NCBI RefSeq assembly: GCF_011927765.1
Contig: NZ_JAATJG010000002.1
Location: 1 to 64,000 of the forward strand
Reading direction: 5' to 3'
Length of the DNA stretch: 64,000 nt
Source: Wenyingzhuangia aestuarii
GTDB lineage: Bacteria; Bacteroidota; Bacteroidia; Flavobacteriales; Flavobacteriaceae
The notes under the pieces were generated by a model. That model made no database searches and had not been told where the DNA came from. It worked only from the letters and a program-made list of their open reading frames with translations. This document shows positions 1-64,000 of the stretch, in pieces. Positions within the stretch are counted from its first letter, which is position 1. Every line of letters starts with the position of its first letter. Made by a program: the position numbers and the translations under genes.

Positions 1-22
1 AATATCATTAGCTTTAAATGGA

Positions 23-49
23 ATGAGCCCGATAAAATATCGAGCTCAT
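23..49. repeat. 27-bp imperfect inverted repeat
   Basis: The arms ATGAGC-C-CGATA and TATCG-A-GCTCAT pair with one mismatch around an AAA loop. No T-tract follows directly on either strand, so it is not an obvious intrinsic terminator. It could be an RNA stem-loop at the end of a gene left of the window, or a protein-binding site. Confidence 0.4.
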
Positions 50-83
50 ATCAATAATTAATTTTTTAACCGTCCAACTTTTT

Positions 84-120
84 GGGGGCTGTCCACAATT
101 GCCAACCCCTTTTTTTATTT
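84..120 (+). terminator. Probable intrinsic terminator of a rightward gene left of the window
   Basis: The arms GGGGCTG and CAACCCC pair with one mismatch and are followed by a long T-rich tract on the plus strand. It would end transcription entering from the left and faces the leftward cassette 1 operon. Confidence 0.45.
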
Positions 121-130
121 TTTAAATGTC

Positions 131-544
131 TTAATTATAAACTTGTTCTTCTACAATACTAATATTAGTATAATTAGTAATAGTACCGTTATTGTCTATA
201 TTTAAAGATCCAGTACCTGTGGTTTTATCTCCAGTTATAGTATAGATGCTACTTTCATCTCCATCTGTTTTGGTAACTACAATAGTATATGTTGTATCGT
301 CAGAACTGTCTGTGTAGTTAGTGGTGTTGTATTTGTTTAATCGGGTAGTTGTTTGGTACTCTATAAGCAGAGTTTTAGATTGATAAACGTTTATTTTTTC
401 TAAACCACTACCAGTTATATTACTTAAGGTGTACACTTTTACCAAATCAATATCAGGAGTTCCTTCAAAAATAGATTCTTTAGAGCAACTACCTAGTAAA
501 ATGGCAAAGCAAAAAAGAGTGATTGTTTTTAGTATATTTTTCAT
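131..544 (-). CDS. Small lipoprotein of cassette 1, unknown function
   Basis: A 137-aa protein with a lipoprotein signal (hydrophobic stretch ending LLGSC, Cys20). I know no named family for it. The mature part starts with an LVKVYTL segment and ends in EEQVYN. Both features recur in the small lipoproteins at 24192-24923 (LVPVYSA, EKEIYN) and 32143-32829 (LVPVYTI, ETEVYN). The body is rich in Thr, Asn and Asp and looks beta-stranded. It is the last gene of the leftward SusC-SusD-lipoprotein operon and is separated from the gene before it by a perfect hairpin. It is the shortest of the three relatives and lacks about 100 residues of their middle. A surface accessory role in glycan uptake is inferred from position only. 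Confidence 0.75.
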   Translation of the reverse strand: MKNILKTITLFCFAILLGSCSKESIFEGTPDIDLVKVYTLSNITGSGLEKINVYQSKTLLIEYQTTTRLNKYNTTNYTDSSDDTTYTIVVTKTDGDESSIYTITGDKTTGTGSLNIDNNGTITNYTNISIVEEQVYN

Positions 545-560
545 TTTGTATTCTTTTTTA

Positions 561-594
561 ATCGCTCTTGTAGTTTTTAAGTAACAAGAGCGAT
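561..594 (-). promoter_or_regulatory. Intercistronic hairpin before the small lipoprotein (cassette 1)
   Basis: The arms ATCGCTCTTGT and ACAAGAGCGAT (minus-strand reading) pair perfectly over 11 bp with a 12-nt loop. It lies in the 60-nt spacer ahead of the small lipoprotein gene. On the sense strand it is followed by TAAAAAAG and the start codon, not a T-tract. Hairpins of different sequence occupy the same position in cassettes 2 and 3. Confidence 0.7.
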
Positions 595-604
595 GAGTTT
601 TTTA

Positions 605-2326
605 TTAAGGTCTTGTTTCTATTTTAATTAAAGAGAAATCATCAATGTACATTTCTTGAGCACCTGTAACTCCTGCGTTTAATGGAGGATGAATTCTAAA
701 TGCCCATCTAGAGTTAGATTCGGTAATGTCTTCTGGGAATGTAATTTCTTTTTCTATTAATTGCCAGCTACCTCTTTCTACATTTTCTATGTCCCAAACT
801 TGTTGTAAAAATACAGGTTTGTTAATTTCTGTTCTTATTGCTTTTAGTGTGTTTCCAGGTTCTAAGAAGACTCTGTAAGATGCTTTATAAGTTCCTGCAG
901 GTATAGGATCTGGTTTTGCAAAAGCAAACCCCCACAAGTTAATTCCAGGAAGTGGATTTGCATCTGTAGATTTAAAATGCATAGAAGCTTCTCCTAGAAA
1001 TGATTTACTTGTTGTTCTTTCGTAATAACCATCTGTGTTACTACCATCTACTTTATTTCCGTTTCCAATAAAATAATCTAGAGCAAAAGCATTGTTAATA
1101 GCCGGATGTGAGGTTTCAAAACTAGCCCAACCGTTTCCAGGTAAAACATTAGGTTCAAAATATGGAGTTACCGTTATAGGAGTTGTAAAATCTTCTAAGG
1201 GTCTTTCATCAGATGAGGTAATTGTTCCTCCTGCATAGTTTACAGTAATTACATCCGAATTATAAATAGGCTCGCTAAGAGTTAATTCAATATAAGTGGC
1301 ATCTGCTTCGCTAACTTTTGCATTGCTAACAGAAATGTTTTGGTTAAAAGCTCCGTTGGTTACATTTACGGTAAAGAAACTTTCTTGACTTGTAAAAGGA
1401 GTTAATTCTCCAGAAACTTGAAAACGCAAGACTTCGTCTTTGGTTTCTTTAATTTGTCCATTAATAGCAAAAGGTTGTGATGATTTAATAACCTTAACTT
1501 TTAAAGGAATAATTTTAGTAGCAGAAGCACTAGGATAATTTACACCGTTAGAGACTCCTCTATTGGCGGTTATGGTTCCGGCATCAAACGTTCCTAATTT
1601 AAAAAATTTAATAGTTGCTTCTTTAGCATTATTGGTTATAGGACTTCCGTTTGGAATTTCCCATCTTCTGCTAGTAGGTCTACCTTCAGTAGTTTGATCA
1701 AAATAGGTTAAAGAGCTACCTGCTTCTACCTCAACAGTAGGCCATGAATCTTTGTTTTTAGTACTTGTAAGTTCATCAGCAGTAATCGCTATTTTTTCTA
1801 CACCGTCTTGTAAAATTTTAAAATCAGGCTTTATGTGTCCATATACATCAAAAGTAAATGTAGTATCTATTACATGTAAATTTCCTACTTGTTTAGAAGT
1901 AAAAGTTCCTAAACTTGTTTTGTTACTAACAGGAGCATCGTAAGTGTTAAACAATCTTATTTTACTGTAGCCCTTTTTTCTAAAAAAGACATGAGCTTTA
2001 GTGTTTTTAGTAACAGTATCATTGTTAATAATAAATAATGGAAGAGAATCAGAAGCTGTAAATCTTTCTTTTAAAAAGTAATTTCCTTTTTCAATAATCC
2101 ATCTGTGTTCTTTTTGACCTTGAGATAAGTCTAAAAAACTAATATGGGTGTCAATGTTTATAGAAAATCGATCATCACCATTTACATTGGGATTAAAACC
2201 AATAATCCAAGAGGTGTCGTTAATTGTATCAGGTGCTGTATAATCAGCGTATTCTTGAGTACAACTTACTACTGTACAAAGTAGTAATGTACCTAGTATT
2301 ATTTGTTGTATGAATTTATTTTTCAT
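605..2326 (-). CDS. Surface glycan-binding-type lipoprotein, cassette 1
   Basis: A 573-aa lipoprotein (Cys22 after a hydrophobic signal) encoded directly after SusD. It has weak but clear homologues at 22473 and 30247. Shared landmarks in order are an N-terminal segment with FLDLSQG and WIIEKG, a middle segment with EAGSSLTYFD and GRPTSRRWE, an Ig-like segment with the pattern IELTLSEPIYNSDVITV, and a C-terminal jelly-roll-like domain ending MYIDDFSLI, as in CBM4-type modules. The position matches surface glycan-binding proteins (SusE/F-like) of known SusCD operons. Ligand binding is inferred from context and the C-terminal fold pattern. No catalytic motif is visible. Confidence 0.75.
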   Translation of the reverse strand: MKNKFIQQIILGTLLLCTVVSCTQEYADYTAPDTINDTSWIIGFNPNVNGDDRFSINIDTHISFLDLSQGQKEHRWIIEKGNYFLKERFTASDSLPLFIINNDTVTKNTKAHVFFRKKGYSKIRLFNTYDAPVSNKTSLGTFTSKQVGNLHVIDTTFTFDVYGHIKPDFKILQDGVEKIAITADELTSTKNKDSWPTVEVEAGSSLTYFDQTTEGRPTSRRWEIPNGSPITNNAKEATIKFFKLGTFDAGTITANRGVSNGVNYPSASATKIIPLKVKVIKSSQPFAINGQIKETKDEVLRFQVSGELTPFTSQESFFTVNVTNGAFNQNISVSNAKVSEADATYIELTLSEPIYNSDVITVNYAGGTITSSDERPLEDFTTPITVTPYFEPNVLPGNGWASFETSHPAINNAFALDYFIGNGNKVDGSNTDGYYERTTSKSFLGEASMHFKSTDANPLPGINLWGFAFAKPDPIPAGTYKASYRVFLEPGNTLKAIRTEINKPVFLQQVWDIENVERGSWQLIEKEITFPEDITESNSRWAFRIHPPLNAGVTGAQEMYIDDFSLIKIETRP

Positions 2327-2358
2327 CTGGTTGTGTTTTAAGTTCGTTATAATAACAA

Positions 2359-4158
2359 TTAGTCTATGTTACCGTTTGCGTTCTTTTCTCTTGATGGAAT
2401 AGGGTAGTAGCTATTTAAGGCATCTGTATAATTACTGTTTGCCAAATCATATTCATAATCTACTACTTCTGCTTGATTTATATCTGCAGGAGCCGTGTCT
2501 GTTAAAGAAGGGAAGTTTTGTTTTGTTTTAGCTACTCCTTCGTTATCTGTATAACTATAATTAACTCCATAAAGTGTTAAGTCTGATAGTTCTTGCAAAC
2601 GTTCTTTAAATCCGTAGTTATCAGATTTTTTCCATCTAATAAAATCAATCCAACGCATAGCATGTCCTTCTGCACCTAATTCTAATGGTTTTTCTATTTT
2701 CATAAAACGATCCATAAGGCTAGTTTGTGTGTATACTTCTTCATCATAAGTTCTACTAGTATCTCCATTTGATGGACCTAATAAAACCAATCCCCATCTT
2801 TTTCTAATTTGGTTAATTAAACCTAGAGCTTCATCAATTTTATTGGTTTTAATTTTGCATTCTGCTAGGTTTAAAATGGCTTCTGCTAATCTAATTACTG
2901 TTAAGTTTTTTGCAGAATAAGCGACTCCGTTTGGTATGTCTCTTTCAGCAGCTACAATATCATGATTGGTGTATTTTTTCCAGTAAGCAAATCCTCCCCA
3001 GGCTCTACCATTAAAAGCAGGTCCTGTAACTTCTGTAGTAGGTGCTTGGTAATATAAAGTTTGATAATCTTCTACAATAGCCATCATTGATGATGCTCTA
3101 AGTGGTACATTTCTTAACTTTTTTGTGTTGTCTGCAGGATCTATATAATAATTCCTGTCATCTAAAGGATCTTTAGGTTCGTTTTTAAATTCGTATGCAA
3201 TCCATGCTGGTCCTGCTGCAGTTGTAGAGGTGTTACCACGAGTGTATAATGCCAATATACTGGTACCTGTTCCTCCATCCCAAGGAGCAAAATTTAAATT
3301 GATATTATCTGCTGTAAAATTTACTTCAAAAATAGATTCATCATTAAATTCTCCAGCGGTTGTAAACATTAAATCTAAGTCTGTTACAAGCTCGTATCCA
3401 TGGTTATTAATTACGTCTTCGTAATAAGCACTAGCTTCTGTATACTTTAGTTCGTTTAGGTAAGAGTTTCCTAAAACCATAGCAGCAGCACCTGCAGTAA
3501 CTTTAGAAATATCATTATCTGGATATTCTCCTTTTTTATAAAGGTTAGCATAGGCATATTCTAAATCTTCTCTAATAAAAGTTAAAACATCAGCAGCCGA
3601 TGATAATGGTAGTTCATACTCCTCTCTATTGGTAGGAACTTTATTTCTTATAATAATACTACCATTGTTATAAGTAGTGTATAGGTAATAGTGGAACAGT
3701 CCTCTAAAAAAACGAGCTTGAGCCATTTGAGATGTCCACTCTTCTTGGTTAATATCTGTATTGGTTTGAATTCTTTCTAAAGCTTCTATTACTTGATTTG
3801 CTCTAAAAATTCCTAAATAGTTAGACTGCCATTTTTCATTTACTTCATCAGAAGTTTCTGAATAGGTATGAATGTAAAAAGGAGAAGGAGATGCAGGAGT
3901 AGGTCTGTTTAAAGACGGGTATCCCATATCTGATCTTAACATTTCTTCTGGAATGTTAAATGTAGAAGGGTCGTATAAAGTTTTGTATACAGAATACAAT
4001 CCTTTTTGTGTTTCTCCTAAATCTCTCCAAAAGTTGTCTGTTGTAGCTTCGTTAGGGTTTTCTTGTTCTAAGAAATCTCTTTTCATTTCATCTGTACACG
4101 AGGTCATAAAACCAAGAGCAAGCGTGAATATGGTAATTTTAAATATGATATTTTTCAT
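2359..4158 (-). CDS. SusD-like glycan-binding lipoprotein, cassette 1 (RagB/SusD family)
   Basis: A 599-aa lipoprotein with lipobox FMTSC (Cys21). SusD-family landmarks are the QARFFRGLFHYYL helix, the VIRLAEAILNLAECK helix, the NQIRKRWGL segment and the EGHAMRWIDFIRW motif near the C-terminus. The family caps the paired SusC barrel at the cell surface and captures oligosaccharides. It begins 12 nt after the SusC stop and is plainly co-transcribed. Relatives at 20642 and 28489 share these motifs, as expected for parallel systems working on related glycans. Confidence 0.93.
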   Translation of the reverse strand: MKNIIFKITIFTLALGFMTSCTDEMKRDFLEQENPNEATTDNFWRDLGETQKGLYSVYKTLYDPSTFNIPEEMLRSDMGYPSLNRPTPASPSPFYIHTYSETSDEVNEKWQSNYLGIFRANQVIEALERIQTNTDINQEEWTSQMAQARFFRGLFHYYLYTTYNNGSIIIRNKVPTNREEYELPLSSAADVLTFIREDLEYAYANLYKKGEYPDNDISKVTAGAAAMVLGNSYLNELKYTEASAYYEDVINNHGYELVTDLDLMFTTAGEFNDESIFEVNFTADNINLNFAPWDGGTGTSILALYTRGNTSTTAAGPAWIAYEFKNEPKDPLDDRNYYIDPADNTKKLRNVPLRASSMMAIVEDYQTLYYQAPTTEVTGPAFNGRAWGGFAYWKKYTNHDIVAAERDIPNGVAYSAKNLTVIRLAEAILNLAECKIKTNKIDEALGLINQIRKRWGLVLLGPSNGDTSRTYDEEVYTQTSLMDRFMKIEKPLELGAEGHAMRWIDFIRWKKSDNYGFKERLQELSDLTLYGVNYSYTDNEGVAKTKQNFPSLTDTAPADINQAEVVDYEYDLANSNYTDALNSYYPIPSREKNANGNID

Positions 4159-4170
4159 GATTGTACGGTA

Positions 4171-7100
4171 TTAAAAGTTGAAATTAATTCCTGCTAAATA
4201 TTGTACAGATATAGGTCCTGTTCCTTTATCTAGTCCTTTTGCCGTTACACCACCACCTACTTCAGGATTGTATCCTTTGTAGTTGGTAAAAGTTAAAGGG
4301 TTTTGAGAACTGATGTAAAATCTTAGTCTTTCAATTCCTAGTTTTTTTGTTGTTTTTTTAGGTAAACTATAACCTAAGGTTACTTGTCTTAAGCGTAAGT
4401 AAGAACCATCTTCTAGCCATAAATCACTATAACCAATAAAGTTTCTGTGGTTTCTAATATCATCACGGAAAGCAGGTACATTGGTTACAGGGTTTGCTTC
4501 TGACCATTGATATATTAAATCTTTGTGTCTTCCAAAACCATATGCCCATGCATTAAAACCATTCATAATTTCATGACCTAGTGATGCATACCAGTTCATA
4601 GAAAAATCAAAGTCTTTGTAAGTAGCATTTACATTGTAACCAATTTCGTATTTAGGAAGTCCGCTTCCGCTGTATACTCTGTCGTTATCATCTAATTGCT
4701 TGTCATTATTTTGATCGATAAACATTACATCTCCCATTTTAGCATTAGAGTCAATAGTTTGATATTCTGCTAATTTTTCCTCAGTATTAATAATTCCGTT
4801 AGTTCTCCATAAATAGAAAGCTCCAGCTTCTCTACCTACTTGATGTGCTGTAACTCTAGATTGTGTTTGTGCTCTACTTACCAAACCATTATCATTGGTG
4901 AATAAGAAATCATTATCTCCGTTTATTTTGGTGATTTTGTTTTGATTGGTTGTAAAAGTTCCTGTCATTTGATACCAAACTTTTCCAATTCTATTTCTAT
5001 ATCTAGTAGATAACTCAATCCCTTTGTTAGTCATGTTTCCTGCATTTAAAATTACAGTAGCATTGTTTCCACCACCAGCAGATGTTGGTAAGAAAACAGG
5101 GAATAACATATCTCTTTTGTGAGTTGAGTAATAATTTGCTCCAAACGTTATTTTGTTTTTTAAGAAAGCTAAATCAACACCTACGTTTGTTTGTACAGAA
5201 GTTTCCCACTTTAAGTTTGGGTTTTTAAAATCTGTTTGAGTAGCACCATTGTTTAGTACTTCGCTAGTTCCTGTAGCTCCTACATAATCTATGTTTTGAG
5301 TAATAGTAGCTATGTATTGGTAATCTTGAATTCTATTGTTACCTACGGTACCGTGTGTAATTCTAAATTTAAAGTTATTTACAGTGTCTTTAAAATTATT
5401 CCAAAATTCTTCATCAGATACATTCCATGCAAACGCTAAAGAAGGAAACATTCCAAAATTGTTATTGTATGCGTATTTAGAAGTTCTATCAAAACGAACA
5501 CTAGAACTTAAGTTGTATTTTCCTTTGTAATTATATTGTAAACGGGCTAGTTGACTAAACATGGTGCTTGTGTAATCGTTACCAGAGTTTACAATTTGTT
5601 CTCCTGTAGCGCTGTTTAAAACATCTAAATCATTATTAATAGCTTCTAGTCTTCTTGCATTAAATTGTTCAAAACTTGTTTTTTCTGCAGTAATAAAAAT
5701 TCCTAAGTCAAGTTTATGATCGTCAAATTGTTTTTTAATATTACCTCCAATTTCTGCGTAAAAATTAATTCTCTCGTTACTTCTGTCTTCTATATAACTA
5801 TTAGTAGGTTGAGTAATAGGTTGACCCGTAGTACGGTTAATAACTTCTTGGTAAGGAACTTTTATTTTTCCTCTTCCTATATTGTATGTAACTCCAGAAT
5901 TAGCTCTTAAGCTAATGTTTTTGTTTACATCGTAATTTAGGTTGATAGAAGCATTGGATCTTAATGTTTTAAGGTATTCTTTAGTTTTTAAACTCTGAAT
6001 TACCCATGTTAAACGGTTAGCTTGGTCTCCGTTATCTACCAAATCATTAAAATCATCTAAAACCAATCCGTTTTGGTTTGGACTATATACAATGGCTTGT
6101 GATAGTAAATTGTTTCTAGGAATATCTCTTTTATCAATAGACAAACCAACGCTTGTACCTACAGATAATTTTCCTTTTTTGTAGGTAGTATTAGATCTGG
6201 TATTAAATCTTTCGTAATTAGAGTTTAATTGTAATCCTTTTTGATTAAAAATACCCATAGTTACATTGTAGGTAAGTTCTTTATTACCTCCAGAAACACT
6301 AGTGTTGTAATTGTGTATGTATGCTTGGTCGTTAAATAATAGTTTGTTTAAATCTGTATCATTTTGTAACGCATAAGGATTTTGTAAAGTTGGAAGTCTT
6401 AAATTAGCATCTACATCTCCTGTTGTATTTCTAAAACTTACTGTGTTTACAAATAATTGCTCAGTAGCATTTAATAAAGGAACAGCTGGTCTTCTTAACT
6501 GAATGGCAGAACTACCGTTAACACGAACTTTTAAAGTTCCTTCTTCTCCTTTTTTAGTCGTAATTAATATAACTCCGGCAGCACCACGAGCACCGTAAAT
6601 AGCTGTAGAAGCAGCATCTTTTAAAATGTCTAAACTTTCTACTTCACTTGGCGGAATTCTAGGATCTCCATCTTGAATAATTCCATCAACAACATATAAA
6701 GGAGTATTGTCTCCGTTAATAGAAGTAATTCCACGAATTAAAATTTCTGATTCTCCTCCAGGGGTAGATGGGGCTACAACGTTTACACCAGATACCTGTC
6801 CTTGTAATGCCGTACCTAAATCTGAAGTAGTAATTCTTTCTAGTTCTTCAGCTTCAACTCTGGCAACAGCACCGGTTAATTCTTTCTTTTTTACAGAACC
6901 ATATCCAATTAAAACAACATCATTTAAATTTTCTACATTACTATTTAAAGTTATGTTTTGTGTTGCAGAGGTAATGGTTATGGTTTTATCTTCAAAACCT
7001 AAGTAAGCGAACTTTAAAATATCGCCAGATTTAGCTTTTATTACGTATTGACCATCAAAGTCTGAGGTAACAACTACTTTAGTACCAAGTTTGTATACAT

Positions 7101-7257
7101 TGGCACCTATTAAAGGTTCTCCGTTATCATCAACAATAGTACCTGTTACCTTGGTAAATGTTTGTGCATTTGATGGTAAACAGACTAATGAGAGCATAAC
7201 AATAAGTATGGAAATACTTTTAGTTATGGTTAATCTTGAAAAAATAAAATTTATCAT
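4171..7257 (-). CDS. SusC-like TonB-dependent outer-membrane transporter, cassette 1
   Basis: A 1028-aa protein with a signal peptide ending near LPSNAQ. It is followed by a carboxypeptidase-regulatory-like domain (about residues 35-110: VTGTIVDDNGEPLIGANV), a TonB-box region (LNDVVLIGYG), a plug domain with LYVVDG and ILKDAASTAIYGARGA, and a long beta-barrel ending in NFNF with the terminal aromatic residue typical of outer-membrane barrels. It imports oligosaccharides in complex with the SusD-like partner at 2359. The mature protein resembles the SusC at 17513 more than the one at 25410: both have the NPRIPP/DPRIPP plug segment and a GLDKGT C-terminus. It is the first gene of the leftward operon and diverges from GH127. 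Confidence 0.95.
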   Translation of the reverse strand: MINFIFSRLTITKSISILIVMLSLVCLPSNAQTFTKVTGTIVDDNGEPLIGANVYKLGTKVVVTSDFDGQYVIKAKSGDILKFAYLGFEDKTITITSATQNITLNSNVENLNDVVLIGYGSVKKKELTGAVARVEAEELERITTSDLGTALQGQVSGVNVVAPSTPGGESEILIRGITSINGDNTPLYVVDGIIQDGDPRIPPSEVESLDILKDAASTAIYGARGAAGVILITTKKGEEGTLKVRVNGSSAIQLRRPAVPLLNATEQLFVNTVSFRNTTGDVDANLRLPTLQNPYALQNDTDLNKLLFNDQAYIHNYNTSVSGGNKELTYNVTMGIFNQKGLQLNSNYERFNTRSNTTYKKGKLSVGTSVGLSIDKRDIPRNNLLSQAIVYSPNQNGLVLDDFNDLVDNGDQANRLTWVIQSLKTKEYLKTLRSNASINLNYDVNKNISLRANSGVTYNIGRGKIKVPYQEVINRTTGQPITQPTNSYIEDRSNERINFYAEIGGNIKKQFDDHKLDLGIFITAEKTSFEQFNARRLEAINNDLDVLNSATGEQIVNSGNDYTSTMFSQLARLQYNYKGKYNLSSSVRFDRTSKYAYNNNFGMFPSLAFAWNVSDEEFWNNFKDTVNNFKFRITHGTVGNNRIQDYQYIATITQNIDYVGATGTSEVLNNGATQTDFKNPNLKWETSVQTNVGVDLAFLKNKITFGANYYSTHKRDMLFPVFLPTSAGGGNNATVILNAGNMTNKGIELSTRYRNRIGKVWYQMTGTFTTNQNKITKINGDNDFLFTNDNGLVSRAQTQSRVTAHQVGREAGAFYLWRTNGIINTEEKLAEYQTIDSNAKMGDVMFIDQNNDKQLDDNDRVYSGSGLPKYEIGYNVNATYKDFDFSMNWYASLGHEIMNGFNAWAYGFGRHKDLIYQWSEANPVTNVPAFRDDIRNHRNFIGYSDLWLEDGSYLRLRQVTLGYSLPKKTTKKLGIERLRFYISSQNPLTFTNYKGYNPEVGGGVTAKGLDKGTGPISVQYLAGINFNF

Positions 7258-7738
7258 AATTAGTTAGTTAAAATTAGAATTGCTTATCTAGTTTGATAAG
7301 CGGGTTTTTGGTTTTGAATTAATGACACTTTATTGATGTGTATTTTTTTAAAATGTCAGTTTTTTAGTTTTAAAAAGTGTTTAAAAATTCGGTATTTGTA
7401 TTGGATTATTGATAATTAAATATTAAATAATAGTGTTATATAGCAAAATAATAGCTTTTTATCTATTGATTTGTTACGTGGTTTAGCCAATAGTAGTACT
7501 ATTTTGATTTTTTAGCCTAAAACCACTCTTTCAGGAAATACTAGAAGGTATTAGATTTACATCCATAAACAATTAACAGTACAATTTTGATGTTATTTAA
7601 ACTATCTAGAGATTAAATTATCATACACATAAGCTTTTGTTTAAGTTTATGTTAAGAAACAAATAGTAAATATTTTGTATTATTTGTTTTAACCGTCTTT
7701 TTTTAACAAAAGCATAATTATTAATGAATTATTATACT
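7258..7738. promoter_or_regulatory. Divergent promoter region between SusC (cassette 1) and GH127
   Basis: This 481-base AT-rich gap contains no gene. It holds a 7-bp hairpin (7282-7301, GCTTATC/GATAAGC) in the presumed 5' leader of SusC, the sequence CAGTACAATTTT at 7577-7588 that recurs upstream of the hybrid sensor gene at 12908-12919, and a GTAAATATTTTGTA element at 7666-7679. I see no exact TAnnTTTG promoter element in a convincing position on either strand. Confidence 0.5.
7666..7679 (-). promoter_or_regulatory. Candidate regulator-binding site, variant of the motif shared with cassettes 2 and 3
   Basis: Read on the minus strand this is TACAAAATATTTAC. It differs at one position from the TACAAATTATTTAC core that is identical upstream of the SusC genes at 17513 and 25410. 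It lies about 60 bp from the GH127 start and about 420 bp from the cassette 1 SusC start. Confidence 0.4.
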
Positions 7739-9760
7739 ATGAGAAAAGTTTTTTTAGGGGTTTTAGGTATGTTGACTTTGGGAGTTGCCAATGCACAGGA
7801 AAAAGGAATTATGAATAACACTAAAAGTCCTAGTGTAAAATTTAAAAGTATAGACATTGGAGATTGTCATTGGACTTCTGGTTTTTGGGCTGATAAGTTT
7901 AAAAAAGCAGAAGAGGTAATGGTACCTTATATGGGAGAAGTTCTAACGGGAGATGTAGGTCATGCATTAAATAATTTTAAAATTGTTGCAGGACTTAAAG
8001 AAGGAAAGCATAAGGGAATGAAATGGCATGATGGAGATTTTTATAAATGGATGGAAGCTTCTATGTACATATACGCACAAAACAAAGACCCTAAAATTTT
8101 AAAAGAGTTAGATGAGTATATTGATATTATAGGAAAAGCACAAGCTCCTGATGGATATATTCAAACACAAGTACAAGCTTTTACAGATAGAGAAAGATTT
8201 GGAAATAGACAATATCATGAAATGTACAATGCAGGTCATTTATTTACGGCTGCTTGTATTCATAATAGAATTACAGGTAAAACCAATTTTTTAGATATTG
8301 CCATCAAACAAGCAGATTTTTTGTACAAAACCTTTATGCCAGAACCTAAAGGAGATTTAAAGCGTTTTGGATTTAATCAAACTCAAATAATGGGATTGGT
8401 AGAGTTGTATAGAACTACTCAAGATGATCGTTATTTAAAATTGGCTGAATTGTTTATCAACTTAAGAGGAAAGTCAGGTGTAGAGCCAAGTTCTGTTGCA
8501 GGTTACAAGTTTATTGGAGATATGGTACAAGAACGTACCCCATTAAGAAAAGCAAAAACAGCAGAAGGACACGCTGTATTGGCTTTGTATTTTTATGCAG
8601 GAGCTGCTGATGTATATGCAGAAACAGGAGAGCAAGCATTAATTGATGCTTTGGATAGATTGTGGAGTAATGTGGTCAATAAAAAAATGTATGTAACAGG
8701 AGCTGTAGGGCAAACACATCACGGAGTATCATCACATGTAGATATGGTTCACGAAGGTTTTATTAATGAATACATGATGCCTAACTTAACGGCTTATAAT
8801 GAAACTTGTGCTAATATTTGTAACTCTATGTTTAGTTACCGTATGTTAGGGTTGCATGGAGAAGCTAAGTATGCAGATATTATGGAATTAGTATTATTTA
8901 ACAGTGCTTTGTCTGGAATTAGTATTGAGGGGAAAGATTATTTTTATGCAAATCCATTACGTGTAAGTCATAAAGGATATGATCCTGGAAACGATACAGA
9001 ATTTGATGTTCGTCAGCCTTATATTCCATGTTTTTGTTGTCCACCAAACTTGGTGCGTACCATTGCAAAATTATCAGGATGGGCATATAGCTTAACTAGT
9101 AACGGTGTTGCTGTAAACTTATTTGGAGGAAATGAATTGTCTACAAAAATGTTAGATGGTTCTAAACTTAAATTAACGCAAGAGTCTCAATACCCTTGGC
9201 AAGGAAATGTAACTTTAACCGTAGATAAATGTAAAAGAGATGCTTTTGATATTTTGGTTAGAATACCAGAATGGGCTAAAGGAACTACTGTAAAAGTAAA
9301 CGGTAAAGATGCTGGGTATAAAGTTATACCAGGTCAATACCTTACTATGAATAAAAAATGGAGAAAAGGTGATGTGATTACTTTAGACATGCCAATGGAA
9401 ATTAAATTGTTAGAAGGAAATCCATTAATAGAAGAAGTAAGAAATCAAGCAGCAGTTAAAAGAGGGCCTGTGGTATACTGTGTAGAAAGTCCAGATTTAC
9501 CTAACAATACAGAGGTTTTAGATGTGTATTTGCCTTTTGATTCTAAATTAACAGCAAATTACAAACCAGATTTCTTAGGAGGAGTTACTACTATTTCTGG
9601 AGCATTGGCTATTCGTAAAGATAAAAATGAAGCTATGTATAACGAAGTGTCTAAACCTACATGGGAAACCAAAAATGTACAGTTAGTTCCTTATTTTTCT
9701 TGGGCAAACAGAGGAGTAAGTGAAATGTCTGTTTGGTTACCCGTTCTTTGGAATAAGTAA
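7739..9760 (+). CDS. GH127 family glycoside hydrolase (DUF1680)
   Basis: A 673-aa exported enzyme with a signal peptide ending VANAQ. The start at 7739 puts this signal at the N-terminus; an in-frame ATG at 7724 would add five residues. Catalytic residues known from the characterised family member HypBA1 have matches with the same spacing: candidate acid/base Glu339, then Glu355-x-Cys357 and the Cys433-Cys434 pair (CFCCPPN), which together form the zinc-thiolate site. GH127 includes beta-L-arabinofuranosidases, and marine members of the family release 3,6-anhydro-D-galactose from carrageenan oligosaccharides. The sulfatase and GH117 context favours the second role, but specificity cannot be read directly. 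It has its own terminator and so appears monocistronic. Confidence 0.88.
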   Translation: MRKVFLGVLGMLTLGVANAQEKGIMNNTKSPSVKFKSIDIGDCHWTSGFWADKFKKAEEVMVPYMGEVLTGDVGHALNNFKIVAGLKEGKHKGMKWHDGDFYKWMEASMYIYAQNKDPKILKELDEYIDIIGKAQAPDGYIQTQVQAFTDRERFGNRQYHEMYNAGHLFTAACIHNRITGKTNFLDIAIKQADFLYKTFMPEPKGDLKRFGFNQTQIMGLVELYRTTQDDRYLKLAELFINLRGKSGVEPSSVAGYKFIGDMVQERTPLRKAKTAEGHAVLALYFYAGAADVYAETGEQALIDALDRLWSNVVNKKMYVTGAVGQTHHGVSSHVDMVHEGFINEYMMPNLTAYNETCANICNSMFSYRMLGLHGEAKYADIMELVLFNSALSGISIEGKDYFYANPLRVSHKGYDPGNDTEFDVRQPYIPCFCCPPNLVRTIAKLSGWAYSLTSNGVAVNLFGGNELSTKMLDGSKLKLTQESQYPWQGNVTLTVDKCKRDAFDILVRIPEWAKGTTVKVNGKDAGYKVIPGQYLTMNKKWRKGDVITLDMPMEIKLLEGNPLIEEVRNQAAVKRGPVVYCVESPDLPNNTEVLDVYLPFDSKLTANYKPDFLGGVTTISGALAIRKDKNEAMYNEVSKPTWETKNVQLVPYFSWANRGVSEMSVWLPVLWNK

Positions 9761-9784
9761 TAATAAATACATTTTAGTTATTGT

Positions 9785-9832
9785 AAAAAAAACAGGTATT
9801 TCTTTGTAAGAAAAGTAACTGCCTGTTTTTTT
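9785..9832 (+). terminator. Intrinsic terminator after GH127
   Basis: AAAAAAAACAGG and CCTGTTTTTTT form the base of an imperfect hairpin ending in a T-tract, 25 nt after the GH127 stop codon. The A-rich 5' arm would also let it act on the opposite strand. Confidence 0.6.
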
Positions 9833-9933
9833 AATGTTAATATGTTAAGAAAGTGTTGTTTGTAGTGCATATACACCCATAGAATAATAGGTTATTGTGC
9901 TAATTTTCAACTCTAATTTAATAGCTAAAATAT

Positions 9934-11379
9934 ATGAAAACGATAAAGGTATTTTTCTTAGTTTCTTTCTTGTTTGTAATGAGTTTATCATCTCAAAACA
10001 AGGCAAGTATTAAGGTTGTAAAGAATTATAAAAATTGGAATTGGGAAGAAGTATATGTGGCTAAAAATCCATACATAAGTGTGGCAGTAGTTCCTAAAGC
10101 AGCAGGTAGAATTTTAGAATATAATTTGGGTGATGTTCCTTCGTTATGGATCAATTCTAAGTTAATGGGAAAAAGTTTTGCACCTACCGATGAGGTTAAA
10201 ATGCAGGAGTGGAGAAATTTTGGAGGTTATAGATTAGTTCCTTTGCCTATAGAAAATTGTTCGGTAGATAAAGATGGAAGTAAAGCCCAACGTTGGCCAC
10301 CACCTGCCATTATTGGAGACAGTCCTTACAAAGCAAAAAAGGGAGTTGATAGAAAAGGAAATGAAACCATTGAAGTCACTTCTGGAATACAAGAATTACC
10401 AGTTCCATCATACAATGGAAAATTAAAACGTTTTGTATATCCTAATAAAATAGAAGAAAAGTTAGAATATAGTAGAAGTTTGTATATAGAGCCTAATTCT
10501 AGTTTGGTACATATCAATCATCACTTAAAAAATGTAGGAAACAAAAAAGTAAAACGTGGAATTATGATTTCTAGTCAACATGTTTCTAGAAGTAATCCCA
10601 ATTTAACGGATGGCGAAAATTATGTAGCTTATGTTCCTTTTAGTAAAGAATATTTATTACCTAACGGAAAGCAATATCAAGTAATGTCAAGCCCAGAAGC
10701 TAGATGGAGATACATTAACAGAAATAGGTTTAAGTTAGATAAAAACAACCCAGAAGATGTTGCAAAATATTACAACCACGGAACCAATTGGAAAGGAGAA
10801 GTTGCTCCAGGAATTTATGAGGTGGAGTATGATTATAATTTAATGGCAGGTTTTCATATTGTTTCTTCAGAATCTTGGATCTGTTATGTAAACAAAACGA
10901 ACAATACTGCTTTTGCTAAAATTATGGAACCTTATGATAGCTCTTTAGAGTACGATCATGGTTTAAATATGGCTATTTTTTGTAGCGGATTAGAAACAGG
11001 TTATTTAGAAACAGAAGTAAAAACTCCATTGTATACTTTACAACCTTTAGAAAGTTTTGATTATAAAGAAATACACGGAGCCGCAAAAATTCAGAATACA
11101 CCTGTGTTGGGGGTTACTATGGCGGGAATTACCACTCAAAAATTAAGTTGTAAAAACGGACAGGTTTTGGGTAGTTATGGAGTGTTTGTAGCATCATCGG
11201 CTTACTTAGTTTCAGAAGATGATAAGGGAGTAGAAATTGATAGAATATTTATAGAAAAAGTAAATCCATTACAACCTTTTAATGTGCATGTAAACTATAC
11301 AAAATTGTTTAAAACATTAAAACTAGTGTTGATTGATGAAAATAATAAAGAATACGAATTAGATAAATTTAATAAGTAA
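9934..11379 (+). CDS. Exported DUF4380-like protein, function unknown
   Basis: A 481-aa protein with an N-terminal signal peptide (hydrophobic core to about residue 20, then SSQNKA). The pattern of an early PYISVAVVPKAAGRILEYNLG segment, mixed beta-strands and a mid-protein ISSQHVSRSN segment suggests a galactose-mutarotase-like beta-sandwich of the DUF4380 type. This is a family-level impression rather than a motif proof. I see no established catalytic signature. It lies four nt ahead of the sulfatase and must be co-transcribed with it, so a role in processing or binding the same sulfated glycan in the periplasm is inferred. No lipobox Cys is present after the signal, so it is probably soluble. 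Confidence 0.6.
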   Translation: MKTIKVFFLVSFLFVMSLSSQNKASIKVVKNYKNWNWEEVYVAKNPYISVAVVPKAAGRILEYNLGDVPSLWINSKLMGKSFAPTDEVKMQEWRNFGGYRLVPLPIENCSVDKDGSKAQRWPPPAIIGDSPYKAKKGVDRKGNETIEVTSGIQELPVPSYNGKLKRFVYPNKIEEKLEYSRSLYIEPNSSLVHINHHLKNVGNKKVKRGIMISSQHVSRSNPNLTDGENYVAYVPFSKEYLLPNGKQYQVMSSPEARWRYINRNRFKLDKNNPEDVAKYYNHGTNWKGEVAPGIYEVEYDYNLMAGFHIVSSESWICYVNKTNNTAFAKIMEPYDSSLEYDHGLNMAIFCSGLETGYLETEVKTPLYTLQPLESFDYKEIHGAAKIQNTPVLGVTMAGITTQKLSCKNGQVLGSYGVFVASSAYLVSEDDKGVEIDRIFIEKVNPLQPFNVHVNYTKLFKTLKLVLIDENNKEYELDKFNK

Positions 11380-11383
11380 TAAA

Positions 11384-12829
11384 ATGAAAAATAAGTTTAA
11401 AAAAGGATTGTTGAGTTCTTTAACGGTGTTAATGGCTTTTACAAGTGTATTTGCTAAAGACAAAAGACCTAACATTGTAGTTGTGTTGTGTGATGATTTA
11501 GGTTATGCAGATGTTGGCTTTAATGGATCTAAGGATATTATTACTCCAAATATTGATAAGTTGGCACATGCAGGAACCATATTTTCATCGGCATATGTAG
11601 CACATCCTTTCTGTGGACCAAGTAGAACTAGTATTATGACAGGGCAATACTCTCATGCCATGGGAGCACAATTTAATTTAATTAGAAATAGTGAAAAATA
11701 TAATTTAGGAATTCCTCTTACAGAAAAGTTCATCAGTAAAGAACTACAAGATGCTGGATATTACACAGGAGCTATTGGAAAATGGCATTTAGGATCTAAT
11801 GAACAGTTTCATCCTAACAACCGTGGATACGATGAGTTTTTTGGTTTTTTAGGAGGAGGACACAGATATTTTCCGGAGCAGTACAGACCTATATACGAAA
11901 AGCAAAAAGCAGCAGGAAATAAAAATATTTTTGATTATTTAACTCCATTAGAATACAACGGAAAACAAGTAAAAGAAACTGCATATATTACCGATGCTTT
12001 TTCTAGAGAAGCTGTAACGTTTGTAAACAAAGCAACTAAAAAAGAACAGCCTTTCTTTTTGTATTTAGCATACAACGCTCCACACGTTCCTTTAGAAGCT
12101 AAGGAAGATGATTTAAAAGTGTTTAGTACTATTAAAGATGTAAAACGTAGAACTTATGCAGCTATGGTTTATGCTGTAGATAGAGGAGTGGGTAAATTGG
12201 TAGAAACCTTAAAAGCAACTAACGAATTTGAGAATACATTAATTGTCTTTTTAAGTGATAATGGAGGAAAGTTAGTAGTTGGTGCGGCTAATAACGATCC
12301 TTTAAGAGAAGGAAAAGGAAGTGCTTATGAAGGTGGTTTTAGAGTTCCAATGTTTTTTCATTGGCCCAATAAAGTAAAAGCAGGACATGTGTTTAAACAT
12401 CCGGTTTCGGCTATAGATTTTTATCCAACTTTTGCTGGTTTGGCAAAAGTAAATGTTTCTAAAAATAACAAGCTAGCAGGAAAAGATGTATGGTGCGATG
12501 TAAAGGCAAATAAAAATCCACATAAAGATGATATGCTATATATTTTAAGACACAGAACAGGATTAAGTGATGTAGCTGCTAGAAAAAATGAATGGAAAGC
12601 TGTTAAAGTTGGTACTAAAAAATGGCAATTGTTTAATATAGAAAAAGACATTCGTGAACAAAATGATTTAAGTAATCAGCATCCAGAAATTTTAAAAAGT
12701 TTGGTTACAGAAGCTGAAAAATGGAGTAAAACAAATGAGGAACCCAAATGGTTTCATTCTTTAGAAGAAGGAGAGTTGTGGAAGAAATACAATATGCCTA
12801 GGTTTGATGAAACTTTTTCGTTAGATTAA
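11384..12829 (+). CDS. Family S1 (formylglycine-dependent) sulfatase
   Basis: A 481-aa secreted sulfatase with a signal peptide ending about SVFAKD. The first metal-binding pair Asp37-Asp38 lies in VVLCDDLGYAD. The nucleophile motif is C77-G-P-S-R with TSIMTG following; Cys77 is the residue matured to formylglycine. Downstream motifs are GKWHLG, HVPLEA and SDNGG, all standard in the alkaline-phosphatase-like fold. It removes sulfate esters from glycan oligosaccharides in the periplasm. The overall look is that of S1 subfamilies found in carrageenan loci (possibly S1_19), but subfamily needs a tree. It is the second gene of a two-gene operon with the DUF4380-like gene. No maturase is encoded in the window. 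Confidence 0.92.
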   Translation: MKNKFKKGLLSSLTVLMAFTSVFAKDKRPNIVVVLCDDLGYADVGFNGSKDIITPNIDKLAHAGTIFSSAYVAHPFCGPSRTSIMTGQYSHAMGAQFNLIRNSEKYNLGIPLTEKFISKELQDAGYYTGAIGKWHLGSNEQFHPNNRGYDEFFGFLGGGHRYFPEQYRPIYEKQKAAGNKNIFDYLTPLEYNGKQVKETAYITDAFSREAVTFVNKATKKEQPFFLYLAYNAPHVPLEAKEDDLKVFSTIKDVKRRTYAAMVYAVDRGVGKLVETLKATNEFENTLIVFLSDNGGKLVVGAANNDPLREGKGSAYEGGFRVPMFFHWPNKVKAGHVFKHPVSAIDFYPTFAGLAKVNVSKNNKLAGKDVWCDVKANKNPHKDDMLYILRHRTGLSDVAARKNEWKAVKVGTKKWQLFNIEKDIREQNDLSNQHPEILKSLVTEAEKWSKTNEEPKWFHSLEEGELWKKYNMPRFDETFSLD

Positions 12830-12849
12830 AATATTTAAAAGAGTAAAAT

Positions 12850-12879
12850 AAAAAAGCAACCAGTAGGGTTGCTTTTTTT
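12850..12879 (+). terminator. Intrinsic terminator after the sulfatase
   Basis: AAAAAGCAACC and GGTTGCTTTTT pair around a short loop and end in a seven-T run, 21 nt after the sulfatase stop. Confidence 0.8.
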
Positions 12880-12910
12880 ATGCAGAATGGTTTTATAATT
12901 GTGAAATCAG

Positions 12911-12943
12911 TACAATTTTAATTGTATTTTTATAATATATTTG
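12911..12943 (+). promoter_or_regulatory. Putative promoter and palindromic operator of the hybrid sensor gene
   Basis: TATATTTG at 12936-12943 matches the Bacteroidota -7 consensus TAnnTTTG. Ten bases upstream is a perfect 16-bp palindrome, TACAATT-TT-AATTGTA (12911-12926), where a regulator would cover the -33 region. The leader to the chosen start at 12961 would be only about 10-12 nt. Confidence 0.45.
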
Positions 12944-12960
12944 TTTTCAAACCAAAAATA

Positions 12961-15900
12961 ATGAATAAAAAGAATACACTAATCCTGTTGTTTCTTCTAT
13001 TTACCTGTCTTGCGTTTTCTCAAGAATCTAAACTAAATAAATTCAAATCTCTTAATATTTCAAACGGATTAACTCACAACGGAGTTACTTCTATTTTTGA
13101 AGATTCTAGAGGCTTTGTTTGGATTGGTACTTATGATGGATTAAACAAGTACGATGGATTTAAAATTAAGCAGTATAAAAACACCTATAAAAAGGAAATT
13201 CTAACAAGTAACAGAGTTAGATGTATTAACGAAGATGAGTCTGGGAATTTATTAATAGGTACAGACAAAGGATTGTCTATTTATAATTTGGAAACAGAAA
13301 AGTTTTCTAAAGTTTATAGTACTGCATCTAAAAATGTGTTGATAGAACCTATTATTAGGAGTGTTATTATTCATCCGGAAACACAAGAAATTATATGTGC
13401 TACCGAGGGACAAGGACTGTTTGTTTTTAATAAAGATTTTAGTTTTCAGGGTAGGTATACCCTATTTATTTCCGATGGACTGGTTAATAAAAATATTATC
13501 TACGGAGGTATTGCTTTGGATGATGATACCTACCTATATGCAACTACTTATCATTTGTTAAAGTTTAATATTAAAACCAAAAAACTAGATTTTGTACCTG
13601 TTGATGGTGCTTTTAATACAGGGTTTATTAATAGATTAGATAATGATACTTTTTATGTAGGTAGCAATTCAGGAGGAGTTGTTTTTATAGACTACAAATT
13701 CATCAACAACAAATACGAATTTAAAGTTCAGTCTAAAAAATTAAAAGAACATCGAATTTTTTGTGCCAATGTTGATACAAAAAATCAACTATGGTTGGGT
13801 GATGCTAGAAATGGAATTATAAAATATAAAGATGCTTCTGTTTTTGAAAAAACAGAAGCATTAGCAAAATTGGAGCACACAACATTATTAGAAAAAACAA
13901 GGATGAGTACCATTAAAATATTTAATAATAGGTATTGTTGGGTGGGGTCTTTTGATAATGGTGTATATGTTATAGATTTAAAAGAAAATCCTTTTCATAA
14001 CAAAGTTGTAAAACTTAACAACTTTTTAGATATAGTTCCTTTATCGGCTCATGAGTTTTCTTTAGGTGCTACAGGAGATGGTTTTAGAACCTTTAATACC
14101 ACCACTAATACGTATGGAAATTTAGCTGTAAAATTATCAAAAGTAGAGGTTCGTAGAGCAAGTGTAATGTTGTCAGACTCTAAAGGTAATGTTTGGTTAA
14201 GTTTTTCTGGAGGTAAAAAAGAATATGTAGGAAGAGTTAAAAAAGGAAAATCTAAAGTTGAGAAAATTTTGGTGTCTCCAAAGTTTGAAGGTGGAATAAA
14301 AGATGTTGTAGAAGATAAAGCGGGTAATATATGGATAGCCTATACCAACAATGTTTGTAAAATTAATTTAGATGCTAAAGGAAATGTTGTAGGTAATGAA
14401 AGCTTAACGGATAATTTGGTGTTTCAAAAAATAAGTTCATCAACTTATAAAAGTTTATATATAGATCCGTTGTATAATTATTTGTGGATAGGCGATAAAG
14501 TAAGTGGTTTAATAAGAATTAAATTAGAAGAAAATAAGCCTCTTAAAGACTTAGAAATTAAAAACTTTACGGTTAACCATCAACAAGAAAATGCTATAAG
14601 CAGCAATTTTGTAACCTCTATAATTAGATTAAAAAATAATCAATTATGGATAGGTACTGAAGGTGGGGGAATTTGTAAAGTAGAAAACAGCAATGGAACT
14701 CCTAAGTTTATTCCGTTTACAGAAGAAGAAGGTTTGTCTAATAATGTTGTAAAAAGCATTTTAGTAGATAAAGATCAAAATTTATGGATATCTACCAATA
14801 TGGGGTTAAATAAGTTTGATGTTAAAAAGCAGACTTTTAGAAGTTTTACTTTAGAAGATGGGTTGCCTTTTGAAGATTTTCATTACAATTCTAAAAAACT
14901 ATCAAACGCTCAATTTGTTTTTGTAGGAAACCATGGGTTCTGTTATTTTAATCCTAATGACATTGTAGAAGCAGAACCTTTACCAAGACTAGAATTTGGA
15001 GATTTTAGAATTTACAATCAAGTTGTAAAGCCTACAGATACTATTAATGGTAAAGTGGTCTTAAAAAAGCATTTAGCAAATCATACCAACATTCAATTAA
15101 GTTATAATCAAAATGTGTTTTCAGTAGAGGTAGTGCCATTGCATTACTCAAGCTATAAAAATCGTTCTATAAAATACAAGTTAAGCCCATTAAATAAAAA
15201 TTGGGTAGAGTTAAAAAGTGGTCAAAACATTATTGAGTTTAATGGGTTACAATCGGGAACATATAATTTAAAGGTAAAAGCATCTAATTCTTTACAAGAA
15301 TGGACTATACCAAAGGAATTAAATATTGTTATTAAACCTCAATTTTGGAAATCTAATGTAGCATATACCTTATATGTTCTTTTTGGGTTTTTAGCCATTT
15401 ATATTGTTTTTCAGATTTTCTTTAAAATTCAAAAACTAAATCACAATTTAGAAATAGAGCAGTTGGAAATAGATAATTTAAAAGATTTAAACGAATCTAA
15501 ACTAAGGTTCTTTTCTAACATTACTCACGAAATTAAAACACCAATTGCTTTAATTTCTGGACCTGTAGACTTTTTATTAAGCAAATTAAAAACAGGAGAA
15601 AAAGTAGATGTTGTTGATAAATTAGAAATTGTACAAAGACAGTCTAAACGAATTTCACAGTTGATAGATCAGGTAAATCAATTTCAAAAATCGGATGAGC
15701 GACAATTAAAAATGAACTACGAAACATTTTGTTTTGATACGTTTTTAGGAAATCTATCTACAGATTTTAGTTTTTTAGCCAAAAAAGAAGGTAAAGAGTT
15801 ATTAATTAATAGTGGGAATAGTAAAACCGTATTTGTTTCTGCCGATAAAGATAAAATAGAAAAAGTATTTAATAACTTATTTAGCAATTCCTTTAAGTAT

Positions 15901-17085
15901 ACCAAGTCTGGAGATACAATTGAAATTAATTATTATACAGATGATTCTAATTTAATGGTTTCTTTTAAAGATACCGGAAAGGGAATTTCTGCAGAAGATT
16001 TACCAAATATTTTTGATCGTTTTTACCAATCACAAAGAATGACCAAAGAATATATTGGTGGTTCTGGTATAGGTTTGGCTTTTTCTAAACGTTTGGTAGA
16101 AATGCATTATGGATATATTAATGCCGAAAGTGAATTAGGCAAAGGAACCGAAATTCATTTAAAACTTCCAATTATTGTAGAAGCTGTTGACGATGGAACG
16201 CAAATTGAAGAAGTTTTATTACAAGAAGAACAATTTGAAGAAACGTTAGTACCTACCTATGATGAGGTTGATTTTAACAGTATTAAATCTGACGAGACTT
16301 TTGCGCAAGCAAAAATATTTTACGCAGAAGATAATTTAGACATGCGAACCTTTGTTTCGGAAATGTTGTCTAACTTTTTTGAAGTAAAACAATTTAGCAA
16401 TGGTGCAGAATGTTTGGAAGCCTTAGAAAGTGAATGGCCAGATATTGTTTTGAGTGATGTATTAATGCCAGAGTTAAATGGTTTTGAATTGTGTAAATCT
16501 ATTAAGAACAACATTAAAACAAGTCACATTCCGGTAGTGTTATTAACAGCCTGTATTTCTACAGATGAACAAATTCAGGGAATAGAAGAAGGAGCAGATG
16601 CTTATATTAAAAAACCTTTTAATACACAGCAATTAGTTTCTACTATAGAATCTTTATTAAGAAACAGACAGCAATTAAGAGAGCGTTTTAAAATTGATTT
16701 TCCGCTTGAATTGCAAAAATCAACAGACTCTAAAAAGAATATTGTTTTTATAGAAAAATTGTACGATTTAATTTTAGAGAATTTAGATAATAAAGATTTA
16801 GATATAGATAACTTGGCTAAACATCTTTATTTAAACAGAACTCATTTTTATCAAAAAGTAAAAGAAATCACAAATCAAACTCCATTTGAATTGTTAAAAG
16901 ACTTTAGATTAAAAAAAGCTGCAGAATTTTTAGTGAGAGAAAAAATGACAGTCAACGAAGTTTTTGTAGCTACAGGATTCAAGAGCAGATCACATTTTAG
17001 TAAGGTTTTTAAAGATAAATACAAGGTTACTCCAGGTCAATTTGTGAAAAAAGGAATTGAAGATTTATCGAAAAACTCAGAGTAA
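12961..17085 (+). CDS. Hybrid two-component system sensor/regulator (HTCS)
   Basis: A 1374-aa single-chain regulator. The start at 12961 begins a clean signal peptide (MNKKNTLILL to LAFSQ); an upstream ATG at 12922 would spoil it. In order: periplasmic Reg_prop beta-propeller repeats (repeated GLxxxxV and LWIGT patterns) to about residue 690, a Y_Y_Y domain, a transmembrane segment near 800-820, HisKA with the phosphoacceptor in NITHEIKTP (about His856), HATPase_c with the GSGIGLAFS G-box, a receiver domain with phosphoacceptor about Asp1166 in LSDVLMP, and an AraC-type HTH domain at the C-terminus. HTCS proteins sense oligosaccharides in the periplasm and activate adjacent PUL operons. It sits between the enzyme genes and cassettes 2 and 3, so it most likely controls them. 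Confidence 0.95.
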   Translation: MNKKNTLILLFLLFTCLAFSQESKLNKFKSLNISNGLTHNGVTSIFEDSRGFVWIGTYDGLNKYDGFKIKQYKNTYKKEILTSNRVRCINEDESGNLLIGTDKGLSIYNLETEKFSKVYSTASKNVLIEPIIRSVIIHPETQEIICATEGQGLFVFNKDFSFQGRYTLFISDGLVNKNIIYGGIALDDDTYLYATTYHLLKFNIKTKKLDFVPVDGAFNTGFINRLDNDTFYVGSNSGGVVFIDYKFINNKYEFKVQSKKLKEHRIFCANVDTKNQLWLGDARNGIIKYKDASVFEKTEALAKLEHTTLLEKTRMSTIKIFNNRYCWVGSFDNGVYVIDLKENPFHNKVVKLNNFLDIVPLSAHEFSLGATGDGFRTFNTTTNTYGNLAVKLSKVEVRRASVMLSDSKGNVWLSFSGGKKEYVGRVKKGKSKVEKILVSPKFEGGIKDVVEDKAGNIWIAYTNNVCKINLDAKGNVVGNESLTDNLVFQKISSSTYKSLYIDPLYNYLWIGDKVSGLIRIKLEENKPLKDLEIKNFTVNHQQENAISSNFVTSIIRLKNNQLWIGTEGGGICKVENSNGTPKFIPFTEEEGLSNNVVKSILVDKDQNLWISTNMGLNKFDVKKQTFRSFTLEDGLPFEDFHYNSKKLSNAQFVFVGNHGFCYFNPNDIVEAEPLPRLEFGDFRIYNQVVKPTDTINGKVVLKKHLANHTNIQLSYNQNVFSVEVVPLHYSSYKNRSIKYKLSPLNKNWVELKSGQNIIEFNGLQSGTYNLKVKASNSLQEWTIPKELNIVIKPQFWKSNVAYTLYVLFGFLAIYIVFQIFFKIQKLNHNLEIEQLEIDNLKDLNESKLRFFSNITHEIKTPIALISGPVDFLLSKLKTGEKVDVVDKLEIVQRQSKRISQLIDQVNQFQKSDERQLKMNYETFCFDTFLGNLSTDFSFLAKKEGKELLINSGNSKTVFVSADKDKIEKVFNNLFSNSFKYTKSGDTIEINYYTDDSNLMVSFKDTGKGISAEDLPNIFDRFYQSQRMTKEYIGGSGIGLAFSKRLVEMHYGYINAESELGKGTEIHLKLPIIVEAVDDGTQIEEVLLQEEQFEETLVPTYDEVDFNSIKSDETFAQAKIFYAEDNLDMRTFVSEMLSNFFEVKQFSNGAECLEALESEWPDIVLSDVLMPELNGFELCKSIKNNIKTSHIPVVLLTACISTDEQIQGIEEGADAYIKKPFNTQQLVSTIESLLRNRQQLRERFKIDFPLELQKSTDSKKNIVFIEKLYDLILENLDNKDLDIDNLAKHLYLNRTHFYQKVKEITNQTPFELLKDFRLKKAAEFLVREKMTVNEVFVATGFKSRSHFSKVFKDKYKVTPGQFVKKGIEDLSKNSE

Positions 17086-17111
17086 ACAAAGTATATAATA
17101 TACGTTTTTTT

Positions 17112-17148
17112 AATCCCTCAGTCTTATTACAAGACTGAGGGATTTTTT
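17112..17148 (+). terminator. Intrinsic terminator after HTCS
   Basis: AATCCCTCAGTCTT and AAGACTGAGGGATT pair perfectly over 14 bp around a 5-nt loop, followed by TTTT, 26 nt after the HTCS stop. Confidence 0.9.
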
Positions 17149-17512
17149 CGTGTTTAATCTATTGTTTTGTCTTTCAGGTTGTTAGTTTTTTTTTGAGGTA
17201 AATAATGTATTTGTTTTTACGTGAGCGTACAAATTATTTACAGAGTGGCATACCGCTAATGTATATATAATTGAATTTTGATTTTGATAATAAAACAACA
17301 AGCAAAGTATTTATTACTCTATTAAGAAATAGATATTAAGGCTTTAGGAACACTATAATTAACCAGCTTATAGTAAAAAAACAAAATAAAAACTTACCAA
17401 ATTAAAAAATGAAACAATGAAGAAGCTATTCTTTTTAAACAATCAACAAGTATTATTACGGAGCTATGATAATGTAACCAAGATGAAATCATAAAAACTA
17501 AAACTAATTTAA
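17149..17512 (+). promoter_or_regulatory. Upstream regulatory region of cassette 2
   Basis: This 364-base AT-rich region has no gene. It contains the TACAAATTATTTACAGA motif at 17228-17244. About 20 bp upstream, around 17196-17213, a partly inverted copy reads GTAAATAATGTATTTGT. The last 22 bases before the SusC start belong to a segment almost identical to the cassette 3 leader. I see no exact TAnnTTTG element. Confidence 0.5.
17228..17244 (+). promoter_or_regulatory. Candidate HTCS-binding motif, cassette 2
   Basis: TACAAATTATTTACAGA occurs here 285 bp before the SusC start and, identically, 276 bp before the cassette 3 SusC start. Flanking bases differ between the two sites, so the match stands out from its surroundings. 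Binding by the nearby HTCS is an inference. Confidence 0.5.
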
Positions 17513-17615
17513 ATGAAGAAAAATAGAACTATAAAAGTAAGAACAGTATTAAGAAGAGTATTTCTTATTCTATTTTTATCCGTAGTGTGTTTTAAAGGAA
17601 AAGCATACGCTCAAG
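17491..17615 (+). repeat. Leader/signal-peptide segment duplicated at 25388-25512 (copy 1)
   Basis: The final 22 bases before the SusC start plus the signal-peptide codons match the cassette 3 segment over 125 bp, with six mismatches by my count. The similarity drops sharply on both sides. Confidence 0.8.
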
Positions 17616-20600
17616 AAACTGTAACAGGTGTAATTACAAGTTCAGCTGATGGATTGCCTTTAATTGGTGCTACTGTACAAAAACTAGGAACTAAGGCTGT
17701 AACAACTACTGATTTTGATGGACAATATGTAATAAAAGCAACCCAAGGAGATATTTTACAGTTTACTTATTTAGGAATGACTTCTAAAACGTTAACAATT
17801 AAAGGGAATGTGTTAAATGTAATACTAGATCCAAGTCAAGAACAGTTAGATGAAGTTATTGTTGTAGGTTATGGAACTGTAAAGAAAAAAGAAATAACAG
17901 GAGCTGTAGCTAGAGTAAAAGCGGAAGATATAGAAAACATTGTTACATCCGATTTAGGAAGTGCTATACAAGGACAAGTGTCTGGAGTAAATGTTGTTGA
18001 TAGTGGAGAACCTGGGGGAGATTCAGATATTTTAATTCGTGGAATTACTTCATTAACTGGGAGCAACGAACCTTTGTATGTTGTAGATGGAGTAATGCAA
18101 GAGGGAAACCCTAGAATTCCGCCTAATGTAATTGAAAGTCTAGATATTTTAAAAGATGCTGCCTCTACAGCTATTTACGGTACAAGAGGAGCCGGAGGGG
18201 TTATTTTAATAACAACCAAACAAGGTAAAGAAGGAGCTTTAAAAGTTACTTTAAATTCTAGTTATGGTATTCAGGTAATTAATGGAACACCTACTCGTTT
18301 AATGAATGCAAACGAGCAATTGTATTCTATTATGTTACAAAAACGTAATTCTGATGGATTAGGTTTGGCTGATGATCAATTAAATCTTGGGTTTAACATG
18401 TTTAAATCTGCATACTTAAATGATTCAGATTTATTTGGAAATGTTATTTTAAATAGCCGTCCTACACAAAATCACTCATTAACTATTTCAGGAGGAGGTA
18501 AAGAAATTAATTACAATGTTACGGCAGGTTTTTATAGACAAAAAGGAACTATTGTAGGTTCAGATTTCCAACGTTTTAATATTAGAGCAAACACAGGATA
18601 TCAAAAAGGAAAATGGGATATTAAAGCAATTGTAGCTATTACAAATGAAGAGAATCATAAATCTCCAGGGGGGTTAACTTCTCAAATTATTAAATACTCT
18701 CCTTTAAATATTGATGTTGAAGATGTAAGTTTAAACGATGTTATTTTTACTACAGGTGGTAGTAATGGAAATAATTTACAATCTGCAATTAATAGTTTTA
18801 GAAATGAAAACACGATTAATTCATTAAATGCAAATACTACATTTAGTGCGGTTTATAAATTTACAGATAACTTATCACTTACGTCTAGATATGGAATGTC
18901 TTCAGATTATGATTATGGACATAGTTTCAGACCTTATCAACAAGTAATAAATGCTGTTACAGGAGAAGAAATTAGTCAATCAAGAAGTAGTGGTGTCGGA
19001 AATAATGCTCAGAAAAAGATAAACAATACATTTAGTATTTTTTCTAACTACAAGTTTAATATCAATAAAGATCATAGAATTGCTATGACTTTAGGAGCTA
19101 CTTATGAAAAGTACACAACAGAAAGATTTTCTGCTGGTGGGTCTGGTGTAACTAACAACGATATTAAAGTTTTAAATGGTACAACTTTAAATTATACGGT
19201 AGAGTCTGGAAATGATTATATAAGTAAAACTTTTGGTTTATTATACCGTTTACAATACAATTATCAAGGGAAATATATATTTAGCTCAAGTATAAGACGT
19301 GATGCTTCTTCTCGATTTAATGTAGATTCAAGATCTGCTTTATTCCCTTCAGCATCTTTTGCTTGGAATGTATCTGATGAAGGTTTTTGGGATGATTACA
19401 AATCGGTTGTAAATAACTTTAGAATTAGAGCTTCTTATGGTAAAGTAGGGAACCAAAGAGTGGGAGATTACATTTATCAGCAAACATTTTTAACAGAATA
19501 CCAATATGCATATGGACGTTCTGGAAGTGATAATCTAACCAATGGAAATATTCAAAACGGTTATGCTAATAAAGATTTAAAATGGGAAACATCTATACAA
19601 TCAAATTTAGGTGTAGATCTTAGTTTCTTTAAAAATAAAGTAACTTTTACAGCAGAATATTATCACAAAACCAATAGTGATATGTTGTTTCCTATAACAT
19701 TGTCTGGATCTACAGGAGCTATTAATAATTCAGGAATTATATTAAACGTTGGTAACATGACTAACAAAGGACTTGAACTAGCAACTAAATACAAAACAAA
19801 CATAGGAAATGTGAAGTTAAACATGAGTGGTACTTTTACAACTAATAAGAATGTAATTACCAAGTTAGATGGGTTTGGAAGATTTACTTTAATGGATGAC
19901 TCAGGTTTAATTTCAGGAGCTAGAGATCAGTCTCAAGTAACTGCTATTGCTAAAGGTTATGAAGCTGGAGCTTTCTTTATTTATACTACAGATGGTGTTA
20001 TAAATACAAGTGAAGAATTAGCAGATTATCAAAAAATTAATCCTCAAGCGAGTATGGGAGACCTTGTTATAGTTGACACCAATAACGATGGACAAATTAC
20101 TAATGACGATAGAACTTATAGAGGTAGCGGATTGCCTAAGTATGAATTAGGGTATAATTTAAATGCAAGCTATAAAAGTTTTGATTTTTCTATGAACTGG
20201 TATGCTGCATTAGGACAGGAAATAATGAATGGTTCTAAGGCTACAGCGTTTGGATATGGAAGACATGCAGATTTAATCAATCAGTGGTCAGAGGTTAACC
20301 CTACTAGTTCAATTCCTTCTTTTAAAAATCAAATCAAAAACCATTACAATTATAATGGAAATACAGATTTATGGTTAGAAGATGGTAGTTACTTAAGATT
20401 AAAAGCAGTTACTGTAGGGTATAGTCTATCTAAATCTATTTTAGAAAAATTAGGAGGGATTTCTAGATTTAGGATTTATGCTACAGCTCAAAATCCGTTA
20501 ACATTTACTAAGTATACAGGTTATAATCCTGCAGTAGGAGGTAGAATTCAAAGTAGAGGATTAGATAAAGGAACATATCCTATTACAGCTACTTATATGT

Positions 20601-20623
20601 TAGGATTAAATCTAAACTTTTAA
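17513..20623 (+). CDS. SusC-like TonB-dependent outer-membrane transporter, cassette 2
   Basis: A 1036-aa protein with a long basic signal peptide (ends KAYAQ), a carboxypeptidase-regulatory-like domain (about residues 36-110), a TonB-box region LDEVIVVGYG, a plug with LYVVDG and ILKDAASTAIYGTRGAGGV, and a beta-barrel ending NLNF. It partners the SusD-like protein 18 nt downstream to import oligosaccharides across the outer membrane. Its signal peptide is almost identical to that of the SusC at 25410, whereas plug and barrel segments are closer to the SusC at 4171, giving a mosaic relationship. There is no STN domain, so anti-sigma-coupled signalling is unlikely; control by the HTCS fits better. 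Confidence 0.95.
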   Translation: MKKNRTIKVRTVLRRVFLILFLSVVCFKGKAYAQETVTGVITSSADGLPLIGATVQKLGTKAVTTTDFDGQYVIKATQGDILQFTYLGMTSKTLTIKGNVLNVILDPSQEQLDEVIVVGYGTVKKKEITGAVARVKAEDIENIVTSDLGSAIQGQVSGVNVVDSGEPGGDSDILIRGITSLTGSNEPLYVVDGVMQEGNPRIPPNVIESLDILKDAASTAIYGTRGAGGVILITTKQGKEGALKVTLNSSYGIQVINGTPTRLMNANEQLYSIMLQKRNSDGLGLADDQLNLGFNMFKSAYLNDSDLFGNVILNSRPTQNHSLTISGGGKEINYNVTAGFYRQKGTIVGSDFQRFNIRANTGYQKGKWDIKAIVAITNEENHKSPGGLTSQIIKYSPLNIDVEDVSLNDVIFTTGGSNGNNLQSAINSFRNENTINSLNANTTFSAVYKFTDNLSLTSRYGMSSDYDYGHSFRPYQQVINAVTGEEISQSRSSGVGNNAQKKINNTFSIFSNYKFNINKDHRIAMTLGATYEKYTTERFSAGGSGVTNNDIKVLNGTTLNYTVESGNDYISKTFGLLYRLQYNYQGKYIFSSSIRRDASSRFNVDSRSALFPSASFAWNVSDEGFWDDYKSVVNNFRIRASYGKVGNQRVGDYIYQQTFLTEYQYAYGRSGSDNLTNGNIQNGYANKDLKWETSIQSNLGVDLSFFKNKVTFTAEYYHKTNSDMLFPITLSGSTGAINNSGIILNVGNMTNKGLELATKYKTNIGNVKLNMSGTFTTNKNVITKLDGFGRFTLMDDSGLISGARDQSQVTAIAKGYEAGAFFIYTTDGVINTSEELADYQKINPQASMGDLVIVDTNNDGQITNDDRTYRGSGLPKYELGYNLNASYKSFDFSMNWYAALGQEIMNGSKATAFGYGRHADLINQWSEVNPTSSIPSFKNQIKNHYNYNGNTDLWLEDGSYLRLKAVTVGYSLSKSILEKLGGISRFRIYATAQNPLTFTKYTGYNPAVGGRIQSRGLDKGTYPITATYMLGLNLNF

Positions 20624-20641
20624 TAAATAAAAACAATTATC

Positions 20642-22459
20642 ATGAAATATTTGACTTTTAAAAACATTATAGTGGTTTTTATGTTATTTGGTTTATTGTC
20701 ATGTTCAGACGAATCATTAACAGAAATAAACCCAAACCAACCACAGGTACGTTGGGATAATTTATCGGATACGCAAAAAGGTTTAAACTCAGTTTATAAT
20801 TCTTTATTAGATGAAAATTTACTAGGAGTTATGCAAGAAGCTTGGAGATCGGATATGGGATATCCAGGATTTGGTAGGCCAACCCCTACAAACCAAGGGA
20901 ATTTACCTTACTATTATCAAACATATACAAATAACAATGAATTTATATCTGCTAAATGGGATGCATGTTATGCAACTATTTATTATGCAAATCAAGTACT
21001 AGAAGGTCTAGAAGGATTAGAAGCTACTTTAACAGAAGATTCATTAGAGTCTTGGACAGCACAAGTGGCACAAGCTAGATTCTTTAGAGGATTAATGCAT
21101 TTCTATTTACACTCTACATACAATAACGGTAATGTAATTATTAGAAAAGAAATTCCTAATGTTACAACTGGTTTTGGTAAAGAGCTATCATCATCTGCAG
21201 AGGTAAGAGACTTTTTTAGAGAAGACTTATTATATGCTTATGAGAATTTACCTGAAGAATATGATAAAGATTATTTAGGAAGTGCAACAAAATGGGCAGC
21301 AGCTACAGCTTTAGGAACATCATACTTATATGAGGCTACAGATGGTCCAAGTGCAACTGGAGACTACTCACAGGCTATGACGTATTTTGAAGATGTTATA
21401 GATAATGGCCCTTTTGAATTAGTAACGGATCCTTCTTTAATTTTTACTCCAGCAGGAGAGTTTAATAAGGAATCTATATTTGAATTAGCCTACAATACAG
21501 AGCATAGACAGAGTTTAAAAGTTTTTGATGCAGGAAAAATGTCTAATCAATTATCTTTTAATTCAACAGGATCGTCAGGTTTCTTTATGCCCGTTTGGAT
21601 GATATACGCTTACAAATCAGAAGAATTAGATTTAGCAGATTCTAGAAACGTATATACAGAACCAGGAACAGGAGGTACCATTATAAGACCAGTATCTTTA
21701 AGAGCATCTTCTATGGCAGCTATTGTAAATGATGAATTAACAGATTTTGGAGGTAAAAAAACAACAGAAGGTATTAAAATTCAAAATGGAGGTTTTGGAT
21801 TTGGTTACTATAAAAAATATATTGAATTTAATAACACCGATCCTAGAGGAACAAGAAGTGCGGGTTCTAATGTTGTTGTAAACAGATTGGCAGAAGTGTA
21901 TTTAATGCAGGCTGAATGTTTAATTCAAACTGGAGATTTAAATGGAGCTTTAAAATTAATCAATAAAATAAGACATAGATGGGCTCTTCAACTAATAGGA
22001 ATGCCAGATACTGATTGGCCTGATGCAACTTTTGAATCTGACAAAGATAATGATGGGGTTATTGATGTGGACTATGTTGATTATACTCAAGAAACACTAA
22101 TGAATAGGTTAATGTATGTTGAAAAACCATTAGAATTATCTGTAGAAGGTCATGCAATACGTTGGATAGATTTAAGAAGATGGGGGATTATAAAGGAAAA
22201 CTTTAACAGGTTATCAAATGCAACGTATTACGCTCAAAATTATGATTATGATAAACGAGATGCTGATACTGGAGAAAAAACAGGTAAAACAGGAACTATT
22301 AAAAACGGAGAAATTTTAAATGTAAACCCTGGAACTGCTACAGAGTTAAATATCATAGATTATGAATATGATGTTGCAGCAGATAATTATACTCCAGCAT
22401 TAAATAATTATTACCCTATTCCTTTAAATGAGATTTTAAGAAATCCATTATTAAACTAA
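20642..22459 (+). CDS. SusD-like glycan-binding lipoprotein, cassette 2
   Basis: A 605-aa lipoprotein with lipobox GLLSC (Cys21). Family landmarks are QARFFRGLMHFYLHSTYNNG, VVNRLAEVYLMQAEC, INKIRHRWAL and EGHAIRWIDLRRWG. The start lies 18 nt after the SusC stop. A segment near residues 460-475 (DKDNDGVIDVDY) looks like a calcium-binding loop of the DxDxDG type, which the SusDs of cassettes 1 and 3 lack. It acts at the cell surface as the lid of the SusC transporter. Its closest relative in the window is the SusD at 2359, judging from shared segments such as WRSDMGYP...GRPTP. Confidence 0.93.
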   Translation: MKYLTFKNIIVVFMLFGLLSCSDESLTEINPNQPQVRWDNLSDTQKGLNSVYNSLLDENLLGVMQEAWRSDMGYPGFGRPTPTNQGNLPYYYQTYTNNNEFISAKWDACYATIYYANQVLEGLEGLEATLTEDSLESWTAQVAQARFFRGLMHFYLHSTYNNGNVIIRKEIPNVTTGFGKELSSSAEVRDFFREDLLYAYENLPEEYDKDYLGSATKWAAATALGTSYLYEATDGPSATGDYSQAMTYFEDVIDNGPFELVTDPSLIFTPAGEFNKESIFELAYNTEHRQSLKVFDAGKMSNQLSFNSTGSSGFFMPVWMIYAYKSEELDLADSRNVYTEPGTGGTIIRPVSLRASSMAAIVNDELTDFGGKKTTEGIKIQNGGFGFGYYKKYIEFNNTDPRGTRSAGSNVVVNRLAEVYLMQAECLIQTGDLNGALKLINKIRHRWALQLIGMPDTDWPDATFESDKDNDGVIDVDYVDYTQETLMNRLMYVEKPLELSVEGHAIRWIDLRRWGIIKENFNRLSNATYYAQNYDYDKRDADTGEKTGKTGTIKNGEILNVNPGTATELNIIDYEYDVAADNYTPALNNYYPIPLNEILRNPLLN

Positions 22460-22472
22460 TAATTGAAGCAAG

Positions 22473-24134
22473 ATGAAAAATATTAAAAAAATAATACAAA
22501 TTATTTCAATCGTAGCATTTCTTGTAGGTTGTAATAATGATGAAGTAAATTCTTTAGCAAAATTTAATGATGCTACTTGGTCAACCTCCGAATATAATTA
22601 TGCAAATACAACTTCAGATATAAATTTTGGAATAAATAAAGGAGATTATATTTCATTTATAGATTTGTCTCAAAATGCAATATCTCACGAATGGATTATC
22701 GAAAAAGAGGACAAATTTTTAAATCCAAATTTTAAAACAAGTGATAAGAATTTAATTCCTTTTATCAATAATGATTTAGGCACTGTGTCAACATCTAAAC
22801 CTGCACATATATTGTTTTTAAAACCAGGAATTAATGAGGTTAAAATGGTAAATACTTTTGATAGTCCTGTAACGTTTAATGGAAAAGTAAAAATTGAATC
22901 TGTTAAAAAAGGAGATGTGTATGAACTTAAGAATATTTGGAAAGTAGATGTTTATGATAGTTTAAAACCTGCAGTCAAAATTTCTAAAGAAGATGACTTA
23001 GGAGTTAAAACGGAGTTGTACAACTCTGCAAAAGAGCTGATACCTGCAGATGGAGTTATTAATATAGAAGCTGGTGAATCTTTAATTTATGAAGATATTA
23101 CTACTATTGGACGTCCAAATGCAAATAGTTGGAAATCGCCAGGATCAAATCAAAAGACAGCTTCTGGTACAAAAAATGTTGTTTTTGATTATTTAAAATT
23201 AGGAGAATTTGAAGCTGGATCTCTATCTGTAAGTAGAGATGGAGATGATAAAACAGTTCCTAAAGCAGAGTCACAAGTATTAGATATTCCCTTAAAAATT
23301 ATAGTAAACAAATCATCTAAGCCTTTTAATATAATAGAAGAAAGTGTTGTTAGATTGGAGTCTAATAAAATTAGTTTTGATGTTAGTGGAGAATTAAAGG
23401 CTTTTACAGATCAAGAAGCTAACTTTAATGTACACGTAACAAATACTGCAGCTAGTTTTGATAGTGATATTACAGTTACTAAAGCTCAAGTAAGCTCTAC
23501 AAATAAAGCAACTATAGAATTAACTTTAGCTTCGGATATTTATAATACGGACGATATTAAAGTTTCTTATATTGTAGGTGCTACAACCATTGTATCTGCA
23601 GATGAAAGAGATTTACTTGCTTTTACAGATCAAACTGTACGTTTTACAGATGAACTTTTGGATTCAGATTATTATGGTTTTGAATTAGGAGGATCGGAGT
23701 GGTTTATACAACACCCAGATCAATGGTCTTACAGTTCTTCTTTTGCAAATACAGGCACGAATAGTTTAAAATTTAGTGAAGCTGATGTTTCTTCAATGGA
23801 TAATAAAATTAAAGTACAAGGAACAAGTGCTACAGAACTTAAAATTGTAGCAGGTACCTATAATTTTTCTATAAATGTATGGATTGATGTTGATTCTGAT
23901 TTGAATACGCTGCTAACAAATTTTCAAGGAACTACTTTTAAATCTGTTAAATGGGATTTAACAGGAGTAAAAAAGGGAGAATGGGTTAAGTTAAACCAAG
24001 AAGTTACTTTAGCTGATTACGATAATACAAATAATGATAAATTAGTTTTTCAAATTAATAAGGTAGATGTTATTAGTACATCTGCAACTATGTATGTAGA
24101 TGATATATCTATGGTACCTGTAGAACAAAGATAA
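22473..24134 (+). CDS. Surface glycan-binding-type lipoprotein, cassette 2
   Basis: A 553-aa lipoprotein (Cys20 after FLVG). It shares with the proteins at 605 and 30247 the ordered segments FIDLSQN/EWIIEKE, EAGESLIYED-TTIGRPNAN, an Ig-like block with IELTLASDIYNTDDIKVSY and DERDL, and a C-terminal beta-sandwich ending MYVDDISMV. It follows SusD by 13 nt. By position it corresponds to SusE/F-like surface glycan-binding proteins, which bind the polymer outside the cell. Binding specificity is unknown; low identity among the three copies would allow different ligands. No enzyme motif is seen. Confidence 0.75.
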   Translation: MKNIKKIIQIISIVAFLVGCNNDEVNSLAKFNDATWSTSEYNYANTTSDINFGINKGDYISFIDLSQNAISHEWIIEKEDKFLNPNFKTSDKNLIPFINNDLGTVSTSKPAHILFLKPGINEVKMVNTFDSPVTFNGKVKIESVKKGDVYELKNIWKVDVYDSLKPAVKISKEDDLGVKTELYNSAKELIPADGVINIEAGESLIYEDITTIGRPNANSWKSPGSNQKTASGTKNVVFDYLKLGEFEAGSLSVSRDGDDKTVPKAESQVLDIPLKIIVNKSSKPFNIIEESVVRLESNKISFDVSGELKAFTDQEANFNVHVTNTAASFDSDITVTKAQVSSTNKATIELTLASDIYNTDDIKVSYIVGATTIVSADERDLLAFTDQTVRFTDELLDSDYYGFELGGSEWFIQHPDQWSYSSSFANTGTNSLKFSEADVSSMDNKIKVQGTSATELKIVAGTYNFSINVWIDVDSDLNTLLTNFQGTTFKSVKWDLTGVKKGEWVKLNQEVTLADYDNTNNDKLVFQINKVDVISTSATMYVDDISMVPVEQR

Positions 24135-24144
24135 AATTAAACAA

Positions 24145-24177
24145 AACCTCTAAACTATTTAATATGGTTTAGAGGTT
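24145..24177 (+). promoter_or_regulatory. Intercistronic hairpin before the small lipoprotein (cassette 2)
   Basis: AACCTCTAAAC and GTTTAGAGGTT pair perfectly over 11 bp with an 11-nt loop in the 57-nt spacer between the two lipoprotein genes. CTAAAAAA and the start codon follow within 15 nt. The position, arm length and loop size match the hairpins at 561-594 and 32089-32126, although the arm sequences differ. Confidence 0.75.
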
Positions 24178-24191
24178 CTAAAAAATATAAA

Positions 24192-24923
24192 ATGAAACAA
24201 GCAATCAAATATATAAATTTAATAGCTTTAGTGTTTTTAACACTTAGTTGTGAAAAAGAAACAGGATGGGAAAAAGAAAATTTAGAATTAGTACCTGTTT
24301 ATAGTGCTTTTGATATATCTTCAGAATTAGATATCAATCCAACTTTTGATGTAGAACAAGACCCCGCAATAGCTACTGATGAAGAAAAATTCTTGAAAAA
24401 CGAATACGACAATAGGTTTGTACCATATAAATTACAGTTGTTTAAGAATAAAGATTTAACAATTATTTTTAATACAACTTCAACAGCAAGTAAATTTGAA
24501 GTACCTTACATTGAAGATACTACAGATGCTGATGTATATGATATTAAATTGACCACAGAAGTTACCAATCCTATTAATAAAGGAGGAGTTACTGGTACAG
24601 AAATGATAACAAACAATTATTCTCTTTATTTTAACAGAACGGCAATGTCAAATGCTGTTACGGCTGATGTAGCTATAGAAGGATTGATGTTAAACACAAT
24701 AAAGGTAACTACAACAACAACTGTTCGAAATACAACAAGTTCTGATACCGAAGGAGTAGTAGTAGAAACTAAATATGAAACACCTAATGTTATTTCGCTA
24801 GTAACCAAAACAGAAACAAGTATTGATACAGAAACAAACAAAACAACTGTAACGATTACAAAAACGATAGATGAAACATTTAAGTATAAATTATTATTTG
24901 TAGAAAAAGAAATTTATAATTAA
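24192..24923 (+). CDS. Small lipoprotein of cassette 2, unknown function
   Basis: A 243-aa lipoprotein (Cys20 in LTLSC). It shares the LVPVYS segment soon after the lipid anchor and the C-terminal EKEIYN with the small lipoproteins at 131 and 32143. The second half is very rich in Thr and Val (runs such as VTTTTTVRNTT), suggesting an extended beta-structure. I do not recognise a named family. It is the last gene of cassette 2, followed by two strong terminators. Its constant position suggests it belongs to the uptake complex at the cell surface, but nothing in the sequence gives a biochemical role. Confidence 0.75.
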   Translation: MKQAIKYINLIALVFLTLSCEKETGWEKENLELVPVYSAFDISSELDINPTFDVEQDPAIATDEEKFLKNEYDNRFVPYKLQLFKNKDLTIIFNTTSTASKFEVPYIEDTTDADVYDIKLTTEVTNPINKGGVTGTEMITNNYSLYFNRTAMSNAVTADVAIEGLMLNTIKVTTTTTVRNTTSSDTEGVVVETKYETPNVISLVTKTETSIDTETNKTTVTITKTIDETFKYKLLFVEKEIYN

Positions 24924-24945
24924 TAACATAATACATAAAACAATT

Positions 24946-24976
24946 AAAAGCTCTATTATTTATAATAGAGCTTTTT
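24946..24976 (+). terminator. First terminator after cassette 2
   Basis: AAAAGCTCTATTAT and ATAATAGAGCTTTT form a 14-bp stem with a 2-nt nominal loop and a short T-run. Confidence 0.85.
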
Positions 24977-25011
24977 AGTTTAAGGACATATTGTTTTATA
25001 AAAAGAATGTT

Positions 25012-25051
25012 AAAACAGGATATAGCACAAGGTGCTATATCCTGTTTTTTT
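25012..25051 (+). terminator. Second terminator after cassette 2
   Basis: AAACAGGATATAGCAC and GTGCTATATCCTGTTT pair around AAG and lead into a seven-T tract. With the hairpin 40 bp upstream it insulates cassette 2 from cassette 3, so cassette 3 should have its own promoter. Confidence 0.9.
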
Positions 25052-25409
25052 ATACCAAATAATCATATTTGTAAGATGTGTTCTTTGTAATTTGTTGTTT
25101 TATAGTATGAAAGTGATTTTATGTACGGATGAATACAAATTATTTACAGAAGAGTATGTTATAAACATAGATAGCTTTTAATATTGTGAATATGATAATA
25201 TTTTATGTTTAATATAGTGTTTATTTCGTTTTTAGTGCTTTTTTATTTTTAAATTGTTAAATAAATAAGCGCTTTTGTGTTAATAACTCTAAATATGTAA
25301 ATCTGAATTTAATTAAAACTATGAACAAAAATCTAACAAAAAAAGAAATCTTCTTGCGGAGTTTCATTTACTAACCAAATTAAAACTATAAAAACTAAAA
25401 CTAATTTAA
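25052..25409 (+). promoter_or_regulatory. Upstream regulatory region of cassette 3
   Basis: This 358-base AT-rich gap without a gene contains TACAAATTATTTACAGA at 25134-25150 and ends in the leader segment shared with cassette 2. A GTAATTTGT segment near 25087 resembles a shortened inverted half of the motif. The promoter itself could not be placed with confidence. Confidence 0.5.
25134..25150 (+). promoter_or_regulatory. Candidate HTCS-binding motif, cassette 3
   Basis: This site is identical over 17 nt to the one at 17228-17244 and lies at nearly the same distance from the SusC start (276 against 285 bp). Confidence 0.5.
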
Positions 25410-25512
25410 ATGAAGAAAAATAGAACTATAAATGTAAGAACAGTCTTAAGAAAAGTATTTCTTATTCTGTTTTTATCTGTAGTGTGTTTTCAAGGAAAAG
25501 CATACGCTCAAG
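25388..25512 (+). repeat. Leader/signal-peptide segment duplicated at 17491-17615 (copy 2)
   Basis: Copy 2 of the 125-bp near-identical segment. It covers the 22 bases before the SusC start and the codons through the end of the signal peptide. Confidence 0.8.
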
Positions 25513-28478
25513 GAACCGTATCAGGAGTCGTAACTAGCTCTGGTGATGGATTACCTTTAATTGGAGCAACAATACAAAAACTAGGTACTAAGGAGGTAAC
25601 GACAACAGATTTTGATGGTCAATATGTAATCAAGGCAAAAAAAGGAGATGTTTTGCAATTTACTTATTTGGGAATGACTCCTAAAAGTACAACAATTACA
25701 GGTAATGTGCTTAATGTAATTTTAGATCCAAGTCAAGAGCAATTAGATGAAGTTGTTGTTGTTGGATATGGAACTCAAAAGAAAAAAGAAGTAACAGGAG
25801 CTGTAGCACAAGTAAAATCTGAAGAAATAGAACAATTTGTAACGACAGATGTGTCTTCAGCTTTACAAGGTCAAGTTACAGGGGTAAATGTAACTGCAGC
25901 AAGTGGAGAGCCAGGAGAAACCGCTAGTATACAAATAAGAGGGGTAACTTCATTAATTGGTTCCAATGAGCCGTTATGGGTTGTAGATGGAATAGCTCAA
26001 CAAGGTAATCCAGGGTTAAGTCCAAATGAAATTGAAACTATTGATATTTTAAAAGATGCAGCCTCTGCAGCTATTTATGGTACAGAAGGAGCAGGAGGAG
26101 TTATTTTGGTAACTACCAAGCAAGGAAAAGAAGGAAAAATGAGCATTACCCTAAACTCAAAATATGGTATTCAAGATTTAGGGAAAGGAATTTCTTTAAT
26201 GAATGCTAAAGATGAACTATTTTTTGGTTTAACACAGTTAGATAATGGTGCTTCTACTTTTGTTCCAGGTCCTATTAGAACTCCAGAGTGGTTAAATAAT
26301 GATAATACTTTTAATGATTATGTATTGGTAGAACATGCAGCTACGCAACAACACACTTTAAATGTTTCTGGAGGAACTAAAGAGTTTTCTTACAACGCAG
26401 TAGGTGGTTATTTTAATCAAGAAGGAACGTTGATAAATTCTGGTTTTCAAAGAGTAAATGGACGTATTTCTGCAAACTATAATAAAAAGAATTGGAAGGT
26501 AAGATCTAGTATCGCTTTTACTACAGAAAAAAGAGATAGAGTAGGAAACAACTTAATAACAAATGCACAACGTTATTCACCACTATATCCAATTGTAGAT
26601 CCTAGTTCAGATGTTGTATACTCTACAGAAAGTGGTGATGGGGGAGTAAGAACTCCATTGGAATTGTTGGCACAGGCATTAAAAAAGAAAGACAATAGTA
26701 CTAGTGAGAGAATTAATGCAAGTATAGGAGTTACAAGACAATTAACAAAAGATTTAAGTATGTCTGCTACTTTGGGTACAGCTATTACCAATACTTATAG
26801 AGATCAGTTTTTACCTCAATATTCAATTGTTTATTTAAACGGAGATCCTACAGAAACAGATCCAACGAAAAGTAATGTAACTACATCTGCATCTAGAAGA
26901 TCTACATTATCAGGAGATATAGGACTTAGCTATAAGAAAAAAATTGAGGATCATAATTTTGGAGCACAAGCAATTTTTGCAATCAAAGAAGAAGGATATA
27001 GAGGTTTTTCAGCAAGAAAAGAAGGTGTCCTAAATAATGATATTCGTGTGTTAGACGGTGCAAGTATCAATCCTGTAGCCGATTCAGAAATTTATTATAA
27101 TAGTACACAAGTTGGTTTTGTTGGTAGAGTAACCTACGGATACAAAGACAAATATTTGTTATCAGGAGTGGTAAGAAGAGATGGTTCTTCCAAATTTAGC
27201 CCAGAGAATCAATGGGGGATATTTCCATCAATTACTATGGGGTGGAACGTATCTGATGAACCTTTTTGGAAAGACTTAAAAGGAACCATTAATAATTTTA
27301 AAATTAGAGCGGGTAGAGGTACTGTAGGAAACAACCGATTTGGAAATTATGAATATCAAAGTACCATACGTACCAATGCGAATTATATTTTTGATCCTAC
27401 AGACAATCAATTAACATTTGGATCTGCTGTATATACCTATGCAAACCCTCAGGTAAAATGGGAGACAAAAACAGAAACAAATATTGGTTTTGATATGAGT
27501 TTATGGAGAAACAAATTGATTGTTACTGCAGATGTTTATAAATCTAGTAATGAAGATATGCTGTTTCCTGTAAGAACTCCAAGTTCTGCAGGTGCTTATG
27601 ACGGAAATAATTTAAATAGTATTTTAAATGTAGGAAACATGACCAATCAAGGTTTGGAAATAGCTTTAAAATATAGAACAAATATTCAAAAAAGTAAATT
27701 ATCTACAAGTTTAGTGTTTACTAGAAATACAAATGAGGTAACTAGTACAGCAGGACAATCAACTATTTATAACACGCAATCTAACATAAATTCTACTCCA
27801 ATTACTGTTTTTGCAGAAGGATACGAAGCAGGAGCTTATTTCTTGTACAAAACTAACGGAGCTATTAATAGCGAAGAGCGTTTGGCAGCTTATCAAGAAA
27901 TTAAGCCTGATGCAAAAATGGGGGATATTGAAATTGTTGATTATAATAAAAATGGTAAAATCGATAATGATGATAGGCATTATGCAGGAAGTGCATTGCC
28001 TGATTTTGAATTAGGTTGGAATATGCAATGGACCTATAAAGGTTTTGATTTGTCTATGAACTGGTACGCTTCTGTAGGGTCAGAAATTATAAATGGTAAT
28101 AAAATTGAAGCTTATACCAAAGGTAGGCACAAAGATTTATTAGACATGTGGTCTAAAGATAATCCAACATCTAATATTCCAATTTTAAGAGATTTTGGTA
28201 CTAATAACTATTTACCAAATAACGATTATTGGGTTGAAAGTGGAGACTATATACGTTTAAAACTGGCAACATTAGGTTATAATTTTTCACAAACAACTTG
28301 TGAAGATATAGGTCTAAGTAGCTTAAGATTATTTTTTACAGCTCAAAACCCATTGACCATTACAAAATATACAGGTTATGATCCAGAGGTTGGAGGAAAT
28401 GTAGCAAGAAGAGGTTTAGATTTATCTAGATATCCATTAGCTTCATTGTACACTGTTGGATTAAATGTTAAATTTTAA
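25410..28478 (+). CDS. SusC-like TonB-dependent outer-membrane transporter, cassette 3
   Basis: A 1022-aa protein. The signal peptide ends KAYAQ and is nearly identical to that of the SusC at 17513. A carboxypeptidase-regulatory-like domain, a TonB-box region LDEVVVVGYG, a plug with LWVVDG and ILKDAASAAIYGTEGAGGV, and a barrel ending NVKF follow. Past the first 120 residues it is the most divergent of the three SusCs (for example NPGLSPNEIETIDILKD in place of the PRIPP plug segment), so it may carry a different oligosaccharide. It pairs with the SusD 10 nt downstream. Confidence 0.95.
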   Translation: MKKNRTINVRTVLRKVFLILFLSVVCFQGKAYAQGTVSGVVTSSGDGLPLIGATIQKLGTKEVTTTDFDGQYVIKAKKGDVLQFTYLGMTPKSTTITGNVLNVILDPSQEQLDEVVVVGYGTQKKKEVTGAVAQVKSEEIEQFVTTDVSSALQGQVTGVNVTAASGEPGETASIQIRGVTSLIGSNEPLWVVDGIAQQGNPGLSPNEIETIDILKDAASAAIYGTEGAGGVILVTTKQGKEGKMSITLNSKYGIQDLGKGISLMNAKDELFFGLTQLDNGASTFVPGPIRTPEWLNNDNTFNDYVLVEHAATQQHTLNVSGGTKEFSYNAVGGYFNQEGTLINSGFQRVNGRISANYNKKNWKVRSSIAFTTEKRDRVGNNLITNAQRYSPLYPIVDPSSDVVYSTESGDGGVRTPLELLAQALKKKDNSTSERINASIGVTRQLTKDLSMSATLGTAITNTYRDQFLPQYSIVYLNGDPTETDPTKSNVTTSASRRSTLSGDIGLSYKKKIEDHNFGAQAIFAIKEEGYRGFSARKEGVLNNDIRVLDGASINPVADSEIYYNSTQVGFVGRVTYGYKDKYLLSGVVRRDGSSKFSPENQWGIFPSITMGWNVSDEPFWKDLKGTINNFKIRAGRGTVGNNRFGNYEYQSTIRTNANYIFDPTDNQLTFGSAVYTYANPQVKWETKTETNIGFDMSLWRNKLIVTADVYKSSNEDMLFPVRTPSSAGAYDGNNLNSILNVGNMTNQGLEIALKYRTNIQKSKLSTSLVFTRNTNEVTSTAGQSTIYNTQSNINSTPITVFAEGYEAGAYFLYKTNGAINSEERLAAYQEIKPDAKMGDIEIVDYNKNGKIDNDDRHYAGSALPDFELGWNMQWTYKGFDLSMNWYASVGSEIINGNKIEAYTKGRHKDLLDMWSKDNPTSNIPILRDFGTNNYLPNNDYWVESGDYIRLKLATLGYNFSQTTCEDIGLSSLRLFFTAQNPLTITKYTGYDPEVGGNVARRGLDLSRYPLASLYTVGLNVKF

Positions 28479-28488
28479 ACGAAACAAG

Positions 28489-30240
28489 ATGAAAAGATAT
28501 ATAAAATACATTATCCCTTTTTTGGTGATAACAACGACGTTGCAATCTTGTGACGATTACTTAGAAGAAATCAATCCAAATGAAGTTTCATCAGAACTAT
28601 ATTGGCAGGATTTAGAGGATTCTAATGAAAACTTAACATCTGTTTATAACGGATTGTTAAATCAATACATTTGGTCTGTTGACAATGAGGCTCTTAGAGG
28701 TGATATAGCATTTTCAAACTTGCGAAGCAGACAAAACTCAGAAACCTATGCATGGCACGCACAAGCATTTACAAATACGGTAGATAATCATTATTTTAAA
28801 AGCTGGGCAGGAATGTATCGTGTAATTTGGAGAGCAAACCAAGTTATAACAGGGTTAAACGGTATGTCAGAAACTTTTAAAAGTCAAGAAGCATGGACCA
28901 CACAAATGGCAGAGGCTCGTTTTTTAAGAGGGTTAATGCATTTTTACTTACACTCTAACTACAATCAAGGAGAAATAATCATTAGAGATGAAATACCTGA
29001 GAGTTTAGAGGATTATTCTAAACCAACATCATCATCTGCCAAAGTTTTAGAGTTTTTTAGAAAAGATTTTGAATATGCTTATGATAATTTACCTGCAACT
29101 CAAAATCAACCTTCTAGAGTTAGTAAGGGATTGGCAGCCATGATTTTTGCCAAAAGTTATTTATATACAGAAGAATACGACAAGGCAGTTCCTTTGTTAA
29201 AAGATGTAATAGAAGGACCTTACGGATTTGAATTACTTAAAGGAGAAGCTGTAAAAACGTTGTTTACACATGCAGGAGATTTTAACAAAGAAACGTTATT
29301 CGAAATAAATTATACAGATGTACATCAACGTTTGATTAACTCTAATGGGGATAGTTGGGATGAAGAGGCTTATACTACAAGATGGGCAAGGTATACAACA
29401 CCAGCAAATAAAGGAGGATCAATAGGAGGTCCAAAATACTTTAACCCAACAGCCTGGTTAACTTTTGAATATTCTAACGAACCTATGAATTTAAATGATT
29501 CTAGAAACTTTAAAGAAGGAAATCAATTAAGAAGTGTGCCTCTAAGATGTGCGCAAATGATTCAGGTAGTTAACGATGAGGAGTCTAGCTATTATGGAAA
29601 AACTCCTGCTTATGAAGACGTTAGTTTTAGTAAGGATGTTTTTGCCTATTTTAAAAAATTAACCAATCATGATGTGGTTAGTCACGAAGATGAAATGTTG
29701 TCTACAGCGTGGCAGTCTGGTAAAAACTTAGTGGTGTATCGTTTAGCAGATGCTTACTTAATGTTGGCAGAGTGTTATATTGAACAAGATAATATTACAG
29801 AAGCGTTAAAATACATTAACGAGATTAGAAGCCGTTGGGGATTATTGCTATTAGGTGCCGATGATGGTTCTAGTTCTTATGATGATGTAGCTTATGATAA
29901 AACAACATTAATGGAACACTTAATGTATATAGAAAGGCCTTTAGAGTTGTCTTTAGAAGGGTATGCAGAAAGAGCTATTGATTTAAGAAGATGGGGAATA
30001 ACCAAACAACGTTTTACAGATTTGGCATCAAGAGATTACCAGGTAGTAGATTATTCTTTTACAAAAGAAGATGGAACTACAGGTAAAGGAAGCAAAATAC
30101 AGACGGGTGTAGGACCAACTGCTAACAACAACACTCCTGAAATTGAGTTTAATGATGCAGCAGCTAATTATTTAGAATCTGTACATGCCTACTTGCCATT
30201 ACCTAACGAAGAAACGTTGTATAACCAACAAGTAAACTAA
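28489..30240 (+). CDS. SusD-like glycan-binding lipoprotein, cassette 3
   Basis: A 583-aa lipoprotein. The ATG at 28489 gives a standard signal peptide with lipobox TLQSC (Cys21). A longer reading from 28465 would add eight residues, overlap SusC and spoil the signal. SusD landmarks are EARFLRGLMHFYLHSNYNQG, VVYRLADAYLMLAECY, INEIRSRWGLLLLG and EGYAERAIDLRRWG. It caps the SusC at 25410 at the cell surface. It differs from the other two SusDs in the N-terminal ligand-side loops, in line with its divergent SusC partner. Confidence 0.93.
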   Translation: MKRYIKYIIPFLVITTTLQSCDDYLEEINPNEVSSELYWQDLEDSNENLTSVYNGLLNQYIWSVDNEALRGDIAFSNLRSRQNSETYAWHAQAFTNTVDNHYFKSWAGMYRVIWRANQVITGLNGMSETFKSQEAWTTQMAEARFLRGLMHFYLHSNYNQGEIIIRDEIPESLEDYSKPTSSSAKVLEFFRKDFEYAYDNLPATQNQPSRVSKGLAAMIFAKSYLYTEEYDKAVPLLKDVIEGPYGFELLKGEAVKTLFTHAGDFNKETLFEINYTDVHQRLINSNGDSWDEEAYTTRWARYTTPANKGGSIGGPKYFNPTAWLTFEYSNEPMNLNDSRNFKEGNQLRSVPLRCAQMIQVVNDEESSYYGKTPAYEDVSFSKDVFAYFKKLTNHDVVSHEDEMLSTAWQSGKNLVVYRLADAYLMLAECYIEQDNITEALKYINEIRSRWGLLLLGADDGSSSYDDVAYDKTTLMEHLMYIERPLELSLEGYAERAIDLRRWGITKQRFTDLASRDYQVVDYSFTKEDGTTGKGSKIQTGVGPTANNNTPEIEFNDAAANYLESVHAYLPLPNEETLYNQQVN

Positions 30241-30246
30241 GAGATT

Positions 30247-32076
30247 ATGAAGAAAAATATAAAATTAATTACAGGACTATTATGTGTGCTGTTGGCTTTT
30301 ACAACCAGCTGTTCAGACGAAGACGTATCTGTATATGGAGATTTAAACGGAGATTATTCTAGTTTTCAATGGTACACAGGTGGAAATAGAGAAACTTATA
30401 GAGAATCAAATAAAGAAATTAATATCAATCAATATGTTGGTTTATTTGATGTATCAGTAGGTGAGAAAAATAGAGAATGGACAATTCCTAGTTCAGCTAA
30501 ATTTTTAAACCAAAAGTTTACTGAAAGCGATACAATTTATAGCTCTTTTGTTATTCCAAATTCAGGAACCAAATCAGCAGATGAATTGGTAAACGTTTAC
30601 TTTCCCGAAGCTGGAGAATTTGAAGTGAAATTAAGAACAGAGTTTAAAGAACCAGTAACGTATACTAGGTCTTTTGAAGTAGGAGGAGAGTTGGTCTCAA
30701 AATCTATAACAAGCACAGTGGTTGATACTATTTTTAAAGTAAAGGTTTTTCCAGACCCTGTACCAACTTGTAAAGTTTACAAACAAAATTTTATAACCAA
30801 CCCCGAAGATCCTACGGGACCTACCATTGTAGATGAAGCAAATCCATATACTGAAATTTTATTTGTTGAGGAAGAAGATCAACCAAGTCTAGAAAATATT
30901 GATACTTGGGCTGAGGTGTCTATTGAAGCAGGAGAAAAATTAATGTTCGAAGATTTGTCAACTATTGGAGAGGTAGATGGAACTAGATGGACAACCAACG
31001 GAGGAAAACCCGAAGTTAGTTCTAAAGAAACAATAGAGGTAGCATATAATAAACTTACAGCAGATGATGAATATTATACAGCTCATTTTATATCAAGAAG
31101 AACAAGTGATGTAGGGCCTACTAAAGATATTGCTAAGTTAATCCCTTTAAAAATAAAGGTATTACCCTCTACTAAGCCATTTGCGTATAACGCAGGATTA
31201 AAAATATCAAAAGAAGGAATAATTAGTTTTCCTGTAACAGGAGAAGTAGAATTGTTTGATGGGCAAGAAGATAAATTTACAGTTAATGTTGTGAATACAG
31301 ATAGTGGATTTTATCAAAATATAGCTGTTTCCTCTGTGGCTTTAAATGCTGATGATGCAACAATTATAGAGTTAACATTAGCGGAGCAAGTATACAATAC
31401 AGATACGTTTACAATCTCGTATACAGATGCTAATGCAAAAGATACTGATGGAATTATTTCGGTAGACGGAAGATCATTAGAGAGTTTTGATCCTATAACC
31501 ACTACCATTAAAACATCAGAATATGAAGGAGTGATGAATATAACTGATTTTACAGGGTATGAATCTGAATATGGAGGTTCAGGAAATCAGTATAAGTTTG
31601 CTAACATGAATAAAGGAGTATATTTTGCTCAGCACAATGGTAACTCAGAAGCGGGACCATTGTATTATTGGAGAGATACAGAGTTAGCTTATGAAGGAAA
31701 TAGTTCTTTAAAATTTGAAACTCCAAGTACAGGTATCCCTAATTTAGCAAGATTACAAGGATCTGCATTTAAAACATTAAGTCCAATACCGGCAGGTAAA
31801 TTTATTCCAAGTGTATGGGTGTATATAGATCCAGCAACTACAATGTCTACAATACAATACAACTGTACAACAAATGTAGATGCTACTTTTAATTTTGATA
31901 TTAGCACTGTAGAAAAAGGAAAGTGGGTTCAATTAAACTTACCGGCTGTAGAGTTACCTGCCATAGCAGATGGTAGACTTGATATTAATATTACCAATGT
32001 AGATCAAGGTGCTACACAAGTTCAAAAGTTGTGGTTAGATAATTTTGATTTATTAATTGTTAACGACAGACCTTAA
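30247..32076 (+). CDS. Surface glycan-binding-type lipoprotein, cassette 3
   Basis: A 609-aa lipoprotein (Cys22 in FTTSC), the longest of the three homologues. Shared segments are GLFDVSVGEKNREWTI, EAGEKLMFEDLSTIGEVDGTRW, the Ig-like block IELTLAEQVYNTDTFTISY with DGRSLESF, and a C-terminal beta-sandwich ending LWLDNFDLL. It begins 6 nt after the SusD stop. Its presumed role is polymer or oligosaccharide binding at the surface for the cassette 3 transporter. Aromatic ligand-binding residues cannot be assigned without a structure. Confidence 0.75.
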   Translation: MKKNIKLITGLLCVLLAFTTSCSDEDVSVYGDLNGDYSSFQWYTGGNRETYRESNKEININQYVGLFDVSVGEKNREWTIPSSAKFLNQKFTESDTIYSSFVIPNSGTKSADELVNVYFPEAGEFEVKLRTEFKEPVTYTRSFEVGGELVSKSITSTVVDTIFKVKVFPDPVPTCKVYKQNFITNPEDPTGPTIVDEANPYTEILFVEEEDQPSLENIDTWAEVSIEAGEKLMFEDLSTIGEVDGTRWTTNGGKPEVSSKETIEVAYNKLTADDEYYTAHFISRRTSDVGPTKDIAKLIPLKIKVLPSTKPFAYNAGLKISKEGIISFPVTGEVELFDGQEDKFTVNVVNTDSGFYQNIAVSSVALNADDATIIELTLAEQVYNTDTFTISYTDANAKDTDGIISVDGRSLESFDPITTTIKTSEYEGVMNITDFTGYESEYGGSGNQYKFANMNKGVYFAQHNGNSEAGPLYYWRDTELAYEGNSSLKFETPSTGIPNLARLQGSAFKTLSPIPAGKFIPSVWVYIDPATTMSTIQYNCTTNVDATFNFDISTVEKGKWVQLNLPAVELPAIADGRLDINITNVDQGATQVQKLWLDNFDLLIVNDRP

Positions 32077-32088
32077 ACAAATTAATTA

Positions 32089-32126
32089 AACACCTCTTTT
32101 ATATTGATAAATTTAAAAGAGGTGTT
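32089..32126 (+). promoter_or_regulatory. Intercistronic hairpin before the small lipoprotein (cassette 3)
   Basis: AACACCTCTTTT and AAAAGAGGTGTT pair perfectly over 12 bp with a 14-nt loop. CTAAAAAAA and the start codon follow. It is the third example of the same placement after 561-594 and 24145-24177. Confidence 0.75.
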
Positions 32127-32142
32127 CTAAAAAAACAGAAAA

Positions 32143-32829
32143 ATGAAATACTTTTTAAATACATTAAAACTAATTTTAATATTACTTGTAGTTAGTTGTA
32201 CTACAGAGGAAAAAGAATTGCCTCAAGTGTCGTTGGTGCCTGTTTATACAATCAATGTGGCTGCACCTTCTAACGCAAATAATACATTGTCTGGTTATAA
32301 AAGTGTTACGGTTCCAACAACTATTAATATTTATAGAGAAACAGATTTAGTTATTCACTATCAAGAAGAAAATAACCCTGTAAATTATTATGTTTCGTCA
32401 ACAGACGAATCTACTGCTTTTGTACCTGCAGGAACAAATCCAGCTGTAGAAGGAAAATACAAAATTAATTATGTAATAGGTTCAGAAGAAAACACTACCA
32501 ATGCGGAAACAGGTACTGTTACTAAAACTAAAGAAACAACAACCTATGTAGTAGAAGCAAATAATACAGATATTGATGGAAATAAAATAAGTGTTAAAAA
32601 TAGTTTAGGCTTAACAATAAACCATACTAAAAAAGTAACTGTAATTGCAGATAAAGAAATAGGTGATGTTAATGTATCCGAAAGCATTACTCCTGCTACC
32701 GATAATGATGGTGAAATTACCACAGAAACTATTGTAGATGAGGTTAACAATACCACAACCACTATAATAACAACAGTTTCTAAAGCTGTTAGTTTAATTA
32801 CTTTAAAAGAAACAGAGGTATATAATTAA
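32143..32829 (+). CDS. Small lipoprotein of cassette 3, unknown function
   Basis: A 228-aa lipoprotein (Cys19 in LVVSC). The LVPVYTI segment near residue 30 and the terminal ETEVYN match the small lipoproteins at 131 and 24192. The middle has clusters of Thr, Asn and Glu and a run of valine/isoleucine-threonine alternation (TTTIITTV), which points to beta-strands. It is the last gene of cassette 3 and is followed by a strong terminator. No function can be assigned beyond membership of the uptake cassette. Confidence 0.75.
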   Translation: MKYFLNTLKLILILLVVSCTTEEKELPQVSLVPVYTINVAAPSNANNTLSGYKSVTVPTTINIYRETDLVIHYQEENNPVNYYVSSTDESTAFVPAGTNPAVEGKYKINYVIGSEENTTNAETGTVTKTKETTTYVVEANNTDIDGNKISVKNSLGLTINHTKKVTVIADKEIGDVNVSESITPATDNDGEITTETIVDEVNNTTTTIITTVSKAVSLITLKETEVYN

Positions 32830-32855
32830 GCGCTGTATATATATTTACAGACAAT

Positions 32856-32888
32856 AAAAAAGACAGCCATTTGGCTGTCTTTTTTTTA
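32856..32888. terminator. Bidirectional terminator between cassette 3 and the leftward acyltransferase
   Basis: AGACAGCC and GGCTGTCT form a perfect stem flanked by an A-run on the left and an eight-T run on the right, so it can end transcription from either side. Confidence 0.9.
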
Positions 32889-32959
32889 TTGTTTATAATC
32901 TTCTGATAGAGTTTAGTGTTATATGAATTAGGAAAGTATATGCAGCTAATTTAATTAGC

Positions 32960-33784
32960 TTATTCATCTTCCTTGTCAGAACTCCAAAACTCTCTTTGTT
33001 TGTTTAACTTTCTTTCTTGTTCGGCATATTCTTCTACAGAAATCACTTTTAAGAAAGAAGGGTGTTGCTCTATAGCAAATTCAATTTTTTTAAGAATATC
33101 GTTAGCATCTTCTTTTTCATAATCAATTTCTAAAGGTTGTTTAATTACCATAGATTGTAAAATTCCACGTTTTTTAATCAACAATCCTTTTTTGTCAAAA
33201 GAACGTCTAAAACCGTCAATAACAATAGGTACAACAATAGGCTGATAGGTTTTAATTAAATGAGCAGTACCTCTACGCACTGGGTTAAATGGTTTGGTAG
33301 TTCCTTGCGGAAATGTAATTACCCAACCATCATCTAAAGCTTTTTTAATATTTGTGATGTCAGACATTTTTACTTGTCTTTTTACATCCTTACCTGCAGC
33401 TCTCCATGTTCTTTCAATAGAAATAGAACCAACATAAGCAAAAATTTTAGGAAGCAAACCAGCTTTCATAGTTTCTAATGCAGCAATATAATACAGGTTT
33501 AATTTTGGTCGTAGTAAATATGTCCATCTTTTTAAACTATTATCTCTACCATTTAGTGTAGCATAAAATACATGATACATAGCAGCAACATCAGCAAAGT
33601 AAGTTTGGTGGTTAGAAATGAATAACACATTTCTTTCTGGAAGGTCTTTTAGTATTTCAGAACCTTCAATTTTTAATTTATTAAAACCGTTATATCTTCT
33701 GTAAGAAACAATTCCAATGATACTGATGATTATTCTTTTTAAAAAAAGGTATTGCCCAAAAGGGTTTTTTTTAAATAAGCTCAT
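32960..33784 (-). CDS. 1-acyl-sn-glycerol-3-phosphate acyltransferase-like protein (PlsC family)
   Basis: A 274-aa protein. The ATG at 33784 (MSLFKKNPFG) is chosen over an upstream TTG at 33820, because a TAnnTTTG element at 33818-33825 would place the transcript start inside the longer version. PlsC-type landmarks are the catalytic segment NHQTYFAD, the acceptor-binding FPQGTT motif and a following VVPIVIDGF segment. The His and Asp of the first motif are separated by five residues rather than the usual four. The likely role is transfer of an acyl chain to lysophospholipid at the inner membrane, but the exact substrate is unknown. It follows the leftward Nudix gene, with a likely promoter of its own. 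Confidence 0.75.
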   Translation of the reverse strand: MSLFKKNPFGQYLFLKRIIISIIGIVSYRRYNGFNKLKIEGSEILKDLPERNVLFISNHQTYFADVAAMYHVFYATLNGRDNSLKRWTYLLRPKLNLYYIAALETMKAGLLPKIFAYVGSISIERTWRAAGKDVKRQVKMSDITNIKKALDDGWVITFPQGTTKPFNPVRRGTAHLIKTYQPIVVPIVIDGFRRSFDKKGLLIKKRGILQSMVIKQPLEIDYEKEDANDILKKIEFAIEQHPSFLKVISVEEYAEQERKLNKQREFWSSDKEDE

Positions 33785-33817
33785 TTGTATTTTAATTATT
33801 ATTTTTTTTGTGAGCAA

Positions 33818-33825
33818 CAAATTTA
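33818..33825 (-). promoter_or_regulatory. Putative -7 element of the acyltransferase gene
   Basis: The minus strand reads TAAATTTG, an exact TAnnTTTG match, 34 nt ahead of the chosen ATG at 33784. A clear -33 TTTG is not obvious. Confidence 0.4.
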
Positions 33826-33842
33826 CAATAATTTGTTCCTAA

Positions 33843-34472
33843 TTACAGTGTTTTTAGTACTTCTTTAGCTTCATTAAGAATCATAGCGGTAGCTCCCCAA
33901 ATTCTATGATGATTAAATACAAAACAGGGAATTTCTATGTTTTTAGCATAAGAAGTAGCGGATTTAAAGGTAGCTATTTTTTTTGGATCTAGTAGGTTGT
34001 TTACTGGGAAATGAATGATTTCATCTACCTCGTGATTGATCATAAATTCGGGAGTGTTTTTAAGAATTCCTAAATACGGATTTACAGAAAAATTGCTAGG
34101 AGGAATGTAAATTGTGGTAAGCTGTTTTAAAACCATAATTTGGTTTTTAGCAATCCCCACTTCTTCAAAGGTTTCTCTAAGTGCCGTTTCTTGTAAATTG
34201 ATATCGGTAATTTCTTTTTTACCTCCAGGAAAACTAATTTGACTGCTGTGTGTGCCTTTGTAACTAGCCCTTTTGGTTAACAAAATATTTGTATTATTGT
34301 TTTCATCAGGATATAAAAGCATAAGTACTCCTGCTTTTCTTGCGTTTTCGGGAATTTGATACTTTGTAAAAGTAGGTCTACTAAAAGGAGCTAATTCTCT
34401 ATGAGCTTCTATACCTTTGAGCGGAATCTTTTTAAGAAGATCAATTTTGTCAATAAGTTGGTTAAACTCCAT
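33843..34472 (-). CDS. Nudix hydrolase, probable CoA pyrophosphatase
   Basis: A 209-aa protein. The Nudix box GGKKEI...RETFEEVGI is complete, with the Mg-binding glutamates in RETFEEVG. Upstream lies the LLTKRASYKGTHSSQISFPGG segment typical of the CoA-type subfamily (NUDT7/8, YeaB-like), which splits CoA into 3',5'-ADP and phosphopantetheine. Cytosolic, no signal peptide. It diverges from the small membrane protein gene at 34493 with only 20 bp between start codons, so promoters must overlap or lie in the coding regions. Confidence 0.85.
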   Translation of the reverse strand: MEFNQLIDKIDLLKKIPLKGIEAHRELAPFSRPTFTKYQIPENARKAGVLMLLYPDENNNTNILLTKRASYKGTHSSQISFPGGKKEITDINLQETALRETFEEVGIAKNQIMVLKQLTTIYIPPSNFSVNPYLGILKNTPEFMINHEVDEIIHFPVNNLLDPKKIATFKSATSYAKNIEIPCFVFNHHRIWGATAMILNEAKEVLKTL

Positions 34473-34492
34473 CTTTTATATACTTTAACTTC

Positions 34493-34768
34493 ATGAAATC
34501 TAAATATATAAAATTACTGCTAAGTATTCTGTTAGATGCACTAGGAATGCTATCTTATTTAGTTCCAGAATTAGGAGAGTTTATAGATGTGGTATGGGCT
34601 CCTTTGTCTTCTTTTATATTGATGAAATTATATAAAAACAAAGTGTCTAAATATATGGCTGTAGTTGGTTTTGTAGAAGAAATATTACCTTTTACAGATA
34701 TAGTCCCTACGTTTACAATTACTTATGTACTTAGTTTGTGTTTTGATAAAAAAGAAACTAAAATTTAA
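34493..34768 (+). CDS. Small conserved membrane protein, function unknown
   Basis: A 91-aa hydrophobic protein with about three membrane segments (residues 8-25, 30-45 and 62-83). It contains SYLVPELGEFIDVVWAPLSSFIL and FVEEILPFTDIVPTFTI, a symmetrical-looking pair of hairpins with acidic residues in the membrane-flanking loops. Similar short proteins occur in other Flavobacteriia, to my knowledge without a function. Its 3' end overlaps the leftward gene at 34758 by 11 bp. Confidence 0.65.
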   Translation: MKSKYIKLLLSILLDALGMLSYLVPELGEFIDVVWAPLSSFILMKLYKNKVSKYMAVVGFVEEILPFTDIVPTFTITYVLSLCFDKKETKI

Positions 34769-35054
34769 ATTTCATTCTTTTCATCATTTTATCCTGCATG
34801 TTTTTAAAGAATTTGTATTGACCTACAAGCCAACCTACATAAGGCAAGGTAAACTGATACACTAAAAATACAGGAACTATGTATAAAATATAAAAAACAA
34901 CAATGTTTAAGTTGGCTTTAGTTATACCTACCAAAGCTAATGCAGGTCTAACAATAAAAGCTGCAAAAGAACCATTAATGCTAAAAGCAACAAGAATAGC
35001 CAATATTTCCCAGTTAGATGTTAAGCCCCAACGTTGTTTTAATTTATCCATCAA
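34758..35054 (-). CDS. Small membrane protein, DUF6787-like
   Basis: A 98-aa protein with two predicted membrane segments (about residues 15-40 and 50-75) and a basic C-terminus (QDKMMKRMKFKF). The N-terminal LKQRWGLTSNWEILAILVAFSINGS pattern recalls the prolipoprotein-diacylglyceryl-transferase-like short proteins grouped as DUF6787; this assignment is from memory of the pattern. Function unknown. It overlaps the convergent gene at 34493 by 11 bp and is followed upstream by the DCC-family gene in the same direction. Confidence 0.6.
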   Translation of the reverse strand: MMDKLKQRWGLTSNWEILAILVAFSINGSFAAFIVRPALALVGITKANLNIVVFYILYIVPVFLVYQFTLPYVGWLVGQYKFFKNMQDKMMKRMKFKF

Positions 35055-35109
35055 AAATTAATTTTCGACAAAAATAGTTGATAAAGTAGGATATGCAATA
35101 AAAACGGGC

Positions 35110-35541
35110 TTATAAAAATTTATTTTTTAATTCGGGAGTTGGAATCATACAGTTGTCTTTTTTACCAAACCATTTATATCTGTTTCTAGCAATTACATCA
35201 TATACAAAATCACGAATAGGTTTGGGAATCACATAAAATAGATACAGTGCAGGGTACCATCCCTTTAAGTGTTTAGCAATGGTTAAGGCAGCGCTAGATT
35301 TTGTGTAAATTTTAGAATTGCTTACTAACATAACAGAATCAATATTATTGTATTGATCACCTTTACTAGCCAAATAAGCAATTACGGCTGGGTTTTGTAA
35401 TGTAGAAAAAACAAAAATATTTTTGGAATCGTTTTTAATTACAAGTTGTACAGAGTTGTTACATAAATTACAAACTCCATCAAACAAAATAAGAGGTTTG
35501 TGCTTTGTAATATCTTCTATGTTTTTAAAACTATTACTCAT
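35110..35541 (-). CDS. DCC-family thiol-disulfide oxidoreductase-like protein (DUF393)
   Basis: A 143-aa protein with the family signature DGVCNLCNNS near residues 22-31, in which DGVC and the second Cys form a CxxC centre. A second block IAKHLKGWYPALYLFYVIPKPIRDFVYDVIARNRYKWFG matches the rest of the family. DCC proteins are predicted thioredoxin-like redox proteins, and no precise substrate is established. The residues around CNLC are intact. It diverges from the outer-membrane protein gene at 35597. Confidence 0.8.
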   Translation of the reverse strand: MSNSFKNIEDITKHKPLILFDGVCNLCNNSVQLVIKNDSKNIFVFSTLQNPAVIAYLASKGDQYNNIDSVMLVSNSKIYTKSSAALTIAKHLKGWYPALYLFYVIPKPIRDFVYDVIARNRYKWFGKKDNCMIPTPELKNKFL

Positions 35542-35551
35542 TTGTATTTGC

Positions 35552-35559
35552 TAAATTTG
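35552..35559 (+). promoter_or_regulatory. Putative -7 element of the gene at 35597
   Basis: TAAATTTG is an exact TAnnTTTG match, 37 nt before the start codon. A matching -33 box is not clear. Confidence 0.35.
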
Positions 35560-35596
35560 TCCAACTTTTTAAAAATCAAATATACTTATATAATTC

Positions 35597-36436
35597 ATGA
35601 AAAATACAAGACTTTTTTTGTTGATGGCTTTATTCACGGTTGTTATACAAGCACAAGAAACAAAATTAAAGAACAAAGGAAAGTTTTATGCTTATTGGGG
35701 ATGGAACAGAGCAGCGTATTCTTCTTCGGATATTACGTTTAAAGGAGATGATTATAATTTTACCTTAAAAGATGTGGTGGCTACAGATAAACAGATTCCT
35801 TTTTCGGCTAACAAATATTTAAACCCAGGAAATGTTACATTGCCACAAACAAATACTGCAATAGGGTACTTCTTTAGTGAAAATTATAGTATTGTATTAG
35901 GATTAGATCATATGAAATACGTAACCGTACAAGACCAGTGGTTAACTATAGATGGTGAAATAGATCCTAGTTATGGTGTTGTAGGTGCAAATGGAGCTGT
36001 TTCTCCTTTTGTAAATAATGGAATTAAGCAAACCGAAGATTTTTTACAATTTGAACATACAGATGGATTAAACTACATTCACCTATCAGTAAATAGATTT
36101 GATGATATTAGCAGCAGTTTTGGAATTCAAACCGAAAATTTTGTGATTAATTTAACCGAAGGATTAGGTGCTGGATTTTTGTTGCCAAAAACAAATTCAA
36201 CCTTGTTAGGTAAGGAAAGACATGATGATTTCCATGTATCAGGATACGGAATGCATGCTCAATTAGGTTTTAACTTTGTAATTTATAAACACTTTTTTAT
36301 TCAAACAGATTTAAGAGCGGGGTATATTAATATGTCTGATATTAGAACAACTCAAAGTAAATCAGATTCTGCTTCACAAGATTTTACTTTTCTACAAGGA
36401 ACTTTGTTAATAGGAGGTAGGTTTAGATTGTTTTAA
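35597..36436 (+). CDS. Outer-membrane beta-barrel-type protein, function unknown
   Basis: A 279-aa protein with a signal peptide ending VIQAQ. Alternating hydrophobic and aromatic strands run through the protein (for example AIGYFFSENYSIVLGLDHMKYV and FNFVIYKHFFIQTDLRAGYI), and the C-terminus GGRFRLF ends in Phe, as outer-membrane barrels do. I do not recognise a named family. Monocistronic, with a strong terminator shared with the convergent YdeI-like gene. Confidence 0.65.
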   Translation: MKNTRLFLLMALFTVVIQAQETKLKNKGKFYAYWGWNRAAYSSSDITFKGDDYNFTLKDVVATDKQIPFSANKYLNPGNVTLPQTNTAIGYFFSENYSIVLGLDHMKYVTVQDQWLTIDGEIDPSYGVVGANGAVSPFVNNGIKQTEDFLQFEHTDGLNYIHLSVNRFDDISSSFGIQTENFVINLTEGLGAGFLLPKTNSTLLGKERHDDFHVSGYGMHAQLGFNFVIYKHFFIQTDLRAGYINMSDIRTTQSKSDSASQDFTFLQGTLLIGGRFRLF

Positions 36437-36452
36437 AAAAACTATATTCTAT

Positions 36453-36488
36453 AAAAAAAGGGCTTCATAATTTATGAAGCCCTTTTTT
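36453..36488. terminator. Bidirectional terminator between convergent genes
   Basis: AAGGGCTTCATAA and TTATGAAGCCCTT pair perfectly, with an A-run before and a T-run after. The T-run reaches into the stop codon of the leftward gene ending at 36488. Confidence 0.9.
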
Positions 36489-37126
36489 TATGCTAGTTGT
36501 TTGTGTGATCCATCGCAATTGGGCATTTTTTTGGAAAGCCCACAGGTACAATCATGTATTCCTTTGCCTTCTAAAATTTTGGAAATGTATTTTAGAATTC
36601 TACTTGTTCTAGTTTTACTTTGTTTTGCTCCAGAAAAAAATAGGAGGTATCCTTTTTGTCTTCCAGGAGTTAAGGTATAAAAAGCTTTTTCTAAAGCAGT
36701 GTTGTTGTTAAATTCATGTACTAATTCTTCAGGAACCTCATAATCTGTTACTGTTTTTAAAGCTACTTTTAATCCTGCTTTTTCTACTTCTATAGCTTCA
36801 AAAATATAAGCTTTTAAAACAGCCTTTAGTTCTTGTATTTGTTGCACACTCGTAAATTGAATAATACGGCTAGATTGTGAATTTTCTCCTGGTTTTACAA
36901 GTAGATTGTTAGAGTCTTTAAGCAAAGCTCCTTTAAAAAAGTTAAGACTACAATACTCTTTAAAACCTCCTAAAATAACAAGGTTATTCTGCTTATACAT
37001 ATAACAAGGATGTTTCCATTTATAGGTTTCTGTTAATGTACAATCTAAAAGTATATTTCTTAAAGCTTGTAATTCTTCTTGCCAATTTTTAGCCTTGATA
37101 ATATGTTCGTCAACTTTAGGGTTCAC
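36488..37126 (-). CDS. YdeI/OmdA-type protein with C-terminal CDGSH iron-sulfur motif
   Basis: A 212-aa protein from a GTG start at 37126 (VNPKVDEHI). A longer reading from an ATG at 37177 would start inside the terminator of the upstream gene and adds residues not typical of the family, so the GTG is preferred. The N-terminal half looks like the DUF1801/YdhG-type domain (WKHPCYMYK, ILGGFKEYCSLNFFKG). The following VPEELVHEF...LTPGRQKGYL block matches the OmdA/YdeI family. The last 25 residues carry CTCGLSKKMPNCDGSH, a full match to the C-x-C-x2-S-x3-P-x-C-D-G-S-H cluster-binding pattern of CDGSH proteins. A cytosolic redox or stress role is possible but unproven. Confidence 0.75.
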   Translation of the reverse strand: MNPKVDEHIIKAKNWQEELQALRNILLDCTLTETYKWKHPCYMYKQNNLVILGGFKEYCSLNFFKGALLKDSNNLLVKPGENSQSSRIIQFTSVQQIQELKAVLKAYIFEAIEVEKAGLKVALKTVTDYEVPEELVHEFNNNTALEKAFYTLTPGRQKGYLLFFSGAKQSKTRTSRILKYISKILEGKGIHDCTCGLSKKMPNCDGSHKQLA

Positions 37127-37150
37127 TGTAAATAAGTTTAGGATAGATTT

Positions 37151-37186
37151 AAAAATAAGAAAACCCTTTGTTTTCACAAAGGGTTT
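37151..37186 (-). terminator. Terminator after the cyclophilin-FKBP gene
   Basis: On the minus strand AAACCCTTTGT and ACAAAGGGTTT pair perfectly around GAAA and are followed by TTCTTATTTTT. It lies 26 nt after the stop at 37213 and argues against a start at 37177 for the next gene. Confidence 0.75.
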
Positions 37187-37212
37187 TTAAATATTGAGAA
37201 ATAAGTAGGTAC

Positions 37213-38148
37213 TTATTTTACTTTTACCAATTCTACATCAAATACTAAAGTTGCATTTGGTGGAATTACTCCTCCAGCACCTCTAGATCCATATCCTAAA
37301 TCAGAAGGAATTACCAAACGAGCTTTGTCTCCAACTTCTAATAATTGAATTCCTTCGTCCCATCCAGAAATTACCTGACCTACACCAATGGCAAAATCAA
37401 TAGGTTGATTTCTTTTGTAAGAAGAATCAAAAACAGTTCCATCAGGTAATTGTCCTTTGTAGTGTACAGATACTTGTTGTCCTTTAGTAGCTTTTACTCC
37501 AGAGTTTCCTGCTTGAATAATTTTATATCTTAATCCGCTAGCTGTTTTTTCGTACCCAGCAGCTAATTTTTCTAACTCTAATTCACGAGCTTCCGCTTCT
37601 GCTTTTAAATTTGCTTCTCTAGATCCTTCAAAAGTTCTAAAAGATTCAATAGCGTTAAATTTTTCAGCAGCTTCTCCTACACGAACAATTTCTAAAGATT
37701 CAATTTCATCACCTTGTTCAATTAAATCAACAATGTCTTGTCCTTTTACAACACTTCCAAAAACAGTGTGCTTACCATCTAACCATGGAGTAGCGGTATG
37801 TGTAATAAAGAATTGAGAACCGTTTGTTCCAGGTCCTGCGTTTGCCATAGATAATTTTCCTGGAGCATCGTGCTTTAATTCAGCTACAATCTCATCATCA
37901 AAACTATAACCAGGGTTTCCTGTTCCCGTTCCTTGAGGACATCCTCCTTGAATCATAAAGTCAGCAATCACACGGTGGAATTTTAATCCATCGTAATAAG
38001 GTTTCCCTTGTGGCTTAGCTTCGTTTTCCATGTTTCCTTCTGCCAAAGCAACAAAGTTTCCTACTGTTCCAGGAGTTTTTTCAAACTCTAAGTTTACTAA
38101 AATTTCACCTTTAGAGGTGTTAAATTTTGCGTACAATCCGTTATTCAT
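37213..38148 (-). CDS. Dual peptidyl-prolyl isomerase: cyclophilin-FKBP fusion
   Basis: A 311-aa protein. Residues 1-155 are a cyclophilin domain ([39 protein letters not shown], containing the catalytic Arg in FHR and the substrate-site Phe and Trp). A charged linker (about 160-205) leads to an FKBP domain ([60 protein letters not shown]). Both active-site sets look intact. No signal peptide, so cytosolic folding is likely. Such cyclophilin-first fusions are known from a few bacteria including flavobacteria. It is encoded 7 nt after the outer-membrane protein gene at 38156. Confidence 0.92.
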
Positions 38149-38155
38149 CTCTTAA

Positions 38156-39736
38156 TTATTTATTAAATAGGGAGCTAAGTGATGAAAAATCTACACTTAA
38201 CCCGATGTTTATATTGTTTGAATTGATGTTAAAAGAAGGCGATACTACTTTTCCTGCCGATGCTATAATGGAAAGCTGATCGTTTAAACGAACATAACCA
38301 CCTATCTTGGCTTTTATAATAATTCCTTCTCCAGTATCAATTCCAGCACCTCCACCAGCTCCTGTTAAAAGCTCTGTAAATAGCTGAATTTTTTCTTTTG
38401 CAAATATAGGAGAATAGAATCCGAATCCAACCATTCCGTCTGCATATCCTCCAGCTCCTAATTCACTTTGTTTGTCTGTACCTTTATAAGTAGACTCGTA
38501 GGCAAAAGCGGCTTGTCCTACCAAATACAAATAGGTGTTGATGTCGTAATTAACTTGCAAAGCCAATAAATGTAAATCCAAAGGTTCACGAATCATTCTA
38601 CTTAGCTTAAAATAAGTTTGATGTTGTAGGCTTATTCTAACTCCTGTAGTTTTTATTTTGGTTGGCTTTTGAGCAGTATAGTTGTTAATTCTACCTGAAG
38701 AAAAACTATTAAATTTTATTCCTCCACCTAAGGTATATGCTTCAAAAAAACCATCCAATGCTCTAGTGTAACCTGCATGAGCAAATAAAGATGTTTTTTT
38801 AGTTAAATGATAATCTATTCCAAAAGAAGGATATATGGTTGCTCCACCTTCGGCTCTAATTCTCCCACCAGCCGCTCCAATTCCTAATTTGGTAAAAATA
38901 CTGATGTGCTTATTTTGTACAGGTTCATATCCAATTCCACCAAACACATCCATAAAACCAGCCACCAACCCTTTATACATAGCATCTGTATGAAGAAACA
39001 AAAAACTATTGTAGTTAATATATTTCTGATATTCAAAACCAACCAAGTTTAAGGTGTTTCTTAATAGCTCATTATGTTGCTCTGCATCTTTTCTTGTTTT
39101 TCCAAAAGGAAAATATTGATCTAGTTTTATGACAAAAGCACTCCTTTTAACTTTAGATTTAGGAGCTGTGTTTTTAGCAACAGAAACTATTTTATTTCTA
39201 CTACTATAAGTACTAACAACTAAATTTGTAGGAACTTCTACATAAAAAGACAAAGCATTACTTTTAATACTTCCTGTGTAAAAGTTAAAGTGACTAAATT
39301 GAACTCCTAAGTGTAGTTTAGGAAAATGATAAGCTATACCAATGTTGGGATTGACAAAAGCTCCTTTATTGATTAAATTTCTATAACCACCACCACCACC
39401 AAAATTGATGTTGGCATCTAAATAAAGATTAGAATGTATTTTTTGAAAGGTTCCTAATTCTAGTCCTAAAGCAAACAATCCACCTTGATCTCCAAACAGA
39501 GCAGCATGTACATTGGTTCCTCCATAAATGTTTTTAGTAATAGGTACTTGATAATGCAAACCTCCTAAGGCCATGGTTTTGTCTGTGTTTTTATTCACAG
39601 GCATATTAAGGACCATGTAATTAAAACGAACTTTGTTGCTAAGAGAAGAGGTGTTTAATAAAGTTGACGAACTGTTTTCCTGTGCAAATGTCAGAAAGTG
39701 ATTAAAGCATAAGAGCCAGAAAAACAGTTTGTACAT
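38156..39736 (-). CDS. Putative outer-membrane beta-barrel protein, function unknown
   Basis: A 526-aa protein with a signal peptide ending TFAQ. Gly- and aromatic-rich repeated strands (NLYLDANINFGGGGGYRN, LFALGLELGTFQK, LFTELLTGAGGGAGID) and repeated ITxxxSxFAHAGYTRAL-type patterns suggest a large barrel or channel. I recognise no named family. It sits between release factor 3 (9 nt upstream) and the fused isomerase, and is read in the same direction, so the three probably form one transcript. Confidence 0.6.
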   Translation of the reverse strand: MYKLFFWLLCFNHFLTFAQENSSSTLLNTSSLSNKVRFNYMVLNMPVNKNTDKTMALGGLHYQVPITKNIYGGTNVHAALFGDQGGLFALGLELGTFQKIHSNLYLDANINFGGGGGYRNLINKGAFVNPNIGIAYHFPKLHLGVQFSHFNFYTGSIKSNALSFYVEVPTNLVVSTYSSRNKIVSVAKNTAPKSKVKRSAFVIKLDQYFPFGKTRKDAEQHNELLRNTLNLVGFEYQKYINYNSFLFLHTDAMYKGLVAGFMDVFGGIGYEPVQNKHISIFTKLGIGAAGGRIRAEGGATIYPSFGIDYHLTKKTSLFAHAGYTRALDGFFEAYTLGGGIKFNSFSSGRINNYTAQKPTKIKTTGVRISLQHQTYFKLSRMIREPLDLHLLALQVNYDINTYLYLVGQAAFAYESTYKGTDKQSELGAGGYADGMVGFGFYSPIFAKEKIQLFTELLTGAGGGAGIDTGEGIIIKAKIGGYVRLNDQLSIIASAGKVVSPSFNINSNNINIGLSVDFSSLSSLFNK

Positions 39737-39745
39737 CGTTATATT

Positions 39746-41332
39746 TTATTTAAACTCACTAGTAAAGTGTAGCTTTACCGATGGGTATTTATCTTGAGTC
39801 ATTTGAATGGTAAAAGCAGAATCTGCTAAAAATACTAACTGACCTTGTTTGTCTTTGGCTAAATAACGTTGTTTTACACGTTTAAAATCTTCAAATTCAG
39901 CTTTGTTATTTGTAGGCTCTACCCAACAAACTTTATGCATGTTTAAATTTTCATAGGTACATTTGGCTCCGTATTCGTGCTCTAAACGGTACTGAATTAC
40001 TTCGTACTGTAAAGCTCCTACAGTTCCAATCACTTTACGTCCGTTAAGTTCTAAAGTAAATAACTGGGCAACCCCTTCATCCATTAACTGATCTAATCCT
40101 TTGTATAATTGTTTAGATTTTAAAGGATCGGCATTGTTTACATAACGGAAATGTTCTGGAGAAAAACTAGGAATTCCTTTAAAGTTGATAATTTCACCTT
40201 CGGTTAAAGTATCTCCAATTTTAAAGTTTCCAGTATCGTGTAATCCTACAATATCACCAGGAAAAGATTCGTCTACAATTTCTTTTTTCTCAGCAAAAAA
40301 AGCATTGGGACTAGAAAACTTCATCTTTTTACCATTACGTACGTGCAAGTAAGGAACATTACGCTTAAAAGTACCGGATACAATTTTTATAAAAGCCAAA
40401 CGGTCTCTGTGTTTAGGATCCATGTTAGCATGAATTTTAAACACAAAACCTGTTAAGTTACTTTCTTTAGAATCTACCAAACGCTCTTCTGCTTTTTTGG
40501 GCTGAGGGGTTGGAGCAATTTCTATAAAACAATCTAGCAATTCTTTCACTCCAAAATTATTTAAAGCAGAACCAAAAAATACAGGCTGTAAGTCTCCATT
40601 TAAATACGCTTCTTGATCAAAAGGAGGGTAAACTCCTTCTACCATTTCTATATCATCACGTAAAGTATTAGCCGCTTTTTCACCGACTAATTCATCCAAT
40701 TCAGGAACATTAATATCTGTGAATTCTACTCCTGTAGTAACTTGTTGTTTTTTGTCTCCTGCAAATAGGTTGATTTTCTTTTCCCAAATGTTATAAATTC
40801 CCTGAAAATCGTATCCCATTCCAATAGGGAAAGAAAGTGGAGTCGTGGTTAATCCTAGTTTTTGTTCTACTTCATCTAACAAATCAAAAGCATCTTTACC
40901 TTCACGGTCTAATTTGTTAATAAATACAATAATAGGAATCTTACGCATTCTACAAACCTCTACCAACTTCTCTGTTTGAGGCTCCACACCTTTGGCAACA
41001 TCAATTACCACAATTACACTATCTACAGCCGTTAAGGTTCTAAAGGTGTCTTCTGCAAAATCTTTGTGTCCTGGAGTATCTAAAATGTTTATTTTACGAT
41101 TTTTGTAATTAAACGCTAATACAGAAGTTGCGACAGAAATACCACGCTGACGTTCTATTTCCATAAAATCGGAAGTAGCTCCTTTTTTAACTTTATTGTT
41201 TTTTACGGCTCCAGCTTCGCTAATAGCTCCACCAAAAAGTAATAATTTTTCTGTTAAAGTAGTTTTACCTGCATCGGGGTGAGAGATAATACCAAAGGTT
41301 CTTCTACGTTTAATTTCGTCTATAAATGCCAT
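39746..41332 (-). CDS. prfC: Peptide chain release factor 3
   Basis: A 528-aa translational GTPase of normal length. G1 is SHPDAGKTT, the switch I segment follows with ERQRGISVATS, G3 is DTPGHKDF, and G4 is FINKLDREG. Domain II and III segments (GDIVGLHDTGNFKIGDTL; GALQYEVIQYRLEHEYGAKC) are typical of RF3. It removes RF1 or RF2 from the ribosome after peptide release. A TAnnTTTG element lies 24 nt upstream of the start codon. Confidence 0.96.
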   Translation of the reverse strand: MAFIDEIKRRRTFGIISHPDAGKTTLTEKLLLFGGAISEAGAVKNNKVKKGATSDFMEIERQRGISVATSVLAFNYKNRKINILDTPGHKDFAEDTFRTLTAVDSVIVVIDVAKGVEPQTEKLVEVCRMRKIPIIVFINKLDREGKDAFDLLDEVEQKLGLTTTPLSFPIGMGYDFQGIYNIWEKKINLFAGDKKQQVTTGVEFTDINVPELDELVGEKAANTLRDDIEMVEGVYPPFDQEAYLNGDLQPVFFGSALNNFGVKELLDCFIEIAPTPQPKKAEERLVDSKESNLTGFVFKIHANMDPKHRDRLAFIKIVSGTFKRNVPYLHVRNGKKMKFSSPNAFFAEKKEIVDESFPGDIVGLHDTGNFKIGDTLTEGEIINFKGIPSFSPEHFRYVNNADPLKSKQLYKGLDQLMDEGVAQLFTLELNGRKVIGTVGALQYEVIQYRLEHEYGAKCTYENLNMHKVCWVEPTNNKAEFEDFKRVKQRYLAKDKQGQLVFLADSAFTIQMTQDKYPSVKLHFTSEFK

Positions 41333-41355
41333 TTTGTTGAATTAAATTCGGAACG

Positions 41356-41363
41356 CAAAGATA
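41356..41363 (-). promoter_or_regulatory. Putative -7 element of prfC
   Basis: The minus strand reads TATCTTTG, an exact TAnnTTTG match, 24 nt ahead of the prfC start. An upstream T-rich run could serve as the -33 region. Confidence 0.45.
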
Positions 41364-41382
41364 CATTTTATAAGGTCATAAA

Positions 41383-41426
41383 AAAACGCTCTCGATAAAG
41401 AAAAGTACTTTAAATGAGAGCGTTTT
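41383..41426 (-). terminator. Terminator after the GH117 operon and TM2 pseudogene
   Basis: AAAACGCTCTC and GAGAGCGTTTT pair perfectly over 11 bp with a 22-nt loop. On the minus strand the stem leads into TTTTTT. Confidence 0.75.
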
Positions 41427-41447
41427 AAGTTATGTTAAAAAAGGAAT

Positions 41448-41667
41448 TTAGTTTTTAATATAATTTCCCTCTTTGTCTTTAAAATTACCTGTTAAAATGA
41501 TGATGAAATCTATCAAAGTCCAAATACCCAATCCACCAAAAGTGATGAGTTGTAAAATACCTGTTCTTATTTGACTACATAGAATCTATGTACTTCTAAT
41601 CCTCCTAAAAAGAAGCATAGTAATACTGTGACAGGAAAGTCTTTTTCACTTTAACTTTTTCCATCAT
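41448..41667 (-). pseudogene. Frameshifted TM2-domain membrane protein
   Basis: The minus strand encodes a TM2-domain protein in pieces. A start MMEKVKVK at 41667 runs into a wrong frame. Another frame gives KDFPVTVLLCFFLGG-x4-HRFYVVK, then a stop. A third frame gives IRTGILQLITFGGLGIWTLIDF and a tail ending GNYIKN at 41448. Joined, these follow the TM2 pattern of FFLGG-HRFYxGK-GILQLIT-GxxGIWxLIDF. At least two indels are needed, one at an AAA run in the middle. The remnant lies 48 bp after GH117, on the same strand. Confidence 0.8.
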
Positions 41668-41715
41668 AATTTTTAATTTTCCATAAAAATAGAAATTAGT
41701 TTAACAGTAGCAGTT

Positions 41716-42999
41716 TTATCTACCTTCTGGGTGCTGTCTTAACTTTCCTAAACCTTGTTTAAAGTATACTTCTGGTTTGTGCCAAACTCCTGTATCTTTA
41801 AAACCACGTTCATCATAATCTAAACTTAAATCACAATCAAATCTTGCAATAATAGAATGTCTGTTTCCGTTTTCACCTGCATTAATAAAGTGTGAAATTC
41901 CCCAAGTAATTCCTCTACCATCTTTAGTGTCTGTAAAAGCATCAGGAGTATAAGGTCCGGCTGCAACAGGTACTAATGATATTTTAGACATTACTTTAAA
42001 GTTTACTCCGTCTTCTGCATATTGCACGGTTTCTCTTTCGTTTCCATCTTTATAAATAATTGCAGCAATTCCTTTTTTGTATGGGAAGTAAGTTGTTTCA
42101 TGTCCCGAAGTCATTACTGGGTTTAAAGGGTGTTTTGTATAGGGTCCTAAAGGATCATCAGCAATAGCTAATCCGTGACCTACAGCATAGTTTTTTCTGT
42201 TATCGGGCCATTTGTTGTAGGCTGATTTATAGTACACATAAATTTTACCATCGTGTACTATAGGAAAAGGATCGTGTGTTGCTTTGTGATCCCATTCTCC
42301 TTCTTTTCCAAAAGGAATTACGGCATCACCACCATGAGTCCAAGGTCCGTCAGGAGAATCTGCGTAAGAAATAGATACAGGACATAAGTCTCCTTTTAAT
42401 CCACTAGGTTCATCAAAAGCTTGGTAGTATAAATAATACTTTCCTTTCCAAATTAAAATTTCAGGAGTACAAACAGATCTCCATCCAGATTTTGGTTTTT
42501 CGGGTCTTTTAATAGCGACTCCTTTTTCTTCCCAAGTAAATCCATCTTTACTACTTGCGTACCAAACTTCTGCTAAATCCCAATCTGTAGAAGGAATTTC
42601 ATCTGTAGCTTTGGCAGCATTGTTCCATCCAATAGGACGAACTTTTGTATGACGTTTGGTATACCATAAATAGTAGGTGTCACCAACTTTAATAGGTCGG
42701 GTAGGGTCTCTTCTAGTAATGGTTCCATCACCTCCGTTGTAATCAAACCCTTTTAAGCGAGTGTATTTAAATTGTGAAAACAATTCGTTGTCTTGCGCTC
42801 TAGGAGCAGGATAATCAAACATACGATTTGCAGAAGCACTCAAAGGAAAATCTGGTTTTTCTGTAGGCATGGTATATGGAAATACTTGATGCTCTTTAGT
42901 CTTTGATGCAGTTTCTGTTGTGTTTTGTTGACAAGAAACACTTAAGCCCATAACAACAAGGGCTAAAGCGATTTTTTTAACGGAATAAATTAATTTCAT
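41716..42999 (-). CDS. GH117 glycoside hydrolase lipoprotein
   Basis: A 427-aa lipoprotein (signal ending LSVSC, Cys23). The N-terminal SASANRMFDYPAPRAQDNELFSQFKYTRLKG segment, which mediates dimerisation in the family, and the five-blade propeller motifs are clear. Asp98 in RRDP, Asp243 in HDPFPI and His300-Glu301 in SGHE match the catalytic and sugar-binding positions of characterised neoagarobiose hydrolases by motif and spacing. GH117 enzymes split alpha-1,3 linkages to 3,6-anhydro-L-galactose in agar oligosaccharides, and some clades have no known activity. It is the last gene of the oxidoreductase-symporter operon, 4 nt after the symporter stop. The lipid anchor places it in the envelope. 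Confidence 0.93.
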   Translation of the reverse strand: MKLIYSVKKIALALVVMGLSVSCQQNTTETASKTKEHQVFPYTMPTEKPDFPLSASANRMFDYPAPRAQDNELFSQFKYTRLKGFDYNGGDGTITRRDPTRPIKVGDTYYLWYTKRHTKVRPIGWNNAAKATDEIPSTDWDLAEVWYASSKDGFTWEEKGVAIKRPEKPKSGWRSVCTPEILIWKGKYYLYYQAFDEPSGLKGDLCPVSISYADSPDGPWTHGGDAVIPFGKEGEWDHKATHDPFPIVHDGKIYVYYKSAYNKWPDNRKNYAVGHGLAIADDPLGPYTKHPLNPVMTSGHETTYFPYKKGIAAIIYKDGNERETVQYAEDGVNFKVMSKISLVPVAAGPYTPDAFTDTKDGRGITWGISHFINAGENGNRHSIIARFDCDLSLDYDERGFKDTGVWHKPEVYFKQGLGKLRQHPEGR

Positions 43000-43003
43000 A
43001 ATT

Positions 43004-44662
43004 TTATTTATTGTTTTTTATAGATTTAAATACAATGTATCCTCCGCCTAATAAGACTAAAGAACCAATGCTTGTGATAATGGCAGAACTTGTTTCGCTT
43101 AAAAACGTTAAGCCCACAATAATAAGTCCTGTACAAAAGATACCAATTCCAATTACTTTTACTCCTTTTAAATTTTGAGAGTTAGAATCATCTGTAGTAT
43201 TAGATACGGGTTTTGCATTCATTTTTGCAACGTATTGATTGTATTGTGTAGGTTCTAACTTTTTAACTTTTGCATAAACTTCGTAGATGGCCAATAATAC
43301 AATTGGACCTCCAACACCTAAAATCATTTCGTTAGCTCTGCTTAAATAAATCTCAAACAATTCGGGTGCTGCAAATTTGAAAAATAAGTTAATAATTAAA
43401 GAGGTTATTGTTACCATAATAACACTGTTTCCTGTTTGTTGTTTAGAGAACAGAGACCATAATGGTGGTAAAAACATAGCACCTCCTGTTAGGGCTGCTA
43501 ATGTTAATACTACAGATACAATTCCTCCCATCATAGGAACTAATAAGGCTATAATAATGGTAATAATACCTAAAACAATAGTTGTTGATTTTCCTATTTT
43601 AACCAAATTAGCATCGCTAGTGTTGGGTTTTAAGTGTCTGTATATATCGTTGGTAAATACACCTGCAGAAATATTTAAGGTTGTATTTACAGAACTAGAA
43701 GTGGCAAAAACCATTCCTCCTAACATTAATCCTAACATACCAATAGGTAATACTTCTTTACAAATTAACAAGTAAGCTCCTTCATCTGCCAAGGCACCTA
43801 ATTCAGGATTTAAGACTTTGTAAATCATAGGAGGTAACATCCAAATAATAGGGCTAATGGTGTACAAACTTGCAAAAACAAGTCCTACTTTTTTAGCTTC
43901 TTTTGGAGAAGAAACAGAGGTGTATCTTTGTATATATCCCCAGTGACCTGCTATAAAGAATAGATTGTAAAGTCCAAAAGCAACCATAAATTCCCAGGAA
44001 TATTCGGCATTTACCAAATTAAAATAATTTTCGGGGGCTTTACTTATAAATCCATCAATACCACCTACTTTGTCTAAAGCTAAAGGCACTACAATTAATA
44101 CAGCAGCTGTTAAGACTACAAATTGTAAAATATCGGTAACAATAACTGCCCATAAACCACCTACAGCGGTATAGATTAAAATAATAACTCCTAAAAATAT
44201 AATACTTGTAGAAATAGGAATGTTGGTAGACACTTCTACAATTTTAGCAACAGGATATAAGTAAGTTCCTGTGGTAAAAATAGAGATAACTAAAAACAAA
44301 TAAGTGTATACTTTTTGAGTTTTAAATCCCAAACGACTTGTAATGTATTCTGCTGCGGTTAAAGCTTTTGTTTTTTGCCATTTTGGAGCAATAAAAAAAG
44401 CAATAATAATACCAGCAATACACATAGTCCATTGTATGGTAACAGCTACCCAACCACTACTGTAAGCAATAGCTCCCCAAACAACAAAAGTACCTGCCGA
44501 AAAGAAACTCATAAACAAAGACAATCCACTCATCCACCAAGGCAAACCACCTCCAGCAGCAAAGTAAGATTTCATGTTTTTTCCCGATTTAGAAAAACTC
44601 AATCCACATACAAAAACTAGTATTGAAAAAAGGATAATAACTCCAATGTCTATATTACTCAT
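43004..44662 (-). CDS. Sodium:solute symporter (SSS family)
   Basis: A 552-aa inner-membrane protein with about 13-14 membrane segments. Family marks are SYFAAGGGLPWWMSGLSLFMSFFSAGTFV in the first helices and YPVAKIVEVS...YTAVGGLWAVIVTDILQFVV. It lies between the FAD oxidoreductase (17 nt upstream) and GH117 (4 nt downstream), so it probably imports the monosaccharide or short oligosaccharide released by GH117 from the periplasm. SSS members transport sugars, myo-inositol or organic acids, and the exact substrate cannot be read from the sequence. Confidence 0.92.
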   Translation of the reverse strand: MSNIDIGVIILFSILVFVCGLSFSKSGKNMKSYFAAGGGLPWWMSGLSLFMSFFSAGTFVVWGAIAYSSGWVAVTIQWTMCIAGIIIAFFIAPKWQKTKALTAAEYITSRLGFKTQKVYTYLFLVISIFTTGTYLYPVAKIVEVSTNIPISTSIIFLGVIILIYTAVGGLWAVIVTDILQFVVLTAAVLIVVPLALDKVGGIDGFISKAPENYFNLVNAEYSWEFMVAFGLYNLFFIAGHWGYIQRYTSVSSPKEAKKVGLVFASLYTISPIIWMLPPMIYKVLNPELGALADEGAYLLICKEVLPIGMLGLMLGGMVFATSSSVNTTLNISAGVFTNDIYRHLKPNTSDANLVKIGKSTTIVLGIITIIIALLVPMMGGIVSVVLTLAALTGGAMFLPPLWSLFSKQQTGNSVIMVTITSLIINLFFKFAAPELFEIYLSRANEMILGVGGPIVLLAIYEVYAKVKKLEPTQYNQYVAKMNAKPVSNTTDDSNSQNLKGVKVIGIGIFCTGLIIVGLTFLSETSSAIITSIGSLVLLGGGYIVFKSIKNNK

Positions 44663-44679
44663 GGTATTTTTTTAAATGA

Positions 44680-46959
44680 TTATTTACAGAAAACTTCAAA
44701 AATTGAGGCAGGTACATTTTCAAGAGGTTTTTCTAGCTCTATACGAATTCCTGTCGTTTTTATTGGAGTTTCCAAGGTAATGGTATTAATAGTTTGATGA
44801 TTGTCTTTTTGTGTAAAAAGCACATCACCATTGTTGTTTTTAATTACATAGTTGCGTACACAAAAAGGAACAATATCTTCTGGATGTCCATATAATGTAG
44901 ATTCCATTGGATGATCGTAATCTGTATCTAAAAATAGTTTAATTTCTGAGATTGTTTTTTCAGAATCCCATTCTATTTTTAATTCAGGTTTTGTATCAGC
45001 TAAGCTAGCTGTCCATGCATTGGCTTGTCCCCAAGGTCTTACATAACCGTTTCCAATATTTGTAGCATCAAAAGAAGTAATTGCAGGAGAAATTTCCATG
45101 GCAATATTTCTTCCATCAGGTCTACGGTGTGGAGTCCAAAACTCAAAAGTATCTACTCCTAAGTTTTCTGGTGGAGTTTGTTTTCCGTTGTTAGATACTG
45201 CTTTGTTTACTCCGTTAAATACAGAAAGAACTCCGGTACTTCTAAACTCACTATTTTTAAGACTGATTTTATCATTAGACAAGAAAGTCACAAAACCGTA
45301 TTGATCTTCTGATACAGATGTAGTAAAAGAAATGTCTACAGTTTGTTCTCCTTTTTTAAGATTGATTTTTTGGCTTTCTAGAATAACATCAGGAGTGTAA
45401 TTCTTAGTTTTTTTAGAGCTACGTAATTCTACCGTTAATTCTGTGTCTTCTGTCACATTGGCAAGTACTTTAAAACTATAGTTGGTGTTTGCTTTTAAAG
45501 GTAATAGCTGAGCGGCTGCTAATTTTAAACTCATCCATTCTCCGTTAAACGGAATTTCTGATAAAGCTAAGCTACTAGAAGCAGATATTGTGGCAGAATT
45601 TACCAAGTTACTCTCTGTTAAAATTGGAAAATTAGGAATACTTTGCCCTGTAATATTTAACTCGTTTTGTAAATACCTAAGGTTTTTTGGTTCTAAAAGA
45701 TCTTTTGGTAAAGCTGTTTTTTCGTGACAAATGGCAGCAGCCATTCCCACAGCTTGAGCCGTTAATCCGTTAGTAGCCATAACTCTTGTAGATCCAAAAG
45801 CAACGTGAGTAGCACTAATAATTCTACCTGCTAAAAATAAATTGTCAATATCTTTACTAACCAAAGTTCTGTAAGGAATTTGGTAAACCCCTTTAGAATG
45901 CCATTGTGTACAACCAGATAATTTGCTATACACTCCATCAGCAGGATGTAAATCTATGGCCCAACCACCATGTGCAATGGCATCGTCAAAAGTTTGTTGT
46001 TCTATTACATCTTGTTGCTTAATCATGTATAAACCTTCAAAACGTCTACTTTCTCTTTTTCCAGGAATGGTTCCTACCCATTCTAAGGTATGATTGTCTA
46101 CATCTTCAAATTCCCCTGAGTTTTTAATATAATCCCACACTCCATAAATAACTTTCCAAAGTTCTTGTTTAATTTCTTCGGTATCGTGAATGGTATCTTT
46201 TCTACCTCCGTATTCAAACCACCAAAAACGACAACCTTTGTCATCTTTTCCAATAGCTTTGTATCTAGGAATTTCGGTAATATCTTTTAAGGCAAAAGAA
46301 GGAGCTGTGTATTTTACCGGAAAATCTTCTCTTTTGCTATAGAAATACATAGAGTGTCCTAACAATTCTCCATAAGAATCATCAGGAGCAAATAATTCTC
46401 CAAATTCTTCTCTTTTTTCTGCTCCCATTCTAAAAGAAGCCCCTGCTTTAAAAGCAACAATACCATCACCAGAAGCATCACAAAATAATGGAGATTGAAT
46501 GGTGTAGCTAATAGAGTTTTGGCTATTAAATGCTTTTACAGATTCTATAGAGGTATCATTTTTTTTAGTAATGTCGTAAACGGCTGTGTTTAATAAAAGG
46601 GTAATGTTTTTTTCTTCTAAGATTTTTTCTAAAAGAATGGTATCAAAAATAACCGCATTTCCTTCTTTATTTCGGTACATGTTTTCTACCAAAATTTCAT
46701 CCATCACACCACCTTCTCTAGACCAACGGTTGTTGTTTCCCATGTGAGATGTTGCTCCAAGAATCCATAATCTTACTTCCGATGAAGCGTTTCCTCCTAA
46801 AACAGGTCTGTCCTGAATTAAAACGGTTTTAGTTCCTTTTCTTGCTGCTGTTATGGCTGCACAAACCCCTGCAATTCCTCCACCAATAATGGTAAAATCG
46901 GTAGTGATTACTTTTTCTCTGTTAGGCCTTGTTTCAGCAGTATAATTTTCAATTAACAT
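44680..46959 (-). CDS. FAD-dependent oxidoreductase with C-terminal beta-sandwich
   Basis: A 759-aa protein without a signal peptide. The dinucleotide-binding motif is IIGGGIAGVCAAITAARKG, followed by LGGNASSEVRLWILG, as in the FAD_oxidored (PF12831) group. A second FAD motif, LFLAGRIISATHVAFGSTRVMAT, sits near residue 390. Residues after about 500 look like a beta-sandwich and end with an F5/8C-type pattern (ISEIKLFLDTDYDHP). It is the first gene of the operon with the symporter and GH117 and faces the LacI gene across two operators. It is likely cytosolic and acts on the imported sugar or a derivative. No reaction is established for this subgroup. Confidence 0.85.
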   Translation of the reverse strand: MLIENYTAETRPNREKVITTDFTIIGGGIAGVCAAITAARKGTKTVLIQDRPVLGGNASSEVRLWILGATSHMGNNNRWSREGGVMDEILVENMYRNKEGNAVIFDTILLEKILEEKNITLLLNTAVYDITKKNDTSIESVKAFNSQNSISYTIQSPLFCDASGDGIVAFKAGASFRMGAEKREEFGELFAPDDSYGELLGHSMYFYSKREDFPVKYTAPSFALKDITEIPRYKAIGKDDKGCRFWWFEYGGRKDTIHDTEEIKQELWKVIYGVWDYIKNSGEFEDVDNHTLEWVGTIPGKRESRRFEGLYMIKQQDVIEQQTFDDAIAHGGWAIDLHPADGVYSKLSGCTQWHSKGVYQIPYRTLVSKDIDNLFLAGRIISATHVAFGSTRVMATNGLTAQAVGMAAAICHEKTALPKDLLEPKNLRYLQNELNITGQSIPNFPILTESNLVNSATISASSSLALSEIPFNGEWMSLKLAAAQLLPLKANTNYSFKVLANVTEDTELTVELRSSKKTKNYTPDVILESQKINLKKGEQTVDISFTTSVSEDQYGFVTFLSNDKISLKNSEFRSTGVLSVFNGVNKAVSNNGKQTPPENLGVDTFEFWTPHRRPDGRNIAMEISPAITSFDATNIGNGYVRPWGQANAWTASLADTKPELKIEWDSEKTISEIKLFLDTDYDHPMESTLYGHPEDIVPFCVRNYVIKNNNGDVLFTQKDNHQTINTITLETPIKTTGIRIELEKPLENVPASIFEVFCK

Positions 46960-47060
46960 ATAATGATTTTTCTTTGCTATCTAAGCTTGTTTTGTATTTA
47001 CGTACTCCTAAATTCCTATATTTTTTAGTTTGATGTGTTGGAATTGAAAAAAAACAGCAT

Positions 47061-47108
47061 CGGTAACGTTTCCGAAAGTAGTTTTTTTGCCGATAACGTT
47101 TCCGAAAC
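47061..47108. promoter_or_regulatory. Two LacI-type operators, 30 bp apart
   Basis: CGGTAACGTTTCCGAAAG (47061-47078) and CGATAACGTTTCCGAAAC (47091-47108) each contain the nearly palindromic CGGnAACGTTnCCG pattern of LacI/GalR-family operators. They share 16 of 18 bases and start 30 bp apart, close to three helical turns. A TTTCCGAA half-site follows near 47120. They lie in the 184-bp gap between the FAD oxidoreductase and the LacI gene, so a repressor bound here can control both directions. Confidence 0.8.
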
Positions 47109-47143
47109 TTGACTTTATATTTCCGAATGTTTAATATTGATGT

Positions 47144-48151
47144 ATGAAGAGAATCACCATAAAAGACGTAGCTAAAAAACTAAACGTTTCTGTATCTACA
47201 GTTTCTAGAGCTTTTAATGACAAATATGACATTAAAGAGGAAACAAAGGACTTGATTTTGGCCACTGCAAAATCATTAGGTTATAGACCTAATCCTATTG
47301 CTAGAAAGTTAATACAGCAGCGGTCTTACAATATTGGAATTATTGTTCCAGAGTTTGTAAATAGTTACTTTCCTGATGTGATTATGGAAGCCCAAAAAGT
47401 ACTGATAGATAAAGGATATCAGGTATTAATTATGCAGTCGCACGATTCATCGGAAACGGAGTTAAAAAATTTAGAAACTCTTTTAGATAACATGGTGGAT
47501 GGTTTAATTGTGTCTTTAATTAGGGAAGATGATAACATTGAAAAATACAAAGAACTGGTAGATGCTAAAATGCCAATTGTATTTTTTAACAGGGTTGCTG
47601 ATAAATTGGATGCTTGCAAAGTAGTTTTTGACGATTTTAAATGGGCATTTTTTGCTACCGAACATTTAATATTACAAGGGTATGAGGATATTGTTTATTT
47701 AAGTGGTCCTAAACACATGAAACTGTCTTTAAACCGAATTATGGGCTTTGAAAAAGCGCATAGAAAACACAAAAGAGAGGTTGGTAAAATAATTCCATGT
47801 GGCTTTTATATGGAAGATGGAGCAGCAGCCGCTAAATTAATGATAGAAACCAATAATGTACCACGCGCAATTTTTGCAGCTAACGATCATTGTGCTATAG
47901 GAGCTATGCGTGTGTTTAAAGAATATGGATATAATATTCCTAACGATGTTGCCATTGTTGGTTTTACAGAATCTAGATTGGCAGAACATATACACCCGAC
48001 ACTTACCACAGTAGAACAACCTACCAAAGATATTGGAATAACAGCAGCCAATTTGTTGATAGAACAGTTAGAAAATAAAGGAATGTTTGTACCTCAAACC
48101 ATTGTGTTAAACGGTCGTTTAAACGTGAGAGAATCTTCTGTTACACATTAG
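47144..48151 (+). CDS. LacI/GalR-family transcriptional regulator
   Basis: A 335-aa protein. The N-terminal helix-turn-helix (ITIKDVAKKLNVSVSTVSRAFND) and hinge helix (PNPIARKLIQ) are complete. A periplasmic-binding-protein-like sensor domain fills residues 60-335 (NIGIIVPEFVNSYFPDVI, AIFAANDHCAIGAMRVFKEYG, VGFTESRLAEHIHPTLTTVEQP). It is divergent from the FAD oxidoreductase-symporter-GH117 operon and reads away from two matching operators, so it probably represses that operon and itself until a sugar derivative binds. Confidence 0.93.
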   Translation: MKRITIKDVAKKLNVSVSTVSRAFNDKYDIKEETKDLILATAKSLGYRPNPIARKLIQQRSYNIGIIVPEFVNSYFPDVIMEAQKVLIDKGYQVLIMQSHDSSETELKNLETLLDNMVDGLIVSLIREDDNIEKYKELVDAKMPIVFFNRVADKLDACKVVFDDFKWAFFATEHLILQGYEDIVYLSGPKHMKLSLNRIMGFEKAHRKHKREVGKIIPCGFYMEDGAAAAKLMIETNNVPRAIFAANDHCAIGAMRVFKEYGYNIPNDVAIVGFTESRLAEHIHPTLTTVEQPTKDIGITAANLLIEQLENKGMFVPQTIVLNGRLNVRESSVTH

Positions 48152-48172
48152 TTTGAATGTTTTAAGCTTTTG

Positions 48173-48265
48173 TTCTCGACTCCGCTCGAACACCAGTTTT
48201 TTTAGTTTACGATTATGTAATTATTCAAGTTAGTTTCTTTTTAGGTCTTCGAGCGGAGTCGAGAA
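48173..48265. repeat. Inverted pair of TTCGAGCGGAGTCGAGAA repeats
   Basis: TTCTCGACTCCGCTCGAA (48173-48190) and its reverse complement TTCGAGCGGAGTCGAGAA (48248-48265) flank 57 bp. The pair could form a long stem after the LacI gene. Other single copies lie at 51514-51529 (partial) and 56687-56704 (one base different). They resemble the short palindromic intergenic repeats common in flavobacterial genomes. Confidence 0.85.
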
Positions 48266-48349
48266 GTGTAATGTTTTATAATTATTTCCCAACACTTCCT
48301 AATTTTATTATTGTGGTATCTAAAATAATCGTCATAAATTTACGCTTAA

Positions 48350-50836
<2,487 letters not shown>

Positions 50837-51098
50837 TTTTTTTGTTTTAGAATAGTAGACTACATCATTATTCTGTTTCTATAGGTTCCGTACAGATTGC
50901 TAGATAACCCTTATAAAAGGTGTTATTGTACTACTGTACTTTTTATCCTATGCAATTAAGTATTTTACATTTCAACTTTACTATATGTTCATAGACTTTA
51001 GTTTTGCCTCCGTTAGATGACCGTTGGTCTATTTATAGAATCTGCTTAGTAACACTCTGTAAACTTAGTAGTTAGAGGCTTTTTAAAGACTGTAAAAC

Positions 51099-51127
51099 AG
51101 CATATAGGATAATTCTTCCTATATGCT
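51099..51127. repeat. Perfect 11-bp hairpin in the ligA-ktrA gap
   Basis: AGCATATAGGA and TCCTATATGCT pair around a 7-nt loop. There is no T-tract on either strand, so this is not a standard terminator. Confidence 0.6.
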
Positions 51128-51513
51128 CCCAAAAACGTCTATTTTTTAAAAATACAGCCAAAGCTGACCCGAAGGATTCCCGAACAAGACCCGAACAAAA
51201 CCCCCTAAAAATCCTGTTTTTGTGTCACCATAAGTCGTTGTAGTGCATTAGTTGTCCAAAAGAGTCAGAAGTGCTCCTCAAACATCATAACAATTCATTT
51301 AGTGTTTATATATGTCTGTATGTGTCACTATGTGTCATGAGCTTGTTTGTTAGTTTTTTAAAATCTATGTTTGTGTCTTGTTAATCAGTGAAGTAGGTGT
51401 TGATAGGGAAGCGAAAAAAAACGAAGTTGTTGCAAATAGAAATGAAGTAAAATAGTTGTAAATTGATGTAGACTTATTGATGTGTTTTACTTTATGTAAG
51501 TAAGTTTTGGGCA

Positions 51514-51529
51514 TCTCGACTCCGCTCGA
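51514..51529. repeat. Partial copy of the TCTCGACTCCGCTCGA repeat
   Basis: This 16-bp sequence matches the repeat arms at 48173 and 48248. Confidence 0.8.
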
Positions 51530-51602
51530 TGATCGTTTTTAAGACTTGTGTATTTATAGCTTTTGACTACTCTAGATGACACTTTGTTTGTATAGGTTTA
51601 AT

Positions 51603-51629
51603 ACTTCTAATAGCCCGACTATTAGAAGT
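51603..51629. terminator. Hairpin downstream of the potassium-uptake operon
   Basis: ACTTCTAATAG and CTATTAGAAGT pair perfectly around CCCGA, 61 nt past the ktrA stop on the minus strand. A clean T-tract is missing, so terminator function is only probable. Confidence 0.5.
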
Positions 51630-51689
51630 TGTTCCAAAGTCTATTCCAATTCTTTTTTAAGTATGGTGTTTTTATAAATTTAGAGCTAA

Positions 51690-52370
51690 TTATTTTAAAA
51701 AACGCTGAATGTCTTTGTTGGCTCCATAGACCACCAAAACATCTTCTTTGTATAAAATGTCATGAGGATCAGCCACACCTTTTACATTGCTTACGCTTCT
51801 CTTTTTACCAATAGCCGTATCTACCTCGCTATTAGAAATGGTGGTTAAAACTAATAGATTGTATTTTTCTTTAATTTGCATTTCCAAAATACTTTTTCCA
51901 TTGTATTTTTTGGGCATTTTAACTTGTACAATACTGTAATCGTTGTTCAATTCAAAAGAATTTACAATTCCTTTTAAACACAATTTTTTAGCCCAACGCT
52001 CTGCAGATTCTTCTTCTGGCAATACAATTTCATCAACCCCAATAGCTTGTAAAACTCTTTTATGAATGTGATTGGTTGCTTTACTAATCAATCGTTTTAC
52101 TTTTAAGCTTTTAAACAAAGCCGTAGCCATTACGTTGGCTCCCTGGTTTTCTCCAATGGCAATTACAACAATGTCTGTGTCCTTTAAAGGCAAACCAGAA
52201 ACGGTAAATTCATCCGTAGCATCCATACAAATAGTATGACTAATTTTTTCTTTAAAAGCATCTACTTTGCTCATGTCGGTGTCAATACCAATGACTTCAT
52301 TTCCTTGCTCTGTTAGCTTTTCGGCTAAAGAAGATCCAAAGTTTCCAAGACCTATAATTATGTATTTCAT
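51690..52370 (-). CDS. Potassium uptake regulatory subunit, TrkA/KtrA family
   Basis: A 226-aa cytosolic protein. RCK_N domain with the nucleotide-binding IIGLGNFGSSLA motif and the acidic Asp at the end of the second strand (VIGIDTD), and a C-terminal RCK_C domain (YNLLVLTTISN...EDVLVVYG). Such proteins form a ring that gates the membrane subunit in response to ATP/ADP or NAD(H). It lies 6 nt after the stop of its partner at 52377. Single RCK pair and short length favour the KtrA type over the double-length TrkA. Confidence 0.93.
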   Translation of the reverse strand: MKYIIIGLGNFGSSLAEKLTEQGNEVIGIDTDMSKVDAFKEKISHTICMDATDEFTVSGLPLKDTDIVVIAIGENQGANVMATALFKSLKVKRLISKATNHIHKRVLQAIGVDEIVLPEEESAERWAKKLCLKGIVNSFELNNDYSIVQVKMPKKYNGKSILEMQIKEKYNLLVLTTISNSEVDTAIGKKRSVSNVKGVADPHDILYKEDVLVVYGANKDIQRFLK

Positions 52371-52376
52371 GAGGTG

Positions 52377-54143
52377 TTAATTTATGGTAATTTCTTCCGT
52401 AGGATAACGGTAATTTACGTGTTTTACTTTTTTGAAAAAAGCGATTAAAATAGACAGCATACTTACTCTACCAATAAACATTATAATAATAAGAACAAAT
52501 TTACTGTAAGCACTTAGACTAGCGGTAATTCCTAAACTTAACCCTACGGTACTGTAGGCCGAAAAACATTCAAAAGCTATACTAAGAATATTTATTTGGG
52601 GGTCAAAGGCAGCTATGGAAAAAATTCCAAATCCTATGACAATTAAAGATAGAGAGATAACTGCAAAGGCTCTACGGATAGATACTTCAGCAATTTCTCT
52701 ACGGTAAACTTCTATTCTAGATTTTCCCCTAGCCAGACTAAAAAAGTTTAAAGTAGCAATGGCAAAAGTATTGGTTTTAATTCCCCCTCCTGTAGATGCA
52801 GGGGAGGCACCAATCCACATTAATAACATAATTAATAATACCGATGAGTTTTGCAGAGCTCCCATGTCTATAGTATTAAATCCTGAAGTTCTGGGAGTAG
52901 TAGCTGCAAAAAGCGATGCAATAAATTTACCTACAAAACCCTTTTGGTCTGTTAAAATATGGTTGTATTCATTTATAAAAAACAGAACAGTTCCTACAAT
53001 GGTTAAAGATATTGTGGTGATTAAGGCTATTCTACTATTTAGGTTTAATACCCAAGGTCTATAACTAATATGTTTTTTTCTTAAAAGTCTACTAATTAAA
53101 AAGTATTTAGAATATTTAATAAGGTTGGCTACTATAGGAAAACCTAACCCTCCTAACATAAAAATAGTGATAATAATGAATTGTAGTAAGTAATTGTATT
53201 TAAATCCTGATTGATACAAGCTATTAGGTAAAGTAGAAAAACCAGCATTACAAAAAGCCGATATGGAGTGGAATACAGAGAAAAACAATTCTTGAATAAA
53301 AGAGTCAAATAACAAACTATCTAAACTAGTATAAATTAAAATAGCTCCTAAAAACTCTATAATAAAAGTGATGTATAAAATTCTTTTTAAGGTGGTAAAT
53401 ACTTCGCTCATTTTCTGAGCATTGGTCATATCTCCTAATACGAGTTGATTTTCATAAGTAGTTCCTCCTTTAAAAAAGTAACTAAAATAGCTGGCAAAAG
53501 TTAAAATTCCCAAACCTCCAATTTGAATAAGAATTAGAATAATAATCTGCCCAAATTCTGTAAAAAAAGTACCCGTATCTACGACCACAAGACCTGTTAC
53601 ACAAACAGCGCTGGTAGCTGTAAATAAGGCATCTAAAAAAGAAATGTTAGTTTGCGTTGCATTGGGTAACATTAACAAAAGTGCTCCCAAAAATATTAGA
53701 ATTAAAAAACTAACAATAAATAGCTGAGCAGGGTTTAAAAAGGTTCGTTTATAGACTATTTTTTTTTCGGCAAACTCTCTAATAAAGGTTAGAATAATTG
53801 CTAATTTAATCCACACATCATCATAAAAAATAGAAAGATGTTTGTGCGATTGTTCTGAAAAAAAATGAAAATAAATAATAGTAAGTATCACAAATATACT
53901 AGCACTATCAAATAACAGAACTCTTTTAGTAAGAGTTTTACTGAGTTTTAAATATCTAATAATGGTGGTAAATATTCCCGAGATTAGAATAATAAAATAA
54001 ACCTCGTTGGCAAATAACTGAATTCTTTTAGATTGATTAAAACCAAAATCAGCAATTAGTATAAAAATTCCCATCAAACTTAGTAGAAACGTAATTCTAT
54101 AAATAAGTTGATGGTTGATGTTATTTAGAAACTTGTTTTTCAA
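52377..54143 (-). CDS. Potassium uptake channel subunit, TrkH/KtrB family
   Basis: A 588-aa membrane protein. It has an N-terminal extension of about four extra membrane segments (residues 10-120), followed by the four pore units, visible as ATSAVCVTGLVVVDT (selectivity loop 1), SISAFCNAGFSTLP (loop 2), ATTPRTSGFNTID (loop 3) and AYSTVGLSLGIT (loop 4). It takes up K+, driven by the membrane potential or Na+. The extra N-terminal segments make it longer than a typical KtrB of about 450 residues. It is the upstream gene of the pair with ktrA-like 51690. Confidence 0.93.
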   Translation of the reverse strand: MKNKFLNNINHQLIYRITFLLSLMGIFILIADFGFNQSKRIQLFANEVYFIILISGIFTTIIRYLKLSKTLTKRVLLFDSASIFVILTIIYFHFFSEQSHKHLSIFYDDVWIKLAIILTFIREFAEKKIVYKRTFLNPAQLFIVSFLILIFLGALLLMLPNATQTNISFLDALFTATSAVCVTGLVVVDTGTFFTEFGQIIILILIQIGGLGILTFASYFSYFFKGGTTYENQLVLGDMTNAQKMSEVFTTLKRILYITFIIEFLGAILIYTSLDSLLFDSFIQELFFSVFHSISAFCNAGFSTLPNSLYQSGFKYNYLLQFIIITIFMLGGLGFPIVANLIKYSKYFLISRLLRKKHISYRPWVLNLNSRIALITTISLTIVGTVLFFINEYNHILTDQKGFVGKFIASLFAATTPRTSGFNTIDMGALQNSSVLLIMLLMWIGASPASTGGGIKTNTFAIATLNFFSLARGKSRIEVYRREIAEVSIRRAFAVISLSLIVIGFGIFSIAAFDPQINILSIAFECFSAYSTVGLSLGITASLSAYSKFVLIIIMFIGRVSMLSILIAFFKKVKHVNYRYPTEEITIN

Positions 54144-54197
54144 ACCCTGTTTTTAATAGAGTATAAAAGTAGTATGGTTCAGGAATAAAACAAAGAT

Positions 54198-54494
54198 TTA
54201 TTTAATTTGTTTTATCAATTCTCTGTTGTGATTGCTTTCAGAACTATAAGACATAATTAGAGTTCCTTTGGTTCCATCGTTTGCAGAAATAGCAAATAGC
54301 TCTGTTTCATCCGATGGATTGGTCATTCCATCAAATCTAAATACATGGTCAATTTTTAAATCGCTAGGATCAAATTCTTTTTTACTGTAAAGTGCCTTAA
54401 TGTTTTTGCTATTAGCAACAAAATTATCTGTATATCCTTTTTCAGATAAATCGTTTGAAGCTTGTGATAATGTTTCGTAATCTCTTGTTTTCAT
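54198..54494 (-). CDS. Small conserved protein, function unknown
   Basis: A 98-aa soluble protein. The pattern YETLSQASNDLSEKGYTDNF...HVFRFDGMTNPSDETELFAIS matches a short Bacteroidota protein group that databases often label 'phosphoribosylpyrophosphate synthetase'. The label looks wrong: no PRPP-synthetase motif is present. Function unknown. It lies between MsrA and the potassium channel gene, same strand, with 54 nt to the channel gene. Confidence 0.6.
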   Translation of the reverse strand: MKTRDYETLSQASNDLSEKGYTDNFVANSKNIKALYSKKEFDPSDLKIDHVFRFDGMTNPSDETELFAISANDGTKGTLIMSYSSESNHNRELIKQIK

Positions 54495-54571
54495 AATGTA
54501 AAATTTTGTAATTAATAGTTACATAGAATGTACTGAAAAATAAGAGGCCATAAAAGTTGATTGTTATCAAG

Positions 54572-55153
54572 TTAATTTTTAAAATACTTGGCTTTAAACT
54601 TAGCCAAGCGGTGTTTAGAAACAGCTTGTATGTAGGAATTATTAGGATGATTTTTTTCGTAATCTTGATGATAATCTTCTGCAAAATAAAAGTGATCTAA
54701 TTCTTGAATAGCAGTTACCGCTTTTCCTTTATATTCTTTATCTATTTGTTTAAACTTTTCAGTAGCTATTTTTTCTTCTTCAGCATTGCTGTAAAAAATA
54801 ATAGAACGATAGTTTTTTCCAAAATCAGGTTTTTGACCATAAGTAGTTGGGTCTTGTGATGCGTAATATACATCTACCAAATTAGCATAAGAAATTTTTG
54901 CAGGATTGTAATATACAGCTACGGTTTCTGCATGTCCCGTTTTGTGAATAGATCTGTAAGTTGGGTTTTTAACCGGACTACCAGCATAACCAGAAATAGC
55001 CTCTACCACACCGGGTACACTTTCGTAAACAGCCTCTACACACCAAAAACATCCGCTAGCAAAATAGGCTACTTTTAAATTAGCATCTGTAGGTGCTTTG
55101 GTTGTTTGTGCAAAAAGGCTTGTGGTAAATAACAAAGCAAGTAAAATTCTCAT
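54572..55153 (-). CDS. msrA: Peptide methionine-S-sulfoxide reductase, exported
   Basis: A 193-aa protein with a signal peptide (MRILLALLFTTSLFAQ). The active-site motif ASGCFWCVEAVYESVPGV holds the catalytic Cys in GCFWC. YAGSPVKNPTY and the C-terminal HQDYEKNHPNNSYIQ are standard. It reduces the S-epimer of methionine sulfoxide in periplasmic proteins. The second Cys of CFWC may help in recycling. The neighbouring peroxiredoxin-thioredoxin operon reads the other way. Confidence 0.95.
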   Translation of the reverse strand: MRILLALLFTTSLFAQTTKAPTDANLKVAYFASGCFWCVEAVYESVPGVVEAISGYAGSPVKNPTYRSIHKTGHAETVAVYYNPAKISYANLVDVYYASQDPTTYGQKPDFGKNYRSIIFYSNAEEEKIATEKFKQIDKEYKGKAVTAIQELDHFYFAEDYHQDYEKNHPNNSYIQAVSKHRLAKFKAKYFKN

Positions 55154-55310
55154 ATAAATAGGGTTTGTATATAGGTCGTAACGTTTTTTTAAATTTACAA
55201 AAACAATCGTAAAACCTAGGTATATAGCATAAGAATAAGAAAACTTGATGTTTATTTTTAAGCTATCAATAAAATCAATACAGTAATAAATACATTAGAT
55301 AGAATTCCAC

Positions 55311-55340
55311 TTGTTTTATTGAACATTGCTCTTAAATTTG
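55311..55340 (+). promoter_or_regulatory. Promoter of the peroxiredoxin operon
   Basis: TTG at 55311-55313 and TAAATTTG at 55333-55340 are separated by 19 bases, a good match to the Bacteroidota -33/-7 pattern. The -7 box lies 32 nt upstream of the chosen start, so an upstream ATG at 55319 would fall inside the promoter. Confidence 0.65.
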
Positions 55341-55372
55341 TGGTAGAAATTAATCAATATAAAATTATAAAT

Positions 55373-56011
55373 ATGGCAACAGCAGTAGGGAAAAAATTTC
55401 CAAACATCGCAGTAAACGCAATGAATGAAATGGGAGATACTTTCCAAATTAATGTTTTAGAAGAAGCAGTAAACAATAAGAAAAAAGTACTTTTATTTTG
55501 GTACCCAAAAGATTTTACTTTTGTATGTCCTACAGAATTACACGCTTTTCAAGCAGCTTTACCAGAATTTGAAAAAAGAAATACAGTAGTTATTGGAGCA
55601 TCTGTAGATTCTGCTGAGGTTCACTTTGCATGGTTAAGTACAGCTAAAGATAATGGAGGTATTGAAGGTATTACTTACCCATTATTAGCAGATACTAACC
55701 GTAACTTATCTGAAGCTTTAGGGATTTTAGATGCTACAGAAGTATTTGACGAAGAGTCTCAATCTTTTTCTAAAGAAGGAGATGATGTAACTTACAGAGC
55801 TACTTACTTAATTGATGAAGAAGGAACTGTATTTCACGAAGGTGTAAACCACATGCCAGTTGGACGTAATGTAAACGAATTCTTAAGATTGATTGATGCT
55901 TATGCTCACGTACAATCTCATGGAGAAGTTTGTCCTGCAAACTGGGAAGAAGGTAAAGAAGCTATGCAAGCTAACGCAAAAGGAACTGCAGCTTATTTAG
56001 CTAAAAACTAA
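55373..56011 (+). CDS. 2-Cys peroxiredoxin (AhpC/TSA family)
   Basis: A 212-aa protein from the ATG at 55373 (MATAVGKKFPN), chosen because the promoter boxes overlap the longer reading. The peroxidatic Cys lies in DFTFVCPTE, with the conserved Arg in YRATYLID. The resolving Cys is in GEVCPANW near the C-terminus. It reduces hydrogen and alkyl peroxides in the cytosol. A thioredoxin-like gene follows, but an intrinsic terminator lies between them. Confidence 0.95.
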   Translation: MATAVGKKFPNIAVNAMNEMGDTFQINVLEEAVNNKKKVLLFWYPKDFTFVCPTELHAFQAALPEFEKRNTVVIGASVDSAEVHFAWLSTAKDNGGIEGITYPLLADTNRNLSEALGILDATEVFDEESQSFSKEGDDVTYRATYLIDEEGTVFHEGVNHMPVGRNVNEFLRLIDAYAHVQSHGEVCPANWEEGKEAMQANAKGTAAYLAKN

Positions 56012-56036
56012 GACTACTAAGTAGTTTACATAAAAT

Positions 56037-56079
56037 AACCGGGTGTTTAAAGTTGATGTTATCAATCATCCGGTTTTTT
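56037..56079 (+). terminator. Terminator after the peroxiredoxin gene
   Basis: AACCGGGTG and CATCCGGTT pair with one mismatch or bulge and are followed by a six-T tract. Some read-through into the thioredoxin gene remains possible. Confidence 0.6.
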
Positions 56080-56124
56080 AGTACCCAATATTTAAACGTA
56101 TCACTTTTAAAATTTTAATTAATT

Positions 56125-56436
56125 ATGAGAGAATTAACTACAGATACACTTCAAGATGAAGTAAGTAATAATGATTTGGTTTTTGTACAATTTTCTGCCG
56201 GATGGTGTGGAAACTGTAGAATTATGAAACCTAAATTCAAAAAGTTTTCTACAGAAGTAGAAGGAGCTGAATTTTTAGTAGTGGATGCAGAAAAAAATCC
56301 AGAATCTAGAAAATTAGCAGATGTAAGTAACTTACCAACTTTTGCCGCTTTTAGAAACGGAGAATTGGTAAAACAAGTGCAAACAAACAAAACAGACGTT
56401 TTAAAATCATTTATAGATGAAGTTACCAGTAATTAA
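56125..56436 (+). CDS. Thioredoxin-family protein
   Basis: A 103-aa cytosolic protein with the active site GWCGNCRIMKPKF (CGNC in place of the usual CGPC). The cis-Pro region is SNLPTFAAF. The proline to asparagine change in the active site will shift the redox potential, so it may serve as a dedicated reductant rather than a general thioredoxin. Its 3' end overlaps the next gene by 20 bp. Confidence 0.88.
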   Translation: MRELTTDTLQDEVSNNDLVFVQFSAGWCGNCRIMKPKFKKFSTEVEGAEFLVVDAEKNPESRKLADVSNLPTFAAFRNGELVKQVQTNKTDVLKSFIDEVTSN

Positions 56437-56674
56437 GCACATGACTCAGTTTATTGCTGAGAACGATGTAGATTATATTCATGAAACCTTAGAAACTTTA
56501 GAAGCGCTTACAGAAGTAAGTTCTTTAAAAGATGAAGAGTTAGATGTTATAGGAGAAATTATTTCTAATCTTTATGGAGCTATTGAAGTTGATAAAGAAA
56601 TTAAGAAAGGAGTTCCTCAAAAAGAAGCTCTAAACGGTTTTATGAAACGTGTTTTAGGATCTATAGACAAGTAA
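56417..56674 (+). CDS. Small conserved protein, DUF6952-like
   Basis: An 85-aa acidic, helical protein. It begins MKLPVIKHMTQFIAEND and contains EELDVIGEIISNLYGAIEVD. This resembles a short flavobacterial family often found directly after thioredoxin-like genes (DUF6952 by memory). It overlaps the thioredoxin gene by 20 bp, indicating translational coupling. The tight linkage to the peroxiredoxin and thioredoxin suggests a redox-related role, not known in detail. Confidence 0.65.
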   Translation: MKLPVIKHMTQFIAENDVDYIHETLETLEALTEVSSLKDEELDVIGEIISNLYGAIEVDKEIKKGVPQKEALNGFMKRVLGSIDK

Positions 56675-56686
56675 AATAATTAGGTG

Positions 56687-56704
56687 TTCGAGCGAAGTCG
56701 AGAA
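56687..56704. repeat. Copy of the TTCGAGCGAAGTCGAGAA repeat
   Basis: It differs from the 48248-48265 copy at one base (A for G at position 9). Confidence 0.8.
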
Positions 56705-56727
56705 CAAATAATCTACAAATAAAACAA

Positions 56728-57456
56728 ATGATCAAAGCCTATTTTAATTGGAGTTCTGGAAAAGACTCTTCTTTAGCTTTGTATAAAACATTGAATCAAT
56801 CTGACTACCAGGTTGATTTTTTGTTGACCAATATAAACAAAGATGTACAACGTGTTTCTATGCACGGATTGCGTGAAGAATTGTTAGAAGCTCAAGCAGC
56901 ATCTATTGGAATTCCTTTACGTAAAATAGAGTTTTCTGGTAATGTGACCATGAAAGAATATGATGAAACCATGAAAGTTTCCATGGAATCTATTCTTAAA
57001 GACAAGTATCAACATTGTTTTTTTGGTGATATTTTTTTAGAAGATTTAAAAACGTATCGTGATAGTAAACTGTCTGAGGTTGGTATTCAAGGATTGTATC
57101 CTTTGTGGAAACAAGACACCAAAGCTTTGTTGCAAGAATTTTTAGACTTGGGGTTTAAAGCGATTACTGTTTGTGTAAACGCACAGTATTTAGATAAGAG
57201 CTTTGTAGGTAGAGTGATAGATGAACAGTTTATAAAAGATTTACCAGAGAATGTAGATGTTTGTGGAGAAAATGGAGAGTTTCATACGTTTGTGTTTGAT
57301 GGACCTATTTTTAAAAACTCTATAGAATTCTCTATCGGAGAAAAAGTCCATAAAACCTATCAACCTTCAAAAAATGATGATGACAACTGTTTTCAAAAAG
57401 ATAAAAAAGTAAATTGGGATACCGGTTTTTGGTATTGTGATTTAATTCCTAATTAA
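56728..57456 (+). CDS. Dph6-type PP-loop ATP pyrophosphatase (diphthine-ammonia ligase family)
   Basis: A 242-aa protein. The N-terminal PP-loop is FNWSSGKDSSLALY. GENGEFHTFVFDGPIF near the C-terminus is the typical Dph6 block. In eukaryotes and archaea Dph6 makes diphthamide on EF2, which bacteria lack, so the bacterial protein must amidate or modify something else. The family name should therefore be read as a homology statement. Cytosolic. Confidence 0.85.
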   Translation: MIKAYFNWSSGKDSSLALYKTLNQSDYQVDFLLTNINKDVQRVSMHGLREELLEAQAASIGIPLRKIEFSGNVTMKEYDETMKVSMESILKDKYQHCFFGDIFLEDLKTYRDSKLSEVGIQGLYPLWKQDTKALLQEFLDLGFKAITVCVNAQYLDKSFVGRVIDEQFIKDLPENVDVCGENGEFHTFVFDGPIFKNSIEFSIGEKVHKTYQPSKNDDDNCFQKDKKVNWDTGFWYCDLIPN

Positions 57457-57510
57457 AAGCACATCTTTTCTTACATTTAGAACTTCTAAAAACGTTTAAA
57501 TAATTAGTAA

Positions 57511-58272
57511 ATGCTCCGTATTTTATCTGTAGAAAAAAATGATTTAAACAGGATTATTGCTGTTTTTAATAGAGAAATAGGACGTTTTGTGCTATTTGTA
57601 TTTGTGTTGTTTTTTGACAGTATTTATTTTTCTGAAAACGTAACAAGTTCGCAAATTCTAATCAATGTTTTAATGCTTGGTGGATTTCTAAAAATGTATT
57701 TTAGATCTACTCCAAGGGTTAAAGAATCTATGATTTATGCCGTAATTATTGGGTTCTTAGGAGAGCACTTGTTCTCTAGAGGATTAGATATGTATACTTA
57801 TAGATTAGAAAATGTTCCTTTATATGTGCCTTTAGGACATGCAGCTTTGTATGGTAGAATTTTAATGTTTAGCAAATCATCTGTAGTAAAAAAACACAGT
57901 AAAAGTGTAGAACAAATTTTTGCTATGGTAATAGCTTTACTGTCTTTAACCTATTTGGTTTTCTTTAAAGATGTGTTTGGCTTTGTAATGACCATTTGTG
58001 TGTTTTTACTGTTGTTAAAAAGACCCAAAGACAGATTATTCTTTTTTGCCATGTACATTCTTGTGGCTATTTTAGAAATAGGAGGTACCGCATTTGGATG
58101 TTGGAAATGGCCATCTACAGCTTTTGGAGTGTTTTCTTTTTTACCAAGTCACAATCCACCAAGTGGAATTAGTTTGTTTTATTTCTTGTTAGATGTTAGC
58201 TGTTTTTACGTGTATATTTTAATAAATAAATCAACATGGACTCGTTTTAAGCACATCTATAGAAGAAGTTAA
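57511..58272 (+). CDS. Conserved multi-pass membrane protein, function unknown
   Basis: A 253-aa protein with about six membrane segments (roughly residues 28-45, 52-66, 75-90, 100-120, 135-185 in two parts, and 215-235). Conserved-looking polar motifs are GFLGEHLFSRG, YVPLGHAALYGR and GCWKWPSTAFGVFSFLPSHNPPSGIS, in which His, Trp and Gly residues face the membrane. I do not recognise the family. It stands between the Dph6-type gene and bshC, same direction, with 54- and 62-bp gaps. Confidence 0.6.
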   Translation: MLRILSVEKNDLNRIIAVFNREIGRFVLFVFVLFFDSIYFSENVTSSQILINVLMLGGFLKMYFRSTPRVKESMIYAVIIGFLGEHLFSRGLDMYTYRLENVPLYVPLGHAALYGRILMFSKSSVVKKHSKSVEQIFAMVIALLSLTYLVFFKDVFGFVMTICVFLLLLKRPKDRLFFFAMYILVAILEIGGTAFGCWKWPSTAFGVFSFLPSHNPPSGISLFYFLLDVSCFYVYILINKSTWTRFKHIYRRS

Positions 58273-58334
58273 ATTTTAAGTTTAAATTCGTAATCTTAAG
58301 TTGTTTTTACGACTCATTTTATCAATCAATTTTT

Positions 58335-59930
58335 ATGGAAAGCCTACATATACCTTATAAAGACACTGGATATTTTTCTAATATCATGCTAGATTATTTA
58401 GCTCAAAAAGAAAACTTAAGGCCGTTTTATAATCGTTTTCCATCCATAGAAAATTTTGAAGCTCAAATAGAAGAGAAATCTCAATTTTACTCTAGTACTA
58501 CTAGAAAAGTATTGGTAAATGCTATAGAAAAGCAGTATCAAAAATTAGAGATTTCAGCAGAAACGCAACAAAATATAGACAACTTGGTGTTGCCTACAAC
58601 ATTTACTATTACTACAGGGCATCAATTAAATTTGTTTTCGGGACCCTTGTATTTTTTGTACAAAATAGTATCGGTAATTAATTTATGTAAAGAATTAAAA
58701 GCAGCATATCCTAAACACAATTTTGTGCCTATTTATTGGATGGCTTCCGAAGATCACGATTTTGAAGAAATTCAATATTTTAATTTTAAGTCTACTAAAA
58801 TATCGTGGAAAAGAGAAGCTTCTGGTGCGGTTGGTAGGTTAGATACTAGTGGTTTGAGTGACGTTTATCAAGAGTTTTCTAGTTTGTTAAATTCTGGAAC
58901 TTATGCAAATGAGTTAAGATCTATTTTTAAGAACGCTTACTTAGAACAAAACAATTTAGCAGAAGCTTCTCGTTATTTGGTAAATGCTTTATTTTCAAAA
59001 TACGGTTTAGTGGTGGTTGATGGAGATGATTCACAATTAAAAACCTTATTTAAACCCTATGCTTTACAAGAATTAGAAGAGCAAGTAAGTTTTAAAAATG
59101 TTACGGAAACTAATGTAAACATAGAAAAAGAAGGATATAAAATTCAGGTAAATCCTAGAGAAATAAATTTATTTTATATAGGTGATGGATTTAGAGAACG
59201 TATTGTTAAACAAGAAAGTGGTTACAAGGTTTTAAATACTAATTTGGTGTTTAAAACAGCAGAAGACCTGTTTAAAAATTCAGATAAATTAGAATTTGTT
59301 TCTGGAAATGCTTTGTTAAGACCTTTGTATCAAGAAGTAATTTTACCCAACTTATGTTATGTTGGAGGAGGAGGAGAGTTGGCTTATTGGATGCAATTAA
59401 AAACTACCTTTAAAAGTTTTAAGGTTCCTTTTCCTGTTCTATTGTTAAGAAATTCGGCTTTATTAGTAAGTCCCAAACAACAGAAAAAAACAGATAAGTT
59501 AGGGTTGGAATTAAAAGATTTCTTTTTATCTCAAAATGATTTAATCAAAAAAAAGGTAAACGAACTTTCTACCATTAATTTTGATTTTAAAGCAAAGAGA
59601 AAGCAATTAGAAGCTACTTTTAAAGAATTAGAAATTCTAAGTAGTAAGACTGATAAATCTTTTATAGGTGCTGTAAAAGCTCAGGAAGCAAAGCAGTTAA
59701 AAGGCTTGGATCGTTTGGAGAAAAGATTATTAAAAGCGGAGAAAAAAAAGATGTATGAGTTGGTTACTAGAATAGAAATTCTACAAAATGAATTATTCCC
59801 TCATCAATCTTTAGAAGAAAGACATAAAAACTTCTCTGATTATTATGAAGAGTATGGTGGAAATTTAATTGATTCCCTACTAGTAGCCTTAAAGCCGTTA
59901 GCTATGGAGTTTACCGTAATTAAGTTGTAA
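58335..59930 (+). CDS. bshC: Bacillithiol biosynthesis cysteine-adding enzyme
   Basis: A 531-aa protein. TTGHQLNLFSGPLYFLYKIVS and the IYWMASEDHDFEEIQYFNF block are hallmarks of BshC, which joins cysteine to glucosaminyl malate. A C-terminal coiled coil (about residues 380-500, KKKVNELSTINFDFKAKRKQLEATFKELE onward, read in short parts) also fits. BshA and BshB are not in the window. Its presence implies bacillithiol as a low-molecular-weight thiol, in line with the neighbouring redox genes. Confidence 0.93.
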   Translation: MESLHIPYKDTGYFSNIMLDYLAQKENLRPFYNRFPSIENFEAQIEEKSQFYSSTTRKVLVNAIEKQYQKLEISAETQQNIDNLVLPTTFTITTGHQLNLFSGPLYFLYKIVSVINLCKELKAAYPKHNFVPIYWMASEDHDFEEIQYFNFKSTKISWKREASGAVGRLDTSGLSDVYQEFSSLLNSGTYANELRSIFKNAYLEQNNLAEASRYLVNALFSKYGLVVVDGDDSQLKTLFKPYALQELEEQVSFKNVTETNVNIEKEGYKIQVNPREINLFYIGDGFRERIVKQESGYKVLNTNLVFKTAEDLFKNSDKLEFVSGNALLRPLYQEVILPNLCYVGGGGELAYWMQLKTTFKSFKVPFPVLLLRNSALLVSPKQQKKTDKLGLELKDFFLSQNDLIKKKVNELSTINFDFKAKRKQLEATFKELEILSSKTDKSFIGAVKAQEAKQLKGLDRLEKRLLKAEKKKMYELVTRIEILQNELFPHQSLEERHKNFSDYYEEYGGNLIDSLLVALKPLAMEFTVIKL

Positions 59931-59949
59931 TTAGTTGATTTTTAAGTAT

Positions 59950-59983
59950 AAAAAAAGTATTAGAGTTAACTAATACTTTTTTT
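59950..59983. terminator. Terminator after bshC
   Basis: AAAAAAAGTATTAG and CTAATACTTTTTTT form a perfect 14-bp stem with a 6-nt loop and a T-run, 20 nt after the bshC stop. Confidence 0.9.
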
Positions 59984-60109
59984 AAATTGGATTAAAAGTT
60001 TTCTTTTTCACAGCAAATTTTCCCCAACTTTTTCGATATTAAATAAAAACTTTTTAAAGTTTTTTCTTTACAAATGATTAAGATTTTAACTATCTTACAC
60101 TTACAAAGA

Positions 60110-60117
60110 TAAGTTTG
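60110..60117 (+). promoter_or_regulatory. Putative -7 element of the PAS-LuxR gene
   Basis: TAAGTTTG is an exact TAnnTTTG match, 48 nt before the start codon. A T-rich stretch about 20 bp upstream may serve as the -33 box. Confidence 0.45.
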
Positions 60118-60164
60118 ACATTAAATACTCACAACTGCGTTTATACACAGTTTTTAAAATATTA

Positions 60165-60902
60165 ATGAAAATAGATATTCAGAATATAGGGAATTATTCC
60201 AAAAGTCTAGTAACAGACACACCAGTAGACCAATCAGACGATTTGTATAAGTATTATAAAAGTACTTTACCAAGTTTTCCAAATCAAGCCGTGTATATTT
60301 ATTCTTTTAAAGAAGGAAAAATGGTGTATGCCGAAGGGTGGGAAGATACATTAGGGTATAAGGATGATGAAATTACAATGCTAACCATTGTAAGTATTAC
60401 AACCCCTCGTTTTTTAAAGTTTTCTGGAGAGTTAAATGACAAGGCAATGATGTTTTTAAAAAGCATTACAGAAGACTTAGAGCAATATAGTTTTACGTTA
60501 GAATTAGAAAAAATACACAAAGACGGTTCTATTGTTCCTTTATTTTCAAGAGTAGGAGTACACAAGGCTAGTAACGGAATGATTGAAGAAATTATTGGTT
60601 ACTCAGAGGTCATAAAAACCTTAAGATTAGGAAACGTAATGCAGTATGCAGCGTACGGACCTAATGTGGCTGAGTTTGAAGAAGCCTTAAATAAAGAATT
60701 ATTTAATCATTATGCTATTTCTAGAAAAGAGAAAGAAGCTTTGGCTTTGGCAGCAAAAGGATACGCTTTTAAAGAAATAGCAGAAGAATTAGGGGTTTCT
60801 CAATCAGCTATTGAGAAAAGAATTATTCCAATGTACAAACGTTTTGGTGTAAAGAGTTTACCTCACTTAATTGGTTTTGCCTATCAAAATAGCATCTTAT
60901 AA
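60165..60902 (+). CDS. PAS-domain LuxR-type transcriptional regulator
   Basis: A 245-aa cytosolic protein. Residues 35-150 form a PAS-like sensor domain (YIYSFKEGKMVYAEGWEDTLGY with a HKDGSIVPLFSRV strand). The C-terminal 60 residues are a LuxR-type helix-turn-helix: ISRKEKEALALAAKGYAFKEIAEELGVSQSAIEKRI. There is no receiver domain or autoinducer pocket, so the ligand is unknown. It is convergent with the membrane ATPase-like gene, whose end is 4 bp away. Confidence 0.85.
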   Translation: MKIDIQNIGNYSKSLVTDTPVDQSDDLYKYYKSTLPSFPNQAVYIYSFKEGKMVYAEGWEDTLGYKDDEITMLTIVSITTPRFLKFSGELNDKAMMFLKSITEDLEQYSFTLELEKIHKDGSIVPLFSRVGVHKASNGMIEEIIGYSEVIKTLRLGNVMQYAAYGPNVAEFEEALNKELFNHYAISRKEKEALALAAKGYAFKEIAEELGVSQSAIEKRIIPMYKRFGVKSLPHLIGFAYQNSIL

Positions 60903-60906
60903 TCTC

Positions 60907-61908
60907 TTAATAAGATAAGTTTACAATATTAATATTATCTAGTTCTACCCCAATAGTAGAAAGCATACTTGTCCATTCTTCCTTTTGGTCAAGTTCATTT
61001 ACCCCCAACACCCAAATAATATTTTTTTCTCTAAGTATGGTTCTATTTTCTTCGTTCATAGGAGTAAAAGTATCTACATAATTTAGAAAATCACTAGGCT
61101 TTGTTAATTTAAGTTTATCAGGATTAATGTCATCAATAACTAAAAACTTAGATGTTTGCCAGTTCCAAAGTGTTTCTGGATCTTGATGAGTTTCAAAGAA
61201 GTGACTGTATAATTTAGTAGCAGTAATATAAGTACAAGTTTGTTTGCATAGAGCTAATTCATTAGCAATGGCAACACCTAAATTACATTTACCTTCGTGT
61301 ACACTTCCGTAAATTAAAAGATGATTTCCTCTGGTGTTTTTCTTTCGACCTTTAGCTACATACTTATTTACTATTATTTTTTCAAATTCATCTAAAAATT
61401 CACCTTTCCATTGAGACAATCTAAATTGAAAAGGAAAATAAGCATATTGCTGATAAATTCTCATGGTATACCAATCTATAAATGGATATAGAAGTAAAGC
61501 AACTAAACCAATATTTGTCCATATTAAGAAAGGAGTAGGTTCTGATACTAATAAAGCAGAAAACATGGCTCCTAATACAAAATACAGAATATCTGTAATC
61601 GTATCGTAGATTAGATTCTTCCAGTGAGGTTTAAAAATTCTATCTTTTTTAGAAGCAAATAAAGGCATAGTAAGGTTTAAAACTTCAAAGCTAAACCAAG
61701 ATATAGCCACCCATTTACTAAATACAATTGGTGGGGTATCTTTAAAAATTACACTTAAAACAATACTAGGGAATAATCCTAAAGTAAAGTGTCCTAGTTG
61801 ATTAGCTAGCCAAGCATAGGTTAAACTTACACCTCGGTAGGAATCTTTTCCTAAAAAGTCTTTTGCAATCAGTTGTTTAATAAAATTTTTAAAATTAATC
61901 TTAGTCAT
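60907..61908 (-). CDS. Membrane-anchored protein with degenerate P-loop ATPase domain
   Basis: A 333-aa protein. Residues 35-145 contain about four membrane segments. Residues 190-333 look like a DnaC/IstB-like ATPase: a Walker A-like loop GSVHEGKC (201-208, Cys in place of Ser/Thr), Walker B FLVIDD (255-260), and an IIWVLGVNELDQKEEW segment resembling sensor 1. I recognise no family for the whole protein. Nucleotide binding may persist, since Cys replaces only the Mg-ligating hydroxyl. It lies downstream of the OFA transporter and pflA genes, same strand, separated by a terminator. Confidence 0.6.
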   Translation of the reverse strand: MTKINFKNFIKQLIAKDFLGKDSYRGVSLTYAWLANQLGHFTLGLFPSIVLSVIFKDTPPIVFSKWVAISWFSFEVLNLTMPLFASKKDRIFKPHWKNLIYDTITDILYFVLGAMFSALLVSEPTPFLIWTNIGLVALLLYPFIDWYTMRIYQQYAYFPFQFRLSQWKGEFLDEFEKIIVNKYVAKGRKKNTRGNHLLIYGSVHEGKCNLGVAIANELALCKQTCTYITATKLYSHFFETHQDPETLWNWQTSKFLVIDDINPDKLKLTKPSDFLNYVDTFTPMNEENRTILREKNIIWVLGVNELDQKEEWTSMLSTIGVELDNINIVNLSY

Positions 61909-61969
61909 AGTATATAGGGGATAGTTTTATAGCGAGAATAAGTTAATTAATTATTTTATAAATACACAC

Positions 61970-62002
61970 AAAAAAGGCTGCCCATAACTGAACAGCCCTT
62001 TT
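61970..62002 (-). terminator. Terminator after the OFA transporter gene
   Basis: On the minus strand AAAAGGGCTG and CAGCCTTTTTT form an imperfect hairpin ending in a T-tract. Confidence 0.7.
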
Positions 62003-62022
62003 CTACAAAAAAATAAAGAAAA

Positions 62023-63279
62023 TTATGCAGAAGCGACTACTAACTTCTGTATTTTGTATGCTTTTGTTATTTGTAATTTCATCAAAATAGAAATGACTAA
62101 GGCTACTATAAATAATAAAGAGAATACCCATAAGGTAATTTCTAAAGAGTCTGTTTTAGCCAGTACTACATCATAGATGGTAGGACCAATAAGACCAGCA
62201 AATCCCCAAGAAGCTAAAATTAGTCCATAATTAGCACCTAGTTCTTTGGTTCCAAATAAATCTCCCACAAAAGCGGGTAGGGTTGCGTGACCTCCACCAT
62301 ACATGGTAATAATGGTAAATAAAATAATTAAAAACATAGATTCTGAGCTTATGAAAGGTAAAAAGTAAAAAGCAGCTATTTGAAAAACAAAAAAGATGAT
62401 GTAAACATTAATTCTTCCCACATAGTCGGATAATGTAGACCATAAAAGTCTCCCTAGACCGTTAAACACACCAATAAAACCAACAATAGCGGCAGCTTCC
62501 ATAGGAGTATAGCTTAATTTTTGTTGAAGCATAGGGCTTGCAGCTGCAATTAAAGCAATACCACAAGAGGTGTTTATAAACATCATGATCCATATATAAT
62601 AAAATCTAGATGTTTTAACAGCTTCACGAACTGTTAAGTTTGCCATATCTGTTTTTATTTGATTATGACTACTTTCTTTATACCCAACTAGAGTATATCC
62701 AACAGGTGGTTTTTCAAGATATGTTGCAGATGATACTATTAGAATGGTATAAATTGTTCCTAAAATATAAAAAGTAGAGGCTACACCTACAGATTCAAAT
62801 AGTTTGGCCATAATAGGTCCAAAGATTAAAGCAGCAAAGCCAAAACCCATAATTGCCATACCTGTGGCTAATCCTCTCTTATCTGGAAACCATTTAACAA
62901 GTGTGCTTACAGGTGTAATGTATCCTAAGCCTAATCCAATTCCTCCAATAACACCATAGCTGATAAAAAATAAAGGTAGTGACTCTAGTTGAACGGATAA
63001 TCCTGCTCCTAAAATCCCTACACCGTAAAAAATACCTGCCGTTGTTCCACTAGTTTTTGGACCTACTTTTTCTACCCATTTTCCTAAAAAGGCAGCAGAT
63101 AATCCTAATATTAAAATAGTAATTTTAAAAGCCCATTTAATAACACTTCCTTCAACTCCAAAAATATCTTTTACAGGATTGGTCATAACAGAGTAAGCGT
63201 ATACAGAACCTATGGATAGGTGTATCCCAATAGAAGAAACAGCTATTAGCCAACGGTTTTTTATTTTTTGAATACCCAT
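62023..63279 (-). CDS. OFA-family MFS transporter (oxalate/formate antiporter-like)
   Basis: A 418-aa inner-membrane protein with 12 membrane segments. YAYSVMTNPVKDIFG in the first loop, GIGLGLGYITPVSTLVKWFPDKRGLATGMAIMGFG and the later GRLLWSTLSDYVGR are typical of the OxlT/YhjX group. It follows pflA by 10 nt, and the probable co-transcription with the activator of pyruvate formate-lyase suggests formate, lactate or pyruvate as its substrate. Oxalate cannot be excluded. Confidence 0.88.
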   Translation of the reverse strand: MGIQKIKNRWLIAVSSIGIHLSIGSVYAYSVMTNPVKDIFGVEGSVIKWAFKITILILGLSAAFLGKWVEKVGPKTSGTTAGIFYGVGILGAGLSVQLESLPLFFISYGVIGGIGLGLGYITPVSTLVKWFPDKRGLATGMAIMGFGFAALIFGPIMAKLFESVGVASTFYILGTIYTILIVSSATYLEKPPVGYTLVGYKESSHNQIKTDMANLTVREAVKTSRFYYIWIMMFINTSCGIALIAAASPMLQQKLSYTPMEAAAIVGFIGVFNGLGRLLWSTLSDYVGRINVYIIFFVFQIAAFYFLPFISSESMFLIILFTIITMYGGGHATLPAFVGDLFGTKELGANYGLILASWGFAGLIGPTIYDVVLAKTDSLEITLWVFSLLFIVALVISILMKLQITKAYKIQKLVVASA

Positions 63280-63289
63280 AATTTCTTTG

Positions 63290-64000
63290 TTAATTAATTT
63301 TAACTTTTTTAAAGTAGTTACTTAAAATAGCAGCAGCATTTTGTAATTCCTCATCTGTATTTTCTCTAGCATGTTCTAGTTCATATTTCCAACCTAGAGC
63401 TTCCCATTTATGAATTCCTAATTTATGATAAGGCTGTAGTTCTATTTTTTCAATAGTTTTATATGTTTTAAAATAATCACCTAAAGCATGTAGCAGTTCT
63501 GGTTTGTTTGTTATTTCTGGAATTAATACATATCTCAACCACATTTTTTTACCAGAAGTTTCTCTGTGTTTGGCAAAATTAAAAGCGGTTTCTTTGTTTT
63601 TTTCTCCTGTGATGTATTGATAACCTTCTTCTGTTACATGTTTAATATCTAGCATGACTAGATCTGTATAATCATCTAACAATTCCATTACAGGATGATT
63701 TAAAACTCTACCATTAGTATCTATATTGGTGTGTATACCTTCTTCTTTTAATCTTTTAAAAAAGGTGATTAGGTTTTTAGCTTGTAACATTGGTTCTCCT
63801 CCAGAAACAGTCACCCCTCCTTTGTCTCCAAAGTAAGATTTCATTTTAATGGCTCTTTGTACCAGTTCTTCTATTTCGTATTCTTGTCCGCCGTGGGTAT
63901 CAATAGTATCAGGGTTGTGACAGTACAAGCATTTTAGTTTACATCCTTGTAAAAAAACAACCATTCTAATTCCAGGACCATCATGAGTACCAAAAGATTC
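63290..64000 (-). CDS. pflA: Pyruvate formate-lyase activating enzyme, N-terminus cut by the window end
   Basis: The reading frame continues to the last base of the window, so the first residues are missing; the visible part begins ESFGTHDGPGIRMVVFLQGCKLKCLYC. The radical-SAM CxxxCxxC motif is complete, and VTVSGGEPMLQ matches the SAM-binding GGEP. It installs the glycyl radical on pyruvate formate-lyase under oxygen limitation; the lyase should be just right of the window. It is the upstream gene of the OFA transporter. An internal ATG at 63964 is not the true start, because GIR and the motif ahead of it are conserved. Confidence 0.93.
   Translation of the reverse strand, partial: ESFGTHDGPGIRMVVFLQGCKLKCLYCHNPDTIDTHGGQEYEIEELVQRAIKMKSYFGDKGGVTVSGGEPMLQAKNLITFFKRLKEEGIHTNIDTNGRVLNHPVMELLDDYTDLVMLDIKHVTEEGYQYITGEKNKETAFNFAKHRETSGKKMWLRYVLIPEITNKPELLHALGDYFKTYKTIEKIELQPYHKLGIHKWEALGWKYELEHARENTDEELQNAAAILSNYFKKVKIN

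Follow-up and report, generated by a model that had tools for sequence, protein, structure and literature searches.

Hairpins that stabilise messenger RNA between cistrons are familiar from Rhodobacter puf and from the REP elements of E. coli, where a 3'-protecting stem lies between genes with unequal transcript levels; REP elements share sequence. A second group is formed by the stem-loops of selective RNA processing and stabilisation (SRPS) at processing sites, of which 28 of 33 are without a U run and whose energies go from -6.6 to -31.8 kcal/mol, according to the available part of the report (PMC4423207). The accessible text of PMC8219983 gives as the rule for a stabiliser a U content of at most 5 and a poly(U) tail of at most 3. 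A study of E. coli reports that exonucleases halt at stable stem-loops once RNase E has cut, and that no motif is conserved there (PMC10667835).

The window is the whole stretch of DNA that was analysed, 64,000 nucleotides of Wenyingzhuangia aestuarii. Wenyingzhuangia is a marine genus of Flavobacteriaceae, and SusCD operons are the route by which Bacteroidota take up complex sugars; to our knowledge, the unequal output of surface proteins from one such operon has been little studied. Three operons of the order SusC-SusD-lipoprotein-lipoprotein, here termed cassettes 1 to 3, lie in the window, and their lipoprotein genes are termed gene 3 and gene 4. The initial annotation had placed a perfect stem in the spacer before the fourth gene of each operon, and all three stems were found where it had put them, each between gene 3 and gene 4, with the stem of cassette 3, given as 12 bp, turning out to have 13 perfect pairs. 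The features are as follows.

131..544, minus strand: cassette 1 gene 4, small lipoprotein of 137 aa, a row of the gene 4 family alignment
561..594, minus strand: cassette 1 hairpin, 11 bp, loop 12, stems 584-594 and 561-571
605..2326, minus strand: cassette 1 gene 3, lipoprotein, SWM_repeat (Pfam PF13753, 8.1e-07)
2359..4158, minus strand: cassette 1 SusD-like protein (PF07980, 5.5e-21)
20642..22459, plus strand: cassette 2 SusD-like protein (PF07980 at 21467-22456, 7.6e-30)
22473..24134, plus strand: cassette 2 gene 3, lipoprotein, SWM_repeat match slightly under the Pfam cut-off
24145..24177, plus strand: cassette 2 hairpin, 11 bp perfect, loop 11
24178..24191, plus strand: A-rich leader CTAAAAAATATAAA before the cassette 2 gene 4 ATG, partly the usual Bacteroidota start-site signal
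24192..24923, plus strand: cassette 2 gene 4, small lipoprotein of 243 aa, gene 4 profile match 8.1e-32 (itself a row of the profile's alignment)
28465..30240, plus strand: cassette 3 SusD-like protein (PF07980, 6.2e-25)
30247..32076, plus strand: cassette 3 gene 3, lipoprotein (PF13753, 1.2e-06)
32089..32126, plus strand: cassette 3 hairpin, 13 perfect bp, loop 12
32143..32829, plus strand: cassette 3 gene 4, small lipoprotein of 228 aa, gene 4 profile match 6.5e-21 (itself a row of the profile's alignment)

SWM_repeat is the sole domain match of the gene 3 proteins, and identity to the cassette 2 copy is 32% for cassette 1 and 28% for cassette 3. Gene 4 is, judging from its sequence, a putative family of small lipoproteins that is undescribed. 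The family is weakly conserved in alignment, with an N-terminal LVPVY-like motif and a C-terminal YN in most members, and searches with 23 members against Pfam and NCBIfam gave nothing convincing (best E = 0.0035 and 0.0044). The cassette 1 protein has no Pfam match at 0.001. Strong matches to gene 4 (E < 1e-15) are present in at least 9 of 397 family genomes, with up to 9 candidates scored for each genome.

In cassettes 1, 2, and 3, respectively, 10, 10, and 12 nt separate the hairpin from the gene 3 stop codon, and 16, 14, and 16 nt separate it from the gene 4 ATG. The predicted fold energies of the hairpins are -15.4, -17.9, and -17.9 kcal/mol, with z = -6.72, -7.36, and -6.21, and these were equalled by 0 of 200 dinucleotide shuffles in each case, which excludes a chance origin for the three folds. 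RNAfold adds three pairs to the cassette 2 hairpin, making it 14 bp with a loop of 5. Each is therefore a stable predicted stem-loop within its operon, 3' of gene 3, with co-transcription suggested by gene order. The hairpins are followed by CTAAAAAA or TAAAAAAG and have no U-tract; the 8 nt 3' of the stems contain 1 T, and the coding strand bears out, for all three, the earlier observation that no T-tract stands behind the stem. The accompanying view that simple termination is unlikely also stands, given the missing T-tract and a distance of 14-16 nt to the ATG that leaves scant room for a new promoter. The -7 promoter motif of Bacteroidetes is TANNTTTG, and since it is absent between hairpin and ATG on the coding strand of the three cassettes, a promoter belonging to gene 4 was rejected. 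No Rfam family matched anywhere in the window at gathering score. Read on the opposite (plus) strand, the stem of cassette 1 has GAGTTTTTT behind it, a terminator-like arrangement that could serve an antisense transcript.

To see how these hairpins are distributed, junctions were collected by gene 3 and gene 4 profile searches in a sample of one genome per species, giving 73 junctions, 62 of them with a same-strand next gene and 26 with gene 4. Junctions whose gene 3 copies ended in an identical 100 nt entered the count a single time, and gene 3 matches without a downstream ORF within 600 nt of retrieved DNA were excluded. The 26 gene 3-gene 4 spacers fall into 7 of 10-29 nt, which are too short to hold a hairpin, 18 of 43-130 nt, and 1 of 354 nt (L058). 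A compact hairpin was defined as having at least 9 bp, a loop of at most 20, and at least 3 G-C pairs, the last two limits being imposed because helices with large loops had inflated the controls. By this definition, 14 of the 18 spacers of 43-130 nt, from Flavobacteriaceae and other Bacteroidia, contain a compact hairpin. It is T-less and ends 12-28 nt before the ATG (hereafter T-less near ATG) in 11 of the 18, and 3 of the 14 hairpins are T-rich (L021, L072, L081). Folding with z < -2 is found in 16 of the 18, the spacers of L019 and L056 folding no better than shuffles; L075 and L189 fold, yet fail the compact definition. Where gene 3 is followed by an unrelated gene, 11 of 18 spacers have a compact hairpin; of these 11 hairpins, 8 are T-rich and 1 is of the T-less near-ATG type. 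The expectation that other genomes would carry a hairpin at the equivalent position thus holds for most of the longer spacers and is not universal, and the hairpin is dispensable or replaceable, being absent from L019, from L056, and from the 7 of 26 junctions with short spacers. L019 is the W. heitensis orthologue of cassette 2; it is hairpinless and retains CAGAGGTT, which is like the 3' arm, possibly a half-lost hairpin.

Controls were taken from 700 kb of two Wenyingzhuangia genomes, amounting to 79 same-strand spacers of 43-130 nt. Compact hairpins occur in 26 of them (19 T-rich, 7 T-less), and the T-less near-ATG type in 2 of 79 as compared with 11 of 18 gene 3-gene 4 spacers (p = 2e-8, where the hairpin criteria were settled after the first lists and p-values are a guide). 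Removing the three window rows leaves 8 of 15 against 2 of 79 (p = 2e-6), and shuffled gene 3-gene 4 spacers have a compact hairpin of any kind in 38 of 1800. Outside the genus, the T-less near-ATG type is seen in 4 of 10 spacers versus 1 of 21 other spacers from relatives' loci, some of the latter being Wenyingzhuangia (p = 0.03). T-less hairpins at any position number 11 of 18 against 6 of 43 other spacers from relatives' loci and the G000 SusD loci (p = 4e-4). Because the junctions are related by descent, these Fisher values overstate independence. Foldedness by itself is not special to gene 3-gene 4 spacers. A score of z < -3 is reached by 12 of 18 gene 3-gene 4 spacers and by 13 of 53 controls of 43-100 nt, z < -2 together with few T 3' of the stem by 11 of 18 and 8 of 53, and a looser and noisier test using the longest helix of the minimum-energy fold gave 13 of 18 versus 15 of 79 (p = 3e-5). 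One control spacer of 72 nt in G000 (L088) contains a 16-bp T-less stem in the same arrangement, with 9 nt between stop codon and stem and 16 nt between stem and ATG.

The SusD neighbourhoods of three Wenyingzhuangia genomes (G000, G004, G002) supply 30 spacers of 43-130 nt, in which the T-less near-ATG hairpin is found at 4 of 5 gene 3-gene 4 junctions and at 3 of 25 others (L204, L214, L009; p = 0.006). The remainder of the 25 comprises 11 spacers without a compact hairpin, 7 with T-rich hairpins, and 4 with other T-less ones. This hairpin type is thus over-represented at the gene 3-gene 4 junction without being confined to it, and with just 3 of 25 other spacers having it, an element general to all SusCD operons was rejected. 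Elsewhere in the genus, hairpins with a T-tract stand behind SusD or gene 3 (L004, L006 with a longer gap, L007, L217, L220); from their sequences these look like internal terminators, in keeping with an expression step there. A contrast in conservation between T-tract and T-less hairpins was dropped because the L004 and L217 genes are 91-92% identical. Another stem, 45-60 nt before SusC, is found at L001 and L002 (G000) and at L212 and L223 (G002), having 11 bp and a 6-nt loop in the form ATCGGAAAATG-CTGCAA-CATTTCCCGAT, with two arms that co-vary between copies. At L008 and L014 (G000), it appears in the corresponding place as reverse-strand matches only, and the gene upstream of the pre-SusC stem is a candidate anti-sigma factor by size and order.

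The arms had been described as unrelated in sequence. That is accurate for most letters, but cassettes 2 and 3 have ACCTCT/AGAGGT in common (cassette 1 has GCTCTT), and of the 14 five-prime arms, 9 contain a CUCY core, which is seen in 2 of 26 control hairpins (p = 3e-4). The pyrimidine share of the five-prime arms is 65%, against 42% in controls. The core is missing in L017, L072, L076, L079, and L081, and in a MAFFT run on ten hairpins the arms did not come into alignment. The bias could stem from common descent or from recognition. Between L029 and L030, which are orthologues of cassette 1, 14 of 14 pairs are kept, two pairs being altered in both bases and one in a single base, while partners shifted by 1-3 columns pair in just 39-57% of cells. 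The built-in shuffle control for this compensation gave 129 of 500, which is not significant because only two sequences are compared. The initial annotation had proposed that the fold is kept as the sequence changes, and this is sustained by the compact hairpins in 14 of 18 spacers and by the compensatory changes in the one species pair. From these comparisons, the hairpin is real as a structural feature and appears to be maintained.

Our preferred reading, to which we give an even chance, is that each window hairpin acts, like the SRPS stem-loops, as a stabiliser between cistrons, placed where the SusC-SusD-gene-3 message ends on its 3' side within a polycistronic mRNA. Transcription would proceed through the hairpin into gene 4, RNase E/G or RNase Y would later cut the RNA within or upstream of gene 4, or Rho would release it, and 3' exonucleases such as PNPase would halt at the stem. 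The SusC-SusD-gene-3 message would then outlast that of gene 4, so that the core complex would be made in larger amounts than the small lipoprotein. The genome encodes RNase E/G, RNase Y, and PNPase. With the stem about 10 nt past the gene 3 stop, its fold should survive a ribosome that terminates there, and with 14-16 nt ahead of the gene 4 ATG, the start region stays open. Structure without conservation of sequence is what an SRPS element requires, so its presence here counts for a stabiliser, and by eye the three window hairpins fall within the U rule given in the available text of PMC8219983. A role as an RNA-stability or processing boundary, as suggested earlier, may be argued by analogy with the published SRPS stabiliser stem-loops, and it is from the same analogy that we infer the cutting, protection, and stoichiometry at the window hairpins. 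A stabiliser that works through structure alone would not be expected to show the bias toward CUCY in the arms.

The main rival, which we consider unlikely, is that the stem is a translation spacer or insulator. It would block pairing of the gene 3 tail with the gene 4 start and shorten the effective distance from stop to start, such that initiation with the stem folded resembles initiation at short-spacer junctions. Total spacer length differs between hairpin-bearing and hairpinless junctions (p = 0.006), whereas the spacer minus its hairpin has a median of 27 nt at the 14 junctions with hairpins and 25 nt at the 11 without (p = 0.74, omitting L058 at 354 nt). Any hairpin clearing both ribosomes would yield such equal spacing, however, and the hairpinless group includes L075 and L189, which fold outside the compact definition. 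The stems end 12-25 nt before the ATG and leave the A-rich initiation zone free, and for F. johnsoniae the accessible part of PMC6847099 reports that structure and A at -12/-13 tune translation. Against a general need for insulation, 72 of 79 ordinary spacers of 43-130 nt are without a T-less hairpin.

The trailing TAAAAAA had been taken as a shared part of the element, and TAAAAA is indeed enriched, at 12 of 26 gene 3-gene 4 junctions versus 14 of 86 operonic control genes (p = 0.003), but it is in part the ordinary start-site signal. Upstream A frequency is highest at -13 to -11 among 293 control genes, as compared with an enrichment of A at -14 to -11 given for F. johnsoniae start sites in the available text of PMC6847099. 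L068 and L190, both within the 12 junctions with TAAAAA, are hairpinless, and L084 and L019 likewise, so the A-run does not require the hairpin. Neither the initiation region nor the start codon lies inside a window stem. Sequestration of a Shine-Dalgarno sequence was rejected: AAGGAG or AGAGG occurs in some 3' arms, but by eye at 16-19 nt before the ATG, and the use of such sequences is rare in F. johnsoniae according to the accessible portions of PMC6847099 and PMC8710568.

Less probable still, and in our estimate quite improbable, is a weak internal terminator or pause site that reduces transcription into gene 4. Internal terminators with reduced U set the stoichiometry of ABC importers in Clostridia, as the available part of PMC9045158 describes, and T-rich hairpins make up 3 of 14 at gene 3-gene 4 junctions and 8 of 11 between gene 3 and unrelated next genes. 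The sequence following the window hairpins, with its lack of a U-tract, is against it. A terminator scan of 20000-35000 lists neither the cassette 2 nor the cassette 3 hairpin, though both may have escaped it through its loop limit of 8, and with the U-tract absent an intrinsic terminator on the coding strand was rejected.

We see a slight chance that the hairpin is a neutral or decaying relic, for example of former terminators minus their T-tracts. Its patchy presence, the arm-like remnant in L019 whose partner is gone, and the similar AATCCTCTCA stem that L004 and L217 carry with a T-tract are compatible with this, but maintenance is indicated by the compensatory changes, by the length of the stems in diverged species, and by their excess over controls. 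A bolder reading, for which we would also allow little, makes the CUCY/RGAG hairpin a junction-specific element of polysaccharide-utilisation loci (PULs) in Bacteroidota, T-less and kept by compensatory evolution between the SusCD core and the undescribed gene 4 family, through which a dedicated RNA-binding factor would set the composition of the surface uptake complex. Least probable of all is that an RNA-binding protein or a small RNA binds here, recognising the stem with its CUCY/RGAG core: the arm bias and the regulation of PULs by the global RNA-binding protein RbpB in Bacteroides (available text of PMC11697453) speak for it, but descent of paralogous junctions can account for the core, which five hairpins are without, the loops have no common sequence by eye, and Rfam has no match in the window at gathering score.

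Taken together, a T-less stem that stands clear of both ribosomes, with free sequence and kept structure, best fits a 3'-protective stabiliser, as judged by analogy. Among the literature matches listed, seen by title and the start of the abstract, none describes hairpins at the gene 3-gene 4 junction, and the window hairpins most likely add a further case of stabilising hairpins between cistrons, in a setting for which we found no description. Should they be stabilisers, SusCD systems would come under SRPS-type control as well, and natural variants are available in the 14 junctions with a hairpin and the 11 others compared, with different stems and hairpinless relatives.

In comparison with the known systems, REP elements share sequence, whereas the arms of the window hairpins mostly do not. 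The internal terminators of ABC importers in cellulolytic Clostridia are alike in being stem-loops within an operon behind the gene of an abundant binding protein, but they have a U-rich tract, though a reduced one, in the accessible text of PMC9045158, and the window hairpins have none. The SRPS stem-loops of the cip-cel operon of C. (Ruminiclostridium) cellulolyticum are, from the available parts of PMC4423207 and PMC8219983, alike in being mostly T-less and intergenic in an operon for polysaccharide degradation, and in lying at the 3' end of the upstream gene, with the window energies within the reported range. They differ in that cellulosomes are encoded there, while the hairpins described here are predicted from sequence, belong to Bacteroidota SusCD operons, were found at one type of junction, and have a CUCY bias in their arms.
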